Shown here: positions 1 to 64,000 of the stretch, in pieces
How positions within the stretch are numbered: the first letter of the stretch is position 1
Layout of the letters: each line of letters starts with the position of its first letter
IMG/VR virus record: IMGVR_UViG_3300032245_001746
Span: 1-64,000 of that record
Length of the DNA: 64,000 nucleotides
Direction: 5' to 3' (one strand)
From: a virus
The notes under the pieces: generated by a model
Databases searched by the model: none
What the model saw: the letters and a program-made list of their open reading frames with translations, nothing else
Told to the model about the DNA's origin: nothing
Made by a program: the position numbers and the translations under genes

Positions 1-230
1 ATAGAATCACCAGATAATATTAAACTACCAGAAGGGGTGAAATTCTCATTAAATGGAGGGACATAATCAGTTCCAAGAACATAAATTGAATTTTGGTATA
101 AATTTAAATTTATAGGTTGTTGTTCAACTGCTCCAAGAACATAAATTGAATTTTGATATAAAGTTAAGTTTATAGGTTGTTGTTCAACTGCTCCAAGGAC
201 AGAAACTGAATTTTGATATACATTTATCAT
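1..230 (-). CDS. Partial repeat-containing virion-type protein
   Basis: Seen: an open frame starts at ATG 230 and runs off the left edge after 76 codons, so the C-terminus is missing. The protein consists of 20-residue repeats, each starting YQNS followed by a VLG and a VEQQPINL stretch (two full copies and a partial third), then a PPFNENFTPSG segment. There is no Shine-Dalgarno sequence; an ATAAATA box ends 4 nt before the ATG. Short beta-prone repeats of this kind are common in phage fibre or baseplate proteins, but I recognise no family, so a virion role is inference. It lies downstream of another virion-type gene on the same strand. Confidence 0.6.
   Translation of the reverse strand, partial: MINVYQNSVSVLGAVEQQPINLTLYQNSIYVLGAVEQQPINLNLYQNSIYVLGTDYVPPFNENFTPSGSLILSGDS
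72..220. repeat. 60-bp tandem repeat inside a coding region
   Basis: Period-60 direct repeat, about two full copies plus a partial one. Each unit begins ccaag(a/g)acataaattgaa and continues to a tgttgttcaactgct segment. It encodes the 20-residue repeats of the left-edge protein. Copies differ by a few bases, mainly in the third. There are no spacers, so it is not a CRISPR array. Confidence 0.85.
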
Positions 231-234
231 AAAT

Positions 235-241
235 TATTTAT
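235..241 (-). promoter_or_regulatory. ATAAATA late-promoter-like box
   Basis: On the minus strand ATAAATA lies 4 nt before the ATG at 230. It matches the core of the T4 late promoter TATAAATA. No ribosome-binding site lies between it and the start codon. The same arrangement precedes four other genes in the window (starts at 1371, 32780, 45277 and 57121). Confidence 0.45.
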
Positions 242-298
242 TAAATTTTTAATAAATTTTAAATTTAATCATGTTTAGCACACGAAAATAAATAATTT

Positions 299-667
299 TT
301 ATAAAAATCCTATTCTTAAAGAAATTAAAACCTGTCCCCCATTTAAATTAATTTCTATTTTTTCAGAAAATGGATATACAAATAACAATATATTGTTTTG
401 AGTTAAATAATATCCAGATATTGTATCTTCTTCATTAATATTAAAAGTTACATCTGGGTATATAATAATATTATTTTCAATGGTCCAATTAGAAGTTCCT
501 AATAATAGTGGAGAATAACCTTCAGAATTACATTCAATTAAATCTTCAAGCAACGGATTATCTGGAATGGATTCATTTGTGTATAAATGCAAAACGTTAT
601 TGTAAGAATATTGTTTACCAACAATATTCTTTAACATTAATTCCTTTCCAGATTCTGCTATCACCAT
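299..667 (-). CDS. Putative virion structural protein
   Basis: 122 residues, predicted all-beta. Visible features are VLHLYTNESIP near residues 25-35, GYSPLLLGTSNWT near 51-63 and a second half with YPDVTFNINEED and ISGYYL. This HLYTN...GYSP...SNW pattern is one I associate with small virion-type proteins of T4-like and marine phages; that recollection supports the structural guess, but no database check was possible. The stop is followed at once by the left-edge repeat gene, and the start lies 5 bp from the phoH stop on the same strand. Confidence 0.5.
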   Translation of the reverse strand: MVIAESGKELMLKNIVGKQYSYNNVLHLYTNESIPDNPLLEDLIECNSEGYSPLLLGTSNWTIENNIIIYPDVTFNINEEDTISGYYLTQNNILLFVYPFSEKIEINLNGGQVLISLRIGFL

Positions 668-672
668 AAATA

Positions 673-1371
673 TTAACTTTCTTCATCTAAATTTTTTAAC
701 AATTTGGATATAATTGGATTTCTAACAACACAAGTAGTATCAAATTCAAGTATTGAAATTCCAGGAACATTTTGCAACTTATTCATTACTTCTTTTAATG
801 AACTTTTGTTATATGGCAAGTCACTCTGGGTCGGATCTCCGTTAATGATCATTTTAGAATTGGTTCCAATTCTAGTTAAAAATAATTTCATTTGTGTCAT
901 TGTTGTATTTTGAGCTTCATCTAAAATACAAATTGCATTATCAAATGTACGACCTCTCAAATATGCCAATGGAGCTATTTCTATTGATTTATCAATCATT
1001 TCTCTTTGTGGATTATTTGAACCAACTAACTTGTTTATAGAATCATATAAAGGCATCATATAAGGATTAACTTTTTCTTGAAAATCGCCTGGCAAAAAAC
1101 CTAAATGTTCACCTGACTCAACTATTGGTCTAGTTAAAATAATCTTATTTTTATTTTTAGATAATATTTCATTAATAGCAAAAGCCATTGCTAAATAAGT
1201 TTTTCCACAACCTGCTATTCCAGACATAAAAAGAATATCATGTTGTTCAAATGCAGACCAAGCTAATTTTTGAGAAGAATTTTTAAATTCCACATGAAAT
1301 CTACTATTTCCAGATACTTTTGATTTTGATTTTACGACACCAACATCTTTTTTAGATTTATTGTTTCTCAT
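673..1371 (-). CDS. phoH: PhoH-like P-loop ATPase
   Basis: 232 residues. Walker A is GIAGCGKT (residues 51-58), followed by the PhoH-typical ILTRPIVESGEHLGFLPGD block. Walker B is CILDEAQN, and MIINGDPTQSDLP acts as sensor. PhoH family members are cytoplasmic ATPases linked to RNA metabolism and are frequent in large and marine phages; their phage role is unsettled. The length matches short phage forms lacking KH or PIN domains. The N-terminus is lysine rich. There is no Shine-Dalgarno sequence; ATAAATA lies 6 nt before the ATG, suggesting late or leaderless expression. It is divergent from the zincin-like gene at 1480. Confidence 0.92.
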   Translation of the reverse strand: MRNNKSKKDVGVVKSKSKVSGNSRFHVEFKNSSQKLAWSAFEQHDILFMSGIAGCGKTYLAMAFAINEILSKNKNKIILTRPIVESGEHLGFLPGDFQEKVNPYMMPLYDSINKLVGSNNPQREMIDKSIEIAPLAYLRGRTFDNAICILDEAQNTTMTQMKLFLTRIGTNSKMIINGDPTQSDLPYNKSSLKEVMNKLQNVPGISILEFDTTCVVRNPIISKLLKNLDEES

Positions 1372-1377
1372 ATAAAT

Positions 1378-1384
1378 TATTTAT
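1378..1384 (-). promoter_or_regulatory. ATAAATA late-promoter-like box before phoH
   Basis: Minus-strand ATAAATA 6 nt upstream of the phoH ATG (1371), with no ribosome-binding site between. It lies in the 108-bp divergent region shared with the plus-strand gene at 1480, which by contrast has a good aaagga ribosome-binding site. Confidence 0.4.
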
Positions 1385-1479
1385 GTGCTTGATTAAAAAT
1401 TAAATAAAAATATCTACATAAATATATTTAAAACTTTAGATATTAACTTTATTAATACCTAATAGTAAAGGAAATAATA

Positions 1480-1938
1480 ATGAATGAAATGAATTTTAAA
1501 TTATTTATTGAATCTAATGAATTTGAAAAAGACGTTAAAAAAATGTTAAAACGTTTACCTGCAGATCACTCCAAACTTGTAAAAGGATATAAATTTGAAA
1601 AACAAGATGACAATGTTTTGAAAAATGATCCTAAAAATGTTGGAGAAATTGATGAAAAAAATAAAATTATAAAAATTTCTTCACCTTGGAACTATTCAAG
1701 ATCATTTGTGGCTTTACATGAAGTTGCACATGCGGTATGGAAGTACATTCTAAATGACGAAATGAAAAAATCATGGAATGAATTAGTAAAAAAAGAAAAG
1801 AAAACAAATAAAAATAAAGATGGATTGAAACAAAATTCAGAAGAAATATTTTGTATGATTTATGCACAATTTTATTGTGACAACAAAATGGAAAAATATA
1901 ATTATCCTAATTTAGAAAAATTTGTAAAATCAATTTAA
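1480..1938 (+). CDS. HEVAH zincin-like metallopeptidase with capsid-targeting-like N-terminus
   Basis: 152 residues. A zinc-peptidase signature HEVAH sits near residues 80-84 (ALHEVAHAVW). About 40 residues later NSEEIFCMIYAQFY supplies an acidic residue that could be the third zinc ligand, as in gluzincins. The N-terminus NFKLFIES (residues 5-12) fits the shared F-K-x-F-hydrophobic-E motif found in ten other proteins here. The ribosome-binding site is aaagga, 8 nt before the ATG. It starts a plus-strand trio with RNA ligase and MetAP. Activity is inferred from the motif only; the family is unknown to me. The 45277 protein shares the H-x3-HA plus E..F..AQF layout. Confidence 0.6.
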   Translation: MNEMNFKLFIESNEFEKDVKKMLKRLPADHSKLVKGYKFEKQDDNVLKNDPKNVGEIDEKNKIIKISSPWNYSRSFVALHEVAHAVWKYILNDEMKKSWNELVKKEKKTNKNKDGLKQNSEEIFCMIYAQFYCDNKMEKYNYPNLEKFVKSI

Positions 1939-1950
1939 AATAAAAATATT

Positions 1951-3279
1951 ATGAAAAATTTAGAATTCAGAAAGTTTTACGTAGAAATGTCGCAACTAAA
2001 CAATCAAAAAGAGTTGTTGAAAGAAATAATATACAATCTTATAAATGGCAACAAATCATTTTTTTCAAAAAAAGGAATTTTAGCTCAAGAAAAAAGTGAT
2101 TATTGGATATTAAATTATTTAAATGGAAACGATAACAAAAACGAATACTCCAAATTAGTAAGAGGACTAGTTGTTAAAAAACCAGATGAAAATTACAACA
2201 ATGATCCTTTAACTTTAATAAATTCATTTCCTTTTACAAGATTTTTCAATAAAAATGAGCCACAAGCAGATCCTGTGGATTTAATAAATTCAGAAATGAT
2301 TGAAAAATTAGATGGAACTATGGTAGGAATTTTCTTTCCAAATAAAAATCCAAATAATCCAGAATTTCATACAAGAAAAATGTTGTCCACACATGGACCA
2401 GATATGAATTTAAATATGAGAACATTTTCTGGAGAAAATGTAACATATTTAAAAATAATCAAATCTTATGTGAATAAATTAAAGTTTTCTCAAAAAGATG
2501 TTGAAAATACATACGTATTCGAATTCATACATTCAACTTCTAAAGTTGTTACAAAATATACACCTGATCAGTTTGGATTATATTTAATAGGAGGAAGAAA
2601 TTTAATTACACATGAAGAATATTCTGAATCTGATTTAAATAAAATTGCACATGAAATTAATTCTAAACGCCCAAGATTATTTCAAGCAATTGCAGATCAT
2701 AATGAAATTACAAAAATGTTTAAAAAAGCTGCAGAATCAACACCTGATTTTGAGGGATTTATATTTAGAGATAAAAAAACTGGATCTCGCGTTAAAGTGA
2801 AAGATCCAAATTATGTTAAAAAACATCATGTATTAGAAAAAACAAACATAAAATCTTTAATTCCTGTTGTTTTAAACAATGAAGAAAATGAAGTTTTATC
2901 ATATTATCCAGATGTATTACCTAAAATTAAGTTAATTAAAGAAAAAATAAAACAATTCAAAAAAGAATTATTGGAAAAAGTACTTTATTGGAAAGATAAA
3001 AATTTAGATAAATCAACTTTGGCATCCATGTTTTTTGCAAAAAAAACAGGAAATAGATGGGACACAACATCTGAAAAACCAAAATATAAAGAAGAACCAG
3101 AAGTAAGATATTTCATAATGAAACATGTGAACAAATCTAAAGATCAAATCCAAGAAGAAATTAATAAAGAAATCAATACAATGGTATTTGGATTTAACAC
3201 TAATTTTGGAAATATTAAACGATTTATGGAACTCGTTGGAATTGAAGATAATGATGAGCCAACAGAAAGACAAGAATGA
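1951..3279 (+). CDS. T4 Rnl1-like RNA ligase
   Basis: 442 residues. Nucleotidyltransferase motif I is KLDG with the adenylated lysine at about K119 (EMIEKLDGTMVG). VFEFIH is motif III-like, FEGFIFRD motif IV and RVKVK motif V. Upstream, LVRGLVV...SFPFTRFFN matches the ECRG...PMEKFFN region of T4 RNA ligase 1. Rnl1 enzymes seal 5'-phosphate and 3'-OH RNA ends, classically repairing tRNAs cut by host anticodon nucleases. The N-terminus EFRKFYVEM fits the capsid-targeting-like motif. It starts 12 bp after the zincin-like gene, and its stop overlaps the MetAP start by 4 bp (ATGA). Confidence 0.85.
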   Translation: MKNLEFRKFYVEMSQLNNQKELLKEIIYNLINGNKSFFSKKGILAQEKSDYWILNYLNGNDNKNEYSKLVRGLVVKKPDENYNNDPLTLINSFPFTRFFNKNEPQADPVDLINSEMIEKLDGTMVGIFFPNKNPNNPEFHTRKMLSTHGPDMNLNMRTFSGENVTYLKIIKSYVNKLKFSQKDVENTYVFEFIHSTSKVVTKYTPDQFGLYLIGGRNLITHEEYSESDLNKIAHEINSKRPRLFQAIADHNEITKMFKKAAESTPDFEGFIFRDKKTGSRVKVKDPNYVKKHHVLEKTNIKSLIPVVLNNEENEVLSYYPDVLPKIKLIKEKIKQFKKELLEKVLYWKDKNLDKSTLASMFFAKKTGNRWDTTSEKPKYKEEPEVRYFIMKHVNKSKDQIQEEINKEINTMVFGFNTNFGNIKRFMELVGIEDNDEPTERQE

Positions 3280-4025
3280 TTTTAATAAAAAATAAAGAAC
3301 AAATTGATGGTATAAGAAAAAGTTGCCAATTAGCAAAATTAACACTAAATTATTTAGAACAATTTTTAGTTGAAGGCAACACTACAGAATTTATAAATCA
3401 AAAAGCCCACGAATTTATATTAAAAAATAATGCAATACCTGCACCTTTGAATTACAAAGGATTTCCAAAATCTATTTGTACTTCAATCAATGAAGTTGTT
3501 TGTCATGGAATTCCATCTGAAAAAGACGTGTTAAAAAATGGGGATATTATCAATATTGATGTTACAACAATATTAAATGGATATTATGGAGATACCAGTA
3601 AAACTTATAAAATAGGAACTTGTTCTTTAATTGCAGAAAAATTATTAAAAGTAACAAAAGAGTGTTTAGATATAGGAATTAAACAAGTTTATCCTGGTAA
3701 TCATTTTGGAAATATTGGTTATAAAATAAGTCAACACGCTGAACAAAATGGATTTTTTGTAGTTTATACTTTTGCTGGACATGGCGTTGGTGTCGAATTT
3801 CATGAAGAACCTATCGTATCTCACGTTTCTAAAAAAAATACTGGTCCAATTATGAAATCAGGAATGGTTTTCACAATTGAACCAATGATATCAGAAGGAA
3901 CCGCAGATTTGTTAATTTGTGAACAAGATGGATGGACAGCTAGAACGGCTGACAATAAATTATCAGCCCAATTTGAACACACCATACTTGTAACTGATTC
4001 TAAACATGAAATATTAACTATATAA
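3276..4025 (+). CDS. map: Methionine aminopeptidase, type I
   Basis: 249 residues, the length of bacterial type I MetAP. Metal ligands are visible: Asp in NIDVTT, Asp in YYGDTSKTY, His in GHGVGVEFHEEP, Glu in FTIEPMIS and Glu in AQFEHTILV. The substrate-pocket histidine lies in EVVCHGIPS. The enzyme removes initiator methionine from nascent proteins in the cytoplasm. It is translationally coupled to RNA ligase by an ATGA overlap, and its 3' end overlaps the convergent glycosyltransferase by 8 bp. With IF-3, bS21 and tmRNA in the same window, it extends a phage-encoded translation and maturation set. Confidence 0.95.
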   Translation: MILIKNKEQIDGIRKSCQLAKLTLNYLEQFLVEGNTTEFINQKAHEFILKNNAIPAPLNYKGFPKSICTSINEVVCHGIPSEKDVLKNGDIINIDVTTILNGYYGDTSKTYKIGTCSLIAEKLLKVTKECLDIGIKQVYPGNHFGNIGYKISQHAEQNGFFVVYTFAGHGVGVEFHEEPIVSHVSKKNTGPIMKSGMVFTIEPMISEGTADLLICEQDGWTARTADNKLSAQFEHTILVTDSKHEILTI

Positions 4026-4761
4026 TTCGCTTAACTGTTTCAGATTGAACTTCTTTTAAAAGTTTTGGTATTTCTATCATAGCTTGTTCAGTCATTTTTT
4101 CAAATACATTTATGTCTAAACTAAAAATTTTATAATGATGTGCTATTTGTCCTTTTAATACCTGTGGTTTATAGCCATAATGTTGTGCTTTTAAAGTCAT
4201 AATAAAATTTTGACCGATCATTGGTAATTTTTCTGGAAAAGGACCACATTCATCAAAACATTCTTTTGTAAACAAAATTAACCATTCTTTAATAAAGTCT
4301 ACTTTTCTATTTTGCATCCAATAACCTTGCATTTCTACACCAACCATTCCAGCTTTAGAAGTTTCACAAGCATTTATTAATAAATCTAACCAAGCTGGAT
4401 TTGTAATAACAACATCACAATGCATGAAAACTAAATATTTAGAATTCTTACTTGCTGCGGAGGCTCCTTTATTTGCAGCAGCCGACCAATACAAGTTTTT
4501 TTCATTTCTTATAACTTTTACTTCACTTTCAATATCCATCAAATAATCTTGACTATCTTGACCAGACGCATTGTCGACAACAATTATTTCATAATTGTTA
4601 TTAAAACTTGTTACTGCTATTGATTGCAAACATATATTTAAATATTCAGGTGTGTCTTTATGAACAATTATTATGGAAATTTGTTCATCTGTACCATTAT
4701 GTAAATTTATACTTAATTCTGGTCTTTCACCATCAAGAGGATTCCAAGGTTGTTCGCTCAT
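4018..4761 (-). CDS. Family 2 glycosyltransferase
   Basis: 247 residues with a GT-A fold. The N-terminal ISIIIVHKDTPEYLNICLQSI and EIIVVDNASGQDS bind the nucleotide-sugar, and MHCDVVITNPAW replaces the usual DxD metal motif with HCDV. The fold then continues through GMVGVEMQGYWMQN. GT2 enzymes transfer sugars from activated donors to glycans, lipids or proteins; in phages they modify DNA, virion proteins or host surface sugars. The acceptor cannot be deduced. It is the last gene of a five-gene minus-strand run of short genes starting at 6008 and converges on map. Confidence 0.85.
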   Translation of the reverse strand: MSEQPWNPLDGERPELSINLHNGTDEQISIIIVHKDTPEYLNICLQSIAVTSFNNNYEIIVVDNASGQDSQDYLMDIESEVKVIRNEKNLYWSAAANKGASAASKNSKYLVFMHCDVVITNPAWLDLLINACETSKAGMVGVEMQGYWMQNRKVDFIKEWLILFTKECFDECGPFPEKLPMIGQNFIMTLKAQHYGYKPQVLKGQIAHHYKIFSLDINVFEKMTEQAMIEIPKLLKEVQSETVKRII

Positions 4762-4762
4762 A

Positions 4763-4990
4763 TTATTCTACTTTCAAATCAAAAATTCCAAGTTCCATAT
4801 AGCACTCTATTTTTTCATTTCCAACATCAATCAACACTGGTGATGTCTTACCATTAATAGAGACGTTATTTTTCATTTCTTCAACAAATAAATTTGCTTT
4901 TTGTCTATCAAAAAAAGCTTTTTCTGGTTTCACAAAAACATATTCTCCACTGATCTGTCTAGCTACACTTATTACTATACTTATTTCCAT
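4763..4990 (-). CDS. Hypothetical protein (75 aa)
   Basis: 75 residues, mixed alpha/beta, with no recognisable motif. It begins MEISIVISVARQISGEYVF and ends MELGIFDLKVE. It sits in a tightly packed minus-strand series, overlapping the upstream dUTPase-like gene by 10 bp and separated from the glycosyltransferase by 1 bp. Translational coupling is likely. Confidence 0.65.
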   Translation of the reverse strand: MEISIVISVARQISGEYVFVKPEKAFFDRQKANLFVEEMKNNVSINGKTSPVLIDVGNEKIECYMELGIFDLKVE

Positions 4991-5442
4991 TTTACTCCTT
5001 TTAAATAATAAATAGGTTCAAATGTTATTTTTGCTAAAATATCTCTATGTTTTACAGAAACTGGGTTGTATTTACCAACATTAACAACATGTATACAAAG
5101 TTCATTATCTGTGTTGAGATAAGCAGATTGCAAACTTAATCCAAGATTCAAAAAGGCACTATCTAATTCGCATCTTAATTTAAATCCATTTGGAATTTCC
5201 AATTTAACTCCACATTTAAATATTATATTTTGTCTGTGATTAATTAATGTCTCTTGCAAATTATTTTGACTTAATAAAGGACAAATTGCTTTGACTTCTA
5301 TATAACTTTCTAAAACAATAGGTTTATAATCTTCATCTATAATTGTAATTCCAATTTCAGGACATTCCAATCTAAAGACACTATTTAATATTTTCTTTTC
5401 TACAGATTTCTTCTTTACAACTTTTGCTTTCTTTTTAGCCAT
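4981..5442 (-). CDS. dUTPase/dCTP-deaminase-like fold protein
   Basis: 153 residues. A lysine-rich start is followed by a beta-rich body. The second half, IPNGFKLRCELDSAF...LQSAYLNTDNELCIHVVNVG...HRDILAKITFEPI, follows the trimeric dUTPase pattern (sugar-binding hairpin, then 'N-G-x-G-D-x-I-A-Q-L' region). The catalytic Asp of the usual G-V-I-D-x-Y motif is not visible (YLNTDNEL instead), and the C-terminal glycine-rich arm is missing. It may be a non-catalytic or diverged member, possibly structural; activity on dUTP is doubtful. It overlaps the genes on both sides. Confidence 0.45.
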   Translation of the reverse strand: MAKKKAKVVKKKSVEKKILNSVFRLECPEIGITIIDEDYKPIVLESYIEVKAICPLLSQNNLQETLINHRQNIIFKCGVKLEIPNGFKLRCELDSAFLNLGLSLQSAYLNTDNELCIHVVNVGKYNPVSVKHRDILAKITFEPIYYLKGVKWK

Positions 5443-5674
5443 TATTTTTTCTTTCTATTTTAGATAGATGTGACGAAATATTCTTAAAAAACCTTTCATA
5501 AGTATTTTTAGGTTGTTTTTTTAATAATTCTATTAAGTAAGTTTCAATAAAATCTTGATATGATTTAGATTTTATCAATTCAATTGCTTTTTCTAATGTC
5601 ATAGGATTATGACTTCCAGTTGCAGATTTTTGATTAGGAAAAGACAAATTTAATTTCATTTTATCAATTGACAT
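5435..5674 (-). CDS. Hypothetical protein (79 aa)
   Basis: 79 residues, mostly helical and basic at the C-terminus (SHLSKIERKNNG). The first 25 residues are polar; the rest forms amphipathic helices (TLEKAIELIKSKSYQDFIETYLIELL). No family recognised. It overlaps both neighbours (5664 gene and dUTPase-like gene), so it is probably co-translated with them. Confidence 0.65.
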   Translation of the reverse strand: MSIDKMKLNLSFPNQKSATGSHNPMTLEKAIELIKSKSYQDFIETYLIELLKKQPKNTYERFFKNISSHLSKIERKNNG

Positions 5675-6008
5675 TTTGTTCCTTGATATTATTTTTAATT
5701 TGACTTAAATCTTCAAAAATTTCATTTTTGAAATCAAACTTTTTTTGTTTTTTAAGCTTAATTATATTTGAAACAGTAATTCCAAATTCAGACTCTTCAG
5801 TGATTAAATCACCACTTAATGAATAAAGCTTTTCATTAAAAAAATCAACAAATATAAATTTATTATATTTAATTTCTTCATGAGTCCATTCAACAAGCAT
5901 TGGTTGTAAATTAAAAATATTAATTGTATTGACATCAGATTCAAAAAAATTAATATTTTCTTTAGGTGCTAGAATCTTTATATCTGCATTATAAAAAAAA
6001 TTGCTCAT
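5664..6008 (-). CDS. Hypothetical protein (114 aa)
   Basis: 114 residues. The beta-rich first two thirds include VEWTHEEIKYNKFIFVDFFNEKLYSL and a GDLITEESEFGITV segment; a charged helical tail follows (KKQKKFDFKNEIFEDLSQIKNNI). No domain recognised. It is the first gene of the 6008-to-4018 minus-strand run, divergent from the plus-strand gene at 6038 with only 29 bp between the starts. Confidence 0.65.
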   Translation of the reverse strand: MSNFFYNADIKILAPKENINFFESDVNTINIFNLQPMLVEWTHEEIKYNKFIFVDFFNEKLYSLSGDLITEESEFGITVSNIIKLKKQKKFDFKNEIFEDLSQIKNNIKEQNVN

Positions 6009-6037
6009 TAAAAACTTTCCATAATAATATATAAATT

Positions 6038-6409
6038 ATGATAGTTAATAATGAATTAAAATTCAAACAATTTTTTAAAGAAGATTCAAATTTAACAAGC
6101 ATGTTATCACCAAACATCGAAAAGAGTCCAGATATAACGAATGGACCTGATAGATTTGGCGTAGAAAAATTGCGAAGTTTAGTTTTACCAATTGTTACAA
6201 CAACTTCTCAAATTAGATTTATTGATGAAAGCAAATCACCAATTTTAATACAATTAAAAAATGGAACTAAATTGTATTTAAGTTATGATCAATTTAAAAA
6301 ATTGAACAATCCCGAAGTGGGCAAAAATATTACAGTTGAATTTATAAGAAATCCAGAAAATAAAAATAAAAATATTACTTCTAAAATTAATAAAATTACC
6401 ATTCATTAA
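6038..6409 (+). CDS. Small protein with capsid-targeting-like N-terminus
   Basis: 123 residues. The N-terminus KFKQFFKED (residues 8-16) matches the shared F-K-x-F-hydrophobic-x-E motif. It is followed by a polar linker (SPNIEKSPDITNGPDRFG) and a beta-rich domain from residue 50 (LVLPIVTTTSQIRFIDESK, ILIQLKNGTKLYLSYDQF). No enzyme family recognised. A TATAAATT stretch abuts the ATG and there is no Shine-Dalgarno sequence, so it looks like a late or leaderless gene. It is isolated among minus-strand genes, converging with the 6406 gene (4 bp overlap). Confidence 0.65.
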   Translation: MIVNNELKFKQFFKEDSNLTSMLSPNIEKSPDITNGPDRFGVEKLRSLVLPIVTTTSQIRFIDESKSPILIQLKNGTKLYLSYDQFKKLNNPEVGKNITVEFIRNPENKNKNITSKINKITIH

Positions 6410-6642
6410 CGAATTATTTCGTTATAATATTTTTCATTAAAAGAACTGCTTTGTTCCACGTTTTCATCTGATTGATCTAAATTCTCTGGGTCTATACCAG
6501 GAGAATATGGTCCAGGAACATATTCTCTTTTAAGTTTTTGAATTACATTATTAGTAATTTTAGTTTCTAGCACCTTAAATATAGAGCCAATTGCTAGAAC
6601 TGATAAAATCAAAACTATTGGTAAAAAATATTTTTTATTCAT
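6406..6642 (-). CDS. Small single-pass membrane protein
   Basis: 78 residues. The start MNKKYFLPIVLILSVLAIGS is a basic N-terminus followed by about 17 hydrophobic residues, either an uncleaved anchor or a signal peptide; there is no lipobox. The rest is polar and rich in Pro, Asp and Glu (GPYSPGIDPENLDQSDEN). A good ribosome-binding site, aggaa, precedes the ATG. It sits 12 bp downstream of dnaJ. Function unknown; it may act at the host inner membrane. Confidence 0.65.
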   Translation of the reverse strand: MNKKYFLPIVLILSVLAIGSIFKVLETKITNNVIQKLKREYVPGPYSPGIDPENLDQSDENVEQSSSFNEKYYNEIIR

Positions 6643-6654
6643 AAATTATTCCTG

Positions 6655-7692
6655 TTAATTAGTTTTTGTTTTAGATTTTAAATCTAAAATAGAATCACAA
6701 GGATATTTATCCTCAAGTTCTTGTAACTCTTTTAATTTATTTAAATATTCCTCATTTAATTCATTATTTAATTTAGCTAATTGTAAATTAATTATTATAT
6801 CCCCAAAAACACCAGTATCATTTGATAAACCTTCTCTTTGAAGTCTTAATTTCATTCCACTATTAACATTTTTAGGTATCATTACATCTAAAGTTCCATT
6901 TAAATTAGGAATTGTAATTTTACCTCCAAAAAATAAAGTAGTGTAATTTACAGGAATTTTACAATGAAGATTTAATCCATCTCGTTCAAAAAAATCATGT
7001 TTTGTAATCTTTATTATAACAATTAAATCACCTCTATAATCTGTGCCTATACTGCCTTTTCCTCCTATAACCATATAGGAATTATCTTCTACACCTTTAG
7101 GAAAATTTAAAGAAATATTTTCATTTTCGCAATCAACACTGCCATTTACACATTTCTTACATTTATCTTGAAATTTACGACCTGTTCCATTGCATTCAAT
7201 ACAATCTGTTCTAATTGTAAATGTTTGATTTTTATTTTGATCATATTTAACATTTATTTTACCAGCACCAGCACATTTATTGCAAACAAAAATCTTTTCC
7301 CAACTTGTTCCATTACAATTATCACAAGGTTTTTTGACTGGAAGAGATATAGTTTTTGAACATCCCGTTGAAACTTCTTCCAAAGTTAATTCTACAACAA
7401 ATTTAACATCTAAACTTTGTCTATATCGTTGACGATTAATCGCCTCATTATATTGAGCAAAAACATCACCAACAGTAGCGTAACCAGAAGATGGATTATC
7501 GTATCTGTTACGTTTGTTTGGATCACTTAAAACGTCATAAGCTTCTATAACATCCTTATGTTTTTCTTCAGCTTGACTGTCATCTTTATTCAAATCTGGA
7601 TGATATTTTTTTGCAAGTTTTTTATAAGCTTTTTTAATATCTTCTTGTGAAGCATCTTTAGAAACTTCTAAAATTGAATAATAATCTTTCAT
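6655..7692 (-). CDS. dnaJ: DnaJ/Hsp40 co-chaperone
   Basis: 345 residues. The J domain (1-65) has HPD in [10 protein letters not shown]. The central zinc domain contains four C-x2-C-type motifs (CDNCNG, CNKCAG, CIECNG, CKKCVNG) at roughly 125-185. The C-terminal substrate-binding domain is typical ([26 protein letters not shown]). The G/F linker is very short. DnaJ stimulates DnaK ATPase; no DnaK is in this window, so it presumably works with host or distant phage DnaK. T4-like phages need chaperones for capsid folding, and the GroES-like gene lies directly upstream. Confidence 0.95.
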
Positions 7693-7711
7693 TAAAACAA
7701 ACCTTAAAAAG

Positions 7712-7741
7712 AATAAGAAGAAGTTTAAACTTCTTCTTATT
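7712..7741 (-). terminator. Perfect 30-nt inverted repeat, terminator after groES
   Basis: A perfect 15+15 inverted repeat with no spacer lies between the groES-like stop (7768) and the dnaJ start (7692). On the minus strand it is followed by a ctttttaa run, consistent with an intrinsic terminator that would separate groES from dnaJ transcription. Confidence 0.7.
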
Positions 7742-7767
7742 AATATTTTTATAAATAAAAAAAATGA

Positions 7768-8121
7768 CTATTCTTCTACTAAAACACACTTGATCATATC
7801 TGGCAAAATCATATTTAATGATCTTCCATTTTTAGAGAGAATACCATCTACAGGAAAATAAGATCCTGCAACCATCACTCTATCGCCCACCTTGAAACCA
7901 AGATTTGGAGCAACACTAGGTCCAATATCCAAAACATAAGCTTGTTGAGAATCTTTTTTATTTGCTTCATCGGTAAGCAAAACAGATGTGGGAGATAATT
8001 CTACCTCTTTAATTCTTTCAATAAGAACCTGATTATTTGCTGGAACTACAGCAGTAATCATCCTTGGTACATTCATTACAACACTTGTTGGCTCGGTTAC
8101 AACATCTTTATTTTTTTTCAT
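7768..8121 (-). CDS. groES: GroES-like co-chaperonin
   Basis: 117 residues, slightly longer than bacterial GroES (about 95) because of a 25-residue N-terminal extension. The beta-barrel core shows NNQVLIERIKEVELSPTSVLL (mobile-loop region), YVLDIGPSV, FKVGDRVMVAGSYFPVDG and a final MIKCVLVEE strand. Phage co-chaperonins such as T4 gp31 cap host GroEL to fold the capsid protein; this is the likely role. The mobile loop is short and lacks the classical IVL-type tripeptide at the expected site, so GroEL contact would need testing. A terminator hairpin follows. Confidence 0.8.
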   Translation of the reverse strand: MKKNKDVVTEPTSVVMNVPRMITAVVPANNQVLIERIKEVELSPTSVLLTDEANKKDSQQAYVLDIGPSVAPNLGFKVGDRVMVAGSYFPVDGILSKNGRSLNMILPDMIKCVLVEE

Positions 8122-8143
8122 TTTATAATTCTTTCTTAAAAAC

Positions 8144-8158
8144 AGTTTAAATTAAACT
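8144..8158 (-). terminator. Weak hairpin after infC
   Basis: A 6-bp stem with a 3-nt loop lies 7 nt after the IF-3 stop, followed on the minus strand by gtttttaag. The stem is short and AT rich, so termination would be inefficient. Confidence 0.3.
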
Positions 8159-8164
8159 AGTATG

Positions 8165-8716
8165 TTACGCTGTTTTTTTTGGAATTAAAACACAATTTAA
8201 ATTATTTCCTTCCAATTTAGGATCAATTTCAACACTAGAAACTTCTGACAAAGCCTCTTTTATTTTTTGTAAAACATTGTATCCTAATTCTTTATGAGCA
8301 TTTTCTCTTTTTTCATATTTCAAATTAAATTTGACTTTTAATCCAGAAGTTAAAAACTTTTTAGCAGCATTAATTTTAACATTAAGATCATGATCTCCAA
8401 TTGAAGGACTTAATCTTATTTCTTTCTCAGATAAAGCTTTTTGGCTTTTATTCTTTTCTTTTTGTTTAATAGATTTTTCATATTTAAACTTACTATAATC
8501 CATTATTTTACAAACAGGAGGATTTGCCATTGGTGATACTTCTACCAAATCTAGATTTTGATCTCTTGCAATTTTTTTTGCTGCATCTGTTGAGAATACG
8601 CCTAAATTTTTATCACCATCTACCAACATAACCTTTGGAACTCTAATCATGTCGTTAATTCTTGTTTTATCTTTTGAATTAAAACTATTTTCATTTTTGA
8701 TAAATTTTTTTAACAT
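8165..8716 (-). CDS. infC: Translation initiation factor IF-3
   Basis: 183 residues, full length for bacterial IF-3. The N-domain has RINDMIRVPKVMLVDGDKN and LDLVEVSPMANPPVCKIMDY (very close to the bacterial signature). A basic linker follows (EKSIKQKEKNKSQK), then the C-domain with KEIRLSPSIGDHDLNVKINAAKKFL and EKRENAHKELG. IF-3 binds the 30S platform, blocks 50S joining and discriminates initiator tRNA and start codons. A phage copy could bias initiation toward phage mRNAs, which fits the phage bS21 gene 4 kb away. There is a 19-residue N-terminal extension before the conserved region. No frameshift or missing block was seen. Confidence 0.95.
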   Translation of the reverse strand: MLKKFIKNENSFNSKDKTRINDMIRVPKVMLVDGDKNLGVFSTDAAKKIARDQNLDLVEVSPMANPPVCKIMDYSKFKYEKSIKQKEKNKSQKALSEKEIRLSPSIGDHDLNVKINAAKKFLTSGLKVKFNLKYEKRENAHKELGYNVLQKIKEALSEVSSVEIDPKLEGNNLNCVLIPKKTA

Positions 8717-8772
8717 AAATTACTTTTTTTACAATTTCCTTTTTTAAAATTAAAAATTAAACCCAATCAATT

Positions 8773-10086
8773 CTACATTTCTTTTGTAACACTGTTAACC
8801 ACTTTTACAACAAATCCATCACCACAATTTGGAAATCTTCGAACCCATTCAACACCTTCTAAATTTTGAACAGATGGAATTGTATTAATTCCTATATAAA
8901 TTTTAACATTATCTTGTAATTCAGAATTAAATTCTTTTAATTTAATACTGCAAACTCTAGTTTTCGTTTTTGGTGCCGAACTTATATTTATATAAGATAT
9001 TTGATTTATTACACTTTTTATGATTAAAGAATCTGCTTTATCATTAAATTCAATTTTAAAATTATTATCAACAGATCCAGCATGATAGTTTCCAACAATT
9101 TCATCTCGGTATTTAATATAACCTAAAGTTTTTATTTCTGTGCCTGGTTGTGTTGCATTAATTAATGAAATACCATTAGTATCATACACAGAAACAGAAA
9201 CGCTATTATCACCCTGATCCAGTATTGGAATTATACTTATTGATTCGTCCAAATTAATATTTGGTATTATTAATATATTGCCTTCATCATCAGGTGATTC
9301 TACTATTTTAATATCATCAGACTCAGATATAAAGATGTAATCATATAAAGATAAATTAGATTCTACTTCTAAAATAGAATTTTTATAATCAAATTCATAA
9401 CTAGATAATTCTAAATCTTTAGTTACAAAAATTGAATCAGACCCAATATTGTATTGTAAGATAGAATCAAAATTAAAAAACAACTTGCTGTTTTGTGGTA
9501 TTACTTTCATTAATTTAAATTCCATCCAATAACAACCAGATAACATGGTATCATTTTGATTCCAATTATAAATTAAATTTGATTGAATTAATTGATCTTT
9601 TATTACATTTCCAGTAATATTAATTATATCATCATAAACTAATTCAATACCACCAAGACTAGAAATTATTCTGTAAATATAGAATGTCGTACCTTTTTTC
9701 CAAGTATTAGCAGCCGTATTATTTAAACCTCTTAAAACAGTAATTTCTTTTGTGTTTTCGTCAACTGACATAACCTGCATGTATTCTGGCGTTCTAGGAT
9801 GATCAAAAAACAACAAATCACCAATTAACAATTGATTAAATCCTATATCGTTTGCTAATAATATTTTATTTTCTACAGACAAAATTGTTTTTTTTAAAAA
9901 AGATTTTGTCCACATATTAACTTCAACAACAAGATTTGGATCTGTTAAATCCATAATTCCAGAACAATCTTCAACACTAATTCTGACAGCAGGATTAGTG
10001 TCATATCTTTTTATTGTGAAATCAGGCTGTAACGAATCACATTCACTTGTTGAACAATTAGAATTGCAATTATTGTAATAAGACAT
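8773..10086 (-). CDS. Putative virion (baseplate/tail-type) structural protein
   Basis: 437 residues from ATG 10086, chosen because AAAGGA lies 6 nt upstream; an in-frame GTG precedes it. The N-terminus is Cys/Asn rich, then FTIKRYDTNPAVRISVEDCSGIMDLTDPNLVVEVNMW resembles the beta-sandwich start of phage structural proteins. The middle has a PRTPEYMQVMSVDENTKEITVLRGL segment and WNQNDTMLSGCYWMEFKLMK. The region after residue 210 is beta-rich and repetitive. No exact family named. Translationally coupled (TGATG) to the dCMP deaminase gene upstream. Confidence 0.55.
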   Translation of the reverse strand: MSYYNNCNSNCSTSECDSLQPDFTIKRYDTNPAVRISVEDCSGIMDLTDPNLVVEVNMWTKSFLKKTILSVENKILLANDIGFNQLLIGDLLFFDHPRTPEYMQVMSVDENTKEITVLRGLNNTAANTWKKGTTFYIYRIISSLGGIELVYDDIINITGNVIKDQLIQSNLIYNWNQNDTMLSGCYWMEFKLMKVIPQNSKLFFNFDSILQYNIGSDSIFVTKDLELSSYEFDYKNSILEVESNLSLYDYIFISESDDIKIVESPDDEGNILIIPNINLDESISIIPILDQGDNSVSVSVYDTNGISLINATQPGTEIKTLGYIKYRDEIVGNYHAGSVDNNFKIEFNDKADSLIIKSVINQISYINISSAPKTKTRVCSIKLKEFNSELQDNVKIYIGINTIPSVQNLEGVEWVRRFPNCGDGFVVKVVNSVTKEM

Positions 10087-10583
10087 CACGTTCCTTTAAG
10101 TTTGTTGAAATGTTGTATAATTTCATCAAAATTTTGATTATATTGAATCAATTCAACATTGCCAAGTTCAGCAATTAATTTTGATTTTTCTATCTCTGAC
10201 TCATCTAACAATTTAGAACCAAAACCAGAATAGTATACATTATATATGCCAGATCTAACAATATCTAACATACAACTCTTACAAGGAAACATTGTTACAT
10301 ACATGCTCGATCCAGTTAAATCTTTTCCTTTAGCATGCCAAATAGCATTATCTTCAGCATGATGTACAAAAGAGTATTTATTTGGTCTTGTCCAATCAAC
10401 TAAATCATCTTTTATTTGTTTTGGAACTCCATTATACCCTGAACTAATAGGTTGATTATCATTACTAACAATAATAGCACCAACTTGTGTACTTGGATCT
10501 TTGGATCTCATTGCTGTCATATATGCAAGATACATATAATAATCTTGTTTAGAAATAACATTTCTTGGAGGTGTCATATTCAT
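10086..10583 (-). CDS. dCMP deaminase
   Basis: 165 residues. Zinc and catalytic motif HHAEDNAI (H-A-E, with Glu as proton shuttle) and the PCKSC zinc ligands in VTMFPCKSCMLDIV are both present. The N-terminal YMYLAYMTAMRSKDPSTQVGAIIV is standard for the deoxycytidylate deaminase family. It converts dCMP to dUMP, the substrate of the thymidylate synthase encoded at 49729. T4 carries the equivalent enzyme (gene cd). It overlaps the virion-type gene downstream by a TGATG junction and follows the 11123 gene by 3 bp. Confidence 0.93.
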   Translation of the reverse strand: MNMTPPRNVISKQDYYMYLAYMTAMRSKDPSTQVGAIIVSNDNQPISSGYNGVPKQIKDDLVDWTRPNKYSFVHHAEDNAIWHAKGKDLTGSSMYVTMFPCKSCMLDIVRSGIYNVYYSGFGSKLLDESEIEKSKLIAELGNVELIQYNQNFDEIIQHFNKLKGT

Positions 10584-10586
10584 ACT

Positions 10587-11123
10587 TTATTTTAATATAT
10601 TTTCAAAAAGTTTTGCTTGTTCGTGAATTTCTGTAGCAACAACAATGTGCCTGCTTTCATTATACCAACTTTTAACAGAATAAAAAGAATCTTTATTGTT
10701 AGTTAAATGTTTTAAATGAAAAGGAACTTTTGTTTCACAAAAAAGCGTATTTGAAACACAATAATTATTGTTTCCGTTAAATTTTAATCCCATCCTAGCA
10801 ACACATCTTCTAATTGCAATATCATTGTAATGATCACTTTTACCTTTTTGTGTTTTATAATCTAGTCCAGATTCCAAATCTTGATATGAATGAACAAAAA
10901 CATTTTTATTATTTTTTAATAAATCTTTTAAAGAAACGAAATTTTTCATTAAGTGATGATAAAAAGAATCTTCATAAATTTGTAAACCTAATTGTAAAGA
11001 ATACATTTGTTTACCAATATAAAAAACCCAAAACCAATTGCCTTCACCAACTGTTTTATTGACTTTTTCAATAAAAGAATCTCTTTTATTTTTTAAATCT
11101 GATACTTTTATTATATCAATCAT
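10587..11123 (-). CDS. Hypothetical protein (178 aa)
   Basis: 178 residues, mixed alpha/beta, aromatic rich (GNWFWVFYIGKQMYSLQLGLQIYEDSFYHHL). A central IAIRRCVARMGLKF segment is followed by NNYCVSNTLFCETKVPFHL. No catalytic signature stands out and I do not recognise the family. It overlaps the acidic/basic low-complexity gene by 4 bp and precedes dCMP deaminase, so it is in the same transcription unit. Confidence 0.6.
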   Translation of the reverse strand: MIDIIKVSDLKNKRDSFIEKVNKTVGEGNWFWVFYIGKQMYSLQLGLQIYEDSFYHHLMKNFVSLKDLLKNNKNVFVHSYQDLESGLDYKTQKGKSDHYNDIAIRRCVARMGLKFNGNNNYCVSNTLFCETKVPFHLKHLTNNKDSFYSVKSWYNESRHIVVATEIHEQAKLFENILK

Positions 11124-11446
11124 GTTTTTTCTTTATTGTTTTTATTATCTTTCTTTTCTAAAGTTTTATTAGATTTATCATCTTTCTTTTCTAACTTTTC
11201 TTTATTTTTATCCTCTTTTTCATCTTTTTTTTCTGGTTCATCCTGACTTTTTTCTTTTTCATCCTCAAGATCTTTTTTATTTTTTTTAGTTTTATCTTGA
11301 TTTTTTTCTTTATTTTTTTTATCTTTTAAAGAAGACAATTCTTTTTCTAAAGAGTCTAGTTGGTTCAACCAATTATCTAATCGATTTGCATCTAAACTTT
11401 TTGATATTTTTTTATTCTTCCAATCTTTGAGTTTTAATAATTTCAT
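11120..11446 (-). CDS. Charged low-complexity protein
   Basis: 108 residues from ATG 11446 (an upstream in-frame ATG at 11464 would overlap the previous gene further). After MKLLKLKDWKNKKISKSLDA comes a helical segment LDNWLNQLDSLEKELSSL. The rest is nearly all K, E, D and N in repeated KKDEKEDKNKEK blocks, probably a coiled coil or disordered. The start is loosely like the capsid-targeting-like peptides but lacks the Glu, so it is not counted among them. It overlaps both neighbours. Function unknown. Confidence 0.55.
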   Translation of the reverse strand: MKLLKLKDWKNKKISKSLDANRLDNWLNQLDSLEKELSSLKDKKNKEKNQDKTKKNKKDLEDEKEKSQDEPEKKDEKEDKNKEKLEKKDDKSNKTLEKKDNKNNKEKT

Positions 11447-11768
11447 GATAATATTTATCAACATTGTGTCTTTTTATTTTTAATTTACCTTTTTTTATTT
11501 TTTCCATTTTTTCTAAATCAAAAGTTTTTAAAGCTAATTTGTATTCAATTTCTAATTTTTTACATTTAGATATAATTAATTCTTTTACTCTTTTTCTACA
11601 AAAAAAACCTGTATGCTGTACAAATCTTGTTAAATTACCAAAATTATAGTAATAAACTACAGCAGCTTTAGCCATTTCGGTTCTAAATGCCTTTAAAATA
11701 TATGATTTTTCTTTTGGCAAAATTATATTTTGAAAATCACCAGATATTAATTTTAAATCTTTTTCCAT
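11412..11768 (-). CDS. Hypothetical basic protein, possible helix-turn-helix
   Basis: 118 residues, basic. The segment FRTEMAKAAVVYYYNFGNLTRFVQHTGFFCRKRVKELI looks like a helix-turn-helix unit, and the C-terminus (KIKKGKLKIKRHNVDKYYHEIIK) is strongly basic, so nucleic-acid binding is possible. This is an impression from helix pattern and charge only. First gene of the minus-strand run that contains dCMP deaminase; divergent from the lipoprotein gene. Confidence 0.55.
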   Translation of the reverse strand: MEKDLKLISGDFQNIILPKEKSYILKAFRTEMAKAAVVYYYNFGNLTRFVQHTGFFCRKRVKELIISKCKKLEIEYKLALKTFDLEKMEKIKKGKLKIKRHNVDKYYHEIIKTQRLEE

Positions 11769-11832
11769 GTTTTTAATCGATATTAATAAATATTATAACA
11801 ATATATAAATGAATTAAATACAGGAGGTTTTT

Positions 11833-12354
11833 ATGAAAAAAAATATATTTTTGGGTTTATTTTTAATAATATGTGTTGGATGTGGAAGAATATCACCAAT
11901 ATCACCAGAATTAGATCAAAGATTAAATAATACTGATGGTAAAATTGATGAAATTAGAAATAACCAAAATGGATTAATGTTGGAATTAGGAAAAATAAAT
12001 CAACAACAAGAAATTATTGGACGCGATATAGAAAACGCACAAGAAGGAATAATAAATTTAAAAGGATCAAGCAACTCTGGTGTTCAAATATTTTCTGGAG
12101 ATGCTGGATTTTTAATGTTTTTTATAATGATTTTTGCATTCACGTATTCAATTTTACATTATAGAAATAAATTTGTAAAATCTAATAAAGTTTCAGAAAT
12201 ATTAGCTCAACAAATAGCTATAAAAAATGATCTTGAACTAGAACAACAAGTATTTATGTCTGCTTTAAACACAGAAGTAGAAAAAGATGTTTATAAAATA
12301 ATATCAAGACATCAAAATGCAATTAAAGCTTTAAATATTAAAAAAACTACTTAA
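11833..12354 (+). CDS. Putative lipoprotein with coiled coil and second membrane segment
   Basis: 173 residues. The signal MKKNIFLGLFLIICVGCG has a lipobox-like CVGC, with Cys at -3 instead of the usual Leu. Residues about 28-75 form a coiled coil (LDQRLNNTDGKIDEIRNN...), then a second hydrophobic segment FLMFFIMIFAFTYSILHY near 97-114 and a helical cytoplasmic-type tail. It has the strongest ribosome-binding site in the region (aggagg, 5 nt before ATG). A membrane-associated phage lipoprotein could act in lysis (spanin-like) or exclusion; the extra membrane span argues against a classical o-spanin. It converges with the 12347 gene (8 bp overlap). Confidence 0.65.
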   Translation: MKKNIFLGLFLIICVGCGRISPISPELDQRLNNTDGKIDEIRNNQNGLMLELGKINQQQEIIGRDIENAQEGIINLKGSSNSGVQIFSGDAGFLMFFIMIFAFTYSILHYRNKFVKSNKVSEILAQQIAIKNDLELEQQVFMSALNTEVEKDVYKIISRHQNAIKALNIKKTT

Positions 12355-12607
12355 CATTATATCCTTGAGATATATGTTTTAACACTGGATATCCTTGACA
12401 ATTATCCCCAAGTGGTAATATTTGATTAGGATTAGGTTTTAACTTTTCTTCTTTTACAAGTTTGTCAATTTTAGATTTAAGTTCTTTTTTGTGTTTTAAA
12501 CAATTAAATTGCCCTGGATTATCATCACAGGGCATTAAATATCTACAACATCTTGAACCTTCATGTAAAAGACATATATCTATAACATGTTCTTGAGTTA
12601 ATGACAT
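12347..12607 (-). CDS. Small Cys-rich protein with CCRYL motif
   Basis: 86 residues. Five of the six cysteines cluster in the first half (ICLLHEGSRCCRYLMPC and FNCLKH), and one more comes late in GDNCQGY, suggesting a small metal-binding fold. I associate the CCRYL-plus-C-x-K arrangement with small phage proteins of unknown role. It is the last gene of the bS21 - RHH - Cys-rich minus-strand unit. Confidence 0.55.
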   Translation of the reverse strand: MSLTQEHVIDICLLHEGSRCCRYLMPCDDNPGQFNCLKHKKELKSKIDKLVKEEKLKPNPNQILPLGDNCQGYPVLKHISQGYNVK

Positions 12608-12620
12608 TAAAATATTTCTT

Positions 12621-12893
12621 TCAATCTTGAGATTCTAAAGTATTAATTATAACTTGAACTCTTTCAGATAACCATTTTTCCAATTGTTGCTTATCATTTT
12701 TAACATTATTTGGAATTTTTACAATAATTGGAGTAAATTCATCCTCGGAATCTAATAATTGCATGTGTTTTTCAACAACATCTCTTATATACTCCGATGT
12801 AGTCTTGCCAAGTTTTTTAGCACATCCAATAACTTTATTTTTAAATTCCAAATCGGCAGCAACCGACATGTTTTTTATTTTTTTTACAGTCAT
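12621..12893 (-). CDS. Ribbon-helix-helix DNA-binding protein
   Basis: 90 residues. The beta strand NMSVAADLEFKNKVIGCAKKLG and helix KTTSEYIRDVVEKHMQLL match the CopG/MetJ-like ribbon-helix-helix fold, which dimerises and reads DNA with the paired strands. The C-terminal half contains another helix pair (VKNDKQQLEKWLSERVQVI). It is coupled to bS21 by an ATGA overlap, so it could autoregulate that unit; no operator was identified. Confidence 0.65.
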   Translation of the reverse strand: MTVKKIKNMSVAADLEFKNKVIGCAKKLGKTTSEYIRDVVEKHMQLLDSEDEFTPIIVKIPNNVKNDKQQLEKWLSERVQVIINTLESQD

Positions 12894-13165
12894 ACAAAAT
12901 TGTCCTTACAAACATCATAATTTTGTTCTTTAACAACTTTAAAAGATTCTCTAAACTTATTAGCATTAGCTTCTTTAATTTTTCTTCTACGCTTTTCGCC
13001 CTTACTCTCATAAAATTGTTTCTCTTTAAATTTAGTAAGAAGTCCAGAATCGTTTACTGCTTTTTGGAAGCTATGAAGTAATATTTTAAAATTTCTTTCT
13101 CTTTCATCATACGATGCATTTGGATGCAAATGTTTTGCTACTACTTTAATTCTTGTGATCGACAT
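12890..13165 (-). CDS. rpsU: Ribosomal protein bS21
   Basis: 91 residues. The core RNFKILLHSFQKAVNDSGLL, then FKEKQFYESKGEKRRRKIKEAN, follows bacterial bS21 (x-R-F-K-R-x-C-E-K-A-G-x-L, then R-R-x-F-Y-E-K-P-x-x-x-R-K-R). bS21 sits next to the anti-Shine-Dalgarno site on the 30S platform and affects initiation. Phage bS21 genes are known in huge phages and are thought to steer host ribosomes. A 17-residue N-terminal extension and a 22-residue C-terminal extension flank the core. It overlaps the RHH gene downstream. Confidence 0.9.
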   Translation of the reverse strand: MSITRIKVVAKHLHPNASYDERERNFKILLHSFQKAVNDSGLLTKFKEKQFYESKGEKRRRKIKEANANKFRESFKVVKEQNYDVCKDNFV

Positions 13166-13176
13166 TAATAATTTCC

Positions 13177-14319
13177 TTAATTAATATTTTTAATTTTAAC
13201 AAATCTAGGTCCAAATTTTTTAACTTTGGCTTTTCTTGCCAATTCATACTTTACAATCTCACTAATTTCAATTGGTGAAGGTAAATTGTCTTTAATAAGA
13301 TCTTTGTCAAGTAATTTGATCTTGCTTACTATAGCCTCAAACAATGATGCATTCCAGTTATTTTTATTCAAATCATTACAAATTGATGAAAATGTATACA
13401 GATTGTCTCGCGGAATATCACTTCCACATAAAATATCAACCTCATATTGTTTAGTATAATTATAAGAAAATCTATCAGAACATAAAATATATGGACACCT
13501 AGCAATTATTGCTAGTCTGGAAATTCCATTAAAAATATCTAAAACCATACCGCAACTTCTTATTGCAGACAAAATGTTTAAAATATCATTATTTTTTATA
13601 AAAATACATTTATCAAAATAATTTAATGATAAATCATAAGTTTTAAAATCCTGATAAATTACAGGAGTAATATTTTCAGAAATTAATTTGTCAATTAAAG
13701 AACTCCAAAATAACTCTGAAATATATTCAAAATGATATCTTCCATTTTTCCACTCTTGAATGTGAGTAGTAGGATGAATGAAAATTTTATTAGGATGCTC
13801 AGACATCTTTTTATTAAAATCATTTCCAAGTATGGAAGAAGACGGAATTGACGGTAAAAACTTTTTAATGTTTTTATAGTTATCAAAAAATTCTTGTCTA
13901 AAACCATTATTATAACAATTATTTAAAACAGAAATATCTAAAATTTCTGGAAAATAATTATTTAAAGCTCGCTTATATCCAGATAATGCTTCAGAAGTAT
14001 TGTTTTGATTCACAGAACTTAAATATATTGATTTTAAATTATTCAAATCAGATATTTCCCAATATTCATCAACATATGGAAATAAACTTTGATTACCATT
14101 CCAAGAACATAATATAAAATATTTACTAGATTTAGATTCTTTTCTAAATCTTTCCATTAATAGACTAGAAACTGGCAAAATGGATTTTAAATCACCAAAA
14201 TAAAACAAAATGGTAACATTAGACATAGTTGTAGGAATATTGTTTTCTATATATTTAACTCTTTTAAACCCACAATTATCAGCAGCTTTCTGTAATATTT
14301 GTTGTACTGTTATTGTCAT
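13177..14319 (-). CDS. GT-B glycosyltransferase-like protein (heptosyltransferase-like)
   Basis: 380 residues from ATG 14319, chosen for a ggaaat ribosome-binding site 4-9 nt upstream; an in-frame ATG at 14343 has none. The N-terminal Rossmann-like part KYFILCSWNGNQSLFPYVDEYWEI parallels the 14279 gene (KYFIVLGWYGREYLYKHLVDEFWEL), so the two are paralogues. The C-domain has IFIHPTTHIQEWKNGRYHFEYI, VIYQDF and a IRSCGMVLDIFNGISRLAIIARCPYILC donor-site region typical of GT-B enzymes of the heptosyltransferase type. The acceptor is unknown. An HldE-like enzyme at 43892 could supply an activated heptose (inference). Confidence 0.6.
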   Translation of the reverse strand: MTITVQQILQKAADNCGFKRVKYIENNIPTTMSNVTILFYFGDLKSILPVSSLLMERFRKESKSSKYFILCSWNGNQSLFPYVDEYWEISDLNNLKSIYLSSVNQNNTSEALSGYKRALNNYFPEILDISVLNNCYNNGFRQEFFDNYKNIKKFLPSIPSSSILGNDFNKKMSEHPNKIFIHPTTHIQEWKNGRYHFEYISELFWSSLIDKLISENITPVIYQDFKTYDLSLNYFDKCIFIKNNDILNILSAIRSCGMVLDIFNGISRLAIIARCPYILCSDRFSYNYTKQYEVDILCGSDIPRDNLYTFSSICNDLNKNNWNASLFEAIVSKIKLLDKDLIKDNLPSPIEISEIVKYELARKAKVKKFGPRFVKIKNIN

Positions 14320-15487
14320 TTTTATTTCCAATTCTTGAATCATTTATGTTTTTTAAATAAAGTGAAGCATCATTAGTATCCAATAAACCAAAAATTTCTT
14401 TAAAATTATCATTTTTTAATTCATCTATAGCCTGATTTACTAATTCAATAGCTTCATTTTGATTGTTTAATACATTAAGATAGTGAGAGATAACAAGTTT
14501 TTTATTTCCAGTTGTTGTTAGATTCAATCTATATCCTTCTTGTCCAGCACCCCAAATTTGATCTGGAGATTCAAACAATATGTAAGGCACCTCCATAATC
14601 GCTGACAATCTAGATGATGCTGTCCAAAATTGAATAGTAAATTCTAATTGTTTTATTATCGCTAGTGTGTATTCTAAATTTCTAGATCTAGGATCTCTAG
14701 AAAAATCAACAATATAATCTACAGGACACTTTAATGTAGATTGTTCTTCGCCTAACCATATAGGATTATAACCAAGATTTTTTAAGTTTTCTATTAATTT
14801 AATATAGAATTCTGATGGTAGATTTCTTCCGTAGCACTGTCTGTTTCTCGCAAATATTCCAACAGGATTGTTTTTCAACAATAATTTTGCATCATTCATA
14901 ACATGTGATGATGGAGACGGTATTTTTGTTGCAATTTTTTTATAATATGAAACGTCAGAATAAATAGATTTATTTAAAAAATTAGAATTGCATTTTGGAC
15001 ATTGGTCAGATTTAGTAATTGTGCTCCATGTATGTTTACAATTTTTGCAATTAGAATAAATATAATAATTACCCATATTTTTAGTAGTAATTATTTTAGA
15101 ATAATTAGCAATATTTTTTTCTAATATTTTTATGTTTTTAGAAACATTATGAAATGCCCTAGCATATTCCCTAAGCCACATCAATTCTGGTTTTAATTCC
15201 CAAAATTCATCAACTAAATGCTTGTAAAGATATTCTCTACCATACCAGCCCAAAACTATAAAATATTTATTTGGATTTTGTTTTTTTATTATATCTATAG
15301 AATATAAAACACCCAATATTTCGCAACCAAATTCACTAAAACAACTTATGTAAACTATATCTTTATCTGGTGGTTTGTCGATATTACTAAATTTAAATAT
15401 ATTAAATTTAATATTATCAATATATGGTTCTTGTTTTATTTCAACTTTATTACCTGGATTATAAAATTTAGCTTTTAATAACTTCAT
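14279..15487 (-). CDS. GT-B glycosyltransferase-like protein with inserted zinc ribbon
   Basis: 402 residues. GT-B features: FARNRQCYGRNLPSEFYIKLI (start of the C-domain), NPIWLGEEQST and QFWTASSRLSAIMEVPYILFES, the donor-binding region of heptosyltransferase/ADP-sugar transferases. A C-x2-C...C-x2-C zinc ribbon (CKNCKHTW..CPKCNSNF) interrupts the N-terminal domain at about 148-170. It is paralogous to the downstream gene, which its 3' end overlaps by about 40 bp. First gene of the pair; the DHH gene precedes it by 15 bp. Confidence 0.65.
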   Translation of the reverse strand: MKLLKAKFYNPGNKVEIKQEPYIDNIKFNIFKFSNIDKPPDKDIVYISCFSEFGCEILGVLYSIDIIKKQNPNKYFIVLGWYGREYLYKHLVDEFWELKPELMWLREYARAFHNVSKNIKILEKNIANYSKIITTKNMGNYYIYSNCKNCKHTWSTITKSDQCPKCNSNFLNKSIYSDVSYYKKIATKIPSPSSHVMNDAKLLLKNNPVGIFARNRQCYGRNLPSEFYIKLIENLKNLGYNPIWLGEEQSTLKCPVDYIVDFSRDPRSRNLEYTLAIIKQLEFTIQFWTASSRLSAIMEVPYILFESPDQIWGAGQEGYRLNLTTTGNKKLVISHYLNVLNNQNEAIELVNQAIDELKNDNFKEIFGLLDTNDASLYLKNINDSRIGNKNDNNSTTNITESC

Positions 15488-15502
15488 AACCTAATTAAGT
15501 AA

Positions 15503-16585
15503 TTATTTTCTTGCTATTCTCAAAATTCTTTTCTTTTCTTTCAAATTAAGTAATTCCCAAGTTTCTTTTTTAACATCATCATCTTCCTCTTCATCAAAAG
15601 ATGATCCAGCTAAAGAATACCTGTATGCACCACAACCTAGTTTTCCGCCTCCGTTTCCGTATTTACCAGCTAACTCCTTACATAAGGTTGGAACCATTAC
15701 AGATGCATTCCTGCTTCTAACACAACCTTCTATTCTATCACCATCAACAATAGCAAATGCAACAGCAGTATTAACATCTTCCCAAGATATCATATTGTCA
15801 GCCATATCTGCAATCATATCTCTATGTCTTGATGGAATAATACCTAAACCAACAATTCCTAAACCTTCAGAAATTTCTGCTTTCTCAACAGCAGCAGCTT
15901 TGTGTTCAATCCAAAATTTAGGTCGTTCAAAATTAATTATTTTTTTCAAATTAACTGGATGCCTATAATCGAACATTTGTGCCCAAGCTAAAAATTCATG
16001 CTCCGTAGCATCGTCAGACATTAAAGACTCAGTATCAGTACTAATTCCTACCATTATAGCTGTTGCAACTTTAATGTCATGATCATTATCATCAGAAAAA
16101 CTCAAGTTAAAATTAGAAATTAAATTAAATATAGTACCACAACAACTTCCAGCTTTTAAATTAATGAATAATCCATTAAACCCACCATTAGGTATTTCTT
16201 TATGATGATCAATAACTAGATCAAAATCAACTTTATTTCCATTTAATCCAGCATTTGCTGGAACTGTATCGACTAAAATATTAAAATCATTATTTGACGG
16301 AATATATTCTTTAACATGATGTAAATTTGGATCTAATAAATTTACCATTGCTATATTTTGTGGATGCGATATTGTTTTATCATAATACGATATCGTTTCA
16401 ACAGAAGGGTAAAGTTTTGAAATCATCCACTCAACAGCCATCATGGAACCAATCGCATCTGGATCTGGATAATTATGTGTGAAAATTACCACTCTTGGTG
16501 GTTTATCACTATTAAATTTTTGATTAAATAATTCTTTTAAATTAATAAAATATTGCGGTTTATTACCCGACGTGTCTTCTTCCAT
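15503..16585 (-). CDS. DHH/DHHA1 family phosphoesterase (NrnA-like)
   Basis: 360 residues. The DHH domain shows HNYPDPDAIGSMMA (residues 37-50, metal ligands H, D, D) and VIDHHKEIP. The C-terminal DHHA1 domain has GCVRSRNASVMVPTLCKEL and GNGGGKLGCGAYR (the GGG-H substrate loop, with Lys in place of His). This family degrades nanoRNA or pAp (NrnA), or is RecJ exonuclease; the length and missing OB domain fit NrnA-like enzymes. A role in short-RNA or nucleotide recycling is inference. It lies in a minus-strand run between the SNase-like and glycosyltransferase genes. Confidence 0.85.
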   Translation of the reverse strand: MEEDTSGNKPQYFINLKELFNQKFNSDKPPRVVIFTHNYPDPDAIGSMMAVEWMISKLYPSVETISYYDKTISHPQNIAMVNLLDPNLHHVKEYIPSNNDFNILVDTVPANAGLNGNKVDFDLVIDHHKEIPNGGFNGLFINLKAGSCCGTIFNLISNFNLSFSDDNDHDIKVATAIMVGISTDTESLMSDDATEHEFLAWAQMFDYRHPVNLKKIINFERPKFWIEHKAAAVEKAEISEGLGIVGLGIIPSRHRDMIADMADNMISWEDVNTAVAFAIVDGDRIEGCVRSRNASVMVPTLCKELAGKYGNGGGKLGCGAYRYSLAGSSFDEEEDDDVKKETWELLNLKEKKRILRIARK

Positions 16586-16596
16586 TTTAAAACGCC

Positions 16597-17022
16597 CTAA
16601 TTATAAATTAAATTTTTTTGTCTAAGCCACTCGCTCAGATCGACTTGAATATTGGTATTATTACTATCTTTTGTAGTAATGTAAATCTGAACTTTCCAGT
16701 AATTGTCATATTTATTTTTTAATATTATTTTAGGATTACTGCAATTTGCAAGTAAATTGATCACTTGTTTTTCAGAACCCTTAACTGATTCGACATCAAG
16801 AAATGCATGAATGTTTCTGCCATCTTTTAAAATGACTTCAAATTCATGTCCTTTAATAACATTAAATTTTAAAACATCCAAAGGATTTTTCATTTCAATT
16901 AATGCATTTGAAATAGGATCAGATTCATAATGAATTTTTATTCTATGTGAAAATAAATATACGAAAACAGAAAATGTTATCGTAATTAAAAATAAAAATA
17001 AAAATAAATCTTGTTTTTTCAT
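16597..17022 (-). CDS. Membrane-anchored SNase-like protein
   Basis: 141 residues from ATG 17022, just past the previous stop; an earlier in-frame start at 17046 would overlap the upstream gene. One N-terminal membrane segment FLFLFLITITFSVFVYLF is followed by a domain with thermonuclease-like order: VIKGHEFEVILKDGRNIHAFLD, a KQVINLLANC helix, DNYWKVQIYIT and a closing VDLSEWLRQKNLI. The catalytic Arg/Glu residues of staphylococcal nuclease are not evident, so nuclease activity is doubtful. The fold call is by pattern only. Confidence 0.5.
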   Translation of the reverse strand: MKKQDLFLFLFLITITFSVFVYLFSHRIKIHYESDPISNALIEMKNPLDVLKFNVIKGHEFEVILKDGRNIHAFLDVESVKGSEKQVINLLANCSNPKIILKNKYDNYWKVQIYITTKDSNNTNIQVDLSEWLRQKNLIYN

Positions 17023-17023
17023 T

Positions 17024-17554
17024 TTAAATATTAATTGGTGCTGCAACTACTGTGTCTTTTAGTTGAACAAATTCATCTAACCAAATTCCATAATGTTTAA
17101 TATTTTTAGATAACACATCTAAATCTAGCGGAGCAACTCTCCATTTAGGATTACCTTCTTCATCTAATTTTATCACATTTGTATACTTGATTCTTCCCAA
17201 ATCATCTTTTACTTTTATCTTTTTCTTTCCTTCTATTACGACTTCTGGTTCATACTCTACCTCACAACGACACAAATGTAAATCTAACAAAGCTTCTTGT
17301 TGTGAAGCATTTAACATGTCATTCCAAACATCTGAACAAAGAATAATAGAAAAATCAAATTTTGGAGTTTGCCAAATTTTATTAAAATCTGAAAATTTGC
17401 CAACCTTTCCCCAATTAAATCGATCTTTAACAAAAGGTTTTGATTCATCAAATGCAACAGCAAATGTTGCATCTTTCAAATGAGGATGATATTTTGTTTT
17501 AACTTGCTCCACAACGTCAAAAACATTTGTTGTAGATTTCCAAACTATAGACAT
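17024..17554 (-). CDS. Phage metallopeptidase-family protein with lost HExxH
   Basis: 176 residues. The block FDFSIILCSDVWNDMLNASQQEALLDLHLCRCEVE matches the layout of the phage putative-metallopeptidase family (typical x-E-A-L-L-D-H-E-L-C-H). Here the zinc motif reads LDLHLCRC: the Glu and the second His are gone. The remainder (KWRVAPLDLDVLSKNIKHYGIW) fits the family's C-terminal part. I read it as a catalytically dead homologue, perhaps a binding protein. Family identity is from memory of the motif. Confidence 0.55.
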   Translation of the reverse strand: MSIVWKSTTNVFDVVEQVKTKYHPHLKDATFAVAFDESKPFVKDRFNWGKVGKFSDFNKIWQTPKFDFSIILCSDVWNDMLNASQQEALLDLHLCRCEVEYEPEVVIEGKKKIKVKDDLGRIKYTNVIKLDEEGNPKWRVAPLDLDVLSKNIKHYGIWLDEFVQLKDTVVAAPINI

Positions 17555-17594
17555 AAAATTTCCTTTTTAAAGTGTTCATAACACTGTACGTGAA

Positions 17595-18143
17595 TCAAGA
17601 TTGGTTTGGCATAGTTTGTGTCATTTTATCACTCAATTCATTAACCTTCTTTTGAAGTGTTTCAATTTTTTTTGATATATCTTCTGGCTTTTCTCCCAAA
17701 GATTCTTTACTTGCAAGTTTTATTTTTAATTCTTCAATTTCAGATTTTAATTTTGCAAGTTCGTCAATATCTTCATCTGTATATGTTAAATCTAATGATC
17801 TTACGTTTGTTGGATCTTGATCCATGCCCACAGATGATGGTTTAATAGGATTTGGCGACATTGTTAATGCCTTCATTAAATTCTTAACAGATTGATCAAC
17901 TTCTTCATTAGTTAATTTATTATTCAAATAATCATCAAATGCGTTTTGATCCCCATTAAATCCTAATGATAATTTCCAAATATCTTCCCAATATTTTTCA
18001 TCACATTTTGACGTATTATTTTTTTGTACAGATTCAGTAACAAACAATAATTCATCATCTGCTCTTTCTTCTTTCTTGAAAGCATCAGTTTTTAACGCAT
18101 CATTCCATTGATTCAACCATGTTTGAAATATTTCTTCACTCAT
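17595..18143 (-). CDS. Hypothetical acidic coiled-coil protein
   Basis: 182 residues from ATG 18143; the open frame extends to 18185 but no ribosome-binding site supports the earlier start. The first half is helical (IFQTWLNQWNDALKT, YWEDIWKLSLGFNG, YLNNKLTNEEVDQSVKNLMKAL). A Pro-rich linker follows, then a heptad coiled coil from about residue 125 (LAKLKSEIEELKIKLASK, ISKKIETLQKKVNELSDKM). No family recognised; scaffold or oligomerisation role possible. Confidence 0.6.
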   Translation of the reverse strand: MSEEIFQTWLNQWNDALKTDAFKKEERADDELLFVTESVQKNNTSKCDEKYWEDIWKLSLGFNGDQNAFDDYLNNKLTNEEVDQSVKNLMKALTMSPNPIKPSSVGMDQDPTNVRSLDLTYTDEDIDELAKLKSEIEELKIKLASKESLGEKPEDISKKIETLQKKVNELSDKMTQTMPNQS

Positions 18144-18210
18144 AATATTGTTTTGAGAAAACTCAATCCTTATATAAAATATCAATTATATATGTTGTTT
18201 TTATACATTT

Positions 18211-18618
18211 TTAGCTTAAAATTGTTCCATTTAAAATATTAGCACAAGACCAGTGCGGATCATTGTGAGGAATATATTCTTTATTGGTATAAAAACTCAT
18301 TTGAAATGTATATTTATAAGGTTTTTCAAAAACTTCTTCCAATTCCATGCCAGATTTTAAATCATTAATAATGCTAATTGGCAATTTAACACTATCTTCT
18401 TCTGTTGCAAGAAATACTTTTTTAGCAAATTGCGTTGCAGCAATTGCTGCACCATCTGTCATTAAAATAGAAACAAATCTTTGTTTGTCGATTCCATTTA
18501 ACAATTCAGCTATAGCGGTATATACCGCTATAACCTGACCTTTTTTTGGTTCATGTAATCTAATATCAAAAAAACAATCATCAAAATTTGATTCGTTTAT
18601 AATTAATTCATTATCCAT
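18211..18618 (-). CDS. Hypothetical protein (135 aa)
   Basis: 135 residues, compact alpha/beta, opening MDNELIINESNFDDCFFDIRLHEPKKGQ. The central VIAVYTAIAELLNGI...FVSILMTDGAAIAATQFAKKVF region is followed by a KYTFQMSFYTNKEYIPHNDP tail. Family not recognised. The gene contains a perfect 22-bp palindrome. It is located directly downstream of the Pol III C-half gene. Confidence 0.6.
   Translation of the reverse strand: MDNELIINESNFDDCFFDIRLHEPKKGQVIAVYTAIAELLNGIDKQRFVSILMTDGAAIAATQFAKKVFLATEEDSVKLPISIINDLKSGMELEEVFEKPYKYTFQMSFYTNKEYIPHNDPHWSCANILNGTILS
18511..18532. repeat. Perfect 22-bp palindrome inside a coding region
   Basis: Self-complementary over all 22 bases (tatagcggta and its reverse complement, centre tat/ata), within the 18211 gene. 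GC-richer than its surroundings. It could be an operator-like protein site or an RNA hairpin; the coding sequence reads through it. Confidence 0.7.
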
Positions 18619-18626
18619 TTGACTTC

Positions 18627-21260
18627 CTATATTACAATTAATTCTGGTTTCTTTTTAGGCTTAACAACATCCATAAAAGGACGCTTCATTACTAATAATC
18701 TAGTATCATCTTCTTTTTTTTCTGGAATTTCTTTCCATCTAATAGCTTTAGGAGGACTGTCAAATGTATAATTCTTAAAAGGAGGTTCTGGTTTCTTTAA
18801 CCTTATTTTAAGGAAATTACCTTTTCTAATATCAGACTCCCAATATTCTAAATCAGAAGCAAATCTTTGATAATCGACATCCCAAAAAGTTACTTTAAAT
18901 TTAAAAGAATCGGAATCCTCCATAGTAACCTCATAATATACAGTACCTTTAGCAGATTCTTTACGCTTTGGTTTTTCTATAACCTGCGCTTCAACCATAG
19001 AAATACAAATATTATCTTTAGAATCAAAATCAGAAATGGTAAATCCACCAGAATAATCTGGACTTGAGTCCATCAAATGATTCCAACTAAATCCATAACA
19101 AGAAGATTCTGCGACTTGTACTGGTTCATTAAACAATTTTTGCAAATCTTCATCAATTTCTACTTGAATATCAAATTCATCTAATGACAACAAAGAATCT
19201 TGCTCATTTTTAAGAACATTGCTTTCTTTGGATTTTTTATATTTCTTCAATAACTTCCAAGTTTCATGTATTATATCTTTTTGTTCGTTTGAATCAATAA
19301 TTTCTTCACGAAACTTAAAATCATTAAATGATTTAAATGAAGTTTCATCAAAATTTTCAAATTTATCAAAAAATAATTCTGAGAATTCATCTTCAAAAGA
19401 AACTTTCAATTCCAAAATTAATTTAGAAACACTTTTAGCATATCGATCATTTCTTGACGAAATCTTTTTTTGCTCTTCTTTAAAGTATTCATAATATGAA
19501 TATAATTTAGTTCTGTCTGCGTCTTTAAATAATCCAAGAGAAATTAAAGGTTTTAAAACCTTTGCATCTGTACCGAATCGACTTAAAAAATCAACAAATG
19601 AAGAATATGGTTGATTTTCAACAATTCTTTGTGCCACTTCTTCTCCTATTCCTTTTATATTAGAAAATCCAATATAAATTTCATCATCAACAATAGAAAA
19701 ATTATCTTTAGACTTATTCAAATCTAAAGGTTTAATTTTTACATTCATACTTTCAGCTTCTCTTCTATATTCTTTTATTTTAACATCATCTTTTACAGAT
19801 TTTAATATTCCAACAAAAAAATCTAATGGATAATGTGCTTTTAAATATAAAAGGCGAGCAGACAAAATTGTGTAACAAACAGCATGACTTGAATTAAATC
19901 CATATTCGGCAAAAGCTTCTATTTGAGTCCACAATTCTTCAACTTGTTCTTTTGTCCAAGCTAAAACTTTTTGTCCATTTTCAATAAACATATCTTTATA
20001 TTTTTGAAATACTTTAACTTTCTTTTTGGAAATTGCTTTTCTTATTATTTCACAATGCATTTCTGGAATTCCGCCAACAACATTCAATATTTTTAATGTT
20101 TGCTCCTGAAAACACATAACACCATAAGTTTTTTTCAAAATTGGCTCTAATACTGGATGCAATTCATAATATTCTCTTCCCTTTTTTCTTTCAATAAAAC
20201 GTTCATCCATTTTCATAGATAATGGACCTGGACGGTAAATAGACGAATAAATTACCAAATCATAAAAAATATCAACACCACCCTTTTTAACCATTTCTCT
20301 AATACCATCAGAGTCAAACTGAAATATGCATTTTAATCTACCTTGATTCGCTAAATTTAATGCTTTCAAATCAGTAATATAAGCATCTTCATTAGACCAG
20401 TCTGGACAGTTTTCATAAGCACAAATAGAACTTATTCCCAATCTTTGTTTGACAGATTTAGTTATTTGAGCCAACTGTGTTAGATTAGATAATCTTAACG
20501 TATCTATCTTAATAAGACCCAAAGGTCCCAAATCAGTTCCTAATAATCCTTCACCAAAAGCAGAAACATATTTATCACTTTCTGTTTTAACGAACGGAAC
20601 TATATTGTCAATTCTTTGATTTGAGATAATCAAGCCACCAGCATGAGTGCCAACTGTTTTGTTTCTGTTAATTATTCTTCTTACTACATCTGCAACTTCT
20701 GGATTTTCTTCGCAATATTTGCGTAAGTCTGGATATTCCTCAATTGCTTTATCTAAAGATAAAACTTTTCCATCTTCATCTTTAAGACCAATTTTTGTAG
20801 TTATATTTAATATTTCATTACGATCTTTATCGTAAACCCTTGCAGCATCTAAAAATGATGATTTAATCTTAAATGTTCCATATGTTCCAATTGCACATAC
20901 ATTATCTTCACCAAACGTTTTTGGTGCCCAAACATTTCTTATGTAATCACATACTTCATCCTGAAAGTCCGTATCAATATCAGGAAATTCGCCCTGAACC
21001 ATTCGTGGCTCAATATTTATGTCAAAATTATCAACCATACCTAAAAGGTAAGTTATCAACAAATTATTTTCATTATTTTCAAACTTATCGCCATTTTTAA
21101 ATAATTCAAAAATATAATCAAATTCCATTTGATTATCAATTTGTTTGATTTCGTATAAAAGTCGGTCTTGATGTTTTTTATCTTCATTTAATCCAAGTTG
21201 CTTTAATTTTAAATAACAAGCACTTATTATCTCTTTTTTTGGATCAACAGAAACACTCAT
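18627..21260 (-). CDS. dnaE: DNA polymerase III alpha, catalytic C-terminal half
   Basis: 877 residues. It lacks the PHP domain and the GPGRG[SC] palm segment. The palm catalytic motif is PDIDTDF at residues 93-99. Typical DnaE blocks follow: GTHAGGLIIS, GLIKIDTLRLSNL, CIFQFDSDGIREMVKKG, YRPGPLSMKMDERFIERKKG, EYGFNSSHAVCYTILSARLLYLKAHYP, the helix-hairpin-helix (FSNIKGIGEEVAQRI) and a C-terminal OB-type domain (KGTVYYEVTMEDSDSFKFKV). The N-terminal about 90 residues look like a decayed copy of the segment normally preceding the motif (DRLLYEI, YLLGMVDNFDI). The missing half is encoded at 33042. Stop/start overlaps couple it to the SLOG-like gene. Confidence 0.92.
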   Translation of the reverse strand: MSVSVDPKKEIISACYLKLKQLGLNEDKKHQDRLLYEIKQIDNQMEFDYIFELFKNGDKFENNENNLLITYLLGMVDNFDINIEPRMVQGEFPDIDTDFQDEVCDYIRNVWAPKTFGEDNVCAIGTYGTFKIKSSFLDAARVYDKDRNEILNITTKIGLKDEDGKVLSLDKAIEEYPDLRKYCEENPEVADVVRRIINRNKTVGTHAGGLIISNQRIDNIVPFVKTESDKYVSAFGEGLLGTDLGPLGLIKIDTLRLSNLTQLAQITKSVKQRLGISSICAYENCPDWSNEDAYITDLKALNLANQGRLKCIFQFDSDGIREMVKKGGVDIFYDLVIYSSIYRPGPLSMKMDERFIERKKGREYYELHPVLEPILKKTYGVMCFQEQTLKILNVVGGIPEMHCEIIRKAISKKKVKVFQKYKDMFIENGQKVLAWTKEQVEELWTQIEAFAEYGFNSSHAVCYTILSARLLYLKAHYPLDFFVGILKSVKDDVKIKEYRREAESMNVKIKPLDLNKSKDNFSIVDDEIYIGFSNIKGIGEEVAQRIVENQPYSSFVDFLSRFGTDAKVLKPLISLGLFKDADRTKLYSYYEYFKEEQKKISSRNDRYAKSVSKLILELKVSFEDEFSELFFDKFENFDETSFKSFNDFKFREEIIDSNEQKDIIHETWKLLKKYKKSKESNVLKNEQDSLLSLDEFDIQVEIDEDLQKLFNEPVQVAESSCYGFSWNHLMDSSPDYSGGFTISDFDSKDNICISMVEAQVIEKPKRKESAKGTVYYEVTMEDSDSFKFKVTFWDVDYQRFASDLEYWESDIRKGNFLKIRLKKPEPPFKNYTFDSPPKAIRWKEIPEKKEDDTRLLVMKRPFMDVVKPKKKPELIVI

Positions 21261-21751
21261 TTTAAATCAACTTTCTTCAAAGAAAAACCCATAGCCAAAA
21301 ACAGATTGTACAAATATTTGCCAGAAAGTAAAGTTATTCCTTTTGAAGTTTTTTCACTATTTCCAGCTACATTTAATATTTTAATATTATTTGTTGTAAT
21401 CCAATTAATTACTTTATCTGTTTTTATTGGATCATTTAAATCAACATCAATATATGGCTTATTATAATAATTAATTGCTTTTAATGTACAAATTTCGCCA
21501 GCAGAATTTTTATGTGTAAAAATTCTTAAAGTACCATCAGCATCTTTCACATTACAATAAGTTCTTGGAGAATAACTAACTGATTTATGTTCCTTTGCAT
21601 TATATGTTATTGCATATTCTGGTCTGGGTCCATCTAACGTCTTAAATCCTTTTGGCATTGTGCCGCCAACTTCAACACCAAAACGATATGCAACAAATAT
21701 AGCTGAAATATCCACCCCATTTTGGAATCCAGATATCAACCGTTTAATCAT
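21257..21751 (-). CDS. Putative molybdenum-carrier / SLOG (YpsA-like) family protein
   Basis: 164 residues from ATG 21751 (MIKRLISGFQNGVD). Family features: SGFQNGVDISAIFVAYRFGVEVGGTMPKGF (normally S-G-G-Q-T-G-V-D-R-A-A-L), DGPRPEY, SPRTYCNVKDADGTLRIF, KPYIDVDL and a late ILNVAGNSEKTSKGI. These match the Rossmann-like Pfam 'putative molybdenum carrier' group related to LOG/SLOG nucleotide-sensing domains. The GQTG loop is changed to FQNG. Metal transport is unlikely; nucleotide or ligand sensing is a better guess. It sits between gyrA (8 bp overlap) and the polymerase gene (ATGA overlap). Confidence 0.75.
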   Translation of the reverse strand: MIKRLISGFQNGVDISAIFVAYRFGVEVGGTMPKGFKTLDGPRPEYAITYNAKEHKSVSYSPRTYCNVKDADGTLRIFTHKNSAGEICTLKAINYYNKPYIDVDLNDPIKTDKVINWITTNNIKILNVAGNSEKTSKGITLLSGKYLYNLFLAMGFSLKKVDLK

Positions 21752-24230
21752 TTTTAATCTCACAATTTTTGATCTTGGTCATTTTAACAACTGTTTCTCC
21801 AACATCAAGTTTTACAATTTTAACTCCAGTTGTAGTACGTCCAGTTTCTCTAATATCTTCAGAATCTATTCTAATGCATTTTCCTGAAGAAGTCATAACC
21901 AAAATAGAATCACCTTTAGCTATATCAGACGCCCCTATTATGTTTCCATTTTTCTGAAGAGTATTCTTTTTAATTACAGAATATCCCTTAACATTTCTAT
22001 TAGATAATGATTTATATTCATCAGATTTTGTTTTCTTACCAAAACCACCAGATGTAATAACTAAAATATCTGGGACTTCCGTTTTATCTAAAGTAAATAC
22101 TTGAGCTACTTCATCTGAAGGGTCTAATTTTAGAGCCTTACTTCCTCTAGTTATTCTGCCTTGTGTTGGCACAATTTTTTCAGAATATCTAACAGATTGA
22201 CCACATGAAGTTACAATAAAAACATCTCTCTTTCCATCTGTAATACAGGCAAATTTAACTTCATCTTTATCATTTAAAGTAATTGCTGTTAATCCAGAAT
22301 TCTTTCTTGTAGTATCGTATTCTGATATTTCTGTCTTTTTAATTATACCATTTTTAGTAACTATAGTCAAATAACCTTTTTGCTTAATATCTTTTAAACT
22401 AATCATGTTGGTAACTAATTCACCAGTATTTAATTGCAACAAATTACTTACATGAGTACCCTTGGCTGTTTTACTAGTAATTGGTAATTGATAAGCCTTT
22501 CTTTGATAAACCAAACCATGATTAGTGAAAAATAAAATTAAATTTTTACTATTAGCCTCAAATATCTCAAACATATTTTCAGCAGCTTCCGGCTTATTTA
22601 CACCTAAAGAACCCACGCCACCACGATTTTGAATTCTATATTGTTCTGCTGGTACAGATTTTACATATCCATCACCAGTTAAAGATATTATCAACTGTTC
22701 ATTTTTAACCAAATCTTCATCATTAATTTCTTGTGCAACTTCTTCAATTGAAGTTAATCTATTGTCTCCATGTTTTTTAACTATTTCTTCTTGTTGAGAA
22801 ATAATAAAATTATTCATTTCATCTTTAGATGATAAAACTTTTTGAAGCCATTTAGATCTATCAACTAAATTTGTTCTTTCTTTTTCAAGATTAGCACCTT
22901 CTAATTTTGTTATTTGTTTCAACGTAATAGCTAAAACAGCTTTTGCTTGTTCAGATGATGAAACATATTTTTTACTTATAAGCTGATTTTCAGCATCTTC
23001 TGGATTATCTGAATCCATTATTAATTTAACAACTTTTTCAATTTTGTTAAGAATGCCTATCAATCCATCAAGAATATGAATTCTTGCAGAAGCTTTTTTG
23101 TATTCAGCATTAAATCTATTAGTTAGTACAATAACTCTATGATCTACAAAAGCTTTCACCAATTGAATTATATTAGCTTCAGGAACCACTTTGCCATCAA
23201 TTAATACAGTTGAATTGACTGATATAGATTTTCTTAAACAAGTCTGTTTTAACAGAATATTTAAAACTAATTCTGCATTGCCGTTTTTAGCAATATCAAT
23301 TACAATGTTGACACCAGTTTTTTTAGAAGAAAGATTTTTTAAATCTGAAATTCCAGAAATTTTATCTGTTTCTACTAAATTCTTAATTTCATTACAAAAT
23401 TGATCTGGACTTGTTTGATATGGAAGTTCGCTAATTATAATTTTAGACCCAGACTTGTCTTTTAATATATCATATTTACCTTCAAGTTTTATACTTCCTC
23501 TTCCAGTCTTATAATAATCCAAAACTCCATCTTGACCCAATAATTTCCCACCTGTTGGAAAATCTGGTCCTGGCATCAATTTAATTATTTTTTCATAAGA
23601 AACATTTGGATTTTTTATGTATTCTTTTACTACAGAAACAACTTCTTTTAAATTATGAGGCAACATTTTTGTTGCCCAACCAACAGCAATTCCTTCACAA
23701 CCATTTACCAACAAGTTTGGAATTAACGTTGGCAATATTGTAGGCTCTTCCATTTTTTCATTATAATTTGGAACAAAAGGAACAGCATCTTTACTGATTT
23801 CTTCAAGTAACAATTCTCCATATTTAGATAATTTAGCTTCAGTATAACGTTGTGCCGCACATGCATCACCATCAATATTCCCAAAATTACCCTGTCCTGT
23901 TAAAAGAGGATATCTTAAAACCCATGATTGAACCAATCTACATAGTGTGGGATAAACAACCATATCACCATGAGGATGGTAATTTCCTGAACAAAAACCA
24001 GTTATTTTAGCACATTTTTCTGTAGCGGAATTTGGATATAAATTCAATTCATGCATTGAATATAAAACTCTTCTTTGAGATGGTTTTAATCCATCTCTAG
24101 CATCAGGCAATGCTCTATCCTCAAGAGACATAAATGCATATTTTGTGAATCTGTTGTCTAAAACTAAAGCTAACTCTTCAGTGTTTAAATACTGATCTTG
24201 TTTAATATTTTTACTATCTTTTATTTTCAT
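21744..24230 (-). CDS. gyrA: DNA gyrase subunit A
   Basis: 828 residues, full length. Active-site tyrosine Y129 lies in AAQRYTEAKL. The conserved N-domain shows RALPDARDGLKPSQRRVLYSM, GNYHPHGDMVVYPTLCRLVQ and LTGQGNFGNIDGD. The C-terminal beta-pinwheel contains QNRGGVGSLGV, a GyrA-box-like sequence that indicates gyrase (DNA wrapping) rather than topoisomerase IV. With GyrB directly upstream (1 bp gap), it makes a complete phage type II topoisomerase of bacterial type, unlike the T4 39/52/60 enzyme. Probably controls supercoiling of replicating phage DNA. Confidence 0.95.
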   Translation of the reverse strand: MKIKDSKNIKQDQYLNTEELALVLDNRFTKYAFMSLEDRALPDARDGLKPSQRRVLYSMHELNLYPNSATEKCAKITGFCSGNYHPHGDMVVYPTLCRLVQSWVLRYPLLTGQGNFGNIDGDACAAQRYTEAKLSKYGELLLEEISKDAVPFVPNYNEKMEEPTILPTLIPNLLVNGCEGIAVGWATKMLPHNLKEVVSVVKEYIKNPNVSYEKIIKLMPGPDFPTGGKLLGQDGVLDYYKTGRGSIKLEGKYDILKDKSGSKIIISELPYQTSPDQFCNEIKNLVETDKISGISDLKNLSSKKTGVNIVIDIAKNGNAELVLNILLKQTCLRKSISVNSTVLIDGKVVPEANIIQLVKAFVDHRVIVLTNRFNAEYKKASARIHILDGLIGILNKIEKVVKLIMDSDNPEDAENQLISKKYVSSSEQAKAVLAITLKQITKLEGANLEKERTNLVDRSKWLQKVLSSKDEMNNFIISQQEEIVKKHGDNRLTSIEEVAQEINDEDLVKNEQLIISLTGDGYVKSVPAEQYRIQNRGGVGSLGVNKPEAAENMFEIFEANSKNLILFFTNHGLVYQRKAYQLPITSKTAKGTHVSNLLQLNTGELVTNMISLKDIKQKGYLTIVTKNGIIKKTEISEYDTTRKNSGLTAITLNDKDEVKFACITDGKRDVFIVTSCGQSVRYSEKIVPTQGRITRGSKALKLDPSDEVAQVFTLDKTEVPDILVITSGGFGKKTKSDEYKSLSNRNVKGYSVIKKNTLQKNGNIIGASDIAKGDSILVMTSSGKCIRIDSEDIRETGRTTTGVKIVKLDVGETVVKMTKIKNCEIKND

Positions 24231-24231
24231 T

Positions 24232-27200
24232 TTATGCCTTTTTAATTACACTGTTTACTTGATTAATTATATGATCTTTTCTTAATTGTACGTTAGAACC
24301 CATCAATACAGAAACCATTCTTTCTGATTCTGCAAGATCGTTTAACTCTAATTTTATCAATCTTCTGTTTTCAACATTCATTGTTGTGTCAGCCAATTGA
24401 TCAGCATCCATTTCTCCCAAACCTTTAAATCTAACCACTTTCGATTTAGGATTTTGTTTCACTAATAATTGCATTTCTTGATCAGTCCATGCAAATATTC
24501 TACTTTTACCCAAATCAACACAATATAAAGGTGGTTGAGCCAAATATAAATGACCATTAGCAACTAAAGGCTTCATGTATCTGTAAAAGAATGTTAACAA
24601 TAAAGTCGAAATATGACAACCATCATCATCGGCGTCTGCCATTAAAATGATTTTATTATATCTTAATTTTTCAATGTTAAAATCTTCTTTAATTCCAGTT
24701 CCTATTGCTATAATCAATGATTGAATTTCTTTATTTTTTAATAAAGAAGCAATATCTTTCTTTTCAGCATTTATAATTTTACCTCTAATTGGCAAAATTG
24801 CTTGAAATTCTGGATCTCTTCCGTCTTTTCCTGATCCGGCTGCACTATCGCCTTCCACAATAAACAACTCTGAAATTGCAACATTTTCAGTATTACAATC
24901 ATAAAGTTTTCCTGGCATTCTATTAGATTTTCCAAGAAAACCTTTTCTTTTAATTAGGTCAGATTGTTTTTTAGCCGCTGTTCTTGCCTCTTGTGCAATT
25001 AATGCTCGTTCTACAATTTTTTTAACAATAGGTGCGTTTTTATCAAAAAACGAAGTCAGCATATTTGTAGTTAAATTACTTACTACAGTTTCAGCTTCTG
25101 TTGATCCTAATTTTGACTTAGTTTGTGACACAAATTCTGGTCTTGGAAATCTAATACTCACAATTGCAGACAAACCTTCTCTTACATCATCTCCATTTAA
25201 ATTAGGAGCATTTTCCTTTATTAATTTATTATTTCTAGCAAATGTGTTAACAACTCTTGTCAATGCAGTTTTAAAACCAGAAACATGAGTGCCACCATCA
25301 GTAGTTACAATATTATTTACAAAAGATATAATAGATTCGTCATCATCATTAGAATATAATAAAGCTATTTCAACTTGACATTGTTGTCCTGGTCTTGAAG
25401 TCAAATCAGATTTAGCAGAGGCATAAATAGGAGTTGCAGGATAAGTATCCTCTTTTCCTTCAGATAAATATTTTAAATAATCTACTATTCCGCCATCAAA
25501 ACAAAAAGTTTCATTAATTCCAGTTGATTCATTAATAAATGATATTTTTAATCCTTTATTAAGAAATGCCATTTCTTTTAATCTTTTTGTAATGATATTA
25601 TCATTGTATTTTATACCATTTTTAAAAATTTGCTTATCTGCATGCCATTGAATTTTTGTTCCAGTTTGTTTATCTTTCTTATCTAAAGATCTTATTTTTT
25701 GAATTTTACCTTTAGGCTTACCTTCAGAAAAAGATTGTTGCCATAAATATCCATCACGATGAACTTCTGCCACTAATAAATCTGATAAAGCGTTAACACA
25801 AGATGCGCCAACACCATGTAAACCACCAGAAGCGTCATAGCCTGATCCAGAACCACCAAATTTTCCTCCTGCATGAAGTACAGTTAAAACCACTTCTAAA
25901 GCTGATTTCTTTTCTGTTGGATGCATATCAACTGGAATACCTCGACCATTGTCCTCAATAGAAATTGTTTCACCATCTTTTTCTATTTTTATTTTTATTT
26001 CATTACAATGACCTGCCATTGCTTCATCAATTGAATTATGAAGTAAAATGCCTCCGCTGCCACCTACAAAATTTTCATCATCTTCAACTGAAAAGTCATA
26101 AACAAAAGGATGATTTTCACCATCAATTTTTTTGATTGATTTTATTTTTAATGCACCTAAATCGCAATTATTTTCTTTTGCATAATAACATCTGTAAGAT
26201 TTTTCATTTCCAATATACCATTCTACTTTATTTTTATAAAAACTAAAACTTTTTTGTATACTAAGCAACAAGTAAGAAAATTGATTTATTAAAACTTTAC
26301 TTGAAGACGTATATGCAAGTTTTTGTTTTAATTCTATGTTTTTATTTATAAATTGATTAGTTGGATAACCATCACCACTACTCATGGCAAAAACAAGTAA
26401 TTCTCTCTGTCTATCAGAACAATTCCAAATAAAACTAGGAATTGATTTCTTATAACAATTTCTTCCTAACTTGAAATAATCTGTAATCACAGCCACTGCT
26501 TTATTACAATAAACATTATTTGCAGTATCATGTGCTGGTCTAGTGCTTGGATTAAATCCAAAACAATTTTTAATTGTTTTTATAACTTGTTTTAAAAATT
26601 TTAATTCATGAGATCCAACAGATAACACACAATCTAGCATATCTTTGTTTGGTCTATGTCTCACACATCCTTCAGCTAAATAATATCCAACAAATTTAAT
26701 AAAATCATCATTAATATTTAAATATCTATTTATTTTAGATTTTTTGAATCCAATTTTACATTTTTTAGGAACTTTAGATTGTAAACCAAGTTCTACTATA
26801 AGTTTTACAGGAACATAACCAAACCTTTTAAAATTTGAATAATAATTAGAAGGCTTATTTTCTTTAATTAACCAGTCTTTAATTAAAGATCTATTTAATC
26901 TTATAAAATCTGAAATAGATTCAAAATAAACGTTAGAACCTTTATGATTATAAAAAATATCTAAACAATCTAATTCTTCATTGTAATCAACATTGTTTAA
27001 ATCCACTTTACTTGGAACTATCACATATTGACCTTCAATTAAATCTTTTGTTTTGATTGATTTAAATATTGAATCATTACATTTTGTAAATAGCGAATGG
27101 CAATCAGTTACATTTACTTTCAAGTTATTTTGTAATTTGACTTCATATAAATCATGACTTGTTTTGTGTTTGTATAATCTAGTTATTTTCTTCCAATGCA

Positions 27201-27498
27201 TCATTCCTTTTTTTGAAGCAGAATATGCATACATTTCCAGACCAGAAGAGTCAAAACTATTTGCATCTCCAGGAATATATTTGTCAATAATATTTCCTAT
27301 TTCAATTAAATTGAATTTATCATCTTGTTTAATTAAAACAAGCGTATCTGATGTGACAGAATTATCACATATCTCCCATACTAAATGATGTAATCCTTTA
27401 GTATCACTATCTCCAACATACATTCCTGGATTAAATCTTACTGCATCTAGTCCTTCTAAAACTCTAATTTGAGATGCATCATAATTATTTTTTGTCAT
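24232..27498 (-). CDS. gyrB: DNA gyrase subunit B containing an intein
   Basis: 1088 residues including a 442-residue intein (26035-27360), leaving an extein of 646. Extein GHKL ATPase motifs: EICDN/SIDEAMAGH across the splice junction, ISIEDNGRGIPVD and LHGVGASCVNALS. The TOPRIM domain has LFIVEGDSAAGSGKDGRDPEFQAI and ILMADADDDGCHI, then FKGLGEMDADQL. The intein splits the essential Asn-Ser of the ATP-binding EVVDNSIDEA motif, so splicing is required for activity. The ATG overlaps the upstream stop (TAATG). Confidence 0.95.
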   Translation of the reverse strand: MTKNNYDASQIRVLEGLDAVRFNPGMYVGDSDTKGLHHLVWEICDNSVTSDTLVLIKQDDKFNLIEIGNIIDKYIPGDANSFDSSGLEMYAYSASKKGMMHWKKITRLYKHKTSHDLYEVKLQNNLKVNVTDCHSLFTKCNDSIFKSIKTKDLIEGQYVIVPSKVDLNNVDYNEELDCLDIFYNHKGSNVYFESISDFIRLNRSLIKDWLIKENKPSNYYSNFKRFGYVPVKLIVELGLQSKVPKKCKIGFKKSKINRYLNINDDFIKFVGYYLAEGCVRHRPNKDMLDCVLSVGSHELKFLKQVIKTIKNCFGFNPSTRPAHDTANNVYCNKAVAVITDYFKLGRNCYKKSIPSFIWNCSDRQRELLVFAMSSGDGYPTNQFINKNIELKQKLAYTSSSKVLINQFSYLLLSIQKSFSFYKNKVEWYIGNEKSYRCYYAKENNCDLGALKIKSIKKIDGENHPFVYDFSVEDDENFVGGSGGILLHNSIDEAMAGHCNEIKIKIEKDGETISIEDNGRGIPVDMHPTEKKSALEVVLTVLHAGGKFGGSGSGYDASGGLHGVGASCVNALSDLLVAEVHRDGYLWQQSFSEGKPKGKIQKIRSLDKKDKQTGTKIQWHADKQIFKNGIKYNDNIITKRLKEMAFLNKGLKISFINESTGINETFCFDGGIVDYLKYLSEGKEDTYPATPIYASAKSDLTSRPGQQCQVEIALLYSNDDDESIISFVNNIVTTDGGTHVSGFKTALTRVVNTFARNNKLIKENAPNLNGDDVREGLSAIVSIRFPRPEFVSQTKSKLGSTEAETVVSNLTTNMLTSFFDKNAPIVKKIVERALIAQEARTAAKKQSDLIKRKGFLGKSNRMPGKLYDCNTENVAISELFIVEGDSAAGSGKDGRDPEFQAILPIRGKIINAEKKDIASLLKNKEIQSLIIAIGTGIKEDFNIEKLRYNKIILMADADDDGCHISTLLLTFFYRYMKPLVANGHLYLAQPPLYCVDLGKSRIFAWTDQEMQLLVKQNPKSKVVRFKGLGEMDADQLADTTMNVENRRLIKLELNDLAESERMVSVLMGSNVQLRKDHIINQVNSVIKKA
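26035..27360 (-). mobile_element. GyrB intein with LAGLIDADG endonuclease domain
   Basis: In-frame insertion of 442 codons. It starts at Ser (VTSDTLVLIKQDD follows) directly after EICDN and ends GGILLHN before the +1 Ser of SIDEA. Block A-like start, FVGGSGGILLHN end, and two LAGLIDADG-type motifs, FVGYYLAEGC and LVFAMSSGDGY, identify a homing-endonuclease intein. Ser instead of Cys at position 1 is allowed. It sits in the ATP-binding site codons, a typical functionally constrained target. Confidence 0.92.
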
Positions 27499-27962
27499 TA
27501 TTTCTTCCTTCTCAATCTCTTTTTTTTATTTTTAAATAAACATTTAATATAATTACTAATCTTTGAAAAGATACTTTTTTTAACAATTAGTAATGTGGCA
27601 TTTTTGTTTGAACCACAAACATTAATAGCATTAGTTCCGGCGACATCGTAATTAGTCCAAATTCCATTTTTATAAACAACTGTTGGATAATAAAAACCTT
27701 CATCTACATCACAGCCATTATCTCTTACGATAAACACATCTTGATACAAACCTGTGTCTTGTAATTCTTTTGCTATTTTTAAAGCTTTATCTTTGTTCAA
27801 GATTTCATCTTGAAAATATTTGTTCCATTTAAAAAAAATAAATCTTTTTTTAAGAACAAATATTTTTGGAACAATTATACCACATTCGCCATCAGATTTT
27901 TTTCTAGCGTGAATTATATAATGACCTTCTTCTAATGGAAAAGTTTTTATAACTTTGTTCAT
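27498..27962 (-). CDS. Hypothetical protein with basic tail (154 aa)
   Basis: 154 residues from ATG 27962, which overlaps the previous stop (TAATG); the open frame extends 15 nt further upstream. The first half has LEEGHYIIHARKKSDGECGIIVPKIFVLKKRFIFFKWNKYF, then ALKIAKELQDTGLYQDVFIV. The C-terminus is strongly basic (CLFKNKKKRLRRKK), so nucleic-acid or membrane binding is possible. No family recognised. Coupled to gyrB by TAATG. Confidence 0.65.
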   Translation of the reverse strand: MNKVIKTFPLEEGHYIIHARKKSDGECGIIVPKIFVLKKRFIFFKWNKYFQDEILNKDKALKIAKELQDTGLYQDVFIVRDNGCDVDEGFYYPTVVYKNGIWTNYDVAGTNAINVCGSNKNATLLIVKKSIFSKISNYIKCLFKNKKKRLRRKK

Positions 27963-28162
27963 TAATCTTTTCTCCAAGAGGAATTTTCTCTATCTGGAGT
28001 CCAGCCACCGTATTTCATACCATCAAGAAGTTTCCAACCATTTTTTTTAAATTTAACATTATTAGTCGCTTGTTCGGGAGTTAATTTGTCAAATAAAATA
28101 CATTTGTGCCAATAAAACCAATCTTCATGTTGATGCATAAAATCATAAGGGCAATTTGTCAT
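27962..28162 (-). CDS. Small hypothetical protein (66 aa)
   Basis: 66 residues from ATG 28162 (an ATG two codons earlier is also possible). Aromatic and His rich start: MTNCPYDFMHQHEDWFYWHKC. Then LTPEQATNNVKFKKNGWKLLDGMKYGGW. No family recognised. Packed between two minus-strand genes of the gyrase run. Confidence 0.55.
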   Translation of the reverse strand: MTNCPYDFMHQHEDWFYWHKCILFDKLTPEQATNNVKFKKNGWKLLDGMKYGGWTPDRENSSWRKD

Positions 28163-28170
28163 AAACAATC

Positions 28171-28470
28171 TTAACCATAACTAATATGAAAATCAACATG
28201 TTTTTCTACAGTTTGACCTTTTGGCAACCTTTGTTTACAAGCTGTCCCTGTAAATCCTGGACGTTCACCATCTTCAAAATCAGGAGAATTTGGATATTTT
28301 TCTCTCATTTGTTCAACATCTATATAAAGTTCTTGAGTAAAAGATTTCTTTTTAATAACATCTGCTAACATTTTATCTAATACAGAACCTTTCACATCTA
28401 ATTTGGTACTATCTACATAGTATTTATGAGGTTCATGATCATCATAAAATTCTTCGACTAACACAAACAT
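28171..28470 (-). CDS. Hypothetical protein (99 aa)
   Basis: 99 residues. N-terminal beta strand MFVLVEEFYDDHEPHKYYVD, helix VLDKMLADVIKKK, then a Pro/Gly-rich part FEDGERPGFTGTACKQRLPKG and EKHVDFHISYG. No catalytic signature. First gene of the gyrB-proximal run; a 64-bp gap separates it from the next upstream gene. Confidence 0.6.
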   Translation of the reverse strand: MFVLVEEFYDDHEPHKYYVDSTKLDVKGSVLDKMLADVIKKKSFTQELYIDVEQMREKYPNSPDFEDGERPGFTGTACKQRLPKGQTVEKHVDFHISYG

Positions 28471-28534
28471 AATTTTTTCCTTAAATAAAGTTTAATGATA
28501 AATCGAGTTATTTTAAAAATTCTTTAATTGATTT

Positions 28535-28858
28535 CTACAATAAAGTTGATTCAATTGTATTGAATTCATTTTCGTTTTTAAGTTTAATTAAACATTTAAT
28601 TAAAGCATCAATAAAAGATCTTGTTCCATCTTCTTGAGCTATACAAAAATCATTTGATGAAATATAAACACCCCATTGATCTCTTATAAATTCAAATAAT
28701 AAAGTTTCTTCATTGTTTGAATTTAAAAAAATTAAACTAGATCCATTTTCTGGATCTAGTTTAATTTCAATTTTGGGAGATTCATTTGATCCGCAATTAT
28801 CAAATTCAAGCGAATATACTGTTTGTAAATTTTGATTTACCATAAAAACAAATTTCAT
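28535..28858 (-). CDS. Hypothetical protein (107 aa) containing a long hairpin
   Basis: 107 residues, beta-rich then helical (SFIDALIKCLIKLKNEN). No family recognised. The coding sequence carries a perfect 17-bp stem hairpin (28729-28767). A minus-strand TATAAATA-like AT box lies in the 24 bp upstream, with no clear ribosome-binding site. Confidence 0.6.
   Translation of the reverse strand: MKFVFMVNQNLQTVYSLEFDNCGSNESPKIEIKLDPENGSSLIFLNSNNEETLLFEFIRDQWGVYISSNDFCIAQEDGTRSFIDALIKCLIKLKNENEFNTIESTLL
28729..28767. repeat. 17-bp-stem hairpin inside a coding region
   Basis: Perfect inverted repeat, 17-bp stem (core taaactagatcca and complement) with a 5-nt loop ttttc, entirely within the 28535 gene. 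No U-run follows on either strand, so it is not an obvious terminator. Confidence 0.75.
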
Positions 28859-28882
28859 TAAAAAGTATTTAACATATTTATA

Positions 28883-29653
28883 TTAACATAAATATCCAGC
28901 TCTAAATACATATTCAGAATGAGAATATTGTACAAGACTATATGGCATTAAAATAGGTTTTGAAAAAATTGTTTTTGGATATCTTCCAAAGATGTATTTT
29001 TGTACGTTACAATCTGATATTATCAGATCAATATCATTTAAAACAGAACTTGAAATCTTATCAAGTAAAACTTGAGGAATTATAATATAATCAAAATGTA
29101 ATTTTGGATTAATTTTATTATCAATAAAATATTCTAATGAAAAATTAGATTTATTAAAATTATCTAATATATTAAAAATTAATATATCTAATTGTTTAGC
29201 TATTTGGTGTGAAACGTTTGGTTCCGAACATTTAAAAGCAAACGTTAAAATTGGAATTCCTATTGCATCAAAAATGTCAAATTTATTATAAAAAAAACAT
29301 AAAGATGCTGGACTTATTGCTGGTTGTATAGCTATACATTTTCTTAATGAACACTTCAACCAAGATTCTTTCATTAAAGATAACAAATTGTTTTTATCAT
29401 AAAATCCACATCTATCACAATAATTGTCACAATTATTTAATAAAATTGAAAGTGTTGTTCTATCTTGTTCTGATATATCATTTAAAAAATGAGTTTTTGA
29501 CCATTTTTCAACAATTTTATCAATTTCATATTTAATGTTAGAAAAATCTTCCAAAGAATTCTGTCTATCAATCATTAACTCTTCATTAGAAGATGAAAAA
29601 TCAAGTAATTCTTCACCCAATAAATTTTTATTTAAATCATCTGACTCTTTCAT
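28883..29653 (-). CDS. Hypothetical protein with Cys motif (256 aa)
   Basis: 256 residues. An acidic, Ser-rich N-terminus is followed by a helical domain. CDNYCDRCGFYDKNNL and LKCSLRKCIAIQPAISP suggest a possible metal-binding cluster, then FDAIGIPILTFAFKCSEPN and a helical tail. I do not recognise it. The gene ends a minus-strand unit and starts 26 bp downstream of the tmRNA 3' end, so it may be co-transcribed with the tmRNA. Confidence 0.55.
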   Translation of the reverse strand: MKESDDLNKNLLGEELLDFSSSNEELMIDRQNSLEDFSNIKYEIDKIVEKWSKTHFLNDISEQDRTTLSILLNNCDNYCDRCGFYDKNNLLSLMKESWLKCSLRKCIAIQPAISPASLCFFYNKFDIFDAIGIPILTFAFKCSEPNVSHQIAKQLDILIFNILDNFNKSNFSLEYFIDNKINPKLHFDYIIIPQVLLDKISSSVLNDIDLIISDCNVQKYIFGRYPKTIFSKPILMPYSLVQYSHSEYVFRAGYLC

Positions 29654-29678
29654 AAATTGCTTTCATTAAAATTAAGAG

Positions 29679-30043
29679 TGGATACGGCGAGAGTTGAACT
29701 CGCGTCTAACATAAAATAACTGAAAAAATACTACATGTTTATTCAATTTTTAATTTAATTAAAATTTAATTAATTGACAAAATAAAATTTTAACGATCAA
29801 ATTTAAAATAAACTTGAAAATTTCAACTAATCTTAACTTAAATCTCGTTGAATAATTTAAGTGCAATCAAATTTTACGAAAGATTTTTTGACGCTATTGA
29901 TTTCGCTTCTCAAATCTTGACTGACTAAGCAGCCAAACGAACAGTTTCGCCATTTACGGCTTGATCAATTTTTAAGTAGCCATTGATCAACTACTACATG
30001 CGTTTTGCAATTAATATTATGATATCGAATGCCCAACGTACCC
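29679..30043 (-). ncRNA. ssrA: Transfer-messenger RNA (tmRNA)
   Basis: 365 nt on the minus strand. The 5' end GGGTACG (30043-30037) pairs with CGTATCC (29686-29680) to form a 7-bp acceptor stem with one G-U pair, followed by discriminator A at 29679; CCA is not encoded. The T arm is GCGAG-TTCAACT-CTCGC, identical in loop to bacterial tmRNA, and the 5' side carries the GGGCATTCGA segment that matches tmRNA GGATTCGA. A pseudoknot-like element (two TTGATCAA copies, and GGC with GCC) lies before the tag reading frame. tmRNA rescues stalled ribosomes and adds a degradation tag. It is one-piece, not permuted. Confidence 0.93.
29925..29960 (-). other. tmRNA tag-peptide reading frame
   Basis: In-frame codons GCC GTA AAT GGC GAA ACT GTT CGT TTG GCT GCT TAG give AVNGETVRLAA and stop. 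The C-terminal LAA matches bacterial tags recognised by Clp/Lon-type proteases. The exact resume codon is uncertain: GCC may belong to pseudoknot 1, and GGC has the U(-5)A(-4) context seen before the E. coli resume codon, giving GETVRLAA. The terminal sequence is certain; the first three residues are not. Confidence 0.85.
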
Positions 30044-30064
30044 ATAATTATAACACAACACTAT

Positions 30065-30092
30065 ATATTACCATCATTTGATTTCTTGTAAA
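30065..30092 (-). promoter_or_regulatory. Putative promoter of tmRNA
   Basis: Minus-strand TTTACA (30092-30087) and TAATAT (30070-30065) with a 16-bp spacer, ending 21 bp before the mature tmRNA 5' end. This would give a short leader removed by RNase P. A second TATAAT is closer to the 5' end. In such AT-rich DNA the call is weak. Confidence 0.3.
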
Positions 30093-30162
30093 GCTATTTT
30101 TACAATTATCAACAAAAAAACAAGTCAAATTTACCAAAGATGGAACTTTTTAAAACAATATA

Positions 30163-30660
30163 TTAATATCTGGAATAATCGTACGCTTTAAATTTTCCAC
30201 TTTTAGTTGAACCAACTTGACAACAATCATATTCATTAGCCCAATCTGGCAGATCTTTGTAAGGATGATCTATATTCAATTTTTCCATGATAATAATTGG
30301 AATTCTTGTTTTATTTAAAAAAAACATTTTGCAATTTGCATGTTGCATATTATTTCTTGAATTATATTCATCTTCATTTGAAGCCATTCCTGTTTCACAA
30401 CTTGGAACTTTAATCACAACATTTCTGTTCTTATTGATAAAAGTACACCTGTGTCTGCCGCATTCTGGATATTTGCCAAATCCAAATTTCATTAAAAACT
30501 CTGTACACTTTGGAAGAAAAACATTTTGCCAAAAACCTTGATCTTCAAATTTATATTTAGAATAAATTCCATTATTTAATTCATTAAATAAAAATTCATC
30601 TAACTCTTGAATTGAATTTGCTAACGATTCATTAATCATATATAAACTAAAATTTAACAT
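30163..30660 (-). CDS. Small kinase-like fold protein with capsid-targeting-like N-terminus
   Basis: 165 residues from ATG 30660 (an earlier in-frame ATG adds 8 hydrophobic residues). The N-terminus LNFSLYMINES fits the shared motif. Protein-kinase-like pieces: GRHRCTFINKNRNVVIKVP (a VIK lysine as in subdomain II), a Glu in NEDEY, a hinge-like IPIIIMEKLN, and DCCQVG...GKFKAYDYSRY resembling the DFG-end region. There is no HRD catalytic loop, so phosphotransfer is uncertain. I recall similar 'VIKVP...AYDY' proteins in phages. A packaged kinase-like effector is inference. Confidence 0.45.
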   Translation of the reverse strand: MLNFSLYMINESLANSIQELDEFLFNELNNGIYSKYKFEDQGFWQNVFLPKCTEFLMKFGFGKYPECGRHRCTFINKNRNVVIKVPSCETGMASNEDEYNSRNNMQHANCKMFFLNKTRIPIIIMEKLNIDHPYKDLPDWANEYDCCQVGSTKSGKFKAYDYSRY

Positions 30661-30771
30661 AATTATAATTATATATTCAAACAAACAAAATCATTAAATA
30701 AAATATAGAAAAATTCAAAGCAATTTAAAATTTTATAAAGATTAAACATAAATATAAAAAAGGAGTTTTTT

Positions 30772-30942
30772 ATGAAAATAAATAATAATAACAAAAAATT
30801 ATTAGGTGTATGTTCTGGAATTGCTAATTCCTTTAATGTTGACCCAATAATTACTAGAATTATTTTTTTAATAAGCATGTTTTTATCATTTGGAACAGCT
30901 TCACTAGTTTATTTAATTTTATGGATTTTAATGGAAAAATAA
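30772..30942 (+). CDS. PspC-domain small membrane protein
   Basis: 56 residues, too short for most ORF cut-offs. The sequence KKLLGVCSGIANSFNVDP followed by IITRIIFLISMFLSFG and SLVYLILWILM is a textbook PspC domain (phage-shock-protein C type): a short amphipathic start and two membrane spans. A strong ribosome-binding site aaggag lies 8 nt before ATG 30772. PspC proteins sense or transmit inner-membrane stress, and stand-alone PspC domains also occur as toxin-antitoxin-like membrane factors. The acidic-repeat gene follows by 16 bp on the same strand. Confidence 0.85.
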   Translation: MKINNNNKKLLGVCSGIANSFNVDPIITRIIFLISMFLSFGTASLVYLILWILMEK

Positions 30943-30958
30943 CCCAATAAAGGAAAAT

Positions 30959-31909
30959 ATGTTTAAAAAATTTAAATCTTTCTTAGAAGAAAAAGAAAAA
31001 TCATTAGTTGGTGATGTAAAAACAAAATTGGTCGCAGATTACGAAGGACCAGAAGAAAAATATCCACCATCAAATGGCAAAAAAGAAAAAGTAGCACCAT
31101 ATAAAACTCCAACATCAAGTGTTGATCCTAATAAAAAAGAAAAAGGATTAGCTGATTTAGGAGATGGCGATTTAGTGTATGAACCAGATATTCATGGAGA
31201 AAAAGAAAAAAACTTAGGTAATTATCCTAAATCTAAAAATGAAGCATTCATTGAAAAAACTTCAAAACTAGACAATAAAACATTTATTGAAATGATGCTT
31301 AAAAAGAATAAAAAAAATAAAAGTTTAATGGAAGGTCCAAAAAATCCAAACAACAAATTTGAAGTAATTAAATTCGTTGCAGACCTTGCAGCTAAAGATA
31401 AAACATGTGTTGAAAACTTTATTCATGATTCTAAAAGAAGCGGATCTTTAAAAGGTTTACTTGAATATGCATTAAATTTAACAGAAACATATGAAATATT
31501 AGCTGAATTATTTCAAGATAAAACACAAGGAAACTCCAGATTTAATCGATTAGAAAGAGCTTTAGAACAAGTTGGATTGCCACAACATAAATCATCAGAT
31601 TTAGAACTTAACAAAAAATCAAGTATGGATGACATGGACGACGATGATATGTCTCCAGATGATGATATGGATGGTATGGACATGGATGATGAAGATATGG
31701 ACGACGATATGTCATCAGATGAAGACATGGATGATATGGATATGGATGATGAAGATATGGACGACGATATGTCATCAGATGAAGATATGGATGATATGGA
31801 CATGGATGATGATATGTCACCAGATAAACATCCAAATAAAATGAAATCACATGATGATATGGGAGTTGGAATGCTTAAAAAGAATCCTTTTTCTAAAGGA
31901 TTTAAATAA
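30959..31909 (+). CDS. Acidic Asp/Met-repeat protein with capsid-targeting-like N-terminus
   Basis: 316 residues. The N-terminus KFKSFLEEK (residues 4-12) fits the shared motif. The middle contains a predicted helical region (FEVIKFVADLAAKDKTCVENFIHDSKR...LTETYEILAELF). Residues 224-290 are almost only Asp, Met, Ser and Glu in 20-residue repeats, giving an extreme negative charge. Ribosome-binding site aaagga. Highly acidic proteins in phage heads can act as DNA mimics or counter-charge internal proteins; this is speculation. It converges with the ART-like gene (8 bp overlap). Confidence 0.6.
   Translation: MFKKFKSFLEEKEKSLVGDVKTKLVADYEGPEEKYPPSNGKKEKVAPYKTPTSSVDPNKKEKGLADLGDGDLVYEPDIHGEKEKNLGNYPKSKNEAFIEKTSKLDNKTFIEMMLKKNKKNKSLMEGPKNPNNKFEVIKFVADLAAKDKTCVENFIHDSKRSGSLKGLLEYALNLTETYEILAELFQDKTQGNSRFNRLERALEQVGLPQHKSSDLELNKKSSMDDMDDDDMSPDDDMDGMDMDDEDMDDDMSSDEDMDDMDMDDEDMDDDMSSDEDMDDMDMDDDMSPDKHPNKMKSHDDMGVGMLKKNPFSKGFK
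31625..31822. repeat. Acidic 60-bp coding repeats
   Basis: Two near-identical 60-bp units (31685-31744 and 31745-31804) flanked by degenerate partial copies. Codons are nearly all gat, gac, gaa and atg. The differences between the two units are synonymous gat/gac changes, which suggests recent duplication with selection on the protein. Confidence 0.85.
31883..31902 (+). terminator. Putative terminator at the end of the acidic-repeat gene
   Basis: 8-bp stem (aatccttt / aaaggatt) with a 4-nt loop, overlapping the last codons. It is followed by taaataatttttctt on the plus strand. Moderate strength. Confidence 0.45.
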
Positions 31910-32780
31910 TTTTTCTTAATTCATATCTAATAAATGGTCCAGATCTACTGCCTTCTCTTGGAGAAGACAAGGTATACAAATTATTATAAGATCCATTATC
32001 ATCTTTTAAAGGAATATATTTATAAACAAAGTCTAAGGTGCCTGCCTTAGACTTTGTTGGCGTTAACATCCAAGCGTGTTTTATTTCTTTGGAACTTAAT
32101 TTACCAATATGTGCAAATTCTGAGAAAGGAATTGCATCTGGCATATCTTGATGACTTTTCACATTATCTCTTGATATTGCAATTACAATAGAAGGTTTTT
32201 TAATAGATGTTTGAAATTGCATTGGAGCAAAACCATTAGCATAATATTCTGCTGTTTCTGCAGAGCCATAGAAAGTTAAATCATTTTGAATATCTCCCAA
32301 ATTATAATCATTTCTGCTTTGAATAAATCCATTTTTTCTTATGAATTGCCATTCTTCATAAGACATTCCTCGATAAACCAAATTTGGATCTTGTGGAATT
32401 TCTTTAACAGCATCTTTTGGAGATTTATGCAAATAATAACCTGTTTTACCGCCATTGTGTTTTAAATCTAAATGATAAAAATCCCCATTTGGATCAGCCA
32501 TTTCTGGCTTTCTAAATAACTTTGGTTTATTTTGAAAAGAAAAAATAATTTCACTATATCCAGAATGTATTTTCTTCAAAAAAATATCATATCTGTCTCT
32601 AAAATTAGTAAATTCATTTCCATAATATTGGTGAAAAGATTTTCTAACAAATTGTTTTAATTCATCTGAATTAACATTTTTAACAGGTCTCATTCCTGGA
32701 CCTACAACTAAAGGAAATTCTTTTATATCATTATTAATGTAAATAGATTCAGAAAATAACCAATCTTTAAAATTAAACAT
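31902..32780 (-). CDS. ADP-ribosyltransferase-like protein with capsid-targeting-like N-terminus
   Basis: 292 residues. The N-terminus FNFKDWLFSES matches the shared motif. From residue 135, VYRGMSYEEWQFIRKNGFIQS with R137 resembles the Arg-type (R-S-E) or PolyVal-associated ART start. LTFYGSAETAEYYANG (168-183) has the Ser/Tyr core, then a beta-rich C-terminal half ending in PFIRYELRKI. The catalytic Glu cannot be fixed. T4 Alt, a head-packaged ADP-ribosyltransferase with a capsid-targeting peptide, is the analogy. An ATAAATA box lies 5 nt before the ATG. A 14-bp hairpin is embedded in the gene. Confidence 0.5.
   Translation of the reverse strand: MFNFKDWLFSESIYINNDIKEFPLVVGPGMRPVKNVNSDELKQFVRKSFHQYYGNEFTNFRDRYDIFLKKIHSGYSEIIFSFQNKPKLFRKPEMADPNGDFYHLDLKHNGGKTGYYLHKSPKDAVKEIPQDPNLVYRGMSYEEWQFIRKNGFIQSRNDYNLGDIQNDLTFYGSAETAEYYANGFAPMQFQTSIKKPSIVIAISRDNVKSHQDMPDAIPFSEFAHIGKLSSKEIKHAWMLTPTKSKAGTLDFVYKYIPLKDDNGSYNNLYTLSSPREGSRSGPFIRYELRKII
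32025..32058. repeat. 14-bp-stem hairpin inside the ART-like gene
   Basis: Perfect 14-bp stem (aacaaagtctaagg and complement) with a 6-nt loop tgcctg, within the coding sequence of the 31902 gene. No U-run on either side. About 115 bp downstream of the convergent acidic-repeat gene's stop. Confidence 0.75.
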
Positions 32781-32784
32781 ACAA

Positions 32785-33045
32785 TTATTTATGTTTAATT
32801 AATTTGTTTAATTTGATATTTTCATCAAAATAAATAGTAATTGATCCTTTATATTTAGTCTCATATGGAGCACCTTCAAAACGCTCTAGATGAACTACAT
32901 TATCAAATTCATCTGTAATATAAAAACCATAAAACAAAAAACTTGAATAAAAAACAAATTTATTTTTTCCAAATTTCAATTTATTACAAAAACTATATGG
33001 ATTATTAATATCAGAATAAAGATTAATTTTATAATTTTGGTTCAT
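32785..33045 (-). CDS. Hypothetical protein (86 aa)
   Basis: 86 residues from ATG 33045, which overlaps the polymerase-half stop as ATGA. Predicted all-beta (INLYSDINNPYSFCNKLKFG, FVFYSSFLFYGFYIT, KGSITIYFDENIK). Aromatic rich. No family recognised. Translationally coupled to the PHP/polymerase gene. Confidence 0.6.
   Translation of the reverse strand: MNQNYKINLYSDINNPYSFCNKLKFGKNKFVFYSSFLFYGFYITDEFDNVVHLERFEGAPYETKYKGSITIYFDENIKLNKLIKHK
32786..32792 (-). promoter_or_regulatory. ATAAATA late-promoter-like box before the ART-like gene
   Basis: Minus-strand ATAAATA 5 nt upstream of ATG 32780 with no ribosome-binding site between. It overlaps the 3' end of the 32785 gene. Confidence 0.4.
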
Positions 33046-35666
33046 GAAAATGGACACTCCTCTGTTGATCCATTTTTTATAATATCAATATTTGCACTAA
33101 GTTTTTTAATTGGATCTGAAGAAAATCTAATTTTCATAGATTTACCACCACGTGCAGGACTTAAAAATCTAGAAAACAATAAATCATGTTTTATAGGATC
33201 AACATCAATTAAACCTAAAGCATAAGCTACTAAACTACCTCCAATAGAATTATGTACTAAAAAACTACTAGTTAAATAATTATGATTATCCTCTATTTCT
33301 AGATCATAAACAAATTTTGGACCTTTAATCTCTTTAATAGATTTAATTCTCAACATCAAACCATCTTTTGTTGATCTCCACACATATTTTTTATTACAAT
33401 TTTTTGAACATCCTATTCTAACATCTAATGGACAATATAGAACATATGATGGAGAAATATTTTTATAATCTTCTCTCAAATCTGTTCTTGTATATTTTTT
33501 AATAGAACATGGCAAACCTATTCTTAATAATAAAAATCTAATTTGCTCTGCTAGTTTATATGAAACAGTTTCAAATTTTGCTTTACCCTCATCTTCATAG
33601 CCATCTGCTAAAAAATATCCACGTAAATATGATTCCACAATGGATACGGGTGCATTTAATATGCAATCAGGAACATATTTACTGTGAGATGTATGTTCAT
33701 ATTCTGGATGTAGTTCGTCAAACAATTTCCTCAAATAAGGAGAGGAAAAAATTGTTTGTATTAAACTTTTATTTTTAGATAAATATTCTTTACAATTAAA
33801 ATTGTAATTTTTCATTAATGAACAAACTTCATTTATGTGTTTTCTAATTAGAGAATTATCACAAAATCCAACCTTTAAAGATCCATCAGAATTAGTCCAA
33901 CCATCACCAACAAAAACTCCCAATATAAATGCCCAATCTTCATTAAGACTCCAAATTCTATTATTTTTTATAGAAGTTTTTCCACCTTTGGAATTAAAAG
34001 TACTTACAACAAAGTTATCATCAAATGATAATTCGCTACCATTTTTAGATTTTCCTTTTGAAAATTTTGATAAATCCACCGTGTAATTTTCAACAACCTC
34101 TACTTTAGGAAAAGGCACAAAACACCAATCTCCAACAGACAATTCCTGTGCTTGAAACCAATCCAAATCTTGAGTAGGTTCTATCCAACATTTTCTAGAT
34201 TTTTTTGTAGAGTCAGACCATTTATCCCAATTTTTGGGTCTTTTTGATTTTTCAGCATATATTTTATGGTCTAAAGTTAACGTAACGCCAACTTCATCTC
34301 CATAATATGTCCTGATTTTTCTAACATTTTCATTAAATGGATACTTCATTGTTTTTAAAACTTTTTTAACAGTTCCATCAACAGTCCATATTTTATCACC
34401 AACTTTAATATTTTTTAATATATTTGTACTTCCATTTTTTAAACGAATTGGAGTATTATGTTTCAAACAGCCCCTGCCTGGTCCGACAGCCTCTGAGCCA
34501 TCGCCCCATCCTAATATTAGTGGAGAAACTCTTCTAGCTTCATCAGTAATCATTTTTTGAACTAAAAAGTAAGAACAAAAACCTTTTTCTTTAATCAACT
34601 CATATTCTTCTTTAATTCTATTGAAGTACTGTTTAGTTTTTGGTATTTTTTTAAATTCAAAACCTTGTTTTATTGCATCTAACAACTTCTGATCATCGTT
34701 TTCAAATGATGGAAATTTAATTGTTCTATCTATTTGAAATTCAACGCCTTTTGCCAATTCACAAATTTTAACAGTATTTTGTTTTGCTTGTTTAAAGATA
34801 TCATAATCCATTACGTCTTGATAATCAGACAACCATTTTTCATTTATTTCTTCTTCAGATTTCATCCAAAGATTTTGATCTTGTATTTCAAATACATCTC
34901 CATCTTCAACAAGTTTTTGTTCAACTTGTTTCATTGTTTTACCCATTTGCATCATCATCATGATAGACTGCATTTTCATATCTTCTTTAAGACAGACGTG
35001 ACAATCATTTGTAATGATAAGTGGTAAACCATATCTTTCTGCTGCTTTCATAATAAAAACATCATATGGTTTTTGTTTTTTAAAATCCAACAACATCATT
35101 TCCAAATAAAATTTATCGTGAAACATATTTTTGTATATTTCAACCATTTTAAATCCAGCTTCTTCGCCACCTTTATCGAAAGCTTGTCCTATTTCGCTAT
35201 TATAGCAACATGATGTAAATATAATTCCTTCTTTGTGTTCTACCAATTGTTGTCTATTAACTCTCGGTTTATAATAAAATCCTTTTTTATATCCAAGAGT
35301 AGATAATTTTACTAAATTTGAATAACCTGTAACGTTGTAAGCAATACCTAATAAATGATATGATTTTTTAAAAAATGGTTTTTGATCTTCAGACATATCT
35401 TTATAAAACAAAGAACTTTCACCATGTTTTAATTCTGTTTGAAGCGGATTAACATATAATTCACAAGCAAAAATTGGACTAATTTTATTATCTTCACATG
35501 TTTTAATTTGTCTTGGGACTGCACCCATAACACCATGATCTGAAATAGTTAAAAATTTTTGATTAATTTGCTTTGCTCTTGCTGCATATTCGTCTGGCAA
35601 GCCATAACCATCAAGAAGACTAAAATGACTATGTAAATGTAAATGTTCAAAACCAGTTATTTCCAC
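33042..35666 (-). CDS. dnaE: DNA polymerase III alpha, PHP and N-terminal half, with intein
   Basis: 874 residues, of which 407 are an intein (33249-34469), leaving an extein of 467. PHP-domain ligands: HLHLHSHFSLLDG, ISDHGVMGAV, ACELYV, FTSCCYN and NDCHVCL. Then the palm start GFCSYFLVQKMI, GPGRG, C-extein SIGGSLVAYALGLIDVDPI and LLFSRFLSPARGG. The product ends 30 residues later with no PDIDTDF catalytic motif or anything beyond it; those are encoded at 18627. So the polymerase is made as two separate polypeptides, this one first needing protein splicing. The metal ligands suggest the PHP site is intact. Confidence 0.92.
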   Translation of the reverse strand: MEITGFEHLHLHSHFSLLDGYGLPDEYAARAKQINQKFLTISDHGVMGAVPRQIKTCEDNKISPIFACELYVNPLQTELKHGESSLFYKDMSEDQKPFFKKSYHLLGIAYNVTGYSNLVKLSTLGYKKGFYYKPRVNRQQLVEHKEGIIFTSCCYNSEIGQAFDKGGEEAGFKMVEIYKNMFHDKFYLEMMLLDFKKQKPYDVFIMKAAERYGLPLIITNDCHVCLKEDMKMQSIMMMMQMGKTMKQVEQKLVEDGDVFEIQDQNLWMKSEEEINEKWLSDYQDVMDYDIFKQAKQNTVKICELAKGVEFQIDRTIKFPSFENDDQKLLDAIKQGFEFKKIPKTKQYFNRIKEEYELIKEKGFCSYFLVQKMITDEARRVSPLILGWGDGSEAVGPGRGCLKHNTPIRLKNGSTNILKNIKVGDKIWTVDGTVKKVLKTMKYPFNENVRKIRTYYGDEVGVTLTLDHKIYAEKSKRPKNWDKWSDSTKKSRKCWIEPTQDLDWFQAQELSVGDWCFVPFPKVEVVENYTVDLSKFSKGKSKNGSELSFDDNFVVSTFNSKGGKTSIKNNRIWSLNEDWAFILGVFVGDGWTNSDGSLKVGFCDNSLIRKHINEVCSLMKNYNFNCKEYLSKNKSLIQTIFSSPYLRKLFDELHPEYEHTSHSKYVPDCILNAPVSIVESYLRGYFLADGYEDEGKAKFETVSYKLAEQIRFLLLRIGLPCSIKKYTRTDLREDYKNISPSYVLYCPLDVRIGCSKNCNKKYVWRSTKDGLMLRIKSIKEIKGPKFVYDLEIEDNHNYLTSSFLVHNSIGGSLVAYALGLIDVDPIKHDLLFSRFLSPARGGKSMKIRFSSDPIKKLSANIDIIKNGSTEECPFS
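33249..34469 (-). mobile_element. Pol III alpha intein with LAGLIDADG endonuclease domain
   Basis: 407-codon in-frame insertion between GPGRG and SIGGS. It starts at Cys (LKHNTPIRLKNGS follows) and ends TSSFLVHN with a +1 Ser. The Hint-type segment KVGDKIWTVDGTVKKVLKT and homing motifs ILGVFVGDGW and LRGYFLADGY are present. It interrupts the palm-domain GPGRGS nucleotide-binding loop. Confidence 0.93.
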
Positions 35667-35685
35667 TTTGTTCTTTCTTTAAAAA

Positions 35686-35874
35686 TCATTTAACAGAATT
35701 AAATTCTACCGTCAAATCCTTCGCCTTTGAATCTAGTTCTTCAAGTTCTTTTTTCAAATTTTTCATATATTCTTGTGCTTCTTCTTGTTTTTGTTTTTTA
35801 ATTAAAAATATTTCTTCAATTTTTTTAGAATAAACCAAAAACTCATTTGACAAAACTTTATTAATATCTAACAT
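35686..35874 (-). CDS. Small coiled-coil protein (62 aa)
   Basis: 62 residues, almost entirely one charged helix with heptads (KKQKQEEAQEYMKNLKKELEELDSKAK). Ribosome-binding site aaagg 5 nt before ATG. It sits between clpP and the polymerase half on the same strand. No family recognised; an adaptor or oligomerisation role is possible. Confidence 0.6.
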   Translation of the reverse strand: MLDINKVLSNEFLVYSKKIEEIFLIKKQKQEEAQEYMKNLKKELEELDSKAKDLTVEFNSVK

Positions 35875-35883
35875 AAAAACCTT

Positions 35884-36579
35884 TCATAAATCAATATTGT
35901 ATTTTTCTACAGCCATAACTTCTTCAAAAGTATTATAATTATCGACTCCAAGTATAGCATCACACAATCCATATTCTTGAGCATCTTGTGATGTCATGTA
36001 CCAATCTGATTTTTCTCTAAGTTTTCGATCAAAGAAAGATTTAATCTTTCCTTCTGACATCTTTCTGTCAACAAAATATTGACCAACCTTAGCTCGTTTA
36101 GCAAAAATTTCAATCATTCTTTTTTTCAAACATTCAACGGAATGATCAATTGATGATTTAGCAGCAGTTATAGAACCATAATGACCAGCATTTCCATAAT
36201 GCATCATAAATTCACAATCTTTCATCATAACTCTATAATCTGCTGATTGCAAAATCACACCACTCATAGAACTAGCTTGCGCATAAGATATTATTGTAAT
36301 AGGACATTTACAAAATCTGATTGAATTAAAAATTGCCATTCCATCAGCCCAATTGCCGCCTATTGAATGCATATGAACAAGAATAGGATTTGAATTTTGT
36401 CTTGATAAAATATTAAGATTTTTAATAAATGAAGTTGCCATCTTGTATTCAACACCAGCTTCATTTATTCCTTCTTCATATTCCAAACTATGAAGATAAA
36501 TTTCTCTGTTGTGGTAATTAATACCATATTGATGAATATCACTAACTAATTGAGCCAATTCTGTTCTTCTTCTTGACAT
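35884..36579 (-). CDS. clpP: ClpP-like serine protease
   Basis: 231 residues. ClpP/crotonase-fold signatures: VHMHSIGGNWADGMAIFNSI (oxyanion region), SYAQASSMSGVILQSAD with the nucleophile in the SMS motif, and MMHYGNAGHYGS with the catalytic His. The Asp is probably in the following helix region. The C-terminus DWYMTSQDAQEYGLCDAILG is the canonical 'A-x-E-Y-G-L-I-D' ClpP end. Phage ClpP-like proteins act in head maturation or in degradation with a Clp ATPase; no ClpX is visible here. Ribosome-binding site aaaagg. A phage tmRNA lies 6 kb away, so tag-directed proteolysis is conceivable. Confidence 0.9.
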   Translation of the reverse strand: MSRRRTELAQLVSDIHQYGINYHNREIYLHSLEYEEGINEAGVEYKMATSFIKNLNILSRQNSNPILVHMHSIGGNWADGMAIFNSIRFCKCPITIISYAQASSMSGVILQSADYRVMMKDCEFMMHYGNAGHYGSITAAKSSIDHSVECLKKRMIEIFAKRAKVGQYFVDRKMSEGKIKSFFDRKLREKSDWYMTSQDAQEYGLCDAILGVDNYNTFEEVMAVEKYNIDL

Positions 36580-36617
36580 AAAATTGCTACCTTTTTAATG
36601 ATATTTATCATTACAAA

Positions 36618-36788
36618 TTACAATAATTCAGCTTTTTTAATAGAAAAATCAACTACTTCTGAATCTTCATACTCTTTTTTTAAAATTATACCTAATTCAG
36701 ATAAAATAAAGGCTAATCTTTCTAAGGATTCAAAAATATCTTCATCTTTAAAAATAGTAATTTTTTTAATTTCTTTCATTTTCATCAT
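36618..36788 (-). CDS. Small hypothetical protein between spoVR and clpP
   Basis: 56 residues, too short for most ORF cut-offs. Sequence features: MKMKEIKKITIFKDEDIFESL, then helical RLAFILSELGIILKKEYED and VVDFSIKKAEL. It overlaps the spoVR 3' end by 23 bp and lies in the 186-bp space before clpP. A gagag ribosome-binding site precedes ATG 36788. The plus-strand ORF in the same place is its antisense shadow. Confidence 0.55.
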   Translation of the reverse strand: MMKMKEIKKITIFKDEDIFESLERLAFILSELGIILKKEYEDSEVVDFSIKKAELL

Positions 36789-38367
36789 ATTGCTCTCTAG
36801 TTAATAACTCAACAGATCCATCTTCAGAACCAAAACAAACATAAATTAACTCTTCACCAGATTTATTTTTAGTGGACAAATATACATTGTTTTTCCAAAA
36901 ATAATATAGAGATTGTAAAACTGGTTCTAAATAAGATTCATACAATTCTCGACCATCAAACTTGTGTTCTAAATAAAGATAACCTTTACCTTTATAATTT
37001 GGATCAACCAATTCAATTTCAGGAAGTCCTCCATTCATATATTTTAACATCAAACCTTTTTTAATATCCAAAAAATTTCTATCTTCTAATTTAACATCTC
37101 CATTTGGCTGTCTTTTCCAATTAAAAAATTCATGTTTTTCACAAAATTCAGGAGTGAAATATTTTAATATCGCTATAAAATCATTAGTTTCTTTTCTAAC
37201 TTCAAATATTTTTTCCTTACCTAAATTAAGATTTAAATCCCAATTTAATTTTTTATTTAAATCCGTACAATTTTCGTATTCAGGACCGAATCTGCCTTTA
37301 TTCCATCGTTCTTCTATATCTAGAAACAAACTAAATCCAAGTTTATAAGGATTAGTAGAATATTTTCCTCCCAATACGCCCATTTTATGTTTAGCGTATT
37401 CTATAATTGAATTTTTATTTTCTCCATGACCTAATGCTGCCAGACCTTCTTTGCACATTATGTGATAATCAATATATGAAGCCCATCCTTCATTCATCAT
37501 TTTAGTCGAACGTTGTGGAGCAAAATAAATACTTTCTTGATATAACATTGCAATAATATCTTGTTGCCAAGGTTTTAATGGAGCATTATCTCTTATAAAT
37601 GGCATTACATCTTTAGTAGGACTATCAAATATTTCTAATTCTTTAGCTAATTCTTCGCGATGAATTTCTTCATTTTGTTTATCAATCCAAGTTTTGTTGT
37701 TGATATAAGGTTCCATGTAATCATGTGTCTCATCTACATGAAGTCTTTTTGGATGTTTCCATTTTCTAACATCTTTAACAATATGTTCTTTTATAACCTT
37801 ACTGCTCCATGCTTTAGATGGATCAATTAATGTTGCAATTCTCAAACAATGATCTATAAACTCTGTTACTTTTTCTCTACCCCATCTTGAAGAATATTTT
37901 CTTATCCTTGTTCCATGATTAGCCAATTGATTAATCATATTCAATGAGGTTTTTTCAAAAAATACATTATTTTTGAAAAAATCATTATGACCTAAAGCAT
38001 GTGCAATAACTGTTACGTTATCTAAAATGGTATTAGAATTTAAACAATAAAGATAGCAAGGTGATGTGTTAATTACCATTTCATAAATTCTGTGAGCACC
38101 GTATTCATATCCCCTTTGCAATTCCTCATATTCCATTCCCCATTGCCAATGAGGATATCTAACTGGAAATCCACCATATGCCGCTACTTCTGATATTTCA
38201 TCATAACTAAGCATTTGAATAACAGTTGGATAAAAATCCAATCCAAAATCTTTACATTTTTGAAAAATAGTTGGAATCAATTTTTTTAAATCATCTGGTA
38301 TTTGAACTCCAGGAGTAGTGGAATCTCCTGGAAGCATTGATAGACCATGAAAAAATTTACTTGACAT
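36766..38367 (-). CDS. spoVR: SpoVR/YcgB family protein
   Basis: 533 residues from ATG 38367 (ribosome-binding site aaagga); the open frame extends further but without support. Family signatures: FYPTVIQMLSYDEISEVAAYGGFP, PHWQWGMEYEELQRGYEYG, YEMVINTSPCYLYCLNSNT, HALGHNDFFKNNVFF, EGWASYIDYHIM and NPYKLGFSLFLDIEERWNKG. SpoVR is needed for spore cortex formation in Bacillus; YcgB in enterobacteria is a stress-regulon protein of unknown biochemistry. It is the third gene after prkA and yeaH, matching the conserved bacterial PrkA-YeaH-SpoVR set. A TATAAATA box lies upstream. Confidence 0.95.
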   Translation of the reverse strand: MSSKFFHGLSMLPGDSTTPGVQIPDDLKKLIPTIFQKCKDFGLDFYPTVIQMLSYDEISEVAAYGGFPVRYPHWQWGMEYEELQRGYEYGAHRIYEMVINTSPCYLYCLNSNTILDNVTVIAHALGHNDFFKNNVFFEKTSLNMINQLANHGTRIRKYSSRWGREKVTEFIDHCLRIATLIDPSKAWSSKVIKEHIVKDVRKWKHPKRLHVDETHDYMEPYINNKTWIDKQNEEIHREELAKELEIFDSPTKDVMPFIRDNAPLKPWQQDIIAMLYQESIYFAPQRSTKMMNEGWASYIDYHIMCKEGLAALGHGENKNSIIEYAKHKMGVLGGKYSTNPYKLGFSLFLDIEERWNKGRFGPEYENCTDLNKKLNWDLNLNLGKEKIFEVRKETNDFIAILKYFTPEFCEKHEFFNWKRQPNGDVKLEDRNFLDIKKGLMLKYMNGGLPEIELVDPNYKGKGYLYLEHKFDGRELYESYLEPVLQSLYYFWKNNVYLSTKNKSGEELIYVCFGSEDGSVELLTREQYDENERN

Positions 38368-38392
38368 TATATTTATTTCCTTTTTATTTATA

Positions 38393-39595
38393 TTAAAGAG
38401 ACCCAACGCCGAAAGGTTTAGATGGACTATTATTAGCACCAAGTAAATCTAAAATTGCATTTTTGACCTGCTTGTCTCTTTCCTCTTGAGAAAGAGTATT
38501 ATACCAATTATTGGATTCTCCAACTGCGGTTGTTTTTATATTTTTTGTACCTTTAAGGTTAGTATCAACATATTCTTTTAACGAATTGTTATACGCAGAC
38601 ATGATCTGTGTGATACCAATAAAATTAACTACATTATCAGGAAAACTTTCTTTTATAACCTTTACAAATTCAGAATTATCATTGAAATCATTTTCTCCAT
38701 CTGTAAAATAAAATATATAAAAATTCCACTTATTAATTGGAAATCTAGTTTCTAATTGAGATGATATTAATTTTAAAGCACTTGAACAAATTGTTCCACC
38801 ACCATATCGATATTTATAAAATTTATTTTCATCAACCTCTGATGCTACTGTATCATGCCAAACATAACAACGCTCAACACGTTCATAAAACCTTTTAATC
38901 CATATGTCAATCCACCAAGCAATATCAGAAACTATATCGCATTTATATTGATCCATAGATCCAGATCCATCTCTTGCAAAAAACACAACAGCATTAGATG
39001 AAGGTTTTTTAATTACCTTATACTGTCTGTATCTTTTGTCTTGATTAATTGGAGTAATCATTTTAACAGGAACGGAAAAACCTGGAGGCGTCCAAAGTTT
39101 ATTAATATCTCCTGTCGCAGATTGTCTTTTCATAGCTTGCATCATTGTTCTGCGATTATGTCTTAATGATTCTGGACCTAATAAAGATATACTGTTATAT
39201 TTTATTTTTTCTTCTTGTAAGACATCATTTTGTCTAGGTTTTAATGGAGGAAGTCGCAATTCATTTTCCATAAATTGTAGAACTTCTTCTAAATCCAAAT
39301 TAATTTCTACACCTTCACCTTCCTCTTGACCAGCTTGACCTGCTCCTTGACCTTGTTTAGGACCTTTCTTTAAAATATCACCATCTTTTCCTTGACCTCT
39401 TCCAACACCTTTATTGTTATCACCATATACAATATGTGGAATATCCATTTTAGGAATAGTAATAGGAACTCTTTTACCATTTGGTCGAGTTCTAAAAATA
39501 GTGCCATTATTAACAAATTTCTTTAAAGCTTTTCTTATTTTACCACTATAAACATCTCTAAAATGTTTATGATCTTCTTCTATTCTATTTGGCAT
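38393..39595 (-). CDS. yeaH: YeaH/DUF444 family VWA-like protein
   Basis: 400 residues. N-terminal EEDHKHFRDVYSGKIRKALK and a Gly/Gln-rich linker (GKDGDILKKGPKQGQGAGQ) are typical for YeaH. The von Willebrand A-like part has a metal-site motif FARDGSGSMDQYK (D-G-S-G-S). It also has ERCYVWHDTVASEVDENKFYKYRYGGGTICSSALKLI and a FYIFYFTDGENDFND block. YeaH works with the kinase PrkA/YeaG in E. coli nitrogen-starvation and stress responses. It lies 90 bp after prkA, across a terminator-like hairpin, and 25 bp before spoVR. Confidence 0.93.
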   Translation of the reverse strand: MPNRIEEDHKHFRDVYSGKIRKALKKFVNNGTIFRTRPNGKRVPITIPKMDIPHIVYGDNNKGVGRGQGKDGDILKKGPKQGQGAGQAGQEEGEGVEINLDLEEVLQFMENELRLPPLKPRQNDVLQEEKIKYNSISLLGPESLRHNRRTMMQAMKRQSATGDINKLWTPPGFSVPVKMITPINQDKRYRQYKVIKKPSSNAVVFFARDGSGSMDQYKCDIVSDIAWWIDIWIKRFYERVERCYVWHDTVASEVDENKFYKYRYGGGTICSSALKLISSQLETRFPINKWNFYIFYFTDGENDFNDNSEFVKVIKESFPDNVVNFIGITQIMSAYNNSLKEYVDTNLKGTKNIKTTAVGESNNWYNTLSQEERDKQVKNAILDLLGANNSPSKPFGVGSL

Positions 39596-39627
39596 TAAAA
39601 TTTTTCCTTAAACAAAAATATTAAGAA

Positions 39628-39661
39628 AAATAGCCATAACAATTAATTGTTATGGCTATTT
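39628..39661 (-). terminator. Strong hairpin between prkA and yeaH
   Basis: A 17-bp perfect inverted repeat with no loop spacer (core aatagccataacaatt). On the minus strand it is followed by tttttcttaat. It would stop or attenuate prkA transcripts before yeaH, giving more kinase than partner messages. Confidence 0.7.
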
Positions 39662-39685
39662 AGCATTATCAAAAACACTTAACAA

Positions 39686-41773
39686 TTAATCTTCAACAGA
39701 ATCGCCACGAGCGAACAAAGAACTAACATAATTTAAAACATCTTCTGCCGATTTATCGTTATAACCAAAATTTTTAATTAATCTTTGCTTAATAGCATCA
39801 ATTTTTTCTTGTATTGTTGGATCAACCACAGTAGCACCACTAGAATTTAAAGCACTCAATTTAATGTGATCTTTAGTATCCTCAAACAATTTAGCCTCTA
39901 AAGCTTTTTTCAATTCTGGGTCTGAATCCCATTTAAATTCAAGTCCTTTAACCTTCTGTGCTCCAATGAATGTAGCAACACTTCTTCTGTAATCATCTGC
40001 ACCTGTTTCTGGAACATTTATCTTTTCCTCAATAGACCTCATTAATTTTTCATCTGGTTCTTGTTCACGTCCTGTATAAGGATTAACTATTTTGGTTTTA
40101 TAAATATAAGCAACAACGTTATCAATATAATTGGTACATAATCTAACAATTGCTTCTTCATCTCCAACAAGTGCTTTTTGAACTTCATTTTTCAAAATAT
40201 CACTTAATTCTTTAAGAGCCAATTCAGCACATGTTATGTAATTAGAAACATCTTCTTTATTAAGAAGAGCAGAATTACTCAATCCTTCTTTAATTTCATT
40301 AAGAACCATGAATGGATTAATATAATCATGATGACTACTTAGACAATTTGATATTTTATCTTGAGCAAATCTAACAGATACTCCCTTATCCATTCCTTCA
40401 CCTTCATATTTATCTCTTAGTTCCTTAACTCTATCTTCAGTGTAACCTGGAAGGAATTTGCCATCATAAAGTTTAACTTTATCAACAAGACTTAAATTTG
40501 GTTCTTTTCCATCTTTAAGTCTTGTTAAAATTAACCAAAATGCAACAATTTCTATTGTGTGAGGGGCAATGTGTTGATTTACTTTGTTTGGAGCATAATC
40601 CTGCATTAACACCTTGATTTCATCACTTAATTTCAAAAGATACGGAACGTCAATTTTAACAGTTCTGTCTCTCAAAGCTTCCATTGTTTGATCGTCTTTA
40701 AGTTTCTTAAACTCTGGCATATTTGAATGTCCAATTATCGCTTCATCAATAGAAACTTGAGAAAACTTTTTAGGCTTTATACTTCTTTCTTGAGAAGCAC
40801 CAAGTAAATCGTACAAAAATGCTTTATCTAATTTAAGCATTTCAATAAATTCACAAAATCCTCTATTTGCTACACAAAACTCTCCATCAAAATTAAACGC
40901 TCTAGGATCTGAGTCTACTCCAAAATGAGGCAACTTACTATAATTGATATCTCCAGTTAATTCAGTAGCATCTTGATTTTTTTCATCTTTTGGTTGAAAA
41001 GTTGCGATTCCAACACGATCAGCTTCAGAGTGAACTTTTCTTATAACCTTTATATGAGTATCAATTACTTTCTTCCAATCACCAGAATATCTCTTTAATA
41101 GCTCAGACATAAATTTTTTACATCTTGGATTCAACTCTCCATCAACACGAATAGGATAAACTGCACTTTTGTTAATTCCATTTTTAACAGATTGTTCTAC
41201 GAAAATAGAATTAATTCTTGAAAGAACATTATGTCTCATTTCTAATGGTATAAGTTTTATTGGATCATCATTCATAGGACACTCATCTTCTTCAGATGTA
41301 TAAAGATCTGAAGGGAGATTGACCCATTTATAAGTGTACCAAGCACCATCTTCTGTTCTTGAATATTCTTCCAAACCTTTCTTTAATAATCTGCATATTG
41401 TTGATTTAGAAGAACCTACTGGTCCGTGTAGGAGTAATATTCTTTTTTCTGTACCGTGACATCCAGCCGCACCGCGAATAAATTTAACAATAGCATCTAA
41501 CGTTTCATCTAAACCAAAAATTGGAATATTAGGATCATCAAAAAAGTTATAATGAGTATAAGTTTTACGATAAATCTTTATAGGCTTTGTTCCTTTTGAC
41601 AAAATCATATCGTATAATCTTTGATACGCTGTTCTACATAGACGTGGATTTTGCTCAACTTTTTGCAAATATTCATCAAAACTAATTATTTCATTATAAG
41701 ATAAATATTTATTTCTATCAAACAAACTTGACAACCAATTTAAATCAATCGTTTTTTCATCTATTTCTGACAT
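39686..41773 (-). CDS. prkA: PrkA/YeaG-type serine protein kinase
   Basis: 695 residues, near the size of bacterial PrkA (about 640). The AAA+ part has Walker A LLLHGPVGSSKST (PrkA-specific spacing) and RILLLHG before it, then EDECPMNDDPIKLIP and a characteristic KLDKAFLYDLLGASQERSIKPKKFSQVSIDEAIIGHSN block. A PrkA C-terminal kinase domain follows (RFAQDKISNC...YINPFMVLNEI). Bacterial PrkA phosphorylates stress and sporulation regulators and may have Lon-like activity. First gene of the three-gene module. A ribosome-binding site (aagga) precedes the ATG. Confidence 0.95.
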   Translation of the reverse strand: MSEIDEKTIDLNWLSSLFDRNKYLSYNEIISFDEYLQKVEQNPRLCRTAYQRLYDMILSKGTKPIKIYRKTYTHYNFFDDPNIPIFGLDETLDAIVKFIRGAAGCHGTEKRILLLHGPVGSSKSTICRLLKKGLEEYSRTEDGAWYTYKWVNLPSDLYTSEEDECPMNDDPIKLIPLEMRHNVLSRINSIFVEQSVKNGINKSAVYPIRVDGELNPRCKKFMSELLKRYSGDWKKVIDTHIKVIRKVHSEADRVGIATFQPKDEKNQDATELTGDINYSKLPHFGVDSDPRAFNFDGEFCVANRGFCEFIEMLKLDKAFLYDLLGASQERSIKPKKFSQVSIDEAIIGHSNMPEFKKLKDDQTMEALRDRTVKIDVPYLLKLSDEIKVLMQDYAPNKVNQHIAPHTIEIVAFWLILTRLKDGKEPNLSLVDKVKLYDGKFLPGYTEDRVKELRDKYEGEGMDKGVSVRFAQDKISNCLSSHHDYINPFMVLNEIKEGLSNSALLNKEDVSNYITCAELALKELSDILKNEVQKALVGDEEAIVRLCTNYIDNVVAYIYKTKIVNPYTGREQEPDEKLMRSIEEKINVPETGADDYRRSVATFIGAQKVKGLEFKWDSDPELKKALEAKLFEDTKDHIKLSALNSSGATVVDPTIQEKIDAIKQRLIKNFGYNDKSAEDVLNYVSSLFARGDSVED

Positions 41774-41843
41774 GTATGTTTTCCTTAAATTTAGTATTTT
41801 TGATCACTATTAAAGTGTATGCAAAACAAAACAACAATCAACA

Positions 41844-41877
41844 AAAAAAAGAGAAGATTTTATTCTTCTCTTTTTTT
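41844..41877 (-). terminator. Terminator after the FmdB-like gene
   Basis: 14-bp stem (aaaaaaagagaaga and complement) with a 6-nt loop, starting at the stop codon of the 41876 gene. The A-tract gives a T-run on the minus strand. Bidirectional in form, so it insulates prkA from the upstream operon. Confidence 0.75.
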
Positions 41878-42211
41878 ATTTTACTTCTCCAAAATATTTA
41901 CCACTAGAAATATCATCCATTTCTTTGTAAGCTTTTTTACCTTTTAACAACTTTTCACCTTCTTCTCTTTGTTTTTTTACATTTTTTAAATTAGATTTAA
42001 ATCTATAATCATGTCCATTAGACTCACTAACCCATTTATCAGTTCCAACAGGCTGATTAAATTTATAAGAAGTAGAAGATATTAATTTTTCCTTCTTTTT
42101 AGAATTACATTTTGGACAAACAACATCTTTATATTTATCTGTTGGATCATATTTTACAAAATCTGTATATATTTCTTCACATTCTTTACATTTAAAATCA
42201 AAATTTGGCAC
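41876..42211 (-). CDS. FmdB-type zinc-ribbon protein
   Basis: 111 residues. MPNFDFKCKECEEIYTDFV and VCPKCNSKKKEKLISS form the FmdB/Zn-ribbon motif (C-x2-C...C-x2-C) in the first 45 residues; the rest is basic and helical. FmdB-like proteins are small putative regulators. It is the last gene of the tightly packed run starting at 43591, with a terminator at its stop. Confidence 0.7.
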   Translation of the reverse strand: MPNFDFKCKECEEIYTDFVKYDPTDKYKDVVCPKCNSKKKEKLISSTSYKFNQPVGTDKWVSESNGHDYRFKSNLKNVKKQREEGEKLLKGKKAYKEMDDISSGKYFGEVK

Positions 42212-42472
42212 CTAAACTCCCTTGTCTGTATTTATAATGTTTTTTAATATTTGATAACTTCTATTAATTATTTTTAATTTAGACATGTGACTTCTAAATC
42301 TCCAAAAAAAAGATTTTTCTAAAATCTTTACAGTTAAAAATAACAATCTTCTATCAGATTCTTGTTCTATTTTATAAAATTCAATGTTAATTTTAGACAT
42401 TGCATTTTCATAATCTTGTTCTTCTTTATACAAGTCTATATCTTCTGTATCATCTGATTCAAATCGTTTCAT
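42212..42472 (-). CDS. Hypothetical helical protein (86 aa)
   Basis: 86 residues, an acidic start (ESDDTEDIDLYKEEQDYENAMSKINIEFYKIEQES) and a basic C-terminal helix region (RSHMSKLKIINRSYQILKN). No family recognised. It abuts both neighbours in the packed minus-strand run. Confidence 0.6.
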   Translation of the reverse strand: MKRFESDDTEDIDLYKEEQDYENAMSKINIEFYKIEQESDRRLLFLTVKILEKSFFWRFRSHMSKLKIINRSYQILKNIINTDKGV

Positions 42473-42988
42473 TCACATTCCTCTTATCATTTTAAACAAA
42501 ATTGATGCACTTTTAGCTAAACTTAATACTTTATGTTCGTTCAATGTCATATTATCAGAATAACATTCATTTATATTTTCAAAAATATTTTTATTTTTTA
42601 AAATCCATTCAGGTCCAATAAAATTACCACATTTATTGTAATAATTTACAAAAGAACAATCTTCATCTGAATTTGTTGGATAAATATCTAAAGTTTCTTT
42701 TAAAACATCAATACATGCAATTTCTGGTGTGATTTCTAATATTTTAGTATTTTTACATATATTTTCTGTAGAATATTTATCTTTATATTGTATAAATGGA
42801 ATTTTACATTTATAAACCCAAGAAAATAAAGATTTAGTTGTATACATTCCTCTTTTACATAAAACACACATTTTTGCATCAGGCAAATTGGTTCTTATTG
42901 AATACCAAGACAAAAACGACATCCAATCATGATGATTTACATATTCACATTTAATTAATATTAATAGGTTTTTACCATATTCATTCAT
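42473..42988 (-). CDS. Hypothetical protein (171 aa), Cys and aromatic rich
   Basis: 171 residues. Opens LLILIKCEYVNHHDWMSFLSWYSI, then LPDAKMCVLCKRGMYTT and IPFIQYKDKYS. The alternating strand/helix pattern suggests an alpha/beta fold resembling nucleotide-sugar binding domains, but the evidence is weak. No assignment is made. It overlaps the 42985 gene by 4 bp. Confidence 0.55.
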   Translation of the reverse strand: MNEYGKNLLILIKCEYVNHHDWMSFLSWYSIRTNLPDAKMCVLCKRGMYTTKSLFSWVYKCKIPFIQYKDKYSTENICKNTKILEITPEIACIDVLKETLDIYPTNSDEDCSFVNYYNKCGNFIGPEWILKNKNIFENINECYSDNMTLNEHKVLSLAKSASILFKMIRGM

Positions 42989-43173
42989 AAAGAAATTTCT
43001 TTCGAATCAATAATAAAATACTGATTATAATTTGGTATGTTTAAATATTCAATATAACTCAAACAAATATCTAACATTTGTTTTGCAATTTCTATATTTT
43101 GCGTACACCAAATTCCAGTTTTTGGAAAAGATAAATAATTATTGGATATAGTATTTAATATATAATAATTCAT
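42985..43173 (-). CDS. Small hypothetical protein (62 aa)
   Basis: 62 residues: MNYYILNTISNNYLSFPKTGIW, then a helix (EIAKQMLDICLSYIEYL) and a closing strand YFIIDSKEISL. The layout suggests a small alpha/beta domain. It overlaps both neighbours by ATGA-type junctions, indicating a co-translated operon. Confidence 0.55.
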   Translation of the reverse strand: MNYYILNTISNNYLSFPKTGIWCTQNIEIAKQMLDICLSYIEYLNIPNYNQYFIIDSKEISL

Positions 43174-43331
43174 ATTATAGGCTTGCTTTTAAGATTCTTA
43201 ATTAAAGTAGTTTTAGTTTTTGGTTTTTTAAAACTATTTAATGGTTTTTCTGGAAGCCAGAAGTGTTGTCCTGCACGCCCAGGTTTATTGAGTCCAAATG
43301 ACTCGAAATAATCCTTAAAATTCAATTGCAT
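43170..43331 (-). CDS. 53-aa protein with capsid-targeting-like N-terminus
   Basis: 53 residues, too short for most ORF cut-offs. The N-terminus LNFKDYFESFG fits the shared motif; the rest is basic and Pro rich (GRAGQHFWLPEKPL, FKKPKTKTTLIKNLKSK). It starts at ATG 43331 overlapping the previous stop (TAATG) and ends overlapping the 42985 gene (ATGA). If the N-terminus is clipped at Glu10, a small basic peptide of about 43 residues would remain, like T4 internal head peptides. Confidence 0.65.
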   Translation of the reverse strand: MQLNFKDYFESFGLNKPGRAGQHFWLPEKPLNSFKKPKTKTTLIKNLKSKPII

Positions 43332-43591
43332 TAAACTGGGTCCTTATCATCATCTGATACTGGCATTAATGCTCCCAACTTATTTAATGGAACATTGGGA
43401 TTTTTAACAACAGATTGTTTTGCAGCAACTACAGGATTTTGTCCCTTTTTAATTGCTGTAGCGGCAGCAGTTTTTGCAGCAGTTGCTGCGGCAGCCAAAA
43501 CCGGATTTGATGCAATCTGTTTTTGTGTATTTTGTTGATTACCTGGAGCCATCATATCTTCCAGCCAATTTTTGAAATATAAATTTTCCAT
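43331..43591 (-). CDS. Ala-rich protein with capsid-targeting-like N-terminus
   Basis: 86 residues from ATG 43591; the longer frame lacks support. The N-terminus YFKNWLEDMMAPG fits the shared motif. Then an Ala-rich helix ASNPVLAAAATAAKTAAATA and a basic stretch, ending in SDDDKDPV. A TATAAATT box lies just before the ATG. Small, Ala/Lys-rich and with the motif, it resembles internal head proteins. First of the packed run down to 41876. Confidence 0.65.
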   Translation of the reverse strand: MENLYFKNWLEDMMAPGNQQNTQKQIASNPVLAAAATAAKTAAATAIKKGQNPVVAAKQSVVKNPNVPLNKLGALMPVSDDDKDPV

Positions 43592-43620
43592 AAATTTATA
43601 TATTAATAAATGTAAAAAAA

Positions 43621-43887
43621 TTATTTCCAATATTCTATATCATCTATCCAATAATGTAAAATATTTCCTTTTGTTGAATAATATTTTCTATCTATTTTTA
43701 TTTTGCCAGAATGAATAAGTCTGTGATGGTTAGCACAAACCGTCAAGCTGTTAAATTCTGTGTATTCTCCACCGTCTTCTCCAGGAATAATTCTATGCAC
43801 ATCTAATAAATCATAATTATCTTCATCACAAAAAAAACATTTTTTATCAAAGTGTTTTTTTGCCTTTTTGTCAACTTTTCTTTTCAT
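43621..43887 (-). CDS. HNH endonuclease
   Basis: 88 residues. A zinc-ribbon HNH layout: CFFCDEDNYDLLDVHRI (C-x2-C and the first H), NSLTVCANHHRLIH (N and final H with C). Basic N-terminus KRKVDKKAKKHFDKK. Free-standing HNH proteins in phages nick or cut DNA, as homing enzymes or in packaging. It is not inside an intron or intein here. It lies 4 bp downstream of the HldE-like gene. Confidence 0.88.
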   Translation of the reverse strand: MKRKVDKKAKKHFDKKCFFCDEDNYDLLDVHRIIPGEDGGEYTEFNSLTVCANHHRLIHSGKIKIDRKYYSTKGNILHYWIDDIEYWK

Positions 43888-43891
43888 AAAT

Positions 43892-45247
43892 CTAAATGAG
43901 ATTTAATTGTTTTAATTTTTCTGTAGTTGATACACATTCTTGAAAATTAAATATAATTACTTCAGCATATTCTTTTCCAACAACATCTTCTGGATGGTAG
44001 TCCCCACCTTTTACTATCTTTTTAGGTTTTATTTTTTTAATTATTTCTAAAGGAGTATCTTCTTCAAACCAAGTAACATAATCAACAAATTCCAAAGAAG
44101 AAACAATCTTCATTCTATCTTCTAATGAATAAATAGGTCTTTTTTCACCTTTAAGTCTTTTAACAGAATTATCTGAATTAAGAGCAACAACTAGTTTTTC
44201 ACCTTGTTTTTTTGCAAACTTTAAGCATTCTATATGTGCAGGCGTAAGACCCGCATCGAAACAACCATTTGTGAACACTAAATCGTTTGAATTAAACTCA
44301 AAATCAGAATTAACTATTTTTGCATTGCAATTATCATGATGTTTCTTTAAATCATTCAAATCAATAGCATATCCATTAAGTTTTTGAACATATATACTGC
44401 TGGCAAAGAAGGCTATTTCAATAGATTCTTGAATACTCAAATTTAAAGATTGACATATAGAAATAAATGAAATAAAACAATCTCCAGCACCTACAACACT
44501 TTGAACATTTATCGTGTTTTTTGGAACATATTCTCCATATTCATCATATGTTTTATAATACACTCCCTTACCTTCATTTGTTATAATACATACTTTACAA
44601 TTTGTTTCTTTCATCAAAATGTCACATTGTTTCTTCCAATCCTTTGTGCCTGTCATCAAAATAGCTTCTTTGTAATTAGGTTTAAAAATGGTACAACCAT
44701 ACCATTTAGATGCAGGTCCTAATTTAGGATCAACAATTGTTATAATATCTTCACAATTACTTAATATAGATTTTATATATTCCTCGTCAAATAACCCCTT
44801 ATTATAATCAGATAAAACTAAAACATTTGATTCTTGTTTTAATTCATTAAAATAATCTAATAAAACATTACGAACATCAAAAAGTTGTTCCTCATTTAAT
44901 TTATAATTTTCAAATTCATCATCAATTCTGGCAACTTGATTATTTCCACAATAATATCTACTTTTAACTGGAATTTTTGCATTATAATTTCCATGATGTT
45001 CTTCAACTGAAATAAAATAAGCATTTATGAATCTTTCTATTTGTTCATACACTTTGGCAGCACCACCAGAAGTTTTAATTGGCTTTTTTCCATTTAATTT
45101 AATTATAGGAATTGGACATTCTGGTGAAATCCTAGTCATTTCACATTGATAATGTTCATCAATTATGTTATCTCCAAAAACAATAATTTTGTTATTTTTA
45201 TAGCAATTATATTCCAGTAATTTTATAAATTTTTCAATTATATTCAT
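43892..45247 (-). CDS. hldE: HldE/RfaE-like bifunctional sugar kinase/nucleotidyltransferase
   Basis: 451 residues, near E. coli HldE (477). The N-domain is PfkB-type: IIVFGDNIIDEHYQ, KTSGGAAKV, VLSDYNKGLF, and VVGAGDCFISFISI with the GAGD catalytic loop. The C-domain is nucleotidyltransferase: TNGCFDAGLTPAHIECL, NSDNSVKRLKGEKRPI, EFVDYVTWFEEDTPLEII, IVKGGDYHPEDVVG and a final NFQECVSTTEKL. HldE makes ADP-heptose precursors for LPS. The usual HxGH reads TPAH, so the first His is lost and adenylyl transfer may be altered. Two GT-B proteins at 13-15 kb could be the users (inference). Confidence 0.9.
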   Translation of the reverse strand: MNIIEKFIKLLEYNCYKNNKIIVFGDNIIDEHYQCEMTRISPECPIPIIKLNGKKPIKTSGGAAKVYEQIERFINAYFISVEEHHGNYNAKIPVKSRYYCGNNQVARIDDEFENYKLNEEQLFDVRNVLLDYFNELKQESNVLVLSDYNKGLFDEEYIKSILSNCEDIITIVDPKLGPASKWYGCTIFKPNYKEAILMTGTKDWKKQCDILMKETNCKVCIITNEGKGVYYKTYDEYGEYVPKNTINVQSVVGAGDCFISFISICQSLNLSIQESIEIAFFASSIYVQKLNGYAIDLNDLKKHHDNCNAKIVNSDFEFNSNDLVFTNGCFDAGLTPAHIECLKFAKKQGEKLVVALNSDNSVKRLKGEKRPIYSLEDRMKIVSSLEFVDYVTWFEEDTPLEIIKKIKPKKIVKGGDYHPEDVVGKEYAEVIIFNFQECVSTTEKLKQLNLI

Positions 45248-45264
45248 AAAATGAATATAGTAAT

Positions 45265-45272
45265 TATAAATA
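45265..45272 (+). promoter_or_regulatory. TATAAATA late-promoter-like box
   Basis: Exact match to the T4 late promoter core TATAAATA, 4 nt before ATG 45277, no ribosome-binding site between. It lies in the 29-bp divergent gap to the HldE-like gene. Confidence 0.5.
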
Positions 45273-45276
45273 ATAT

Positions 45277-46029
45277 ATGGAATTTAATTTCAAAAAATAT
45301 TTTTTAAACGAAATGCCAATTGATAATTTAAAATTAATTGGTAAATGGGGAAATAATGATCCTTTAAGGAGATTTACTAAAATTGATGCTGGAATCTTAA
45401 CTAGTCCTAAAGGAGTGGAAAAAATAAAACAAAAATGGTCAAGAACAGAATATAATTTCAATTTATATTTTGTTCGAGAAAAAAATGCTTGGAAAGAATC
45501 GTTCGTTGGAGAAGTTAACATAGAATATGTTAAACAAAAATTAAATTTAGAATTACCTGAATTAAATGATGATTCAATAACTATAATTTATACCAATAAT
45601 ATTGGTCAAGAAAAACAACCATTAACTGGCTGGACATTAGCACATAGATTTTCTCACGCACTTGTAAGAAATGAATTTTATAAAAATAATTATGTTAAAG
45701 AATTAACAAGATTAATTAATGAATTAAAAGAAGATTTTGGATTAAAATTTTTCAAAGAAATAGATTATTATTATAATCTAGGAACTATGAAATCATGTAG
45801 AGAAAGAAATTTAGCTACACCATTAGAATTTCAACATGAATTGTTTGCACAATTTATAATTAACGGAAAAATAAATTTCAACAAATATGAAAATTGGAAA
45901 TTTGTTAATAAATCAGACAAAGCCTTCAATTCTGAAATCAATCAATTTTTAGAAATAAAAGAAAGAGATTTTGATTATCAAATCAGTTCGGTACTGGGGA
46001 CTTTGCATAATAAAATATTTATTGTTTAA
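45277..46029 (+). CDS. HRFSH-type zincin-like protein with capsid-targeting-like N-terminus
   Basis: 250 residues. The N-terminus FNFKKYFLNEM fits the shared motif. The centre shows WTLAHRFSHALVRN, a HRxxH in place of HExxH, and 55 residues later TPLEFQHELFAQFI, the same 'E..F..AQF' element as the HEVAH protein at 1480. I recall phage proteins with an AHR-x-x-HA motif, so Arg may be a family feature. Classical peptidase catalysis is unlikely without the Glu. It is a lone plus-strand gene with TATAAATA directly before the start. Confidence 0.6.
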   Translation: MEFNFKKYFLNEMPIDNLKLIGKWGNNDPLRRFTKIDAGILTSPKGVEKIKQKWSRTEYNFNLYFVREKNAWKESFVGEVNIEYVKQKLNLELPELNDDSITIIYTNNIGQEKQPLTGWTLAHRFSHALVRNEFYKNNYVKELTRLINELKEDFGLKFFKEIDYYYNLGTMKSCRERNLATPLEFQHELFAQFIINGKINFNKYENWKFVNKSDKAFNSEINQFLEIKERDFDYQISSVLGTLHNKIFIV

Positions 46030-46169
46030 TATTATATTTGCTTTGCTAATCTAGGAAATGTTAATTGTTTTATTTTATTCTTTCATCTGTATTACAAGTA
46101 TTTTTAACCATTAATTAATCCACCTAAAATTAATTAGATTCTATTAATAATTTTTGAATTAAATCTATA

Positions 46170-47204
46170 TTAGAATCCAAAAATTTGATTATGTGTTCTG
46201 TTAACTTTAATAAAAGTTACATTATCATATATTTCCATTAAATTAGATGAATTTGTATAAGTACAAGCACTTCTTAATCCACCAAGAATATCACTAACAA
46301 TATTTTGTAATTTTCCTTTATATGGAAGTTCAACAACTTTACCTTCAGAAGCTCTATAATTAGAAACCCCTCCACAATGTTTATTCATTGCTTCTTTAGA
46401 AGACATCCCGTAAAATTTAAATTTGTTTTTTCTTCCATAATCATCATAAGACCAATCTCCTTCACATTCATCACAACCTGCAAACATGCCACCAATCATT
46501 GTCATATCTGCGCCTGCACCGAAGGCTTTAGCTATATCGCCAGCACATGTTATTCCACCATCAGAACATAACTTCATATCGTAAACTATACACTCTTTTG
46601 CAGCTTCTATTATGCAACTTAACTGAGGAACTCCAACACCAGTTTTAATTCTAGTTGTACAAACGCTGCCGCCGCCTATTCCAAATTTTAATATATTTAC
46701 ACCTAATTTTTTAAAATCTGAAACAATTTCTGGAGTCGCTACATTTCCAACCATAAGTGTACAATCTGGTTGTATATCTTTAACTAATTTAATTACATTT
46801 TTAACTAAAGGAGTATAAGCATTAGCTACATCTAAACAAATATTTGGAACAGACACTTGACTACAAACATTTTTTAACTTATCAAAATCAGCTTTTTGAA
46901 CTCCTATAGAATAAAATATTAATTTTTTCTCTTGATCATTTAACGAATTGTAAAAATCTACATATTGCTTCTCTTCATAATGTTTAATCAAACAAGTCAT
47001 CATATTATGTTTAATTAACTCTCTGGCTATAGAAAAAGTACCAACTCCATCCATATTTGAAGCTATAATTGGTATACATTTTCCGTGCGTTTCGGTAAAT
47101 GAGTTTTTAAATAAATCAACTTCAGATCTTGAATTAAGATTAGAGATTGTAGGACGGATTAATACATCTGAAAAATCCAAATAATTATTTTCTAATATCT
47201 TCAT
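46170..47204 (-). CDS. guaC: GMP reductase (IMPDH/GMPR family)
   Basis: 344 residues from ATG 47204; upstream in-frame codons lie inside the previous gene. Family signatures: DFSDVLIRPTIS, SNMDGVGTFSIARELIKH, FGIGGGSVCTTRIKTGVGVPQL with catalytic Cys, SDGGITCAGDIAKAFGAGADMTMIGGMFAGC and a FYGMSSKEAM block. CTTRIKTGVG favours GMP reductase (GMP to IMP) over IMP dehydrogenase. No CBS domains, as in GuaC. It could shift the purine pool for DNA synthesis. Followed by 140 bp with no gene. Confidence 0.92.
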   Translation of the reverse strand: MKILENNYLDFSDVLIRPTISNLNSRSEVDLFKNSFTETHGKCIPIIASNMDGVGTFSIARELIKHNMMTCLIKHYEEKQYVDFYNSLNDQEKKLIFYSIGVQKADFDKLKNVCSQVSVPNICLDVANAYTPLVKNVIKLVKDIQPDCTLMVGNVATPEIVSDFKKLGVNILKFGIGGGSVCTTRIKTGVGVPQLSCIIEAAKECIVYDMKLCSDGGITCAGDIAKAFGAGADMTMIGGMFAGCDECEGDWSYDDYGRKNKFKFYGMSSKEAMNKHCGGVSNYRASEGKVVELPYKGKLQNIVSDILGGLRSACTYTNSSNLMEIYDNVTFIKVNRTHNQIFGF

Positions 47205-47217
47205 AAATTTAAAATTT

Positions 47218-47748
47218 CTAATAACAAACAGTATTAACAACTTTGGCAGCATCTTGTAAATTAAACACTTTAAATCCAACACATTCATTAATCATAGGAT
47301 GATCATAAATATCATTGTCTTGATTAATAATAGCAACTACTGGTTTGACTAAAGATTTAGCCCAAGCTATCTCCATAACTGTACCAATAGATATTTTATC
47401 TCCAGTTAAATTTGCTACTATACAAGAACAATTTAAAACATCATTGTAATCCCTTGTAATTACAGCTTTAGAATTGCAAATTACTTTTGTAAATGAATCA
47501 GATTTTTCTATAAATGAATCATTTATAACAGAACCTTTTAATGCATCTTTATTTCTCATGGGAGATAAAAAATTATATCTTGATTTAATAAAATCAAAAT
47601 CAGTTTTACTATCTTTAATAAATCTTTGTTCAGAAACAACCACATTAATAAATTCAAATATAAACTTGTTTCTCCAGTTCACAGATTCACTATAATCTAT
47701 ATTTGTTATTGGACCAGCTAAATAAATTGAATAACTCATAATTTTCAT
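47218..47748 (-). CDS. Nucleoside 2-deoxyribosyltransferase-like protein
   Basis: 176 residues; ATG 47748 overlaps the DHFR stop (ATGA). MSYSIYLAGPITNIDYSESVNWRNKF gives the family GPI motif. The middle has FLSPMRNKDALKG and KAVITRDYNDVLNCSCIVANL (D-x-x-D), and the C-terminus GTVMEIAWAKSLVKPVVAI (with catalytic-site Glu) is typical. The family moves deoxyribose between bases or hydrolyses nucleotides; phage roles are in salvage or DNA modification. It lies between DHFR and GMP reductase. Confidence 0.8.
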   Translation of the reverse strand: MKIMSYSIYLAGPITNIDYSESVNWRNKFIFEFINVVVSEQRFIKDSKTDFDFIKSRYNFLSPMRNKDALKGSVINDSFIEKSDSFTKVICNSKAVITRDYNDVLNCSCIVANLTGDKISIGTVMEIAWAKSLVKPVVAIINQDNDIYDHPMINECVGFKVFNLQDAAKVVNTVCY

Positions 47749-48206
47749 TTCTTTAATAAAGTATAAAATAAAAAATTTCCATAATTATCCGAAGATAATT
47801 CTTCCCATTGATCAATATCAAAATTTGGGAAAAAAGTATCACATTCATGAGCTTTATTAAAATATGAAATATACATTTTTTTCACCAAGTTTAATTCTAA
47901 AGCTTTTTTGTAAATCTGTGCTCCACCTATAATAATAGCATTATTTCCAGATTTATGACAAGCTTCTTCAAGAGAAGAAGATATAAAACAATCATCAGAA
48001 CTTTTCATTGTAGTAGAAACTACAATGTTACAACGATTTTTAAGTGGTTTTTTAGGTAAAGATTCCCAAGTATTTCTTCCCATAATTATATTTGAATTCT
48101 TTGTTTTTTCAACAAATAATGACATGTCTTTAGAATCACGCCAAGGCAAAAAATTGTTTTTTCCAATTCCTTTATTTATATCATATGCTACTATAAGTGA
48201 AATCAT
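47745..48206 (-). CDS. folA: Dihydrofolate reductase
   Basis: 153 residues, normal DHFR length. MISLIVAYDINKGIGKNNFLPW (with substrate-side W), IIMGRNTWESLPKKPLKNRCNIVVS, AIIIGGAQIYKKAL (the GG cis-peptide) and ECDTFFPNFD are all typical. It regenerates tetrahydrofolate consumed by thymidylate synthase, encoded 1.5 kb upstream on the same strand. T4 has the same pair (frd, td). A repeat endonuclease gene lies between them. Confidence 0.95.
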   Translation of the reverse strand: MISLIVAYDINKGIGKNNFLPWRDSKDMSLFVEKTKNSNIIMGRNTWESLPKKPLKNRCNIVVSTTMKSSDDCFISSSLEEACHKSGNNAIIIGGAQIYKKALELNLVKKMYISYFNKAHECDTFFPNFDIDQWEELSSDNYGNFLFYTLLKK

Positions 48207-48240
48207 ACTGCAACTTTCTGTTTTTAAATCTAATTTATTT

Positions 48241-49626
48241 TTAGATCATACCACCTAAAAATTCATTAGATTCTATTTTCAAATAATCTCTTATCTGTTG
48301 TCTAAGATTAGTATACTTTAAAACAATCTTAGGTGGATCAGAAATTTCAATTTTTTCTCCATTTAAAAACTTTTCAATGATAGATTCAATTCTTGAAAAT
48401 TCCCAAAATGGAATTATAAGCAATGGTATTTGATTGTTTTTACAATAATCAATTTTAACTTGATCTCTTTCAATACAATTTAATAAATTTTTATGACCAA
48501 AAAAATCTTTTTTTGAACCAAAAGAACCAGGGCGATAATGTTGCATTCCATGATATTCAATGAAAGAATCATTTACTTGAAAATCATATCTTTTATTTCC
48601 TATTTCTTTAATTGTAACTTCCATATTATATTGAATTTCTCTTAAATCAAATATCTGACATATTTTGATTTCACCTTTTGATCTTGGCTTACATTTATCA
48701 CACCTACATCCTTGTTTAAAATCACAAAAATTTGTTTCAGATTTATTTCCACAACTACAAACATAACATATAGATGTATGATTGTTAACATATTCGTTAG
48801 ATAATAGTTTACACCCTTGATCTTTAAAGTATTGCTTTACTTCTTCAAATGGTGTTTTTAAAACTGTTTTAATTTTTTCAATTCCACATTGTTTGCATCT
48901 TCTTCCATTTTTAAAACTATTAAAATTTATTTTAGATTTATTTCCACAACTACAAATATAATCTAATAAATTATGAGCATTAATATATTCATTAGATAAT
49001 AATTCACATCCTTTATCTTCAAAATATTGTTTTACTTCTTCAAATGATGTTTTCTGAGATTCTTGCGATTTTTTATTTCCACACTGTTTACACCTATTCC
49101 CATTTTTGTAATTATTAAAATTTATTTTTGATTTATTTCCGCAATTACAAACATAATCCATTAAAGTACTATTGTTAGTATATTCGGTAGATAATAATTT
49201 ACATCCTTGATCTTTAAAATATTGCTTTACATAATCATATTTAAGACGTTCAGATCCACCACATTTACTGCATCTGTATCCACTTTTAAAATTGTTAAGA
49301 CTTATTTTTGATTTATTTCCGCAATTACAAATATAATTCATTAAAGTACTATTGTTGGTGTATTCGGTAGATAATAATTCACATCCTTGATCTTTAAAAT
49401 ATTGCTTTACCTCTTCAAATGGTAGTTTTTTAGATTTTTTACATTTTTCACATTTATTTCCAATTTTGGTTCCATATTTATAATTATGTAAACTTATTTT
49501 TGATTTATTTCCACAACTACAAACATAGTCCAACAAATTATGAGCATTAATATATTCAGTAGATAATAATTCACATCCTTGATCTTTAAAATATTGTTTT
49601 ACATAATCATAACTAAGTTTTTTCAT
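48241..49626 (-). CDS. Repeat zinc-ribbon protein with C-terminal PD-(D/E)XK-like nuclease
   Basis: 461 residues from ATG 49626, 6 nt after a ggag ribosome-binding site. Five repeats of about 60 residues, each starting with VKQYFKDQGC-LLS-EY and carrying C-x-CGNKSK plus a C-x2-C pair (zinc ribbons, like Pfam DUF723). Then a nuclease domain: NKRYDFQVNDSFIEYHGMQHY (D...E-x-x-x-Q-H) and IERDQVKIDYCKNNQIPLLIIPFWEF, as in Vsr-like or homing nucleases. Probably a free-standing mobile endonuclease inserted between the dTMP genes. Repeats are similar at DNA level too. Confidence 0.75.
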   Translation of the reverse strand: MKKLSYDYVKQYFKDQGCELLSTEYINAHNLLDYVCSCGNKSKISLHNYKYGTKIGNKCEKCKKSKKLPFEEVKQYFKDQGCELLSTEYTNNSTLMNYICNCGNKSKISLNNFKSGYRCSKCGGSERLKYDYVKQYFKDQGCKLLSTEYTNNSTLMDYVCNCGNKSKINFNNYKNGNRCKQCGNKKSQESQKTSFEEVKQYFEDKGCELLSNEYINAHNLLDYICSCGNKSKINFNSFKNGRRCKQCGIEKIKTVLKTPFEEVKQYFKDQGCKLLSNEYVNNHTSICYVCSCGNKSETNFCDFKQGCRCDKCKPRSKGEIKICQIFDLREIQYNMEVTIKEIGNKRYDFQVNDSFIEYHGMQHYRPGSFGSKKDFFGHKNLLNCIERDQVKIDYCKNNQIPLLIIPFWEFSRIESIIEKFLNGEKIEISDPPKIVLKYTNLRQQIRDYLKIESNEFLGGMI

Positions 49627-49646
49627 CATAAACTCCAAAAATATAA

Positions 49647-49666
49647 AATCTTATATTTATATAAGA
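49647..49666 (-). terminator. Hairpin after thyA
   Basis: 8-bp stem with a 4-nt loop, followed on the minus strand by tttatattttt. It could end the thymidylate synthase transcript 60 bp after the stop. The loop side also contains TATAAATA on the minus strand, a candidate late promoter for the endonuclease gene. Confidence 0.45.
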
Positions 49667-49728
49667 TAGAATTTATTTTTATTTAATTTGTTTTAAATGT
49701 AATTTACATTATTTTAAAAATATTTATG

Positions 49729-50661
49729 TCACACTGCAACTGGAATTTCTAACTTAGGACCACACTTATAATCACTCAACACAAAGTCGTTCAATTTATA
49801 AGAGTAAATATCCTCTGCTTTATTGATTGTTAAATTTGGACAATCGTAAGAAGGCAATGAAAGATATTCTTCCATAGCAGGAATTTGATCCCAATAAATA
49901 TGAGAGTCAACAGTATAGTGAACAAACTCTGTTGCTTTATATCCAGTTTGTTGTGCAAGCATCATTGTTAATGCGGAATAAAACTGTATATTCGCTGGAA
50001 CTCCAATTGGAAAATCTGCTGATCTTTGGGTTAATGATCCAGTCATTTCGCCATTATCATCAATTGAAATCTGAAATGAATAATGACAACATGGAAGTTT
50101 CATCTTACTTACTTCTTTAGGGTTCCATAAAGAAAATAATATTCTTCTACAAGATGAATCTTCTTTGATTCTATTAACCATAAAGTCTAATTGATCAAAT
50201 CCTCCCGAACCATATTGATTTTTATTATATGTAGAGTTAAGATCTTCTCCACAAGGATCAAATGATACTTCATTAGTAAATTCTTTACCACCAATTCCAT
50301 TTCCGTAATATCCGCCAAAATGTCGAAGCTGAAATCCGTAAACGGGACCGAAAACTTTTTCAGCGTATCCATGTTTCTTTTCAAATTCAGGATCAACCCA
50401 AGGGTCCCAAATTTTGGCACCAAGTGCGTTTAAATCATTATTATTAGTAGAACCAGATATAAACCAAAGCAATTCTGCCCAAATAGATTTTGGCCAAATT
50501 TTTCTTTTAGTTACAAGTGGAAATGATTGTGTTAAATCATATCTACTTAAAATGCCAGGTAAAAATTTAGTTTTAATTCCTGTTCTCTTATTAGACTTTT
50601 CTTTGCCTTTTTTTAACAATAATTCTAAAGCTTCATCATATGGTTGAATTGCGTATGACAT
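49729..50661 (-). CDS. thyA: Thymidylate synthase (ThyA type)
   Basis: 310 residues from ATG 50661. Catalytic Cys in KLPCCHYSFQI. Also RTGIKTKFLPG (phosphate-binding Arg near the start), LLWFISGSTN, ESSCRRILFSLWNP-type loop (DSSCRRILFSLWNPKEV), LTQRSADFPIGVPANI and HYTVDSHIYWDQ. Inserted segments (about 125-180, GFQLRHFGGYYGNG...NKNQYGSGGFDQLD) lengthen it over E. coli ThyA (264). Converts dUMP to dTMP using methylene-tetrahydrofolate. No intron seen, unlike T4 td. Confidence 0.95.
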   Translation of the reverse strand: MSYAIQPYDEALELLLKKGKEKSNKRTGIKTKFLPGILSRYDLTQSFPLVTKRKIWPKSIWAELLWFISGSTNNNDLNALGAKIWDPWVDPEFEKKHGYAEKVFGPVYGFQLRHFGGYYGNGIGGKEFTNEVSFDPCGEDLNSTYNKNQYGSGGFDQLDFMVNRIKEDSSCRRILFSLWNPKEVSKMKLPCCHYSFQISIDDNGEMTGSLTQRSADFPIGVPANIQFYSALTMMLAQQTGYKATEFVHYTVDSHIYWDQIPAMEEYLSLPSYDCPNLTINKAEDIYSYKLNDFVLSDYKCGPKLEIPVAV

Positions 50662-50736
50662 AATATCTTTCTTTAATAAATTCAAATCATACAACTTTAA
50701 CCAAAACTTCAATCAAGATCAACATTTTTTTATTGG

Positions 50737-50874
50737 TTACTTCTTTTTATCAAGTTTTTTCTTCTTGAATTTAATTAATTCAGTTGATAACGGCATTGCA
50801 AAATTTGCAACACATGAAGTTGATGTCATTTCTTCTAGCCATTTTTTAAATGATTTTAATTTTATTTTATTCAT
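50737..50874 (-). CDS. 45-aa protein with capsid-targeting-like N-terminus
   Basis: 45 residues, too short for most ORF cut-offs. SFKKWLEEM (residues 8-16) fits the shared motif. After it come TSTSCVANFAMPLSTEL and a Lys-rich tail (KFKKKKLDKKK). It starts at ATG 50874, overlapping the stop of the 50874-51281 gene (TAATG). Clipping at the Glu would leave a basic peptide of about 30 residues, as for T4 internal peptides. Confidence 0.65.
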   Translation of the reverse strand: MNKIKLKSFKKWLEEMTSTSCVANFAMPLSTELIKFKKKKLDKKK

Positions 50875-51281
50875 TACATCATACCCGGAAGCATACCTTG
50901 AGTGTTACCACCCATTCCTCTTGTTAACATAGAATTTAACTTACTTATAGGAACAAATATTTTTTTATCTGAAACAGTATTAGATGGTGTTCTAAGATTA
51001 CCATCTGTTCCTTTATGGAATTTTTTTTGCACCATACCACCATCTATATTAAATGGTGTAATATAAGCGCCTTTCACATCTCCTCTTGCATCTTTTACAA
51101 ATTGGTTTATTAAATAATTAACACCATTAAAATGAAAATTTCCCATTTTCATTTCAGGCGACCAATTTGGAATTTTCTCTAATGCAGAAGGATCAATACC
51201 GAGTTCGTCCTGCAAAGAAGACATATAATTTGCCTTTTTTTCATAAGATTCCATAAAATCTTTAAATGATAATAATTCCAT
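50874..51281 (-). CDS. Protein with capsid-targeting-like N-terminus (135 aa)
   Basis: 135 residues. SFKDFMESYEKK (residues 5-16) fits the shared motif. The body is beta-rich: NFHFNGVNYLINQFVKDARG, GAYITPFNIDGGMV, FVPISKLNSML, with a Gly/Met-rich end (GMGGNTQGMLPGMM). No family recognised. Followed by the 45-aa gene in TAATG overlap. An AT-rich 48-bp divergent region separates it from the plus-strand gene at 51330. Confidence 0.6.
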   Translation of the reverse strand: MELLSFKDFMESYEKKANYMSSLQDELGIDPSALEKIPNWSPEMKMGNFHFNGVNYLINQFVKDARGDVKGAYITPFNIDGGMVQKKFHKGTDGNLRTPSNTVSDKKIFVPISKLNSMLTRGMGGNTQGMLPGMM

Positions 51282-51329
51282 AGTGCAATATATAGTTTAT
51301 TATAAATATTTTTATTCAGGAAATAAGAA

Positions 51330-51665
51330 ATGAATACTTTTGATATTATTTCAATTTGGAGAGAACAATTAAACAAAGAAAATATACAAAAAATAAAAAG
51401 TTTAATCCAAAATGAATTAAATTTATTTTTTTCTTTTGAAAAAGAGATATATGGTGCAGATGAAGATGCAAGATTGGTATTTGCTAAATTAAAAATTCCT
51501 GATGAAGATTATGATATATCATGGGATGAAGCGGCATCATTTGTAGGATTTAATATAACAAGAGGTTTAAAAGAAGATAATATACCAAAACGAATGTTTT
51601 ACAAAAAAGATATTAAAAACATTAAAATAATTAACTTAGAAGAAGTTGAAAAGCTATTAAAATGA
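51330..51665 (+). CDS. Hypothetical protein (111 aa)
   Basis: 111 residues, mostly helical: FDIISIWREQLNKENIQKIKSLIQNEL, then DEDYDISWDEAASFVGFNI. The segment YKKDIKNIKIINLEEVEKLL closes the protein. No family recognised. Upstream TATAAATA and an agga ribosome-binding site. It precedes the zinc-finger nuclease gene by 10 bp. Confidence 0.6.
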   Translation: MNTFDIISIWREQLNKENIQKIKSLIQNELNLFFSFEKEIYGADEDARLVFAKLKIPDEDYDISWDEAASFVGFNITRGLKEDNIPKRMFYKKDIKNIKIINLEEVEKLLK

Positions 51666-51675
51666 AAAGGCAAAA

Positions 51676-52335
51676 ATGTTTCAAGATGAAAATAAAAACA
51701 AAAGAAAATTCACATGTTTTGTTTGTGGTAGAGTTTTTACTGAATTCGAAGAATTTAAAAATCATATAATTGAAAAACATGAAGAAGGAAGAGATTACGT
51801 TATATGTCCACTAGAAAGATGCAAAACGCCTGTCAGGGATATAAAAATGCATTTCAAAGTGAAACATCCGAGTGAAAAGATTCCAGAAAAAGGACAATCA
51901 AAAGCATTAATTTGGCGGGATGTGAAATCCAATGGAGAAGTTAAAACAAGAAAGCCAAAATTTAGAGAAGGATGGTATCATTCAACAAAAATGAATCAAT
52001 CGTTTTTTTATAGATCAGGATATGAGGCAAAAGTTTTTGAACTATTAGATTCTTGGAATGGCGTGTTAGCATACACAGTAGAAGAATTTAAAATTCCATA
52101 TATTTTTGAAGGAAAACAACACGAATATATTCCAGACATATTTGTTGCGTACACCGATGGAAGCAAAGAGGTTTGGGAAATCAAGCCAGCAACACAAACC
52201 TCTTTAGAAAAAAATAAAGCTAAATGGCATTTTGCTGAAAATGCTTGTAAAGAGCGAAATTGGGTTTTTAGAGTTATAACAGAAAAAGAAATAGAAAAAC
52301 TTAAAAAAACAGTTAGAGACCAATATCTACAATAA
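51676..52335 (+). CDS. C2H2 zinc-finger plus PD-(D/E)XK (TnsA/gp4-like) nuclease
   Basis: 219 residues. Two zinc fingers at the N-terminus (FTCFVCGRVF...HIIEKH and VICPLERC...MHFKVKH). The nuclease domain starts FFYRSGYEAKVFELLDSW, then VEEFKIPYIFEGKQHEYIPDIFV (D of the active site) and KEVWEIKP (E-x-K). TnsA, T4 gp4/50/65 head-completion proteins and related nucleases share this layout; with the zinc fingers, a DNA-binding recombination or head-completion role fits. No close relative can be named. Confidence 0.65.
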   Translation: MFQDENKNKRKFTCFVCGRVFTEFEEFKNHIIEKHEEGRDYVICPLERCKTPVRDIKMHFKVKHPSEKIPEKGQSKALIWRDVKSNGEVKTRKPKFREGWYHSTKMNQSFFYRSGYEAKVFELLDSWNGVLAYTVEEFKIPYIFEGKQHEYIPDIFVAYTDGSKEVWEIKPATQTSLEKNKAKWHFAENACKERNWVFRVITEKEIEKLKKTVRDQYLQ

Positions 52336-52336
52336 T

Positions 52337-52645
52337 TTAATTATCTTTGAAAACAATCCATTCATGATAAAATGGACTTTTTTGTTTTAAAAAATTAGGT
52401 TTTTGATCATAAGGATGTTCAAGTTTTCCATACCATTCATATCCAACTTCATTCCACCAATTTTGCCATTCTTTAATGTTGTTCAATAATCTATTTAACA
52501 ATAAATCAGTTTGTTCTTTGTTTAATTCAACAAATATATCATCTTGATTTTGATCTATTGTTACAATAAAGTTTCCATTATTACATGTGGAAACAGAATA
52601 AGTATTGTTAAAATTTTCTTGAAAGAAACTTTTCATGTATTGCAT
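52337..52645 (-). CDS. Hypothetical protein (102 aa)
   Basis: 102 residues; a second Met three residues in (MKSFFQENF) may be the start. Middle part FIVTIDQNQDDIFVEL, then helical LLLNRLLNNIKEWQNWWNEVG and YEWYGKLEHPYDQ. Trp/Tyr rich. No family recognised. It overlaps the cupin gene's 3' end by 13 bp. The start MKSFFQE is loosely like the capsid-targeting-like motif but is not counted. Confidence 0.55.
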   Translation of the reverse strand: MQYMKSFFQENFNNTYSVSTCNNGNFIVTIDQNQDDIFVELNKEQTDLLLNRLLNNIKEWQNWWNEVGYEWYGKLEHPYDQKPNFLKQKSPFYHEWIVFKDN

Positions 52646-53037
52646 ATTCCATAAAGTGAAGCTGGTCCGTTTGGATCAACTTTTTGTGTAGTTAATCTAT
52701 AACTATCGGAGTCAAAATGTTGAGTAGATGTTTCTATAATAACACAATCTTCTAAAGCAACCATTTGATGAATCAAACCTGGTCTTACATGATAAGCATC
52801 ACCACTATTCATTTCTATTTGTTTAATTATTGTAGAATCACTTTCCGCATAGTTAAATAACATTTTGCCCGAAAAAAGAAATAAGACCTCGTCCTTTAAT
52901 TTGTGAAAATGACATGAACAAAAATGATCTTTTTTAATATTTAAAATTTTACCACAATATTTTTCATTATTACAAATCCATAATTCATTTCCCCAAGATT
53001 TATCTACATAAACCATATTATCTTTATTTAAGAACAT
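52633..53037 (-). CDS. Cupin-domain protein
   Basis: 134 residues with a single cupin barrel: the first motif region HFCSCHFHKLKDEVLFLFSGKML (G..HxH...E) and the second GDAYHVRPGLIHQMVAL. The metal ligands His, His, Glu and the later His are visible. Closest in form to mannose-6-phosphate isomerase or GDP-mannose pyrophosphorylase C-terminal cupins, so sugar metabolism is possible. ATG 53037 is preferred because ggggaggg precedes it directly; ATG 53016 is an alternative. Ends overlap both neighbours. Confidence 0.75.
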   Translation of the reverse strand: MFLNKDNMVYVDKSWGNELWICNNEKYCGKILNIKKDHFCSCHFHKLKDEVLFLFSGKMLFNYAESDSTIIKQIEMNSGDAYHVRPGLIHQMVALEDCVIIETSTQHFDSDSYRLTTQKVDPNGPASLYGICNT

Positions 53038-53672
53038 GCTCCCTCCCCAAATTTAGAAACTAAAAATGGAAACAATTCATTGTTTATTCTTTCATACAAT
53101 TCTTCTTCTGTACCATCGTTTTGTAAGAAATAATCCACATCATAAATATTGCTAGGCATATTTTCTATGTATCTTGCTGTCATTAAATGATTTTGAATAG
53201 ATCCAAAAAACAAATTTTGTTTACAAAAATCCACTAAAACTTTAATTTCAGATTCAGACTTATGAGGATCATCATTCTCCCAACCAGGTCTCCAAACAAT
53301 AATATTAACTCCACCCATTTCTTTTACTCTTTTTAATTCTGTATTATATCTACCATCTGATATTATCAATGGCATAGGGTTCTTTCTGTAGCATTTATTA
53401 ACCCAAATATTGGGATCAATATCTCTACAACCATCTCCAATAAATTTCAGAGCATTTCTTACTGGCATTTGCCAGTTTTCAGGTGGGGTTGGATCAACTT
53501 TAAATTTTTCAATAAAATCTAAATCAACATCTTTAAGATCACATAAAGTTTTTTTAACCTCTAATGCAAAAGATCCTCTATTCCAACTTTTAAGCAAATT
53601 ATCTTTTAAATAATTAGCACTTGTATCTTTTCCAGACCTAGCTTGACCAGCAAAACATATTACATTACTCAT
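53028..53672 (-). CDS. Deoxynucleoside monophosphate kinase-like (T4 gp1-like)
   Basis: 214 residues from ATG 53672, which has a gtgagga ribosome-binding site. The P-loop is CFAGQARSGKDTSANYL (GxxxxGK[ST] with D). Then RNALKFIGDGCRDIDPNIWVN, IISDGRYNTELKRVKEMGG (DxR Walker-B-like) and IVWRPGWEN. This matches the T4 gp1 / dNMP kinase family that phosphorylates dTMP, dGMP or modified dNMPs. It fits with thyA, DHFR and dCMP deaminase. It overlaps the M16 peptidase gene by 8 bp and the cupin by 10 bp. Confidence 0.8.
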   Translation of the reverse strand: MSNVICFAGQARSGKDTSANYLKDNLLKSWNRGSFALEVKKTLCDLKDVDLDFIEKFKVDPTPPENWQMPVRNALKFIGDGCRDIDPNIWVNKCYRKNPMPLIISDGRYNTELKRVKEMGGVNIIVWRPGWENDDPHKSESEIKVLVDFCKQNLFFGSIQNHLMTARYIENMPSNIYDVDYFLQNDGTEEELYERINNELFPFLVSKFGEGACS

Positions 53673-54885
53673 TATCATCCTCACCTTCTATTTCAGATAT
53701 CATCTCAAACACTTTAAAGTTATTCAAATACTTATTCGCAAAACATATTAAATCATTATTGGTTACACTGATTTCAGTGTCAAAGTTTGAATTTTTCTTC
53801 ATTGATTCAAAATCTTGATTATACACAAATTTATTAGTCATGTAATCAGAAGTTATCTCTGATCTATCTTTTAGCAAGGCAACATTATAAAGATATTGAT
53901 TTTTAGCTAATTCTAAAACAAAATCATCAAATCCGGTAATTTTAATTTGATTAAATAAATCATTTAATGATTGTTCTAAAATTTGAATTTTTTTACTTGA
54001 TGTAAGAGTAGATAAAAACATGTATGAATTTTTAGAGTCTTTCAAAGATTCTAAAGAAACTCTATAACACAAACCTAAATCATCTCTTATGTTATCATAT
54101 AAAATTTGCTGTAGACATGCTTTAAAAATAGATCCAATTTTTTTAGAATCATCTGATGGATGAATCCAATCAAGCAAAATAGCATATGAACTTTGATTAA
54201 ACTTCTTTGTTGTAGTGCTAAACTTACAGTTATCATGTTGATTAATACAAACTGTTTGTGTATCCACCTCTGTCAAGTTATGTTCTATTAAATCTACCTT
54301 TTTCACCAATTCATCAAAATCTAAATTTCCAGAAATTACCAAACATATATTGTTTAATGTATAATTTCTGTTTCTAAATTCCAAAATTTTATCTAAACTA
54401 AATTTAGAAATATTTTCTGGGTCGCTGATTATATCATGCATTTCTTCTTTAAATGCATTTTTAAAAACAAATTCTGAAAAGCAAGAAGTTTGTGAGTTAT
54501 TATACATATAATATTCCTCAAGAACAACTTCTTTTTCTTTATCGATTTCTTCTTGAGGAAAAGTTGAATTAAAAACACAATCTGTTAATAGATCAAAACA
54601 AACATCAAAATTTGATTTTACACAATCAAAATAATATGAAGTGTAAAAATACCAAGTTTCAGCATTAAACTGTCCGTAGGTCGCAAGAAGTCTTGAAATT
54701 TCTTTTTTATTTTTAGTTTTAGTACCTTGAAAATGCATATGTTCTAAAAAATGTGCAATTCCATATTCATCTAATGTTTCTGATGATGAGCCAGCCTTAA
54801 AAACAAAACTCATACTTACAAAATTTGAATCATTTTTATAAAATACAATTGGAATTTTACCTTTTTCAATTCTATAATGATACAT
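53665..54885 (-). CDS. M16-family zinc peptidase (pitrilysin-like)
   Basis: 406 residues. The inverted zinc motif HFLEH (45-49: GIAHFLEHMHFQGT) and the downstream Glu (EKEVVLEEYYMYN, about residue 120-124) complete the HxxEH-(x about 75)-E signature. AETWYFYTSYYFDC and YTLNNICLVISGNLDF match M16 N-domains, and a second, non-catalytic half (ILLDWIHPSDDSKK) follows. M16 peptidases degrade peptides or process precursors. Intact catalytic residues mean it is probably active. The phage role is unknown: prohead processing, peptide clearance or attack on host proteins are options. Confidence 0.88.
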   Translation of the reverse strand: MYHYRIEKGKIPIVFYKNDSNFVSMSFVFKAGSSSETLDEYGIAHFLEHMHFQGTKTKNKKEISRLLATYGQFNAETWYFYTSYYFDCVKSNFDVCFDLLTDCVFNSTFPQEEIDKEKEVVLEEYYMYNNSQTSCFSEFVFKNAFKEEMHDIISDPENISKFSLDKILEFRNRNYTLNNICLVISGNLDFDELVKKVDLIEHNLTEVDTQTVCINQHDNCKFSTTTKKFNQSSYAILLDWIHPSDDSKKIGSIFKACLQQILYDNIRDDLGLCYRVSLESLKDSKNSYMFLSTLTSSKKIQILEQSLNDLFNQIKITGFDDFVLELAKNQYLYNVALLKDRSEITSDYMTNKFVYNQDFESMKKNSNFDTEISVTNNDLICFANKYLNNFKVFEMISEIEGEDDNE

Positions 54886-54919
54886 AAAGGTTCCTTAATA
54901 AGGTTTTAAAATTTATTCT

Positions 54920-55201
54920 ATGAAATTTACTAAAAAAAAGAACGATGAAGTTGAGAAGATTTGTAAAAATTGTCTTTTGTATGATATTAAAAATAAATAC
55001 TGTACCGTGATTGTACTTCATGAAGGAAAAAAAATAAATTTACCTACTGATCCTGGTGATTCTTGCATCTTTGAAGATGATGAAGTAAAACAAGTAAAAA
55101 TATGGGTAGAAGACGAAAAAGGCAAAAAAACAGATAAAAATGGTGTTGTAAAAATAGAATATCCTTCTGGATTTTTTGGAGAGGAAACAAATATTGAATG
55201 A
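54920..55201 (+). CDS. Small Cys-motif protein (93 aa)
   Basis: 93 residues. ICKNCLLYDIKNKYCTV and GDSCIFED form a four-Cys metal-binding pattern (C-x2-C...C...C). The C-terminal half is beta-rich and polar (KIWVEDEKGKKTDKNGVVKIEY). I recall similar four-Cys proteins in large phages, role unknown. It overlaps the glycosyltransferase downstream by 4 bp (ATGA). Confidence 0.6.
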   Translation: MKFTKKKNDEVEKICKNCLLYDIKNKYCTVIVLHEGKKINLPTDPGDSCIFEDDEVKQVKIWVEDEKGKKTDKNGVVKIEYPSGFFGEETNIE

Positions 55202-56040
55202 AAAACTTTTACTTAAAATCATCAAAAAATCAAATTTTTATTTCACATTATCCTTTGAATAACATTCAAGTTGATGAAAATGATATAATAATATTATTAT
55301 GCAACAAATCAATAAAAACACAAGAATTAATTCAATTTAAAAAAAATTTTAATTTTTATAAACAATGTTTAATATTATGTAATACACCAGAAGAAAAAAA
55401 TATTTGTGATAAACAAAAAATATATTCATCATTCATTAATAAAAATTGTTTTATTGATGAATCTATATTCAATATAAAAGAAAATATAAACAAAGAATAT
55501 GATGGAATTTATGCAACTTCAATAAAAGAAAGAAAACGATTACATTTATTAAATGATATACCAAAAATTGCTGTTTTAAAAAATTTTAACCAAGAAGAAC
55601 ATAAACATTTAAATATAGAAAATTTAAATATTATAAACAATTCAATTATAAACAAAGAAGAAATTTGTGAGTATTATAATAAAGCATTATTTGGATGTAT
55701 TTTTTCTATTCAAGATTGTTCATCATCAGTTTCATGTGAATACATGTTGTGTGGATTACCAGTGTTAACAACAAGATCTTCTGGAGGGCGTAGTATATGG
55801 TATAATAAATATAATCATATATTGATAGAACCAAATCAAAATTCTTTAAAAGAAGCTATTAATTTATGTAAAGAAAGAATACAAAAAGGAATATTTAATT
55901 CAGAGTTAATAAGAAGAAATCAAATAAAACTAATGCTTAATTTCAGATTGAAATTCAATAAATTAATCTCTCAATTAACCAATCTAGAATTAGAAGAATG
56001 TATTGACACGTTTAATGAAAATTTCAAATTGCTTCAGTGA
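55198..56040 (+). CDS. GT-B (GT4-type) glycosyltransferase
   Basis: 280 residues. The C-terminal donor domain is recognisable: FSIQDCSSSVSCEYMLCGLPVLTTRSSGGRSIWY matches the GT4 'S-E-G-x-x...E-A-x-A-C-G-x-P-V-x-x-x-x-x-G-G' block. The N-terminal half is short and divergent (IYATSIKERKRLHLL). Below usual GT4 length (about 370), so the N-domain is reduced. It could modify virion or cell-surface sugars. Third type of glycosyltransferase in the window after the GT2 and the two heptosyltransferase-like genes. Confidence 0.7.
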   Translation: MKNFYLKSSKNQIFISHYPLNNIQVDENDIIILLCNKSIKTQELIQFKKNFNFYKQCLILCNTPEEKNICDKQKIYSSFINKNCFIDESIFNIKENINKEYDGIYATSIKERKRLHLLNDIPKIAVLKNFNQEEHKHLNIENLNIINNSIINKEEICEYYNKALFGCIFSIQDCSSSVSCEYMLCGLPVLTTRSSGGRSIWYNKYNHILIEPNQNSLKEAINLCKERIQKGIFNSELIRRNQIKLMLNFRLKFNKLISQLTNLELEECIDTFNENFKLLQ

Positions 56041-57121
56041 TATTCCATGAAATTACTCTATAAGGACCAGATTGAGGTGGACAATTATACCAATCACAAT
56101 CTGTTTGATTTGGCAAATTAGAACTAGCAGAAATTGGATCACAAGTTACATTGTCCATTCGAACACACCCTTCTTCTAAATCTAGATTTGGATATGTTGA
56201 CCAACAAAAACTAGTACAAGTGTCTGGATCTACCACATTAATTATAAATGTCCAAATTCCACCATTACAACATAATGAAGCATCTACAGTGTATTGTTTT
56301 GGAGTTTCACATTCTTCGCAATTCGTAGTATAAGAACCTTCCCAACACATTGCGTTTCTAGTTAAAACAATATCATTAATTTCACCACTACAATTATCTG
56401 TTAAATTTAAAATCAATGTTTCTGGAAATGGGTTTGTACAACCAGGATCTGCTTCTTCACACCTAACATCGTTACAGCATTGACATTCTGGATCTGTATT
56501 GGGTCCACCAAATACAGGTTCTGTTTGGACAAAAGCGTTAGAACAATCACAATATTCTTCAAATACAACACCATCATTACAAATTGTTGGACCAAACTGA
56601 AATAGATCATTACAATCTGTTGGATAAAATATCCAATGCATATTGGCACTTTCAGCAGCATTAGTTTCAACAGTTCTAGCATCTATAACTAAAACCAAAT
56701 CACCAGTTGAAGTACAAAAAAGCAACCATGAAACTTCTAATGGTACTGTGAATATACCACAATCATACACTCCCAAATTATGTAATTGCCAACCACTTGC
56801 AGTGCAAGTAGAATCACTTAGTAAGTCTGCAACCTCTGCTGGGACTCTGTCGTTGGGGAAATTATTTAATCTAGGAACATAAACTCTTGAATTAAATTGT
56901 GTACAATTACACTCTAAACTAGCTACACCAGTAATTTGTATCCATAATCCATCTAAACAAGGACAACAATCGCAAGTTTTACAACAATTACAACAAGATG
57001 CAAAATAATCATTACAACTAGCAGTGTCAGCTAAAGCAGTCACTTTTGCATTTAAAGAAGTTAACAACCTGTTTTTAACATTATTTTTTAATTTCAATTT
57101 AATTGAATTAGCAGTTGACAT
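56024..57121 (-). CDS. Cysteine-rich protein (35 Cys), probable virion or exported protein
   Basis: 365 residues with 35 Cys (counted; nearly 10 percent). CNDYFASCCNCCKTCDCCPC is the densest part (residues 36-55). The rest is beta-rich with Cys pairs (ECNCT, CQCCND, ASLCCNGG, EECETP) and W-x-G-type turns. No signal peptide is seen. Possible disulfide-stabilised or metal-binding virion surface protein; similar Cys-rich proteins occur in environmental sequences, but I cannot name a family. Strongly different composition from neighbours. An ATAAATA box lies 4 nt before ATG 57121. Confidence 0.6.
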   Translation of the reverse strand: MSTANSIKLKLKNNVKNRLLTSLNAKVTALADTASCNDYFASCCNCCKTCDCCPCLDGLWIQITGVASLECNCTQFNSRVYVPRLNNFPNDRVPAEVADLLSDSTCTASGWQLHNLGVYDCGIFTVPLEVSWLLFCTSTGDLVLVIDARTVETNAAESANMHWIFYPTDCNDLFQFGPTICNDGVVFEEYCDCSNAFVQTEPVFGGPNTDPECQCCNDVRCEEADPGCTNPFPETLILNLTDNCSGEINDIVLTRNAMCWEGSYTTNCEECETPKQYTVDASLCCNGGIWTFIINVVDPDTCTSFCWSTYPNLDLEEGCVRMDNVTCDPISASSNLPNQTDCDWYNCPPQSGPYRVISWNITEAI

Positions 57122-57125
57122 GAAT

Positions 57126-57132
57126 TATTTAT
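57126..57132 (-). promoter_or_regulatory. ATAAATA late-promoter-like box
   Basis: Minus-strand ATAAATA 4 nt upstream of ATG 57121, no ribosome-binding site between, the same layout as before the other virion-type genes. Confidence 0.45.
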
Positions 57133-57155
57133 TAATGTCAACTGCTAAAAAAAGA

Positions 57156-59192
57156 CTATTCTAGTAATAAATTCTTTTGAGCTTCTCTCACTATTTCTTG
57201 AACTTTTTCTTCTTTAAAGTTTAATGCAGATTTTAATATATCTCTTTTATTAACAATATCATTCAATGTTCTAAATCCAAGCGACCAAAGTCTTTCTGCT
57301 CTCACTTTGCCAATATCTGGGAGATTTACAAAATGTAATAATTCTGATTTTACTCCATAAATCACTCTTGATTGTAAATCTCTAAAAAATCCTGATTTAT
57401 TCCATTTACAACCAAAAGAATCAATAGCTTGCAATACTTGTATTAATCTTGGAAAATCCCATTGATACATTCGCATTGTTGTAGCAACAGAACCAGGATT
57501 TAATCCATTCATTGCACAATAATATGCATATCCTCCTTTTATAGCTGTTTCCAATATTACATCTTTACCAAATAAATTACTTATTCGATTTTGATATGCA
57601 TAAATATCTTCTTTTTCAGCTTTACTTACAATTCCCATTTTAATACTATCAATATTTCCAAGTGCGATAGAAACCCATAAATCATCATTCTCATTTCCAG
57701 ATTTAAATAAAGCCATAAAATTCTTTCTTAAATCTGCAACATCAAATGGAGAATAATAAAACATGCTGGATACCATCCCAACTGAAGTAACTTTATAAAT
57801 TCCATCTTCCTCTTTTATTGCACCACATTTAATCAACAAATCAACTGTGGAATTTAATATTGAATCATTCAAACCTTTCGATTGGTAATTTGCTAAAGTT
57901 CTTGAATACCAATTTTTAATATCATCTTTAGTTTTAATTCTATTATGATGAATTTCACTTACAATATGAAAAGCCAAAGTTTTATAATGCCCACCAATAT
58001 TGTCTAATAATTTAGAATCAATATTCTGTGGATTTTGTAATCTAGCTCTGTGTTTATCTGCTTTGCTTTCTGGAAGCAGAATATATACATCTCCTCTTGG
58101 ATCAAATCCAGGTCTTCCAGCACGACCAGCCATTTGCCATATATCATATGTTTCAACTTCAGACATACCTCGGTGCATTCCAAGAATAATAACTCTACGT
58201 GCTGGTAGATTGCATCCCCATGCAATAGTTGATGTTGCTATCAAATATTGCAAACCATCTTTACCTTTATCTTTAAATGAAGATTCTAATTTTTCTCTTT
58301 GTTCTTTAGTCAAATCAGCACTATGGAATAGTGCTTCCATACCTCTTTTTTTCATTTCTGTTTTTAATAATTCACCTGTTCTTTTCGTATGAACAAATAT
58401 TAAAAACTTATCATCTTCATTATCTTCCATAATTTCTAAAGCTTTAGAAATCTTCTCTAATTCTTGATCCTCATATTTACCAGTATCAAAATAAGTTTCA
58501 TAATGTACACCAAGAGGACAAGGTCTGAATTTAGATAATAATAAATAAGTATCTTTATCTGATAAAGATTTAGAGACCCATTCTGCAATTTCATCAACAT
58601 TAGGCATTGTAGCAGACAACAAAACTATTCTTATATCTTTATTAATTTTTGTCAAATTCATTAAACCAACTTCTAAATGGTCTCCACGACCAGGAACAGT
58701 TAAAAGATGTGCTTCATCTACTATACAAATTTTAGCTTGTATTAAGAAATCATTCTTTTCTGATTCCATATTTCTACATCTTGAATTTAGCATTTCTGAT
58801 GTTAAAATAATAATATCTGCATTTTTTAATTCTTCCTGTCTATCTGCAGTCAGTCTATAATCTCCAGTACAGATAGAAATATTTAAATCTGAAAAATGAT
58901 GACCTTCTTTAGTCCAATCATCATATTTTTCTTTTGCTAACGCTTTCATTGGTGCTAAATAAAGTATTTTACCACCTTTTTCTCTAATTTGAGATGCAGC
59001 AAGCATTTCAGATGAAACAGTTTTTCCAGACGAAGTACTTGAAGCTATTACAGCGTTACAATCTTGATTATAAAAATCAAAAATTCTACTTTGCACAGGA
59101 TTAAAGTGTTGAAATGGAAACTTAGCATAATTTGGATATTGCTTAGATTCGACTAGATCATTTTGATCAGAAACTTTAAATAAATTACCCAT
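57156..59192 (-). CDS. Hel308/Ski2-like superfamily 2 helicase
   Basis: 678 residues. Motif I IASSTSSGKTVSSEM, Ia LYLAPMKALAKEKYDDW, II VDEAHLL, III VLLSATMPN, V/VI IATSTIAWGCNLPARRVI and WQMAGRAGRPGFDPRG. The C-terminal part has winged-helix, ratchet and a helix-hairpin-helix (LPDIGKVRAERLWSLGFRTLNDI), the order of archaeal Hel308 and Ski2 enzymes. Such helicases unwind forked DNA; in phage genomes they may replace Dda or UvsW functions. Ribosome-binding site aagga. No exact substrate can be given. Confidence 0.9.
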   Translation of the reverse strand: MGNLFKVSDQNDLVESKQYPNYAKFPFQHFNPVQSRIFDFYNQDCNAVIASSTSSGKTVSSEMLAASQIREKGGKILYLAPMKALAKEKYDDWTKEGHHFSDLNISICTGDYRLTADRQEELKNADIIILTSEMLNSRCRNMESEKNDFLIQAKICIVDEAHLLTVPGRGDHLEVGLMNLTKINKDIRIVLLSATMPNVDEIAEWVSKSLSDKDTYLLLSKFRPCPLGVHYETYFDTGKYEDQELEKISKALEIMEDNEDDKFLIFVHTKRTGELLKTEMKKRGMEALFHSADLTKEQREKLESSFKDKGKDGLQYLIATSTIAWGCNLPARRVIILGMHRGMSEVETYDIWQMAGRAGRPGFDPRGDVYILLPESKADKHRARLQNPQNIDSKLLDNIGGHYKTLAFHIVSEIHHNRIKTKDDIKNWYSRTLANYQSKGLNDSILNSTVDLLIKCGAIKEEDGIYKVTSVGMVSSMFYYSPFDVADLRKNFMALFKSGNENDDLWVSIALGNIDSIKMGIVSKAEKEDIYAYQNRISNLFGKDVILETAIKGGYAYYCAMNGLNPGSVATTMRMYQWDFPRLIQVLQAIDSFGCKWNKSGFFRDLQSRVIYGVKSELLHFVNLPDIGKVRAERLWSLGFRTLNDIVNKRDILKSALNFKEEKVQEIVREAQKNLLLE

Positions 59193-59209
59193 AAAAATTC
59201 CTTATAAAC

Positions 59210-59243
59210 AACAAAAGATAGGATCTTAATCCTATCTTTTGTT
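59210..59243 (-). terminator. Hairpin after the 59266 gene
   Basis: 14-bp perfect stem with a 6-nt loop, following the stop of the small 59266 gene and before the helicase start. It is followed on the minus strand by gtttataag, a weak U-tract. Probable terminator. Confidence 0.6.
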
Positions 59244-59265
59244 AAAAATTGTTAAAATTACAAAA

Positions 59266-59511
59266 TTATTTGTTTCTTGTTTGATATTCAATTTTTACAA
59301 ATTCACCAAGTCTATCAATCATATCAAAAAATTCATCAGAATTTTTAGCAGATTCAAATAATCTATCTACTTCTTTATTTTGAGAAACAAAATTTGAAAT
59401 ATCTGCTCTGTCTCCGCAAAGTAATTCTTTTGATCTTGAATACAAATAACCTAAATCTTCATCATTTAATCTTGATGAAAACTCTTTTAATAAAGAATCA
59501 TAATTCTTCAT
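59266..59511 (-). CDS. Hypothetical helical protein (81 aa)
   Basis: 81 residues, wholly helical and acidic (YDSLLKEFSSRLNDEDLGYLYSRSK, NKEVDRLFESAKNSDEFFDMI). No family recognised. Divergent from the plus-strand gene at 59524 with only 12 bp between starts. Followed by a terminator hairpin. Confidence 0.6.
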   Translation of the reverse strand: MKNYDSLLKEFSSRLNDEDLGYLYSRSKELLCGDRADISNFVSQNKEVDRLFESAKNSDEFFDMIDRLGEFVKIEYQTRNK

Positions 59512-59523
59512 ATTTAAACTCCT

Positions 59524-59769
59524 ATGAAACTAGATAAAAACAAATTAGAAACAACACTTATTTCTAACTGGACTTCTTTTATTAACGCAAAAGAAATAAT
59601 TAACTTTATAAGCAACCATCTAAATGTAAAAATTACATTTGTAACAATTTCAAAATTTGAATTAACAAATTTAGGTTTTATATTATGGGTAGATTACAAA
59701 AATGATCAAACCTATGGGTTTGTAGAAATTTTAATAGATTTAAACTGTGATTTATTTATATTACAGTAA
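59524..59769 (+). CDS. Hypothetical protein (81 aa)
   Basis: 81 residues, alpha then beta (ISNWTSFINAKEIINFI, VTISKFELTNLGFILWVDY, YGFVEILIDLNCDLFI). No family recognised. A weak ctcct-type context lies upstream and there is no good ribosome-binding site. It overlaps the convergent 59756 gene by 14 bp. Confidence 0.45.
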   Translation: MKLDKNKLETTLISNWTSFINAKEIINFISNHLNVKITFVTISKFELTNLGFILWVDYKNDQTYGFVEILIDLNCDLFILQ

Positions 59770-60058
59770 ATGATCTTCTTTTTGCTCCATTGATCAAATC
59801 AGATCTATCTTCTAATATTATTCTACCATTATCATCATTAAATTTCAAGCCAAAATTATAAGAATCAATTGAAACTTCTCTATCTTTTTGAATTGCAGTA
59901 AGAGAACAATAATCTTCTTCAATTGATAAAGCACCATTTTTGTTTTCTTTAACAATTCCTATTTCTAAAGACATACCATCTGGTAAATTTAAATTTATGC
60001 TACCTTCTTCTAACAAATAAGAAATTAAAAGATGTTGAATTTTATCTTTTTTTGTCAT
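59756..60058 (-). CDS. Hypothetical protein (100 aa)
   Basis: 100 residues. Helical start (DKIQHLLISYLLEEGSI), then beta-rich with LNLPDGMSLEIGIVKENKNG and EVSIDSYNFGLKFNDDNGRIILED. Ribosome-binding site aaaggc upstream. No family recognised. The gene shares its style with the next one, both short, late-operon-like. Confidence 0.55.
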   Translation of the reverse strand: MTKKDKIQHLLISYLLEEGSINLNLPDGMSLEIGIVKENKNGALSIEEDYCSLTAIQKDREVSIDSYNFGLKFNDDNGRIILEDRSDLINGAKRRSFTVI

Positions 60059-60126
60059 GATATGCCTTTCAATTTTAAATTGATAATTAAGATTATATAT
60101 CTGTTATTAATCAACAAAATTAAAAA

Positions 60127-60570
60127 TTAATATCGAATTATAGGTATAATGTGAATATATGAAAAATCATCATAAGTACACACTTCATATTTATTTTTAA
60201 AATATGTAGCAATAGGCTTGCCTTCATGATCTAATGATACGGACCATATATAAATTTTTCTAAATTCATCAACTAATTCATATAAAAATAATTCATGTTG
60301 ACCTAAAAACTTTTTAGCCAATTTGCACAATAAATTAAACGGAAGAAATGTATGATTTTCAGCAGAAATACTTAAAGTTTCATTAATAACAGAACCATTT
60401 CTTCTTCTGTTAAACTTTAAATTTAAAGAATAACCATCTATTTCAACTATTCTTCCATTTAAAATATCACCTTGTGATATAAATTCTGGTGATATTGAGT
60501 CATTAGCAATTTTTATATCTTCTATTAATGAATCCAAACTAATTTTTTTATTGTCTATCATGTGATTCAT
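60127..60570 (-). CDS. Hypothetical protein (147 aa)
   Basis: 147 residues from ATG 60570 (aagg ribosome-binding site). SQGDILNGRIVEIDGYSLNLKFNRRRNG is an OB-like beta segment, with a basic RRRNG loop. The C-terminus is beta-rich (FRKIYIWSVSLDHEGKPIATYF). No family recognised. Upstream is a 200-bp non-coding stretch with two hairpins. Confidence 0.55.
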   Translation of the reverse strand: MNHMIDNKKISLDSLIEDIKIANDSISPEFISQGDILNGRIVEIDGYSLNLKFNRRRNGSVINETLSISAENHTFLPFNLLCKLAKKFLGQHELFLYELVDEFRKIYIWSVSLDHEGKPIATYFKNKYEVCTYDDFSYIHIIPIIRY

Positions 60571-60620
60571 CTACCTTAAATTAGTAATAATAATTTTTTA
60601 CTTCTAACATTTTACTTAAT

Positions 60621-60650
60621 ATAAACCACTAATGTAAATTAGTGGTTTAT
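60621..60650. repeat. 13-bp-stem hairpin in the 200-bp non-coding gap
   Basis: Perfect 13-bp stem (ataaaccactaat and complement) with loop gtaa, in the gap between the 60127 gene and recA. Neither strand has a U-run after it, so it is more likely a regulatory RNA element or protein site than a terminator. The rest of the gap is AT-rich and holds no ORF. Confidence 0.6.
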
Positions 60651-60731
60651 TTGGATGTAACCCAACCTATTTGTAATTATATATTGTTAATATAAAATGT
60701 TTTAATAATATTATAGTAAATAAATTTTAAT

Positions 60732-60767
60732 AAAAACAACGCAATTAATAGAGATTGCGTTGTTTTT
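60732..60767 (-). terminator. Terminator after recA
   Basis: 14-bp stem (aaaaacaacgcaat with its complement) and 8-nt loop, 4 nt after the recA stop. On the minus strand the stem ends in gttgtttttatt. Good intrinsic terminator. Confidence 0.75.
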
Positions 60768-60771
60768 TCAT

Positions 60772-63108
60772 TTATTCCTCTAACTCATTAATAAATTCTG
60801 GTGTTTCAACTTCTTCTTCATCACCATTTTCATTAACAACTTTTTCTACAATTGTATTACCTGTAGCTAAATTCACAGCATTAGTGTGAATCAACATATA
60901 TGATTCTACTTCTTCTTTTGTAGAAAGATCAATCAATTTTGGATTATCCAATAAAACTTGCAAAGGTACATCATTTCTGGTCAATGATGCTTTGAAATTA
61001 TAATTCTCTGATGACGCAAATGCTGGTTTAACTGTATAATTACCTTTAGATGATAAAACTACTCGTTCGCATGCAACTAAAATAGAAAGAAGACCGCCTA
61101 AAGGATTTATTCCATGTTCGAAAAACAATTGTACTCCTTCAGTACCAATTCCAGGTGGACAATTTCTGCTCTTTTTGTTTTTAAATTTTAAATTAACACC
61201 TAAAGGCATACCATTTTTATTTTCAATTGATTTACCAATTGAAGTTCTTAACCTACATGATGCATAAAACTCTAATGATTTGCCACCACCAGCATTAGTT
61301 TCTGGTGAATTGTGAACAATAGCTCCATCAACAATATAAGAATGATTTCCTTCTACAGTAATATCAAATTTTTTCTTACTAATTGTAGGAGGTTTTTCAT
61401 AAATATCAATAATTTCAGAAGGAACTGCTTTATAACAAAAACATCCATCTGGCTCTGAAATTTCATAAGAAAAATTATTTCTAAATGAATTTTGTAATTT
61501 ATAATTCATACTTGGATGAATATATGGTGCAATAATTTCATGTAATTTTTTAGTATTTTCACTATTAAATTTTAATCCTTTATCAAATTCTTGACAATCA
61601 AGATCAAATTTTTGTTTTAACATTTCCTTTAATTGTGTACGATTATTATATTTAACACAATAAATAACAGATTGTCCATTACCCCATTTCTCGGCTGATC
61701 TATAACTACCATCATCCATATACCAAATAGCTAATCCTAAAGGAGATAAATTTTTCATAACTTCAAATGGAACACAATAATCTTCTTTATATTTACCAAG
61801 ATCTATTAATTCATACATTGGAATAGTATCGAAACCAATTCTATTATATTTTATATTATCAACGAAAGAATATCCAACCCAAGGATTTAAAATTTCTTCT
61901 TTCCATTGACAATATTCAGTTTGTTCTAAACCATGATCAATACGTAATTGGGCACAAGAATTATTTTCTGGAGTTCGTATTTCTCCATCACCTAAAATCG
62001 AACCATATACAACTTGTTTTTGATCTTCAGATAAGTAATAAGGTTGTGAAACAAGAATATTATCACCAATGTTCAAATCTCTAGCACTTACTTCTTTAGA
62101 AGAAATATTATCCCAAGAATAACCCTTATATTCATCAAAGTTTTTTAAATGTGGAATAAAAATTTGATGATTTGGCGTACAAGCAAATTGTGTTCTACCA
62201 TTTCCTCCACGTTTTCTAACAATAAATTGCAAAAATTTTTCACTTTCTTGTAAATTACCATTATTGTGACATTCAATAATTTTCTTAGGTTCAATATTAC
62301 CATTTTCTGGATTAAAAGACAGAACTTCTAATCCAATCATATTTTGATTAACTATTTTACCAATTTTCATTGTTGAACCATCAGCTAATACAACACGAGA
62401 ATCATATTGAAAACAACCATACAAAACTCCAATTTTACTTCTAATTTGATTAATAATATATAAAGTAGCATTATTTTCATTTATAAATGGATTAATTTTT
62501 CTTAAAAGATCTCCTGCCGCTCTTGCTCTTTCGCCAGGTCTTTCAGACCCAACAGCTTTTAATTGTGCAGCCGTTGGATTTTCAGGCAATCCGATTTCTG
62601 ACCATTCTCTTTCTGTTGGAGAAACCCCAATAGAGTCCCAAACAAAAAGTATTGGTATATCTTTACCATAATGCTTTCTAATAGCATTAGTAGCTGATAT
62701 TATTTTCTTTTCAACTTCTTCTATTGAAATTGGTTCATAAGTAATAAGTCTTGAAGTATTTAAATGTGCAGCTTTTTCTGCAAATTCAGCATTTCCTGCT
62801 CTTTCGCAATCAAGTAATACAGCTATTCCATTTAATCGTTGACAAGACGCTAAACAACAATAACCCAATAAAGACTTACTTGTTGCTGGTGGACCAAAAA
62901 CCTCAGTTATTCTTCCACCCGGAATACCACCAGTCGCAAACCTACCAGAACACATGTAATTTAAAGCTAAATTACCAGTATCAATAAAATAAGGACATTT
63001 TCCAGCAGTATCTAATGTATTAGCCTTAGCAGTTTTAAGTAATTCTGAAAACAGATCATCACTTTTTGAGTCATTTACTTCTTCTTTTTCTTGTTTTCTT
63101 TTAGCCAT
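60772..63108 (-). CDS. recA: RecA/UvsX recombinase containing an intein
   Basis: 778 residues with a 369-residue intein (61309-62415), leaving an extein of 409. Extein: Walker A GPPATSKS (72-79), VLLDCERAGN (RecA E96-like), FVWDSIGVSPTEREW, INQIRSKIGVLYG/SPETNAGGG (L2 loop) and FYASCRLRTSIGK. The C-terminal tail is acidic (EEVETPEFINELEE). It catalyses strand exchange for recombination-dependent replication, like T4 UvsX, with the SSB encoded just upstream. The intein lies at the end of the L1-L2 core, so splicing is needed. Good gagg ribosome-binding site. Confidence 0.95.
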   Translation of the reverse strand: MAKRKQEKEEVNDSKSDDLFSELLKTAKANTLDTAGKCPYFIDTGNLALNYMCSGRFATGGIPGGRITEVFGPPATSKSLLGYCCLASCQRLNGIAVLLDCERAGNAEFAEKAAHLNTSRLITYEPISIEEVEKKIISATNAIRKHYGKDIPILFVWDSIGVSPTEREWSEIGLPENPTAAQLKAVGSERPGERARAAGDLLRKINPFINENNATLYIINQIRSKIGVLYGCFQYDSRVVLADGSTMKIGKIVNQNMIGLEVLSFNPENGNIEPKKIIECHNNGNLQESEKFLQFIVRKRGGNGRTQFACTPNHQIFIPHLKNFDEYKGYSWDNISSKEVSARDLNIGDNILVSQPYYLSEDQKQVVYGSILGDGEIRTPENNSCAQLRIDHGLEQTEYCQWKEEILNPWVGYSFVDNIKYNRIGFDTIPMYELIDLGKYKEDYCVPFEVMKNLSPLGLAIWYMDDGSYRSAEKWGNGQSVIYCVKYNNRTQLKEMLKQKFDLDCQEFDKGLKFNSENTKKLHEIIAPYIHPSMNYKLQNSFRNNFSYEISEPDGCFCYKAVPSEIIDIYEKPPTISKKKFDITVEGNHSYIVDGAIVHNSPETNAGGGKSLEFYASCRLRTSIGKSIENKNGMPLGVNLKFKNKKSRNCPPGIGTEGVQLFFEHGINPLGGLLSILVACERVVLSSKGNYTVKPAFASSENYNFKASLTRNDVPLQVLLDNPKLIDLSTKEEVESYMLIHTNAVNLATGNTIVEKVVNENGDEEEVETPEFINELEE
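61309..62415 (-). mobile_element. RecA intein with LAGLIDADG-type endonuclease domain
   Basis: 369 codons between KIGVLYG and SPETNAGGG. It starts CFQYDSRVVLADGSTMKIG and ends YIVDGAIVHN with a +1 Ser. Hint block RTQFACTPNHQIFIPH (B-type TxxH) is present. Homing motifs YGSILGDGEI and LAIWYMDDGSY. From memory, the start resembles the Mycobacterium leprae RecA intein (CMNYSTRVTLADGS), at the same insertion site, which would suggest spread across very distant hosts. Confidence 0.95.
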
Positions 63109-63142
63109 TTTTTACCTCTTTTTTTAAAAATTTCAAAAAAAA

Positions 63143-63170
63143 TGCTGCACGTACATTTAAACGTGCAGCA
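63143..63170 (-). terminator. Terminator after the SSB gene
   Basis: 10-bp GC-rich stem (tgctgcacgt and complement) with an 8-nt loop, 24 nt after the stop at 63194. On the minus strand it is followed by ttttttt. A strong intrinsic terminator between ssb and recA, so the two are probably separately controlled. Confidence 0.8.
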
Positions 63171-63193
63171 CTTGAATAAAATATACTACATCA

Positions 63194-64000
63194 TTATGTT
63201 AAATTCTTTAATTGTTCAAAGAATTCATCGCTATCACTAGATTCCACAGCAGAATCAGAAACAGCACTAGAAACAGAATTAACTATAGATTCTGTAGATA
63301 CTGGAGTGGATGAAACATTTGTCTTCGAAACAGAAGATTGCTTGCTTTGGTATTCACTTGGATCAAATGAATTTCCAACATTATCATTAGGAATGACTCC
63401 CAAGTGTTTTTTAAGCTCTGTTTTTAATTCATCTACAGTATGACTCTTTCTTTCAGCTACCAAATCATGAAGAGAAGACATCCAAGTTCTAATTTGTTCT
63501 GGTGTGCCTAATGGTGTTTGGTCTAAAAACTTAGATGAATCATAGTTAGGATATTCATTGTCACCAGACTTCTTAATTGTTTTTATAATCTTAAAATCAC
63601 GTCCAGTTGTAGGATGTGTTACATCTCCATAACCTTTTTCTTGTATTGTTTCATCACCAACAATACCAGTAATAATCATTTTGTATAATGTTTTACCTAC
63701 AGACAAAATCTTAGGTCCAACATTTTCAAGAACAGATCCATCTTCTTGTTTTTCTTGTCTTACTATACAATTGAAATAATATCTTTCAACTGGCTTGATA
63801 TCTCTTGCTTGCTTTTGAAGTTTATCTCTTTCTTCTTTGCTATTTTGTTGTTCAGATGTATTCCATAGCCAATTGTAATATTCACAGATTGGACAAGTTC
63901 CAACATACTTCTTAGCTTTTTTATCAAATTCTTTCAAGCAATGTTTGCTTTTATTATTTACTCTGTGCAATCTTGTTTGCATGAAAAATGGAGATTTTTC
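63194..64000 (-). CDS. T4 gp32-like single-stranded DNA-binding protein (partial)
   Basis: 269 codons visible; the frame is open through the right edge (codons for E K S P F F precede the Met at 63982), so the N-terminus is missing. The zinc knuckle (H...C-x13-C-x2-C: LHRVNNKSKHC, then GTCPICEYYN) and the OB-fold strands match gp32. An acidic, Ser-rich tail ends DSDEFFEQLKNLT, typical of proteins that recruit replication partners. It coats single-stranded DNA during replication and recombination, directly upstream of recA. The Met at 63982 is internal, not the real start. Confidence 0.85.
   Translation of the reverse strand, partial: EKSPFFMQTRLHRVNNKSKHCLKEFDKKAKKYVGTCPICEYYNWLWNTSEQQNSKEERDKLQKQARDIKPVERYYFNCIVRQEKQEDGSVLENVGPKILSVGKTLYKMIITGIVGDETIQEKGYGDVTHPTTGRDFKIIKTIKKSGDNEYPNYDSSKFLDQTPLGTPEQIRTWMSSLHDLVAERKSHTVDELKTELKKHLGVIPNDNVGNSFDPSEYQSKQSSVSKTNVSSTPVSTESIVNSVSSAVSDSAVESSDSDEFFEQLKNLT

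Follow-up and report, generated by a model that had tools for sequence, protein, structure and literature searches.

Genes for translation initiation factor IF-3 and ribosomal protein bS21 are linked in a conserved block of a large tailed phage and in other phage lineages

The viral record IMGVR_UViG_3300032245_001746 is a tailed-phage sequence of 319,857 bp that carries a terminase gene at 198864-199433 and 12 tRNAs. In its first 64,000 nucleotides, the stretch analysed here and referred to as the window, the genes for translation initiation factor IF-3 and ribosomal protein bS21 lie on one strand (-) with 4.2 kb between them, and they belong to a block of genes that is listed in Table 1 together with two other translation-related genes. 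These two, encoding a methionine aminopeptidase (MetAP) and a tmRNA, had been predicted to accompany the IF-3/bS21 pair, and both were found. MetAP lies outside the block and on the opposite strand, and the gene for SmpB is present in the same phage record at 96449-96832, beyond the window. Elsewhere on the minus strand of the window, GyrB-like (24232-27498), DnaE-like (33042-35666) and RecA-like (60772-63108) genes each appear by eye to contain a long intein-like insert with a His-Asn end. The alpha subunit of DNA polymerase III is seemingly split, also as judged by eye, between minus-strand ORFs at 18627-21260 and 33042-35666 that are separated by about 12 kb.

Table 1. Genes of the bS21-to-IF-3 block and other translation-related genes in the window
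Feature	Position	Strand	Evidence
Methionine aminopeptidase (MetAP, M24)	3276..4025	+	Peptidase_M24 3.2e-46
DnaJ co-chaperone	6655..7692	-	DnaJ 1.2e-24, DnaJ_C 6.8e-31; same place in relatives
GroES-like co-chaperonin, directly downstream of IF-3	7768..8121	-	Cpn10 1.5e-5; phrog_3188
Translation initiation factor IF-3, 183 aa, ATG start	8165..8716	-	Pfam IF3_N 1.6e-28, IF3_C 4.7e-28; phrog_9787
438-aa protein, block member directly upstream of IF-3	8773..10089	-	weak tail-protein match phrog_1101, 3e-3; synteny
dCMP/cytidine deaminase-like protein	10086..10583	-	homologue in LR756511.1; synteny
118-aa protein, block member	11412..11768	-	synteny
86-aa protein, block member	12347..12607	-	41% identity to LR756511.1 protein; synteny
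Ribbon-helix-helix (RHH, CopG-type) protein	12621..12893	-	RHH_1 in orthologues L177, L186; synteny
Ribosomal protein bS21, 91 aa	12890..13165	-	PF01165 34.5 bits
tmRNA, tag GETVRLAA	29678..30043	-	ARAGORN; RF00023 76.6 bits

The IF-3 of the window is complete, as the original prediction had it. The IF3_N and IF3_C domains and the linker are found in one protein, both Pfam matches are far over the cut-off, the alignment to solved bacterial IF-3 chains spans the protein from end to end, and the best PHROG match is to phrog_9787, 'translation initiation factor' (1.5e-46). A longer start does not fit, because the frame is closed by a TAA one codon before the ATG. We aligned the C-domain to that of E. 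coli and compared the positions that we take to be those of the functional basic residues: R116, R129 and R147 are changed to lysine, R99, R112, R131 and R168 are replaced, and R133, H137 and K110 are retained (E. coli numbering). The best bacterial matches of the protein have 44-47% identity and are scattered across several phyla, so no host was assigned from IF-3 similarity.

The bS21 of the window scores above the PF01165 cut-off of 27 bits, retains the Gly and Tyr anchors of the helix-Gly-helix core, and is the only bS21 found in a search of the whole 319,857-bp record. It had been described as carrying extra arms at both ends. Counted from the conserved Gly and Tyr anchors, it exceeds the E. 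coli protein by 14 residues on the N-terminal side and by 6 on the C-terminal side. We compared 35 distinct phage bS21 sequences, and every one has an N-terminal extension, of between 7 and 48 residues relative to E. coli; on the C-terminal side many of them do not exceed the E. coli length. The N-terminal arm is therefore real, but the C-terminal arm is marginal and is not a general feature of the relatives. A search of viral contigs for close relatives of this bS21, or of the one in the phage LR756511, found none.

The block itself is conserved. In the phage collection the closest IF-3 (48% identity) belongs to LR756511.1, an 'uncultured phage' record of a 595-kb huge phage, in which bS21 precedes IF-3 by 5.6 kb in the same orientation, with the intervening genes in the order of the window. 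Counting four lineages from IMG/VR (L177, L186, L180/L181 and L190/L215), six lineages share the block, and their IF-3 sequences cluster on the IF-3 tree (SH-aLRT 94; the fork is shown as unresolved). The order in the relatives is a glycosyltransferase-like protein of 402 aa, a 388-aa protein, bS21, RHH, peptide deformylase, the 86-aa and 118-aa proteins, dCMP deaminase, the 438-aa protein, in some of them a TPP enzyme, and then IF-3, GroES and DnaJ. The deaminase is present in five of the six lineages and was not detected in L190. GroES followed by DnaJ is found downstream of IF-3 in the window and in four relatives (L177, L186, L180, L190), and neither was seen within 6 kb downstream of IF-3 in LR756511.1. 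In all six lineages bS21 and the RHH gene behind it are separated by -4 to +12 nt; in the window the beginning of the RHH gene and the end of bS21 share 4 bp, and the RHH protein, coupled in this way to bS21, could act as a regulator of the block. Peptide deformylase is encoded between the RHH and 86-aa genes in 5/5 sister lineages. The corresponding slot in the window is reduced to positions 12607-12621, with the gene cleanly gone, and a search of the whole phage genome found no deformylase; the gene has been lost in the window lineage.

The original prediction had proposed a survey of co-occurrence in other phages, which we carried out with IF-3 as bait in IMG/VR and the phage collection, searching the longer records whole for bS21 and the flanks of all IF-3 loci with a local bS21 profile as well. 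Two viral contigs (L149 and L188) were excluded as probable bacterial sequence, because rpmI/rplT adjoin infC in them. After removal of duplicates the set comprised 104 phage records with IF-3, many of them fragments, which form 55 clusters at 70% identity. Some of the baits were themselves taken from linked cases, so the proportions that follow are not a measure of prevalence. In 16 clusters (36/104 records) bS21 is directly downstream of infC, always on the same strand, and in nine it lies non-adjacent within 10 kb, again on the same strand. For the remaining clusters, bS21 is further away in four, undecided in three and not detected in 23, some of which are short contigs. The pair is thus not obligatory, given these 23 clusters, which include all five of the RaK2/121Q-like relatives checked.

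Where the two genes are adjacent (L132, L137, L140, L182, L196, L206 and Vibrio phage 2.275.O, L087, among others), the gap between infC and rpsU is -17 to +19 nt, with the exception of one 86-nt overlap. In that locus (L168:9950-10931, plus strand), the overlap is between IF-3 and, in another frame, a long ORF that contains bS21; it may reflect the choice of start or a frameshift. The gene directly upstream of infC is clpX in 22 of the 36 adjacent records, and a further five show a 62-nt overlap of the predicted starts; matches to the zinc-finger and AAA domains confirm the ClpX assignment. Pseudomonas phage MIJ3 and MIJ3-like phages have clpX and rpsU joined directly, with infC absent between them. 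The window phage does not have the clpX-infC-rpsU order, as its rpsU is 4.2 kb upstream and a search of its genome gave no match to the ClpX zinc finger. In the 20 kb read around the adjacent IMG/VR loci we found phage enzyme families and no structural hallmark.

This linkage is not a bacterial leftover, because bacterial infC sits with rpmI/rplT (78/80 loci) and none of the 80 bacterial loci has bS21 within 2 kb of infC. The proximity of the two genes might instead be due to chance, or to an old gene order that is inherited vertically and has no joint function. The order is indeed inherited within the clade of the window, and in the largest phages, LR756501 and LR756504, the two genes are widely separated and lie on different strands. 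The adjacent cases, too, are confined to a single region of the IF-3 tree and involve only three changes that are explicable by one gain and two losses. Against such an origin, same-strand linkage recurs in several different arrangements: bS21 adjoins IF-3 on its downstream side, lies 4-8 kb upstream of it, or follows it at 1.4-7 kb or at 17-19 kb. When each separate lineage is counted once, IF-3 and bS21 share a strand and lie within 10 kb of each other in 4/8 [binomial P = 7e-5; Fisher P = 4e-5 for the distances across lineages], the eight lineages having been hand-picked from a quick IF-3 tree with many open forks. We therefore regard chance or simple inheritance as quite improbable. Linkage in many phages argues that the two proteins work as a set.

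The two proteins had also been suggested to favour phage mRNAs that appeared to be leaderless, and this part of the prediction was not supported. The anti-Shine-Dalgarno (anti-SD) duplex at positions -20 to -5 has a mean energy of -2.7 kcal/mol before the genes of the window and of -1.3 in coding controls (P = 3e-4), and an SD-like 4-mer precedes 43% of 54 phage genes compared with 9% of coding controls. With motifs commoner and duplexes more stable than in the controls, the phage genes therefore use SD sites at least in part. For the pair itself, the bS21 gene has an AAGGA-type SD at about -12 (duplex -6.1 kcal/mol), and upstream of IF-3 we find only an AAGG about 20 nt away. In E. coli, IF3 on the 30S subunit discriminates against leaderless mRNA (PMC8138138), although the same paper cites IF3 on the 50S/70S as promoting leaderless initiation, so that the opposition is not absolute. 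Ribosomes without bS1, uS2 and bS21 translate leaderless mRNA, while bS21 is needed for SD-led mRNA (E. coli; PMC4929434). The SD enrichment and the published data on both proteins lead us to reject the leaderless reading as it was stated, and a leaderless version of an initiation bias is disfavoured.

Several known phage groups resemble the window phage in part. The presence of bS21 in huge phages, on which the original prediction drew, is published: the portion of the huge-phage study considered here (Al-Shayeb et al. 2020, PMC7162821) lists IF1, IF3, S1, S4, S21 and L7/L12, reports tmRNA/SmpB, tRNAs and deformylase, describes basic extensions at the N terminus of S21, and suggests that initiation on phage mRNAs is preferred. 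The window phage shares with this set IF3, the S21 N-extension, tmRNA/SmpB and tRNAs, but it lacks the deformylase, and that portion of the study does not describe the IF3-bS21 linkage or a conserved block. The bS21 phages of freshwater Bacteroidetes (Chen et al. 2022, PMC9723584) are likewise about 300 kb in size with one bS21. In their clades a-e, however, bS21 is surrounded by terminase, portal and capsid genes and runs on the opposite strand, whereas the bS21 of the window is on the same strand as its non-structural neighbours and about 186 kb from the terminase (record coordinates). The Bacteroidetes proteins have an aromatic residue at the position of F. johnsoniae Tyr54 (PMC9723584); in an ungapped alignment to 7JIL the window has Ala68 there, with Phe71 three residues away, and a gapped alignment might give another residue. 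Work on Sinorhizobium phage AP-J-162 and Agrobacterium phage Atu_ph07 notes IF-3, S21 and L7/L12 together in one phage, reads them as redirecting translation, and notes clpX beside IF-3 (PMC11242549). In Atu_ph07 we find bS21 1.4 kb from IF-3; the gene order of these phages differs from that of the window phage, which has no clpX zinc-finger match. Vibrio phage 2.275.O, the only named phage isolate that we found with an adjacent pair, has IF-3 and RpsU3 separated by 10 nt and followed by an L7/L12/ClpS-like gene. Its IF-3 is 32% identical to that of the window, and its bS21 is directly downstream rather than 4.2 kb upstream. That phage IF-3 and bS21 redirect initiation is thus a plausible idea that has already been published (PMC7162821; PMC9723584; PMC11242549). 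What this analysis adds is the genomic linkage of the two genes and the conserved block; we found no description of the linkage in the literature searched, an absence that is not in itself proof of novelty.

The 30S platform is where both protein families act, in agreement with what had been predicted, and the phage members are intact; the simplest reading is therefore that the phage proteins join host ribosomes. A Pelagibacter-phage bS21 is reported to be incorporated into E. coli ribosomes (PMC9723584). On the reading that we favour and consider reasonably probable, phage IF-3 and bS21 would be taken up by the host 30S subunit as a single module, replacing or joining the host copies. IF-3 would occupy the platform and the interface between the subunits, with bS21 next to the 3' end of the 16S rRNA, a position in which it affects SD pairing. 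A single gene block would make IF-3, bS21 and the chaperones, and in the relatives the deformylase as well. Initiation on the 30S would in this way be maintained during infection, and probably be shifted towards leadered, SD-type phage mRNAs. The basis of this reading is the two intact proteins, their same-strand linkage, the six-lineage block, the recurrent linkage elsewhere and the SD-like motifs; from these we infer host-ribosome binding, co-expression and any preference for phage mRNAs.

The phage might alternatively replace exchangeable initiation parts that run short once host expression stops, with no preference for its own mRNAs. Both proteins look canonical, as this would lead one to expect, and the neighbours are general supply and folding genes (GroES, DnaJ, deaminase). 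The infC gene of E. coli is autoregulated through its AUU start, and phage infC, with its AUG start, would escape such control. Simple supply by itself leaves unexplained both the particular linkage of bS21 to IF-3 and the N-terminal extension in all of the compared phage bS21s, and we think it unlikely as the whole explanation, while still a serious contender. Neither protein has a feature that alone predicts a preference for phage mRNAs, and the sequence does not decide between a supply of parts and a biased choice of mRNA. It is far less probable that the proteins serve to repair or protect the 30S platform and the 3' end of the 16S rRNA when a defence system or an RNase toxin has attacked them. 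The phage does encode a ribosome-rescue set (tmRNA and SmpB), and evasion of defences is mentioned as an option in PMC9723584, but no defence target or counter-defence gene was tied to the block, and none of the present results leads in that direction.

Beyond entry of the pair into the host 30S as one module, we tentatively propose a more specific version, which we hold with clearly less confidence. Large phages may keep together a dedicated takeover module of IF-3 and bS21, often as a clpX-infC-rpsU operon and, in the clade of the window, with a deformylase and chaperones, that would rebuild the 30S platform and re-tune start-site choice as a unit. If phages do keep the two genes as a unit, phage remodelling of the ribosome would become testable with two small proteins, and Vibrio phage 2.275.O, an isolate in which the genes are adjacent, is suited to such testing. 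A virus could then alter start-site choice without making a ribosome of its own.

Follow-up and report, generated by a model that had tools for sequence, protein, structure and literature searches.

The window, that is, the whole stretch of DNA analysed here, comprises the first 64,000 nucleotides of IMGVR_UViG_3300032245_001746, a viral record of 319,857 bp. It contains three adjacent minus-strand genes, prkA (39686..41773), yeaH (DUF444/YhbH; 38393..39595) and spoVR (36766..38367), which belong to the same three families as the bacterial prkA-yeaH(yhbH)-spoVR(ycgB) operons and follow the identical order. The initial annotation had recognised a complete set in a phage, and the profile searches agree: the three proteins are full length and their key residues are intact. 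A terminase gene lies in the same record (198864-199433), and dozens of other viral contigs show this gene order too, which makes a chimeric assembly very unlikely.

The prkA gene encodes a 695-residue AAA+ ATPase of the PrkA family with a helical C-terminal domain. It matches the AAA_PrkA and PrkA C-terminal domain profiles, each over nearly its full length (PF08298, 6.6e-80; PF06798, 1.5e-69), and the solved homologue 9xip (1.7e-205). It scores 194 bits where the NCBIfam equivalog (E. coli-type protein) demands 576, which makes it a member of the family but not an ortholog at that level. The Walker A motif already pointed out in the sequence, GPVGSSKST (residues 117-125; 41399..41425, minus strand), is conserved as GPVGS[SA]KST across 60 aligned phage and bacterial PrkAs, and the downstream ATPase motifs are likewise intact. 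At E 0.001, PrkA matches the AAA_PrkA and PrkA models only, and no MoxR-class AAA+ domain. The designation of this protein as a kinase is not supported: the modelled C-domain is all-helical (pLDDT 77, pTM 0.57) and lacks the bilobal fold and the beta-rich N-lobe of Hanks-type Ser/Thr kinases, no kinase appears among its listed fold matches, all of which are insignificant, and the purified PrkA of B. anthracis displays undetectable kinase activity and negligible protease activity (PMC13001217). The latter protein oligomerises with ATP, and PrkA has been assigned to Clade III of the AAA+ proteins (PMC13001217).

The yeaH product is a 400-residue VWA protein which matches the DUF444 profile (PF04285, 2e-63). 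Its D-G-S-G-S metal site (residues 209-213; 38957..38971, minus strand), also noticed initially, belongs to a complete MIDAS of the DxSxS...T...D type, of which all the residues (D209, S211, S213, T268 and D299) are present and invariant in an alignment of 11 divergent phage sequences. In the bacterial literature, yeaH affects antimicrobial-peptide resistance, as does ycgB according to an unpublished remark (PMC2375023). A sequence search returned no solved structure of YeaH or SpoVR. The gap between prkA and yeaH contains a terminator-like hairpin (39628..39661, minus strand) with a 15-bp stem, a 4-nt loop and a weak U tract. The terminator proposed after prkA is thus real in this phage (folding z = -4.65 versus shuffles), but the stoichiometric control attributed to it is unsupported and the hairpin is not a conserved control element, many relatives having a prkA-yeaH gap of 13-30 bp without it.

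The third gene, spoVR, encodes a protein of 533 residues if translation starts at the ATG at 38367, which is located 25 nt past the yeaH stop and preceded by an AAGGA-type ribosome site; on the sequence this start is likelier than the TTG at 38442, which opens a 558-residue reading frame overlapping yeaH. SpoVR matches PF04293 (7e-107) and SpoVR_C (6e-07). Two of its motifs stand out: H123-A-L-G-H127 (37987..38001, minus strand), in which both histidines are invariant, and N292-E-G-W-A296 (37480..37494, minus strand), in which E293, G294 and A296 are invariant, in both cases in 12 divergent phage sequences and also in 49 phage and bacterial sequences. H123 and H127 constitute a putative pair of metal ligands. 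This pair does not form the HExxH motif with downstream ligand Glu of gluzincin-type metallopeptidases, since no Glu follows the first His; a Pfam scan of the 49 SpoVRs gave zero peptidase matches, and the comparison of the fold with the PDB gave no significant match, the weak ones, which include metallopeptidases, being set aside as evidence. A new observation is the presence of inteins in the SpoVR of relatives (L032, L250, L251, L263, L270, L053, L066 and L123), several of them inserted at the invariant NEGxA motif. DnaE, GyrB and RecA of the present phage also hold inteins.

In this jumbo-phage clade, the trio is located between a zinc-ribbon gene on one side and clpP/dnaE on the other. 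The FmdB-type zinc-ribbon gene (41876..42211, minus strand; TIGR02605 above cut-off) is a conserved neighbour, lying upstream of prkA in the majority of the loci. Downstream of spoVR, the ClpP-like protease gene (35884..36579, minus strand; PF00574) is the sole ClpP match across the record and, given its matches to PHROG head maturation protease families, may encode the head maturation protease. ClpP was rejected as a fixed partner of the trio: it is a frequent neighbour, yet often not found nearby, and it is present without the trio in one relative (L244).

The distribution of the trio was examined with a bait independent of it, the N-terminal half of the phage DnaE, which gave 57 usable loci from the same jumbo-phage clade. 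The trio, or whatever part of it fits on the contig, adjoins dnaE in 53 of them; in the four others, which represent three phages (L238/L239, L244 and L247), none of the three genes is seen on the contig. The search of other jumbo phages suggested at the outset thus recovered the trio widely, and a PrkA bait gave 38 loci with the same gene order. A terminase bait gave 18 mostly fragmentary records, of which only three have PrkA and SpoVR; these carriers are scattered over the TerL tree, and in the ten larger records the trio tracks the phage dnaE (both in three, neither in seven). The terminase bait was discarded as a gauge of prevalence, fragments and true losses being indistinguishable in those ten records.

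Phylogeny points in the same direction. Each of the trees of PrkA, YeaH and SpoVR groups all the phage sequences in a single clade, distinct from the bacteria sampled, the inner phage groups match across the three trees, and the dN/dS values of the trio genes, mostly 0.006-0.10, indicate strong purifying selection. On this basis the trio was probably acquired once, long ago, and inherited as a unit; its identity and its old co-inheritance are, in our judgement, nearly certain. It is a lasting part of a huge-phage lineage and not a recent theft, and neither of the outcomes that could have overturned the initial proposal, a recent single capture in the trees or a loss of ATPase or metal-site residues on close alignment, was encountered. 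The phage PrkA is 48-56% identical over its full length to bacterial PrkAs, whereas YeaH (~31-40%) and SpoVR (~36-44%) are more distant, and all three proteins fall under the NCBIfam equivalog cut-offs.

The model we propose is that of one machine, comprising an AAA+ motor, a VWA adaptor and a client, because the phage lineage retains all three genes together and, where they are absent, lacks them en bloc only, and because the core motif of SpoVR holds inteins. PrkA would form the ring motor, YeaH would be its adaptor, the MIDAS metal of which would grip a partner, and SpoVR, with its invariant HxxxH...NEGxA centre, would be the client. The ATP-driven PrkA-YeaH pair would remodel SpoVR or load its metal, as NorQ-NorD matures nitric oxide reductase. 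In NorQ-NorD and RavA-ViaA, as in the trio, the gene for an AAA+ ATPase accompanies that for a MIDAS-VWA protein; the NorQD set also includes the gene for the client (PMC13036017, PMC9976466), the activation of which requires both the MIDAS and the ATPase (PMC9976466, PMC13036017). The comparison is an analogy, since PrkA has no MoxR-type match and is assigned to Clade III (PMC13001217). Nitric oxide reductase and SpoVR are unrelated; should the model hold, the trio would work like the MoxR AAA+/VWA pairs without being a member of that class. We give this arrangement an even chance of being correct. Its product might sustain the envelope and the proteome of the infected cell under starvation or stress through a long lytic cycle, and such a stress-support role, as opposed to dormancy switching, is put forward tentatively, its probability being well below one half.

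Among the other explanations, an unlikely one is that the trio acts on a phage head, packaging or replisome component rather than on host physiology. The location between the zinc-ribbon gene and clpP/dnaE would suit such a chaperone, as would the trio of phage Lalka8, between head genes and TerL, that of TMA, close to TerL, and the parallel between the SpoVR inteins and those of DnaE, GyrB and RecA; but gene neighbourhood is weak evidence in phages, SpoVR is itself the obvious client and accompanies the PrkA-YeaH pair in bacteria, and three phages in this group manage without the trio, to judge from their contigs. That the trio would be a kinase or sporulation switch imposing or blocking host dormancy, as originally imagined, appears distinctly improbable. 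The loss of prkA or spoVR does impair sporulation in bacilli (PMC13001217), and in a virome study the spoVR genes of viruses were interpreted in terms of host persistence (PMC8940887). Neither the window nor the relatives give evidence of such a programme, however, the kinase that it invokes finds no support in the PrkA model or in the B. anthracis enzyme (PMC13001217), the families are also present in non-sporulating bacteria and archaea (E. coli, Thermus and Haloferax among the control genomes), and the closest of the sampled bacterial relatives come mostly from Myxococcota, Planctomycetota, Bdellovibrionota and Chloroflexota rather than from Bacillota. It is very unlikely that the phage proteins are decoys poisoning the host's own complex: the divergence of YeaH and SpoVR could suit interference, but the conservation of all the ATPase and metal-site residues under strong purifying selection is unlike a dead decoy, the phage carries all three parts, and a PADLOC search for defence systems returned no match. 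Finally, the identical bacterial gene order could suggest that a host operon was recently picked up by accident and has no phage role, a scenario whose chance is practically nil in view of the single deep phage clade for each gene, dN/dS values far below 1, a GC3 native to the phage and the wide presence in the clade.

Although bacteria commonly possess conserved PrkA, YeaH and SpoVR, there is no consensus on the biochemical activity of any of them; the phage trio offers a divergent version for their study and pinpoints residues for testing. It also calls for caution in virome surveys, where auxiliary labels such as "sporulation" or "kinase" are best avoided for these genes.

A phage-borne trio was already annotated in Thermus phages (phiYS40, TMA, MN1, Lalka8 and phiLo), where PrkA, DUF444 and SpoVR are likewise grouped in one genome cluster. 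Their order, yeaH-spoVR-prkA, differs from that of the present phage, the cluster is near the terminase in TMA and Lalka8, and their PrkA is only 27-30% identical to that studied here; they therefore represent a separate phage lineage. An ATP-driven metallation or remodelling trio might have been adopted separately by several phage lineages, with a SpoVR endowed with a new metal-dependent activity at its repeatedly intein-invaded HxxxH...NEGxA centre, a possibility that we regard as rather doubtful. The YeaG-YeaH pair of Enterobacter phage LAU1 was rejected as a phage set: located at the end of a record that also contains transposase and resistance genes, and without SpoVR, it is probably host DNA. 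SpoVR and PrkA are listed for the Ralstonia jumbo phage RsoM2USA (PMC8504454), which is of the proteobacterial (YeaG/YcgB) type, unlike the present phage, its SpoVR being 56% identical to that of Vibrio. The huge phages LR756511 and LR745206 carry the trio as well, and LR745206 is again of the proteobacterial (YeaG/YcgB) type, with a PrkA ~64% identical to the YeaG of LAU1 and 26% identical to that of the present phage.

The genes at 36766-41773 on the minus strand encode PrkA, YeaH/DUF444 and SpoVR, none of them shortened, as the initial annotation had claimed, and they represent a co-inherited, clade-wide and old phage variant of the trio, which is new here, of a system whose kind was already known. 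The parent virus record (319,857 bp) contains a terminase gene. The preferred start of spoVR is the ATG at 38367 (minus strand), which has a ribosome site and lies 25 nt past yeaH. The hairpin previously noticed directly 3' of prkA is real and terminator-like; a second terminator-like, palindromic hairpin, which can be read on either strand, lies at 41844-41877 between prkA and the zinc-ribbon gene. The HldE-like bifunctional protein encoded at 43892-45247 (nucleotidyltransferase and sugar kinase) recurs upstream of prkA in many of the relatives.

Searching with PrkA recovered 38 viral loci (59-70% identity), in the order prkA-yeaH-spoVR wherever the contig reaches far enough, and usually preceded by a zinc-ribbon gene and followed by dnaE. 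The N-terminal half of the split DnaE, a bait independent of the trio, gave 59 loci of the jumbo-phage clade, two of them too short upstream; the trio, or whatever part fits the fetched DNA, is present in 53 of the 57 usable loci, which are not independent observations since the same phage was found repeatedly. The trio does occur in other jumbo phages, which the initial annotation proposed to search. PrkA and SpoVR were not found anywhere on the 44-104 kb contigs of four loci from three phages (L238, identical to L239; L244; L247), where zinc-ribbon and dnaE genes border the position occupied elsewhere by the trio; clpP is also absent from L238 and L247. On the 13-kb contig of another locus, L264, yeaH-spoVR is present and prkA is not directly upstream.

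The residues whose loss had been envisaged are intact. PrkA retains its Walker A motif GPVGSSKST and the downstream EFIEML, GHSNMPE and EALRDRT in the form found in bacterial PrkA, and the YeaH MIDAS residues (D209, S211, S213, T268, D299) are all kept and invariant among divergent phage relatives. The label of kinase is not sustained: the modelled C-terminal domain of PrkA is all-helical (moderate confidence; pLDDT 77, pTM 0.57), its fold search gave insignificant matches with no kinase among them, and B. anthracis PrkA, which forms oligomers with ATP, has undetectable kinase and negligible protease activity (PMC13001217). PrkA is probably not a kinase. Solved structures of a close homologue exist (9xip, 9xiq, 9xir). 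In SpoVR, H123, H127 and E293-G294-x-A296 are invariant in 12/12 divergent phage rows and across 49 phage and bacterial rows; the model (pLDDT 83), for which no match was found among solved folds, has both histidines within helix 114-133 and E293 within a second helix, 266-306. From this residue pattern, H123, H127 and E293 are putative metal ligands.

Inteins prefer conserved functional sites, and those of SpoVR, which are new here, mark NEGxA as a likely functional centre. In several relatives they lie in-frame at N100/T101 (L012, L016, L017, L252, L270) or directly after NEGWA (L032, L250, L251, L263, L270), L270 bearing both; the same scan showed no intein in PrkA or YeaH. SpoVR is uninterrupted in L018, a near-identical match to L017 in both PrkA and YeaH. 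Insertions at NEGxA also occur in the distant huge phage LR756504 (L053) and in bacterial L066 and L123; the latter two are SpoVR genes of MAGs (one Chloroflexota, one Deltaproteobacteria), and their in-frame, intein-like insertions after NEGWA share the phage site.

AAA+ ATPases with MIDAS-VWA partners remodel clients and insert metals. In the mechanism we propose by analogy, PrkA and YeaH would act as such a pair, and SpoVR, which travels with both in bacteria and phages, would be their natural client. The parts fit the pattern of NorQ-NorD, likewise an AAA+ and a VWA protein, in which client activation needs both ATPase and MIDAS (PMC9976466) and for which a twisting action of the motor on a linker in its VWA partner has been proposed (PMC13036017); unlike NorQ-type motors, PrkA matches no MoxR model. 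We favour a role of the phage trio in supporting the host envelope or proteome under stress, because yeaH, and ycgB by an unpublished remark, are cited as affecting antimicrobial-peptide resistance (PMC2375023). The main rival, action on a phage product, is suggested by the Thermus phages, whose trio has head and packaging genes around it or close by.

A very recent single capture of a host operon, the origin that the initial annotation had set against a phage module, is ruled out by one phage clade per gene, low dN/dS, native GC3 and the wide range of loci. In quick trees (30, 32 and 28 phage rows), phage PrkA, YeaH and SpoVR each form one clade on a long stem against the sampled bacteria (SH-aLRT 99, 100 and 100); bacterial rows are the best hits of a single scan, and a nearer donor may lie outside this sample. 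Inner groups agree across the three trees (e.g. the window with L003 and L004; L027 with L029 and L043), and long branches make the Thermus phage placement unsure. Between close phage pairs dN/dS is 0.006-0.10, with one outlier, spoVR of L017/L018 (0.35), inflated by the intein in the L017 ORF; GC3 of the trio matches that of native phage genes.

PrkA identity divides the phages into at least three groups, which suggests separate acquisitions: the window clade; the Thermus phages (27-30% identical to the window copy and 40-61% to one another); and the YeaG-type copies of huge phages LR745206, LR756502 and LR756504 (25-26% identity with the window copy, 61-65% with an enterobacterial-type YeaG). 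The Thermus trios already stand in annotations without comment, the RsoM2USA gene list includes SpoVR and PrkA (PMC8504454), and an ocean virome counted spoVR as a viral sporulation gene (PMC8940887); no paper treating the trio as a phage module was found in a search of open-access papers.

The window also encodes gyrase A and B, a RecA-like protein and DNA polymerase III alpha, which is split clade-wide into a PHP/N-part (33042-35666) and a finger part (18627-21260). The N-part carries a LAGLIDADG intein; nothing points to a split intein that would join the two parts. Inteins bearing LAGLIDADG domains are also present in gyrase B and the RecA-like protein (24232-27498 and 60772-63108), which makes at least three in replication genes of this phage. 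Adjoining genes for DnaJ, a Cpn10-like protein and IF-3 (6655-8716) form a host-like proteostasis/translation set, and a tmRNA gene, unusual for a phage, lies at 29678-30043 (predicted tag GETVRLAA), in a region shared with ClpP and DnaJ. A 316-aa plus-strand protein (30959-31909) has a repetitive Asp/Met/Ser-rich stretch near its C-terminus (DDDMSSDEDMDDMDM repeats, 31513-31850).
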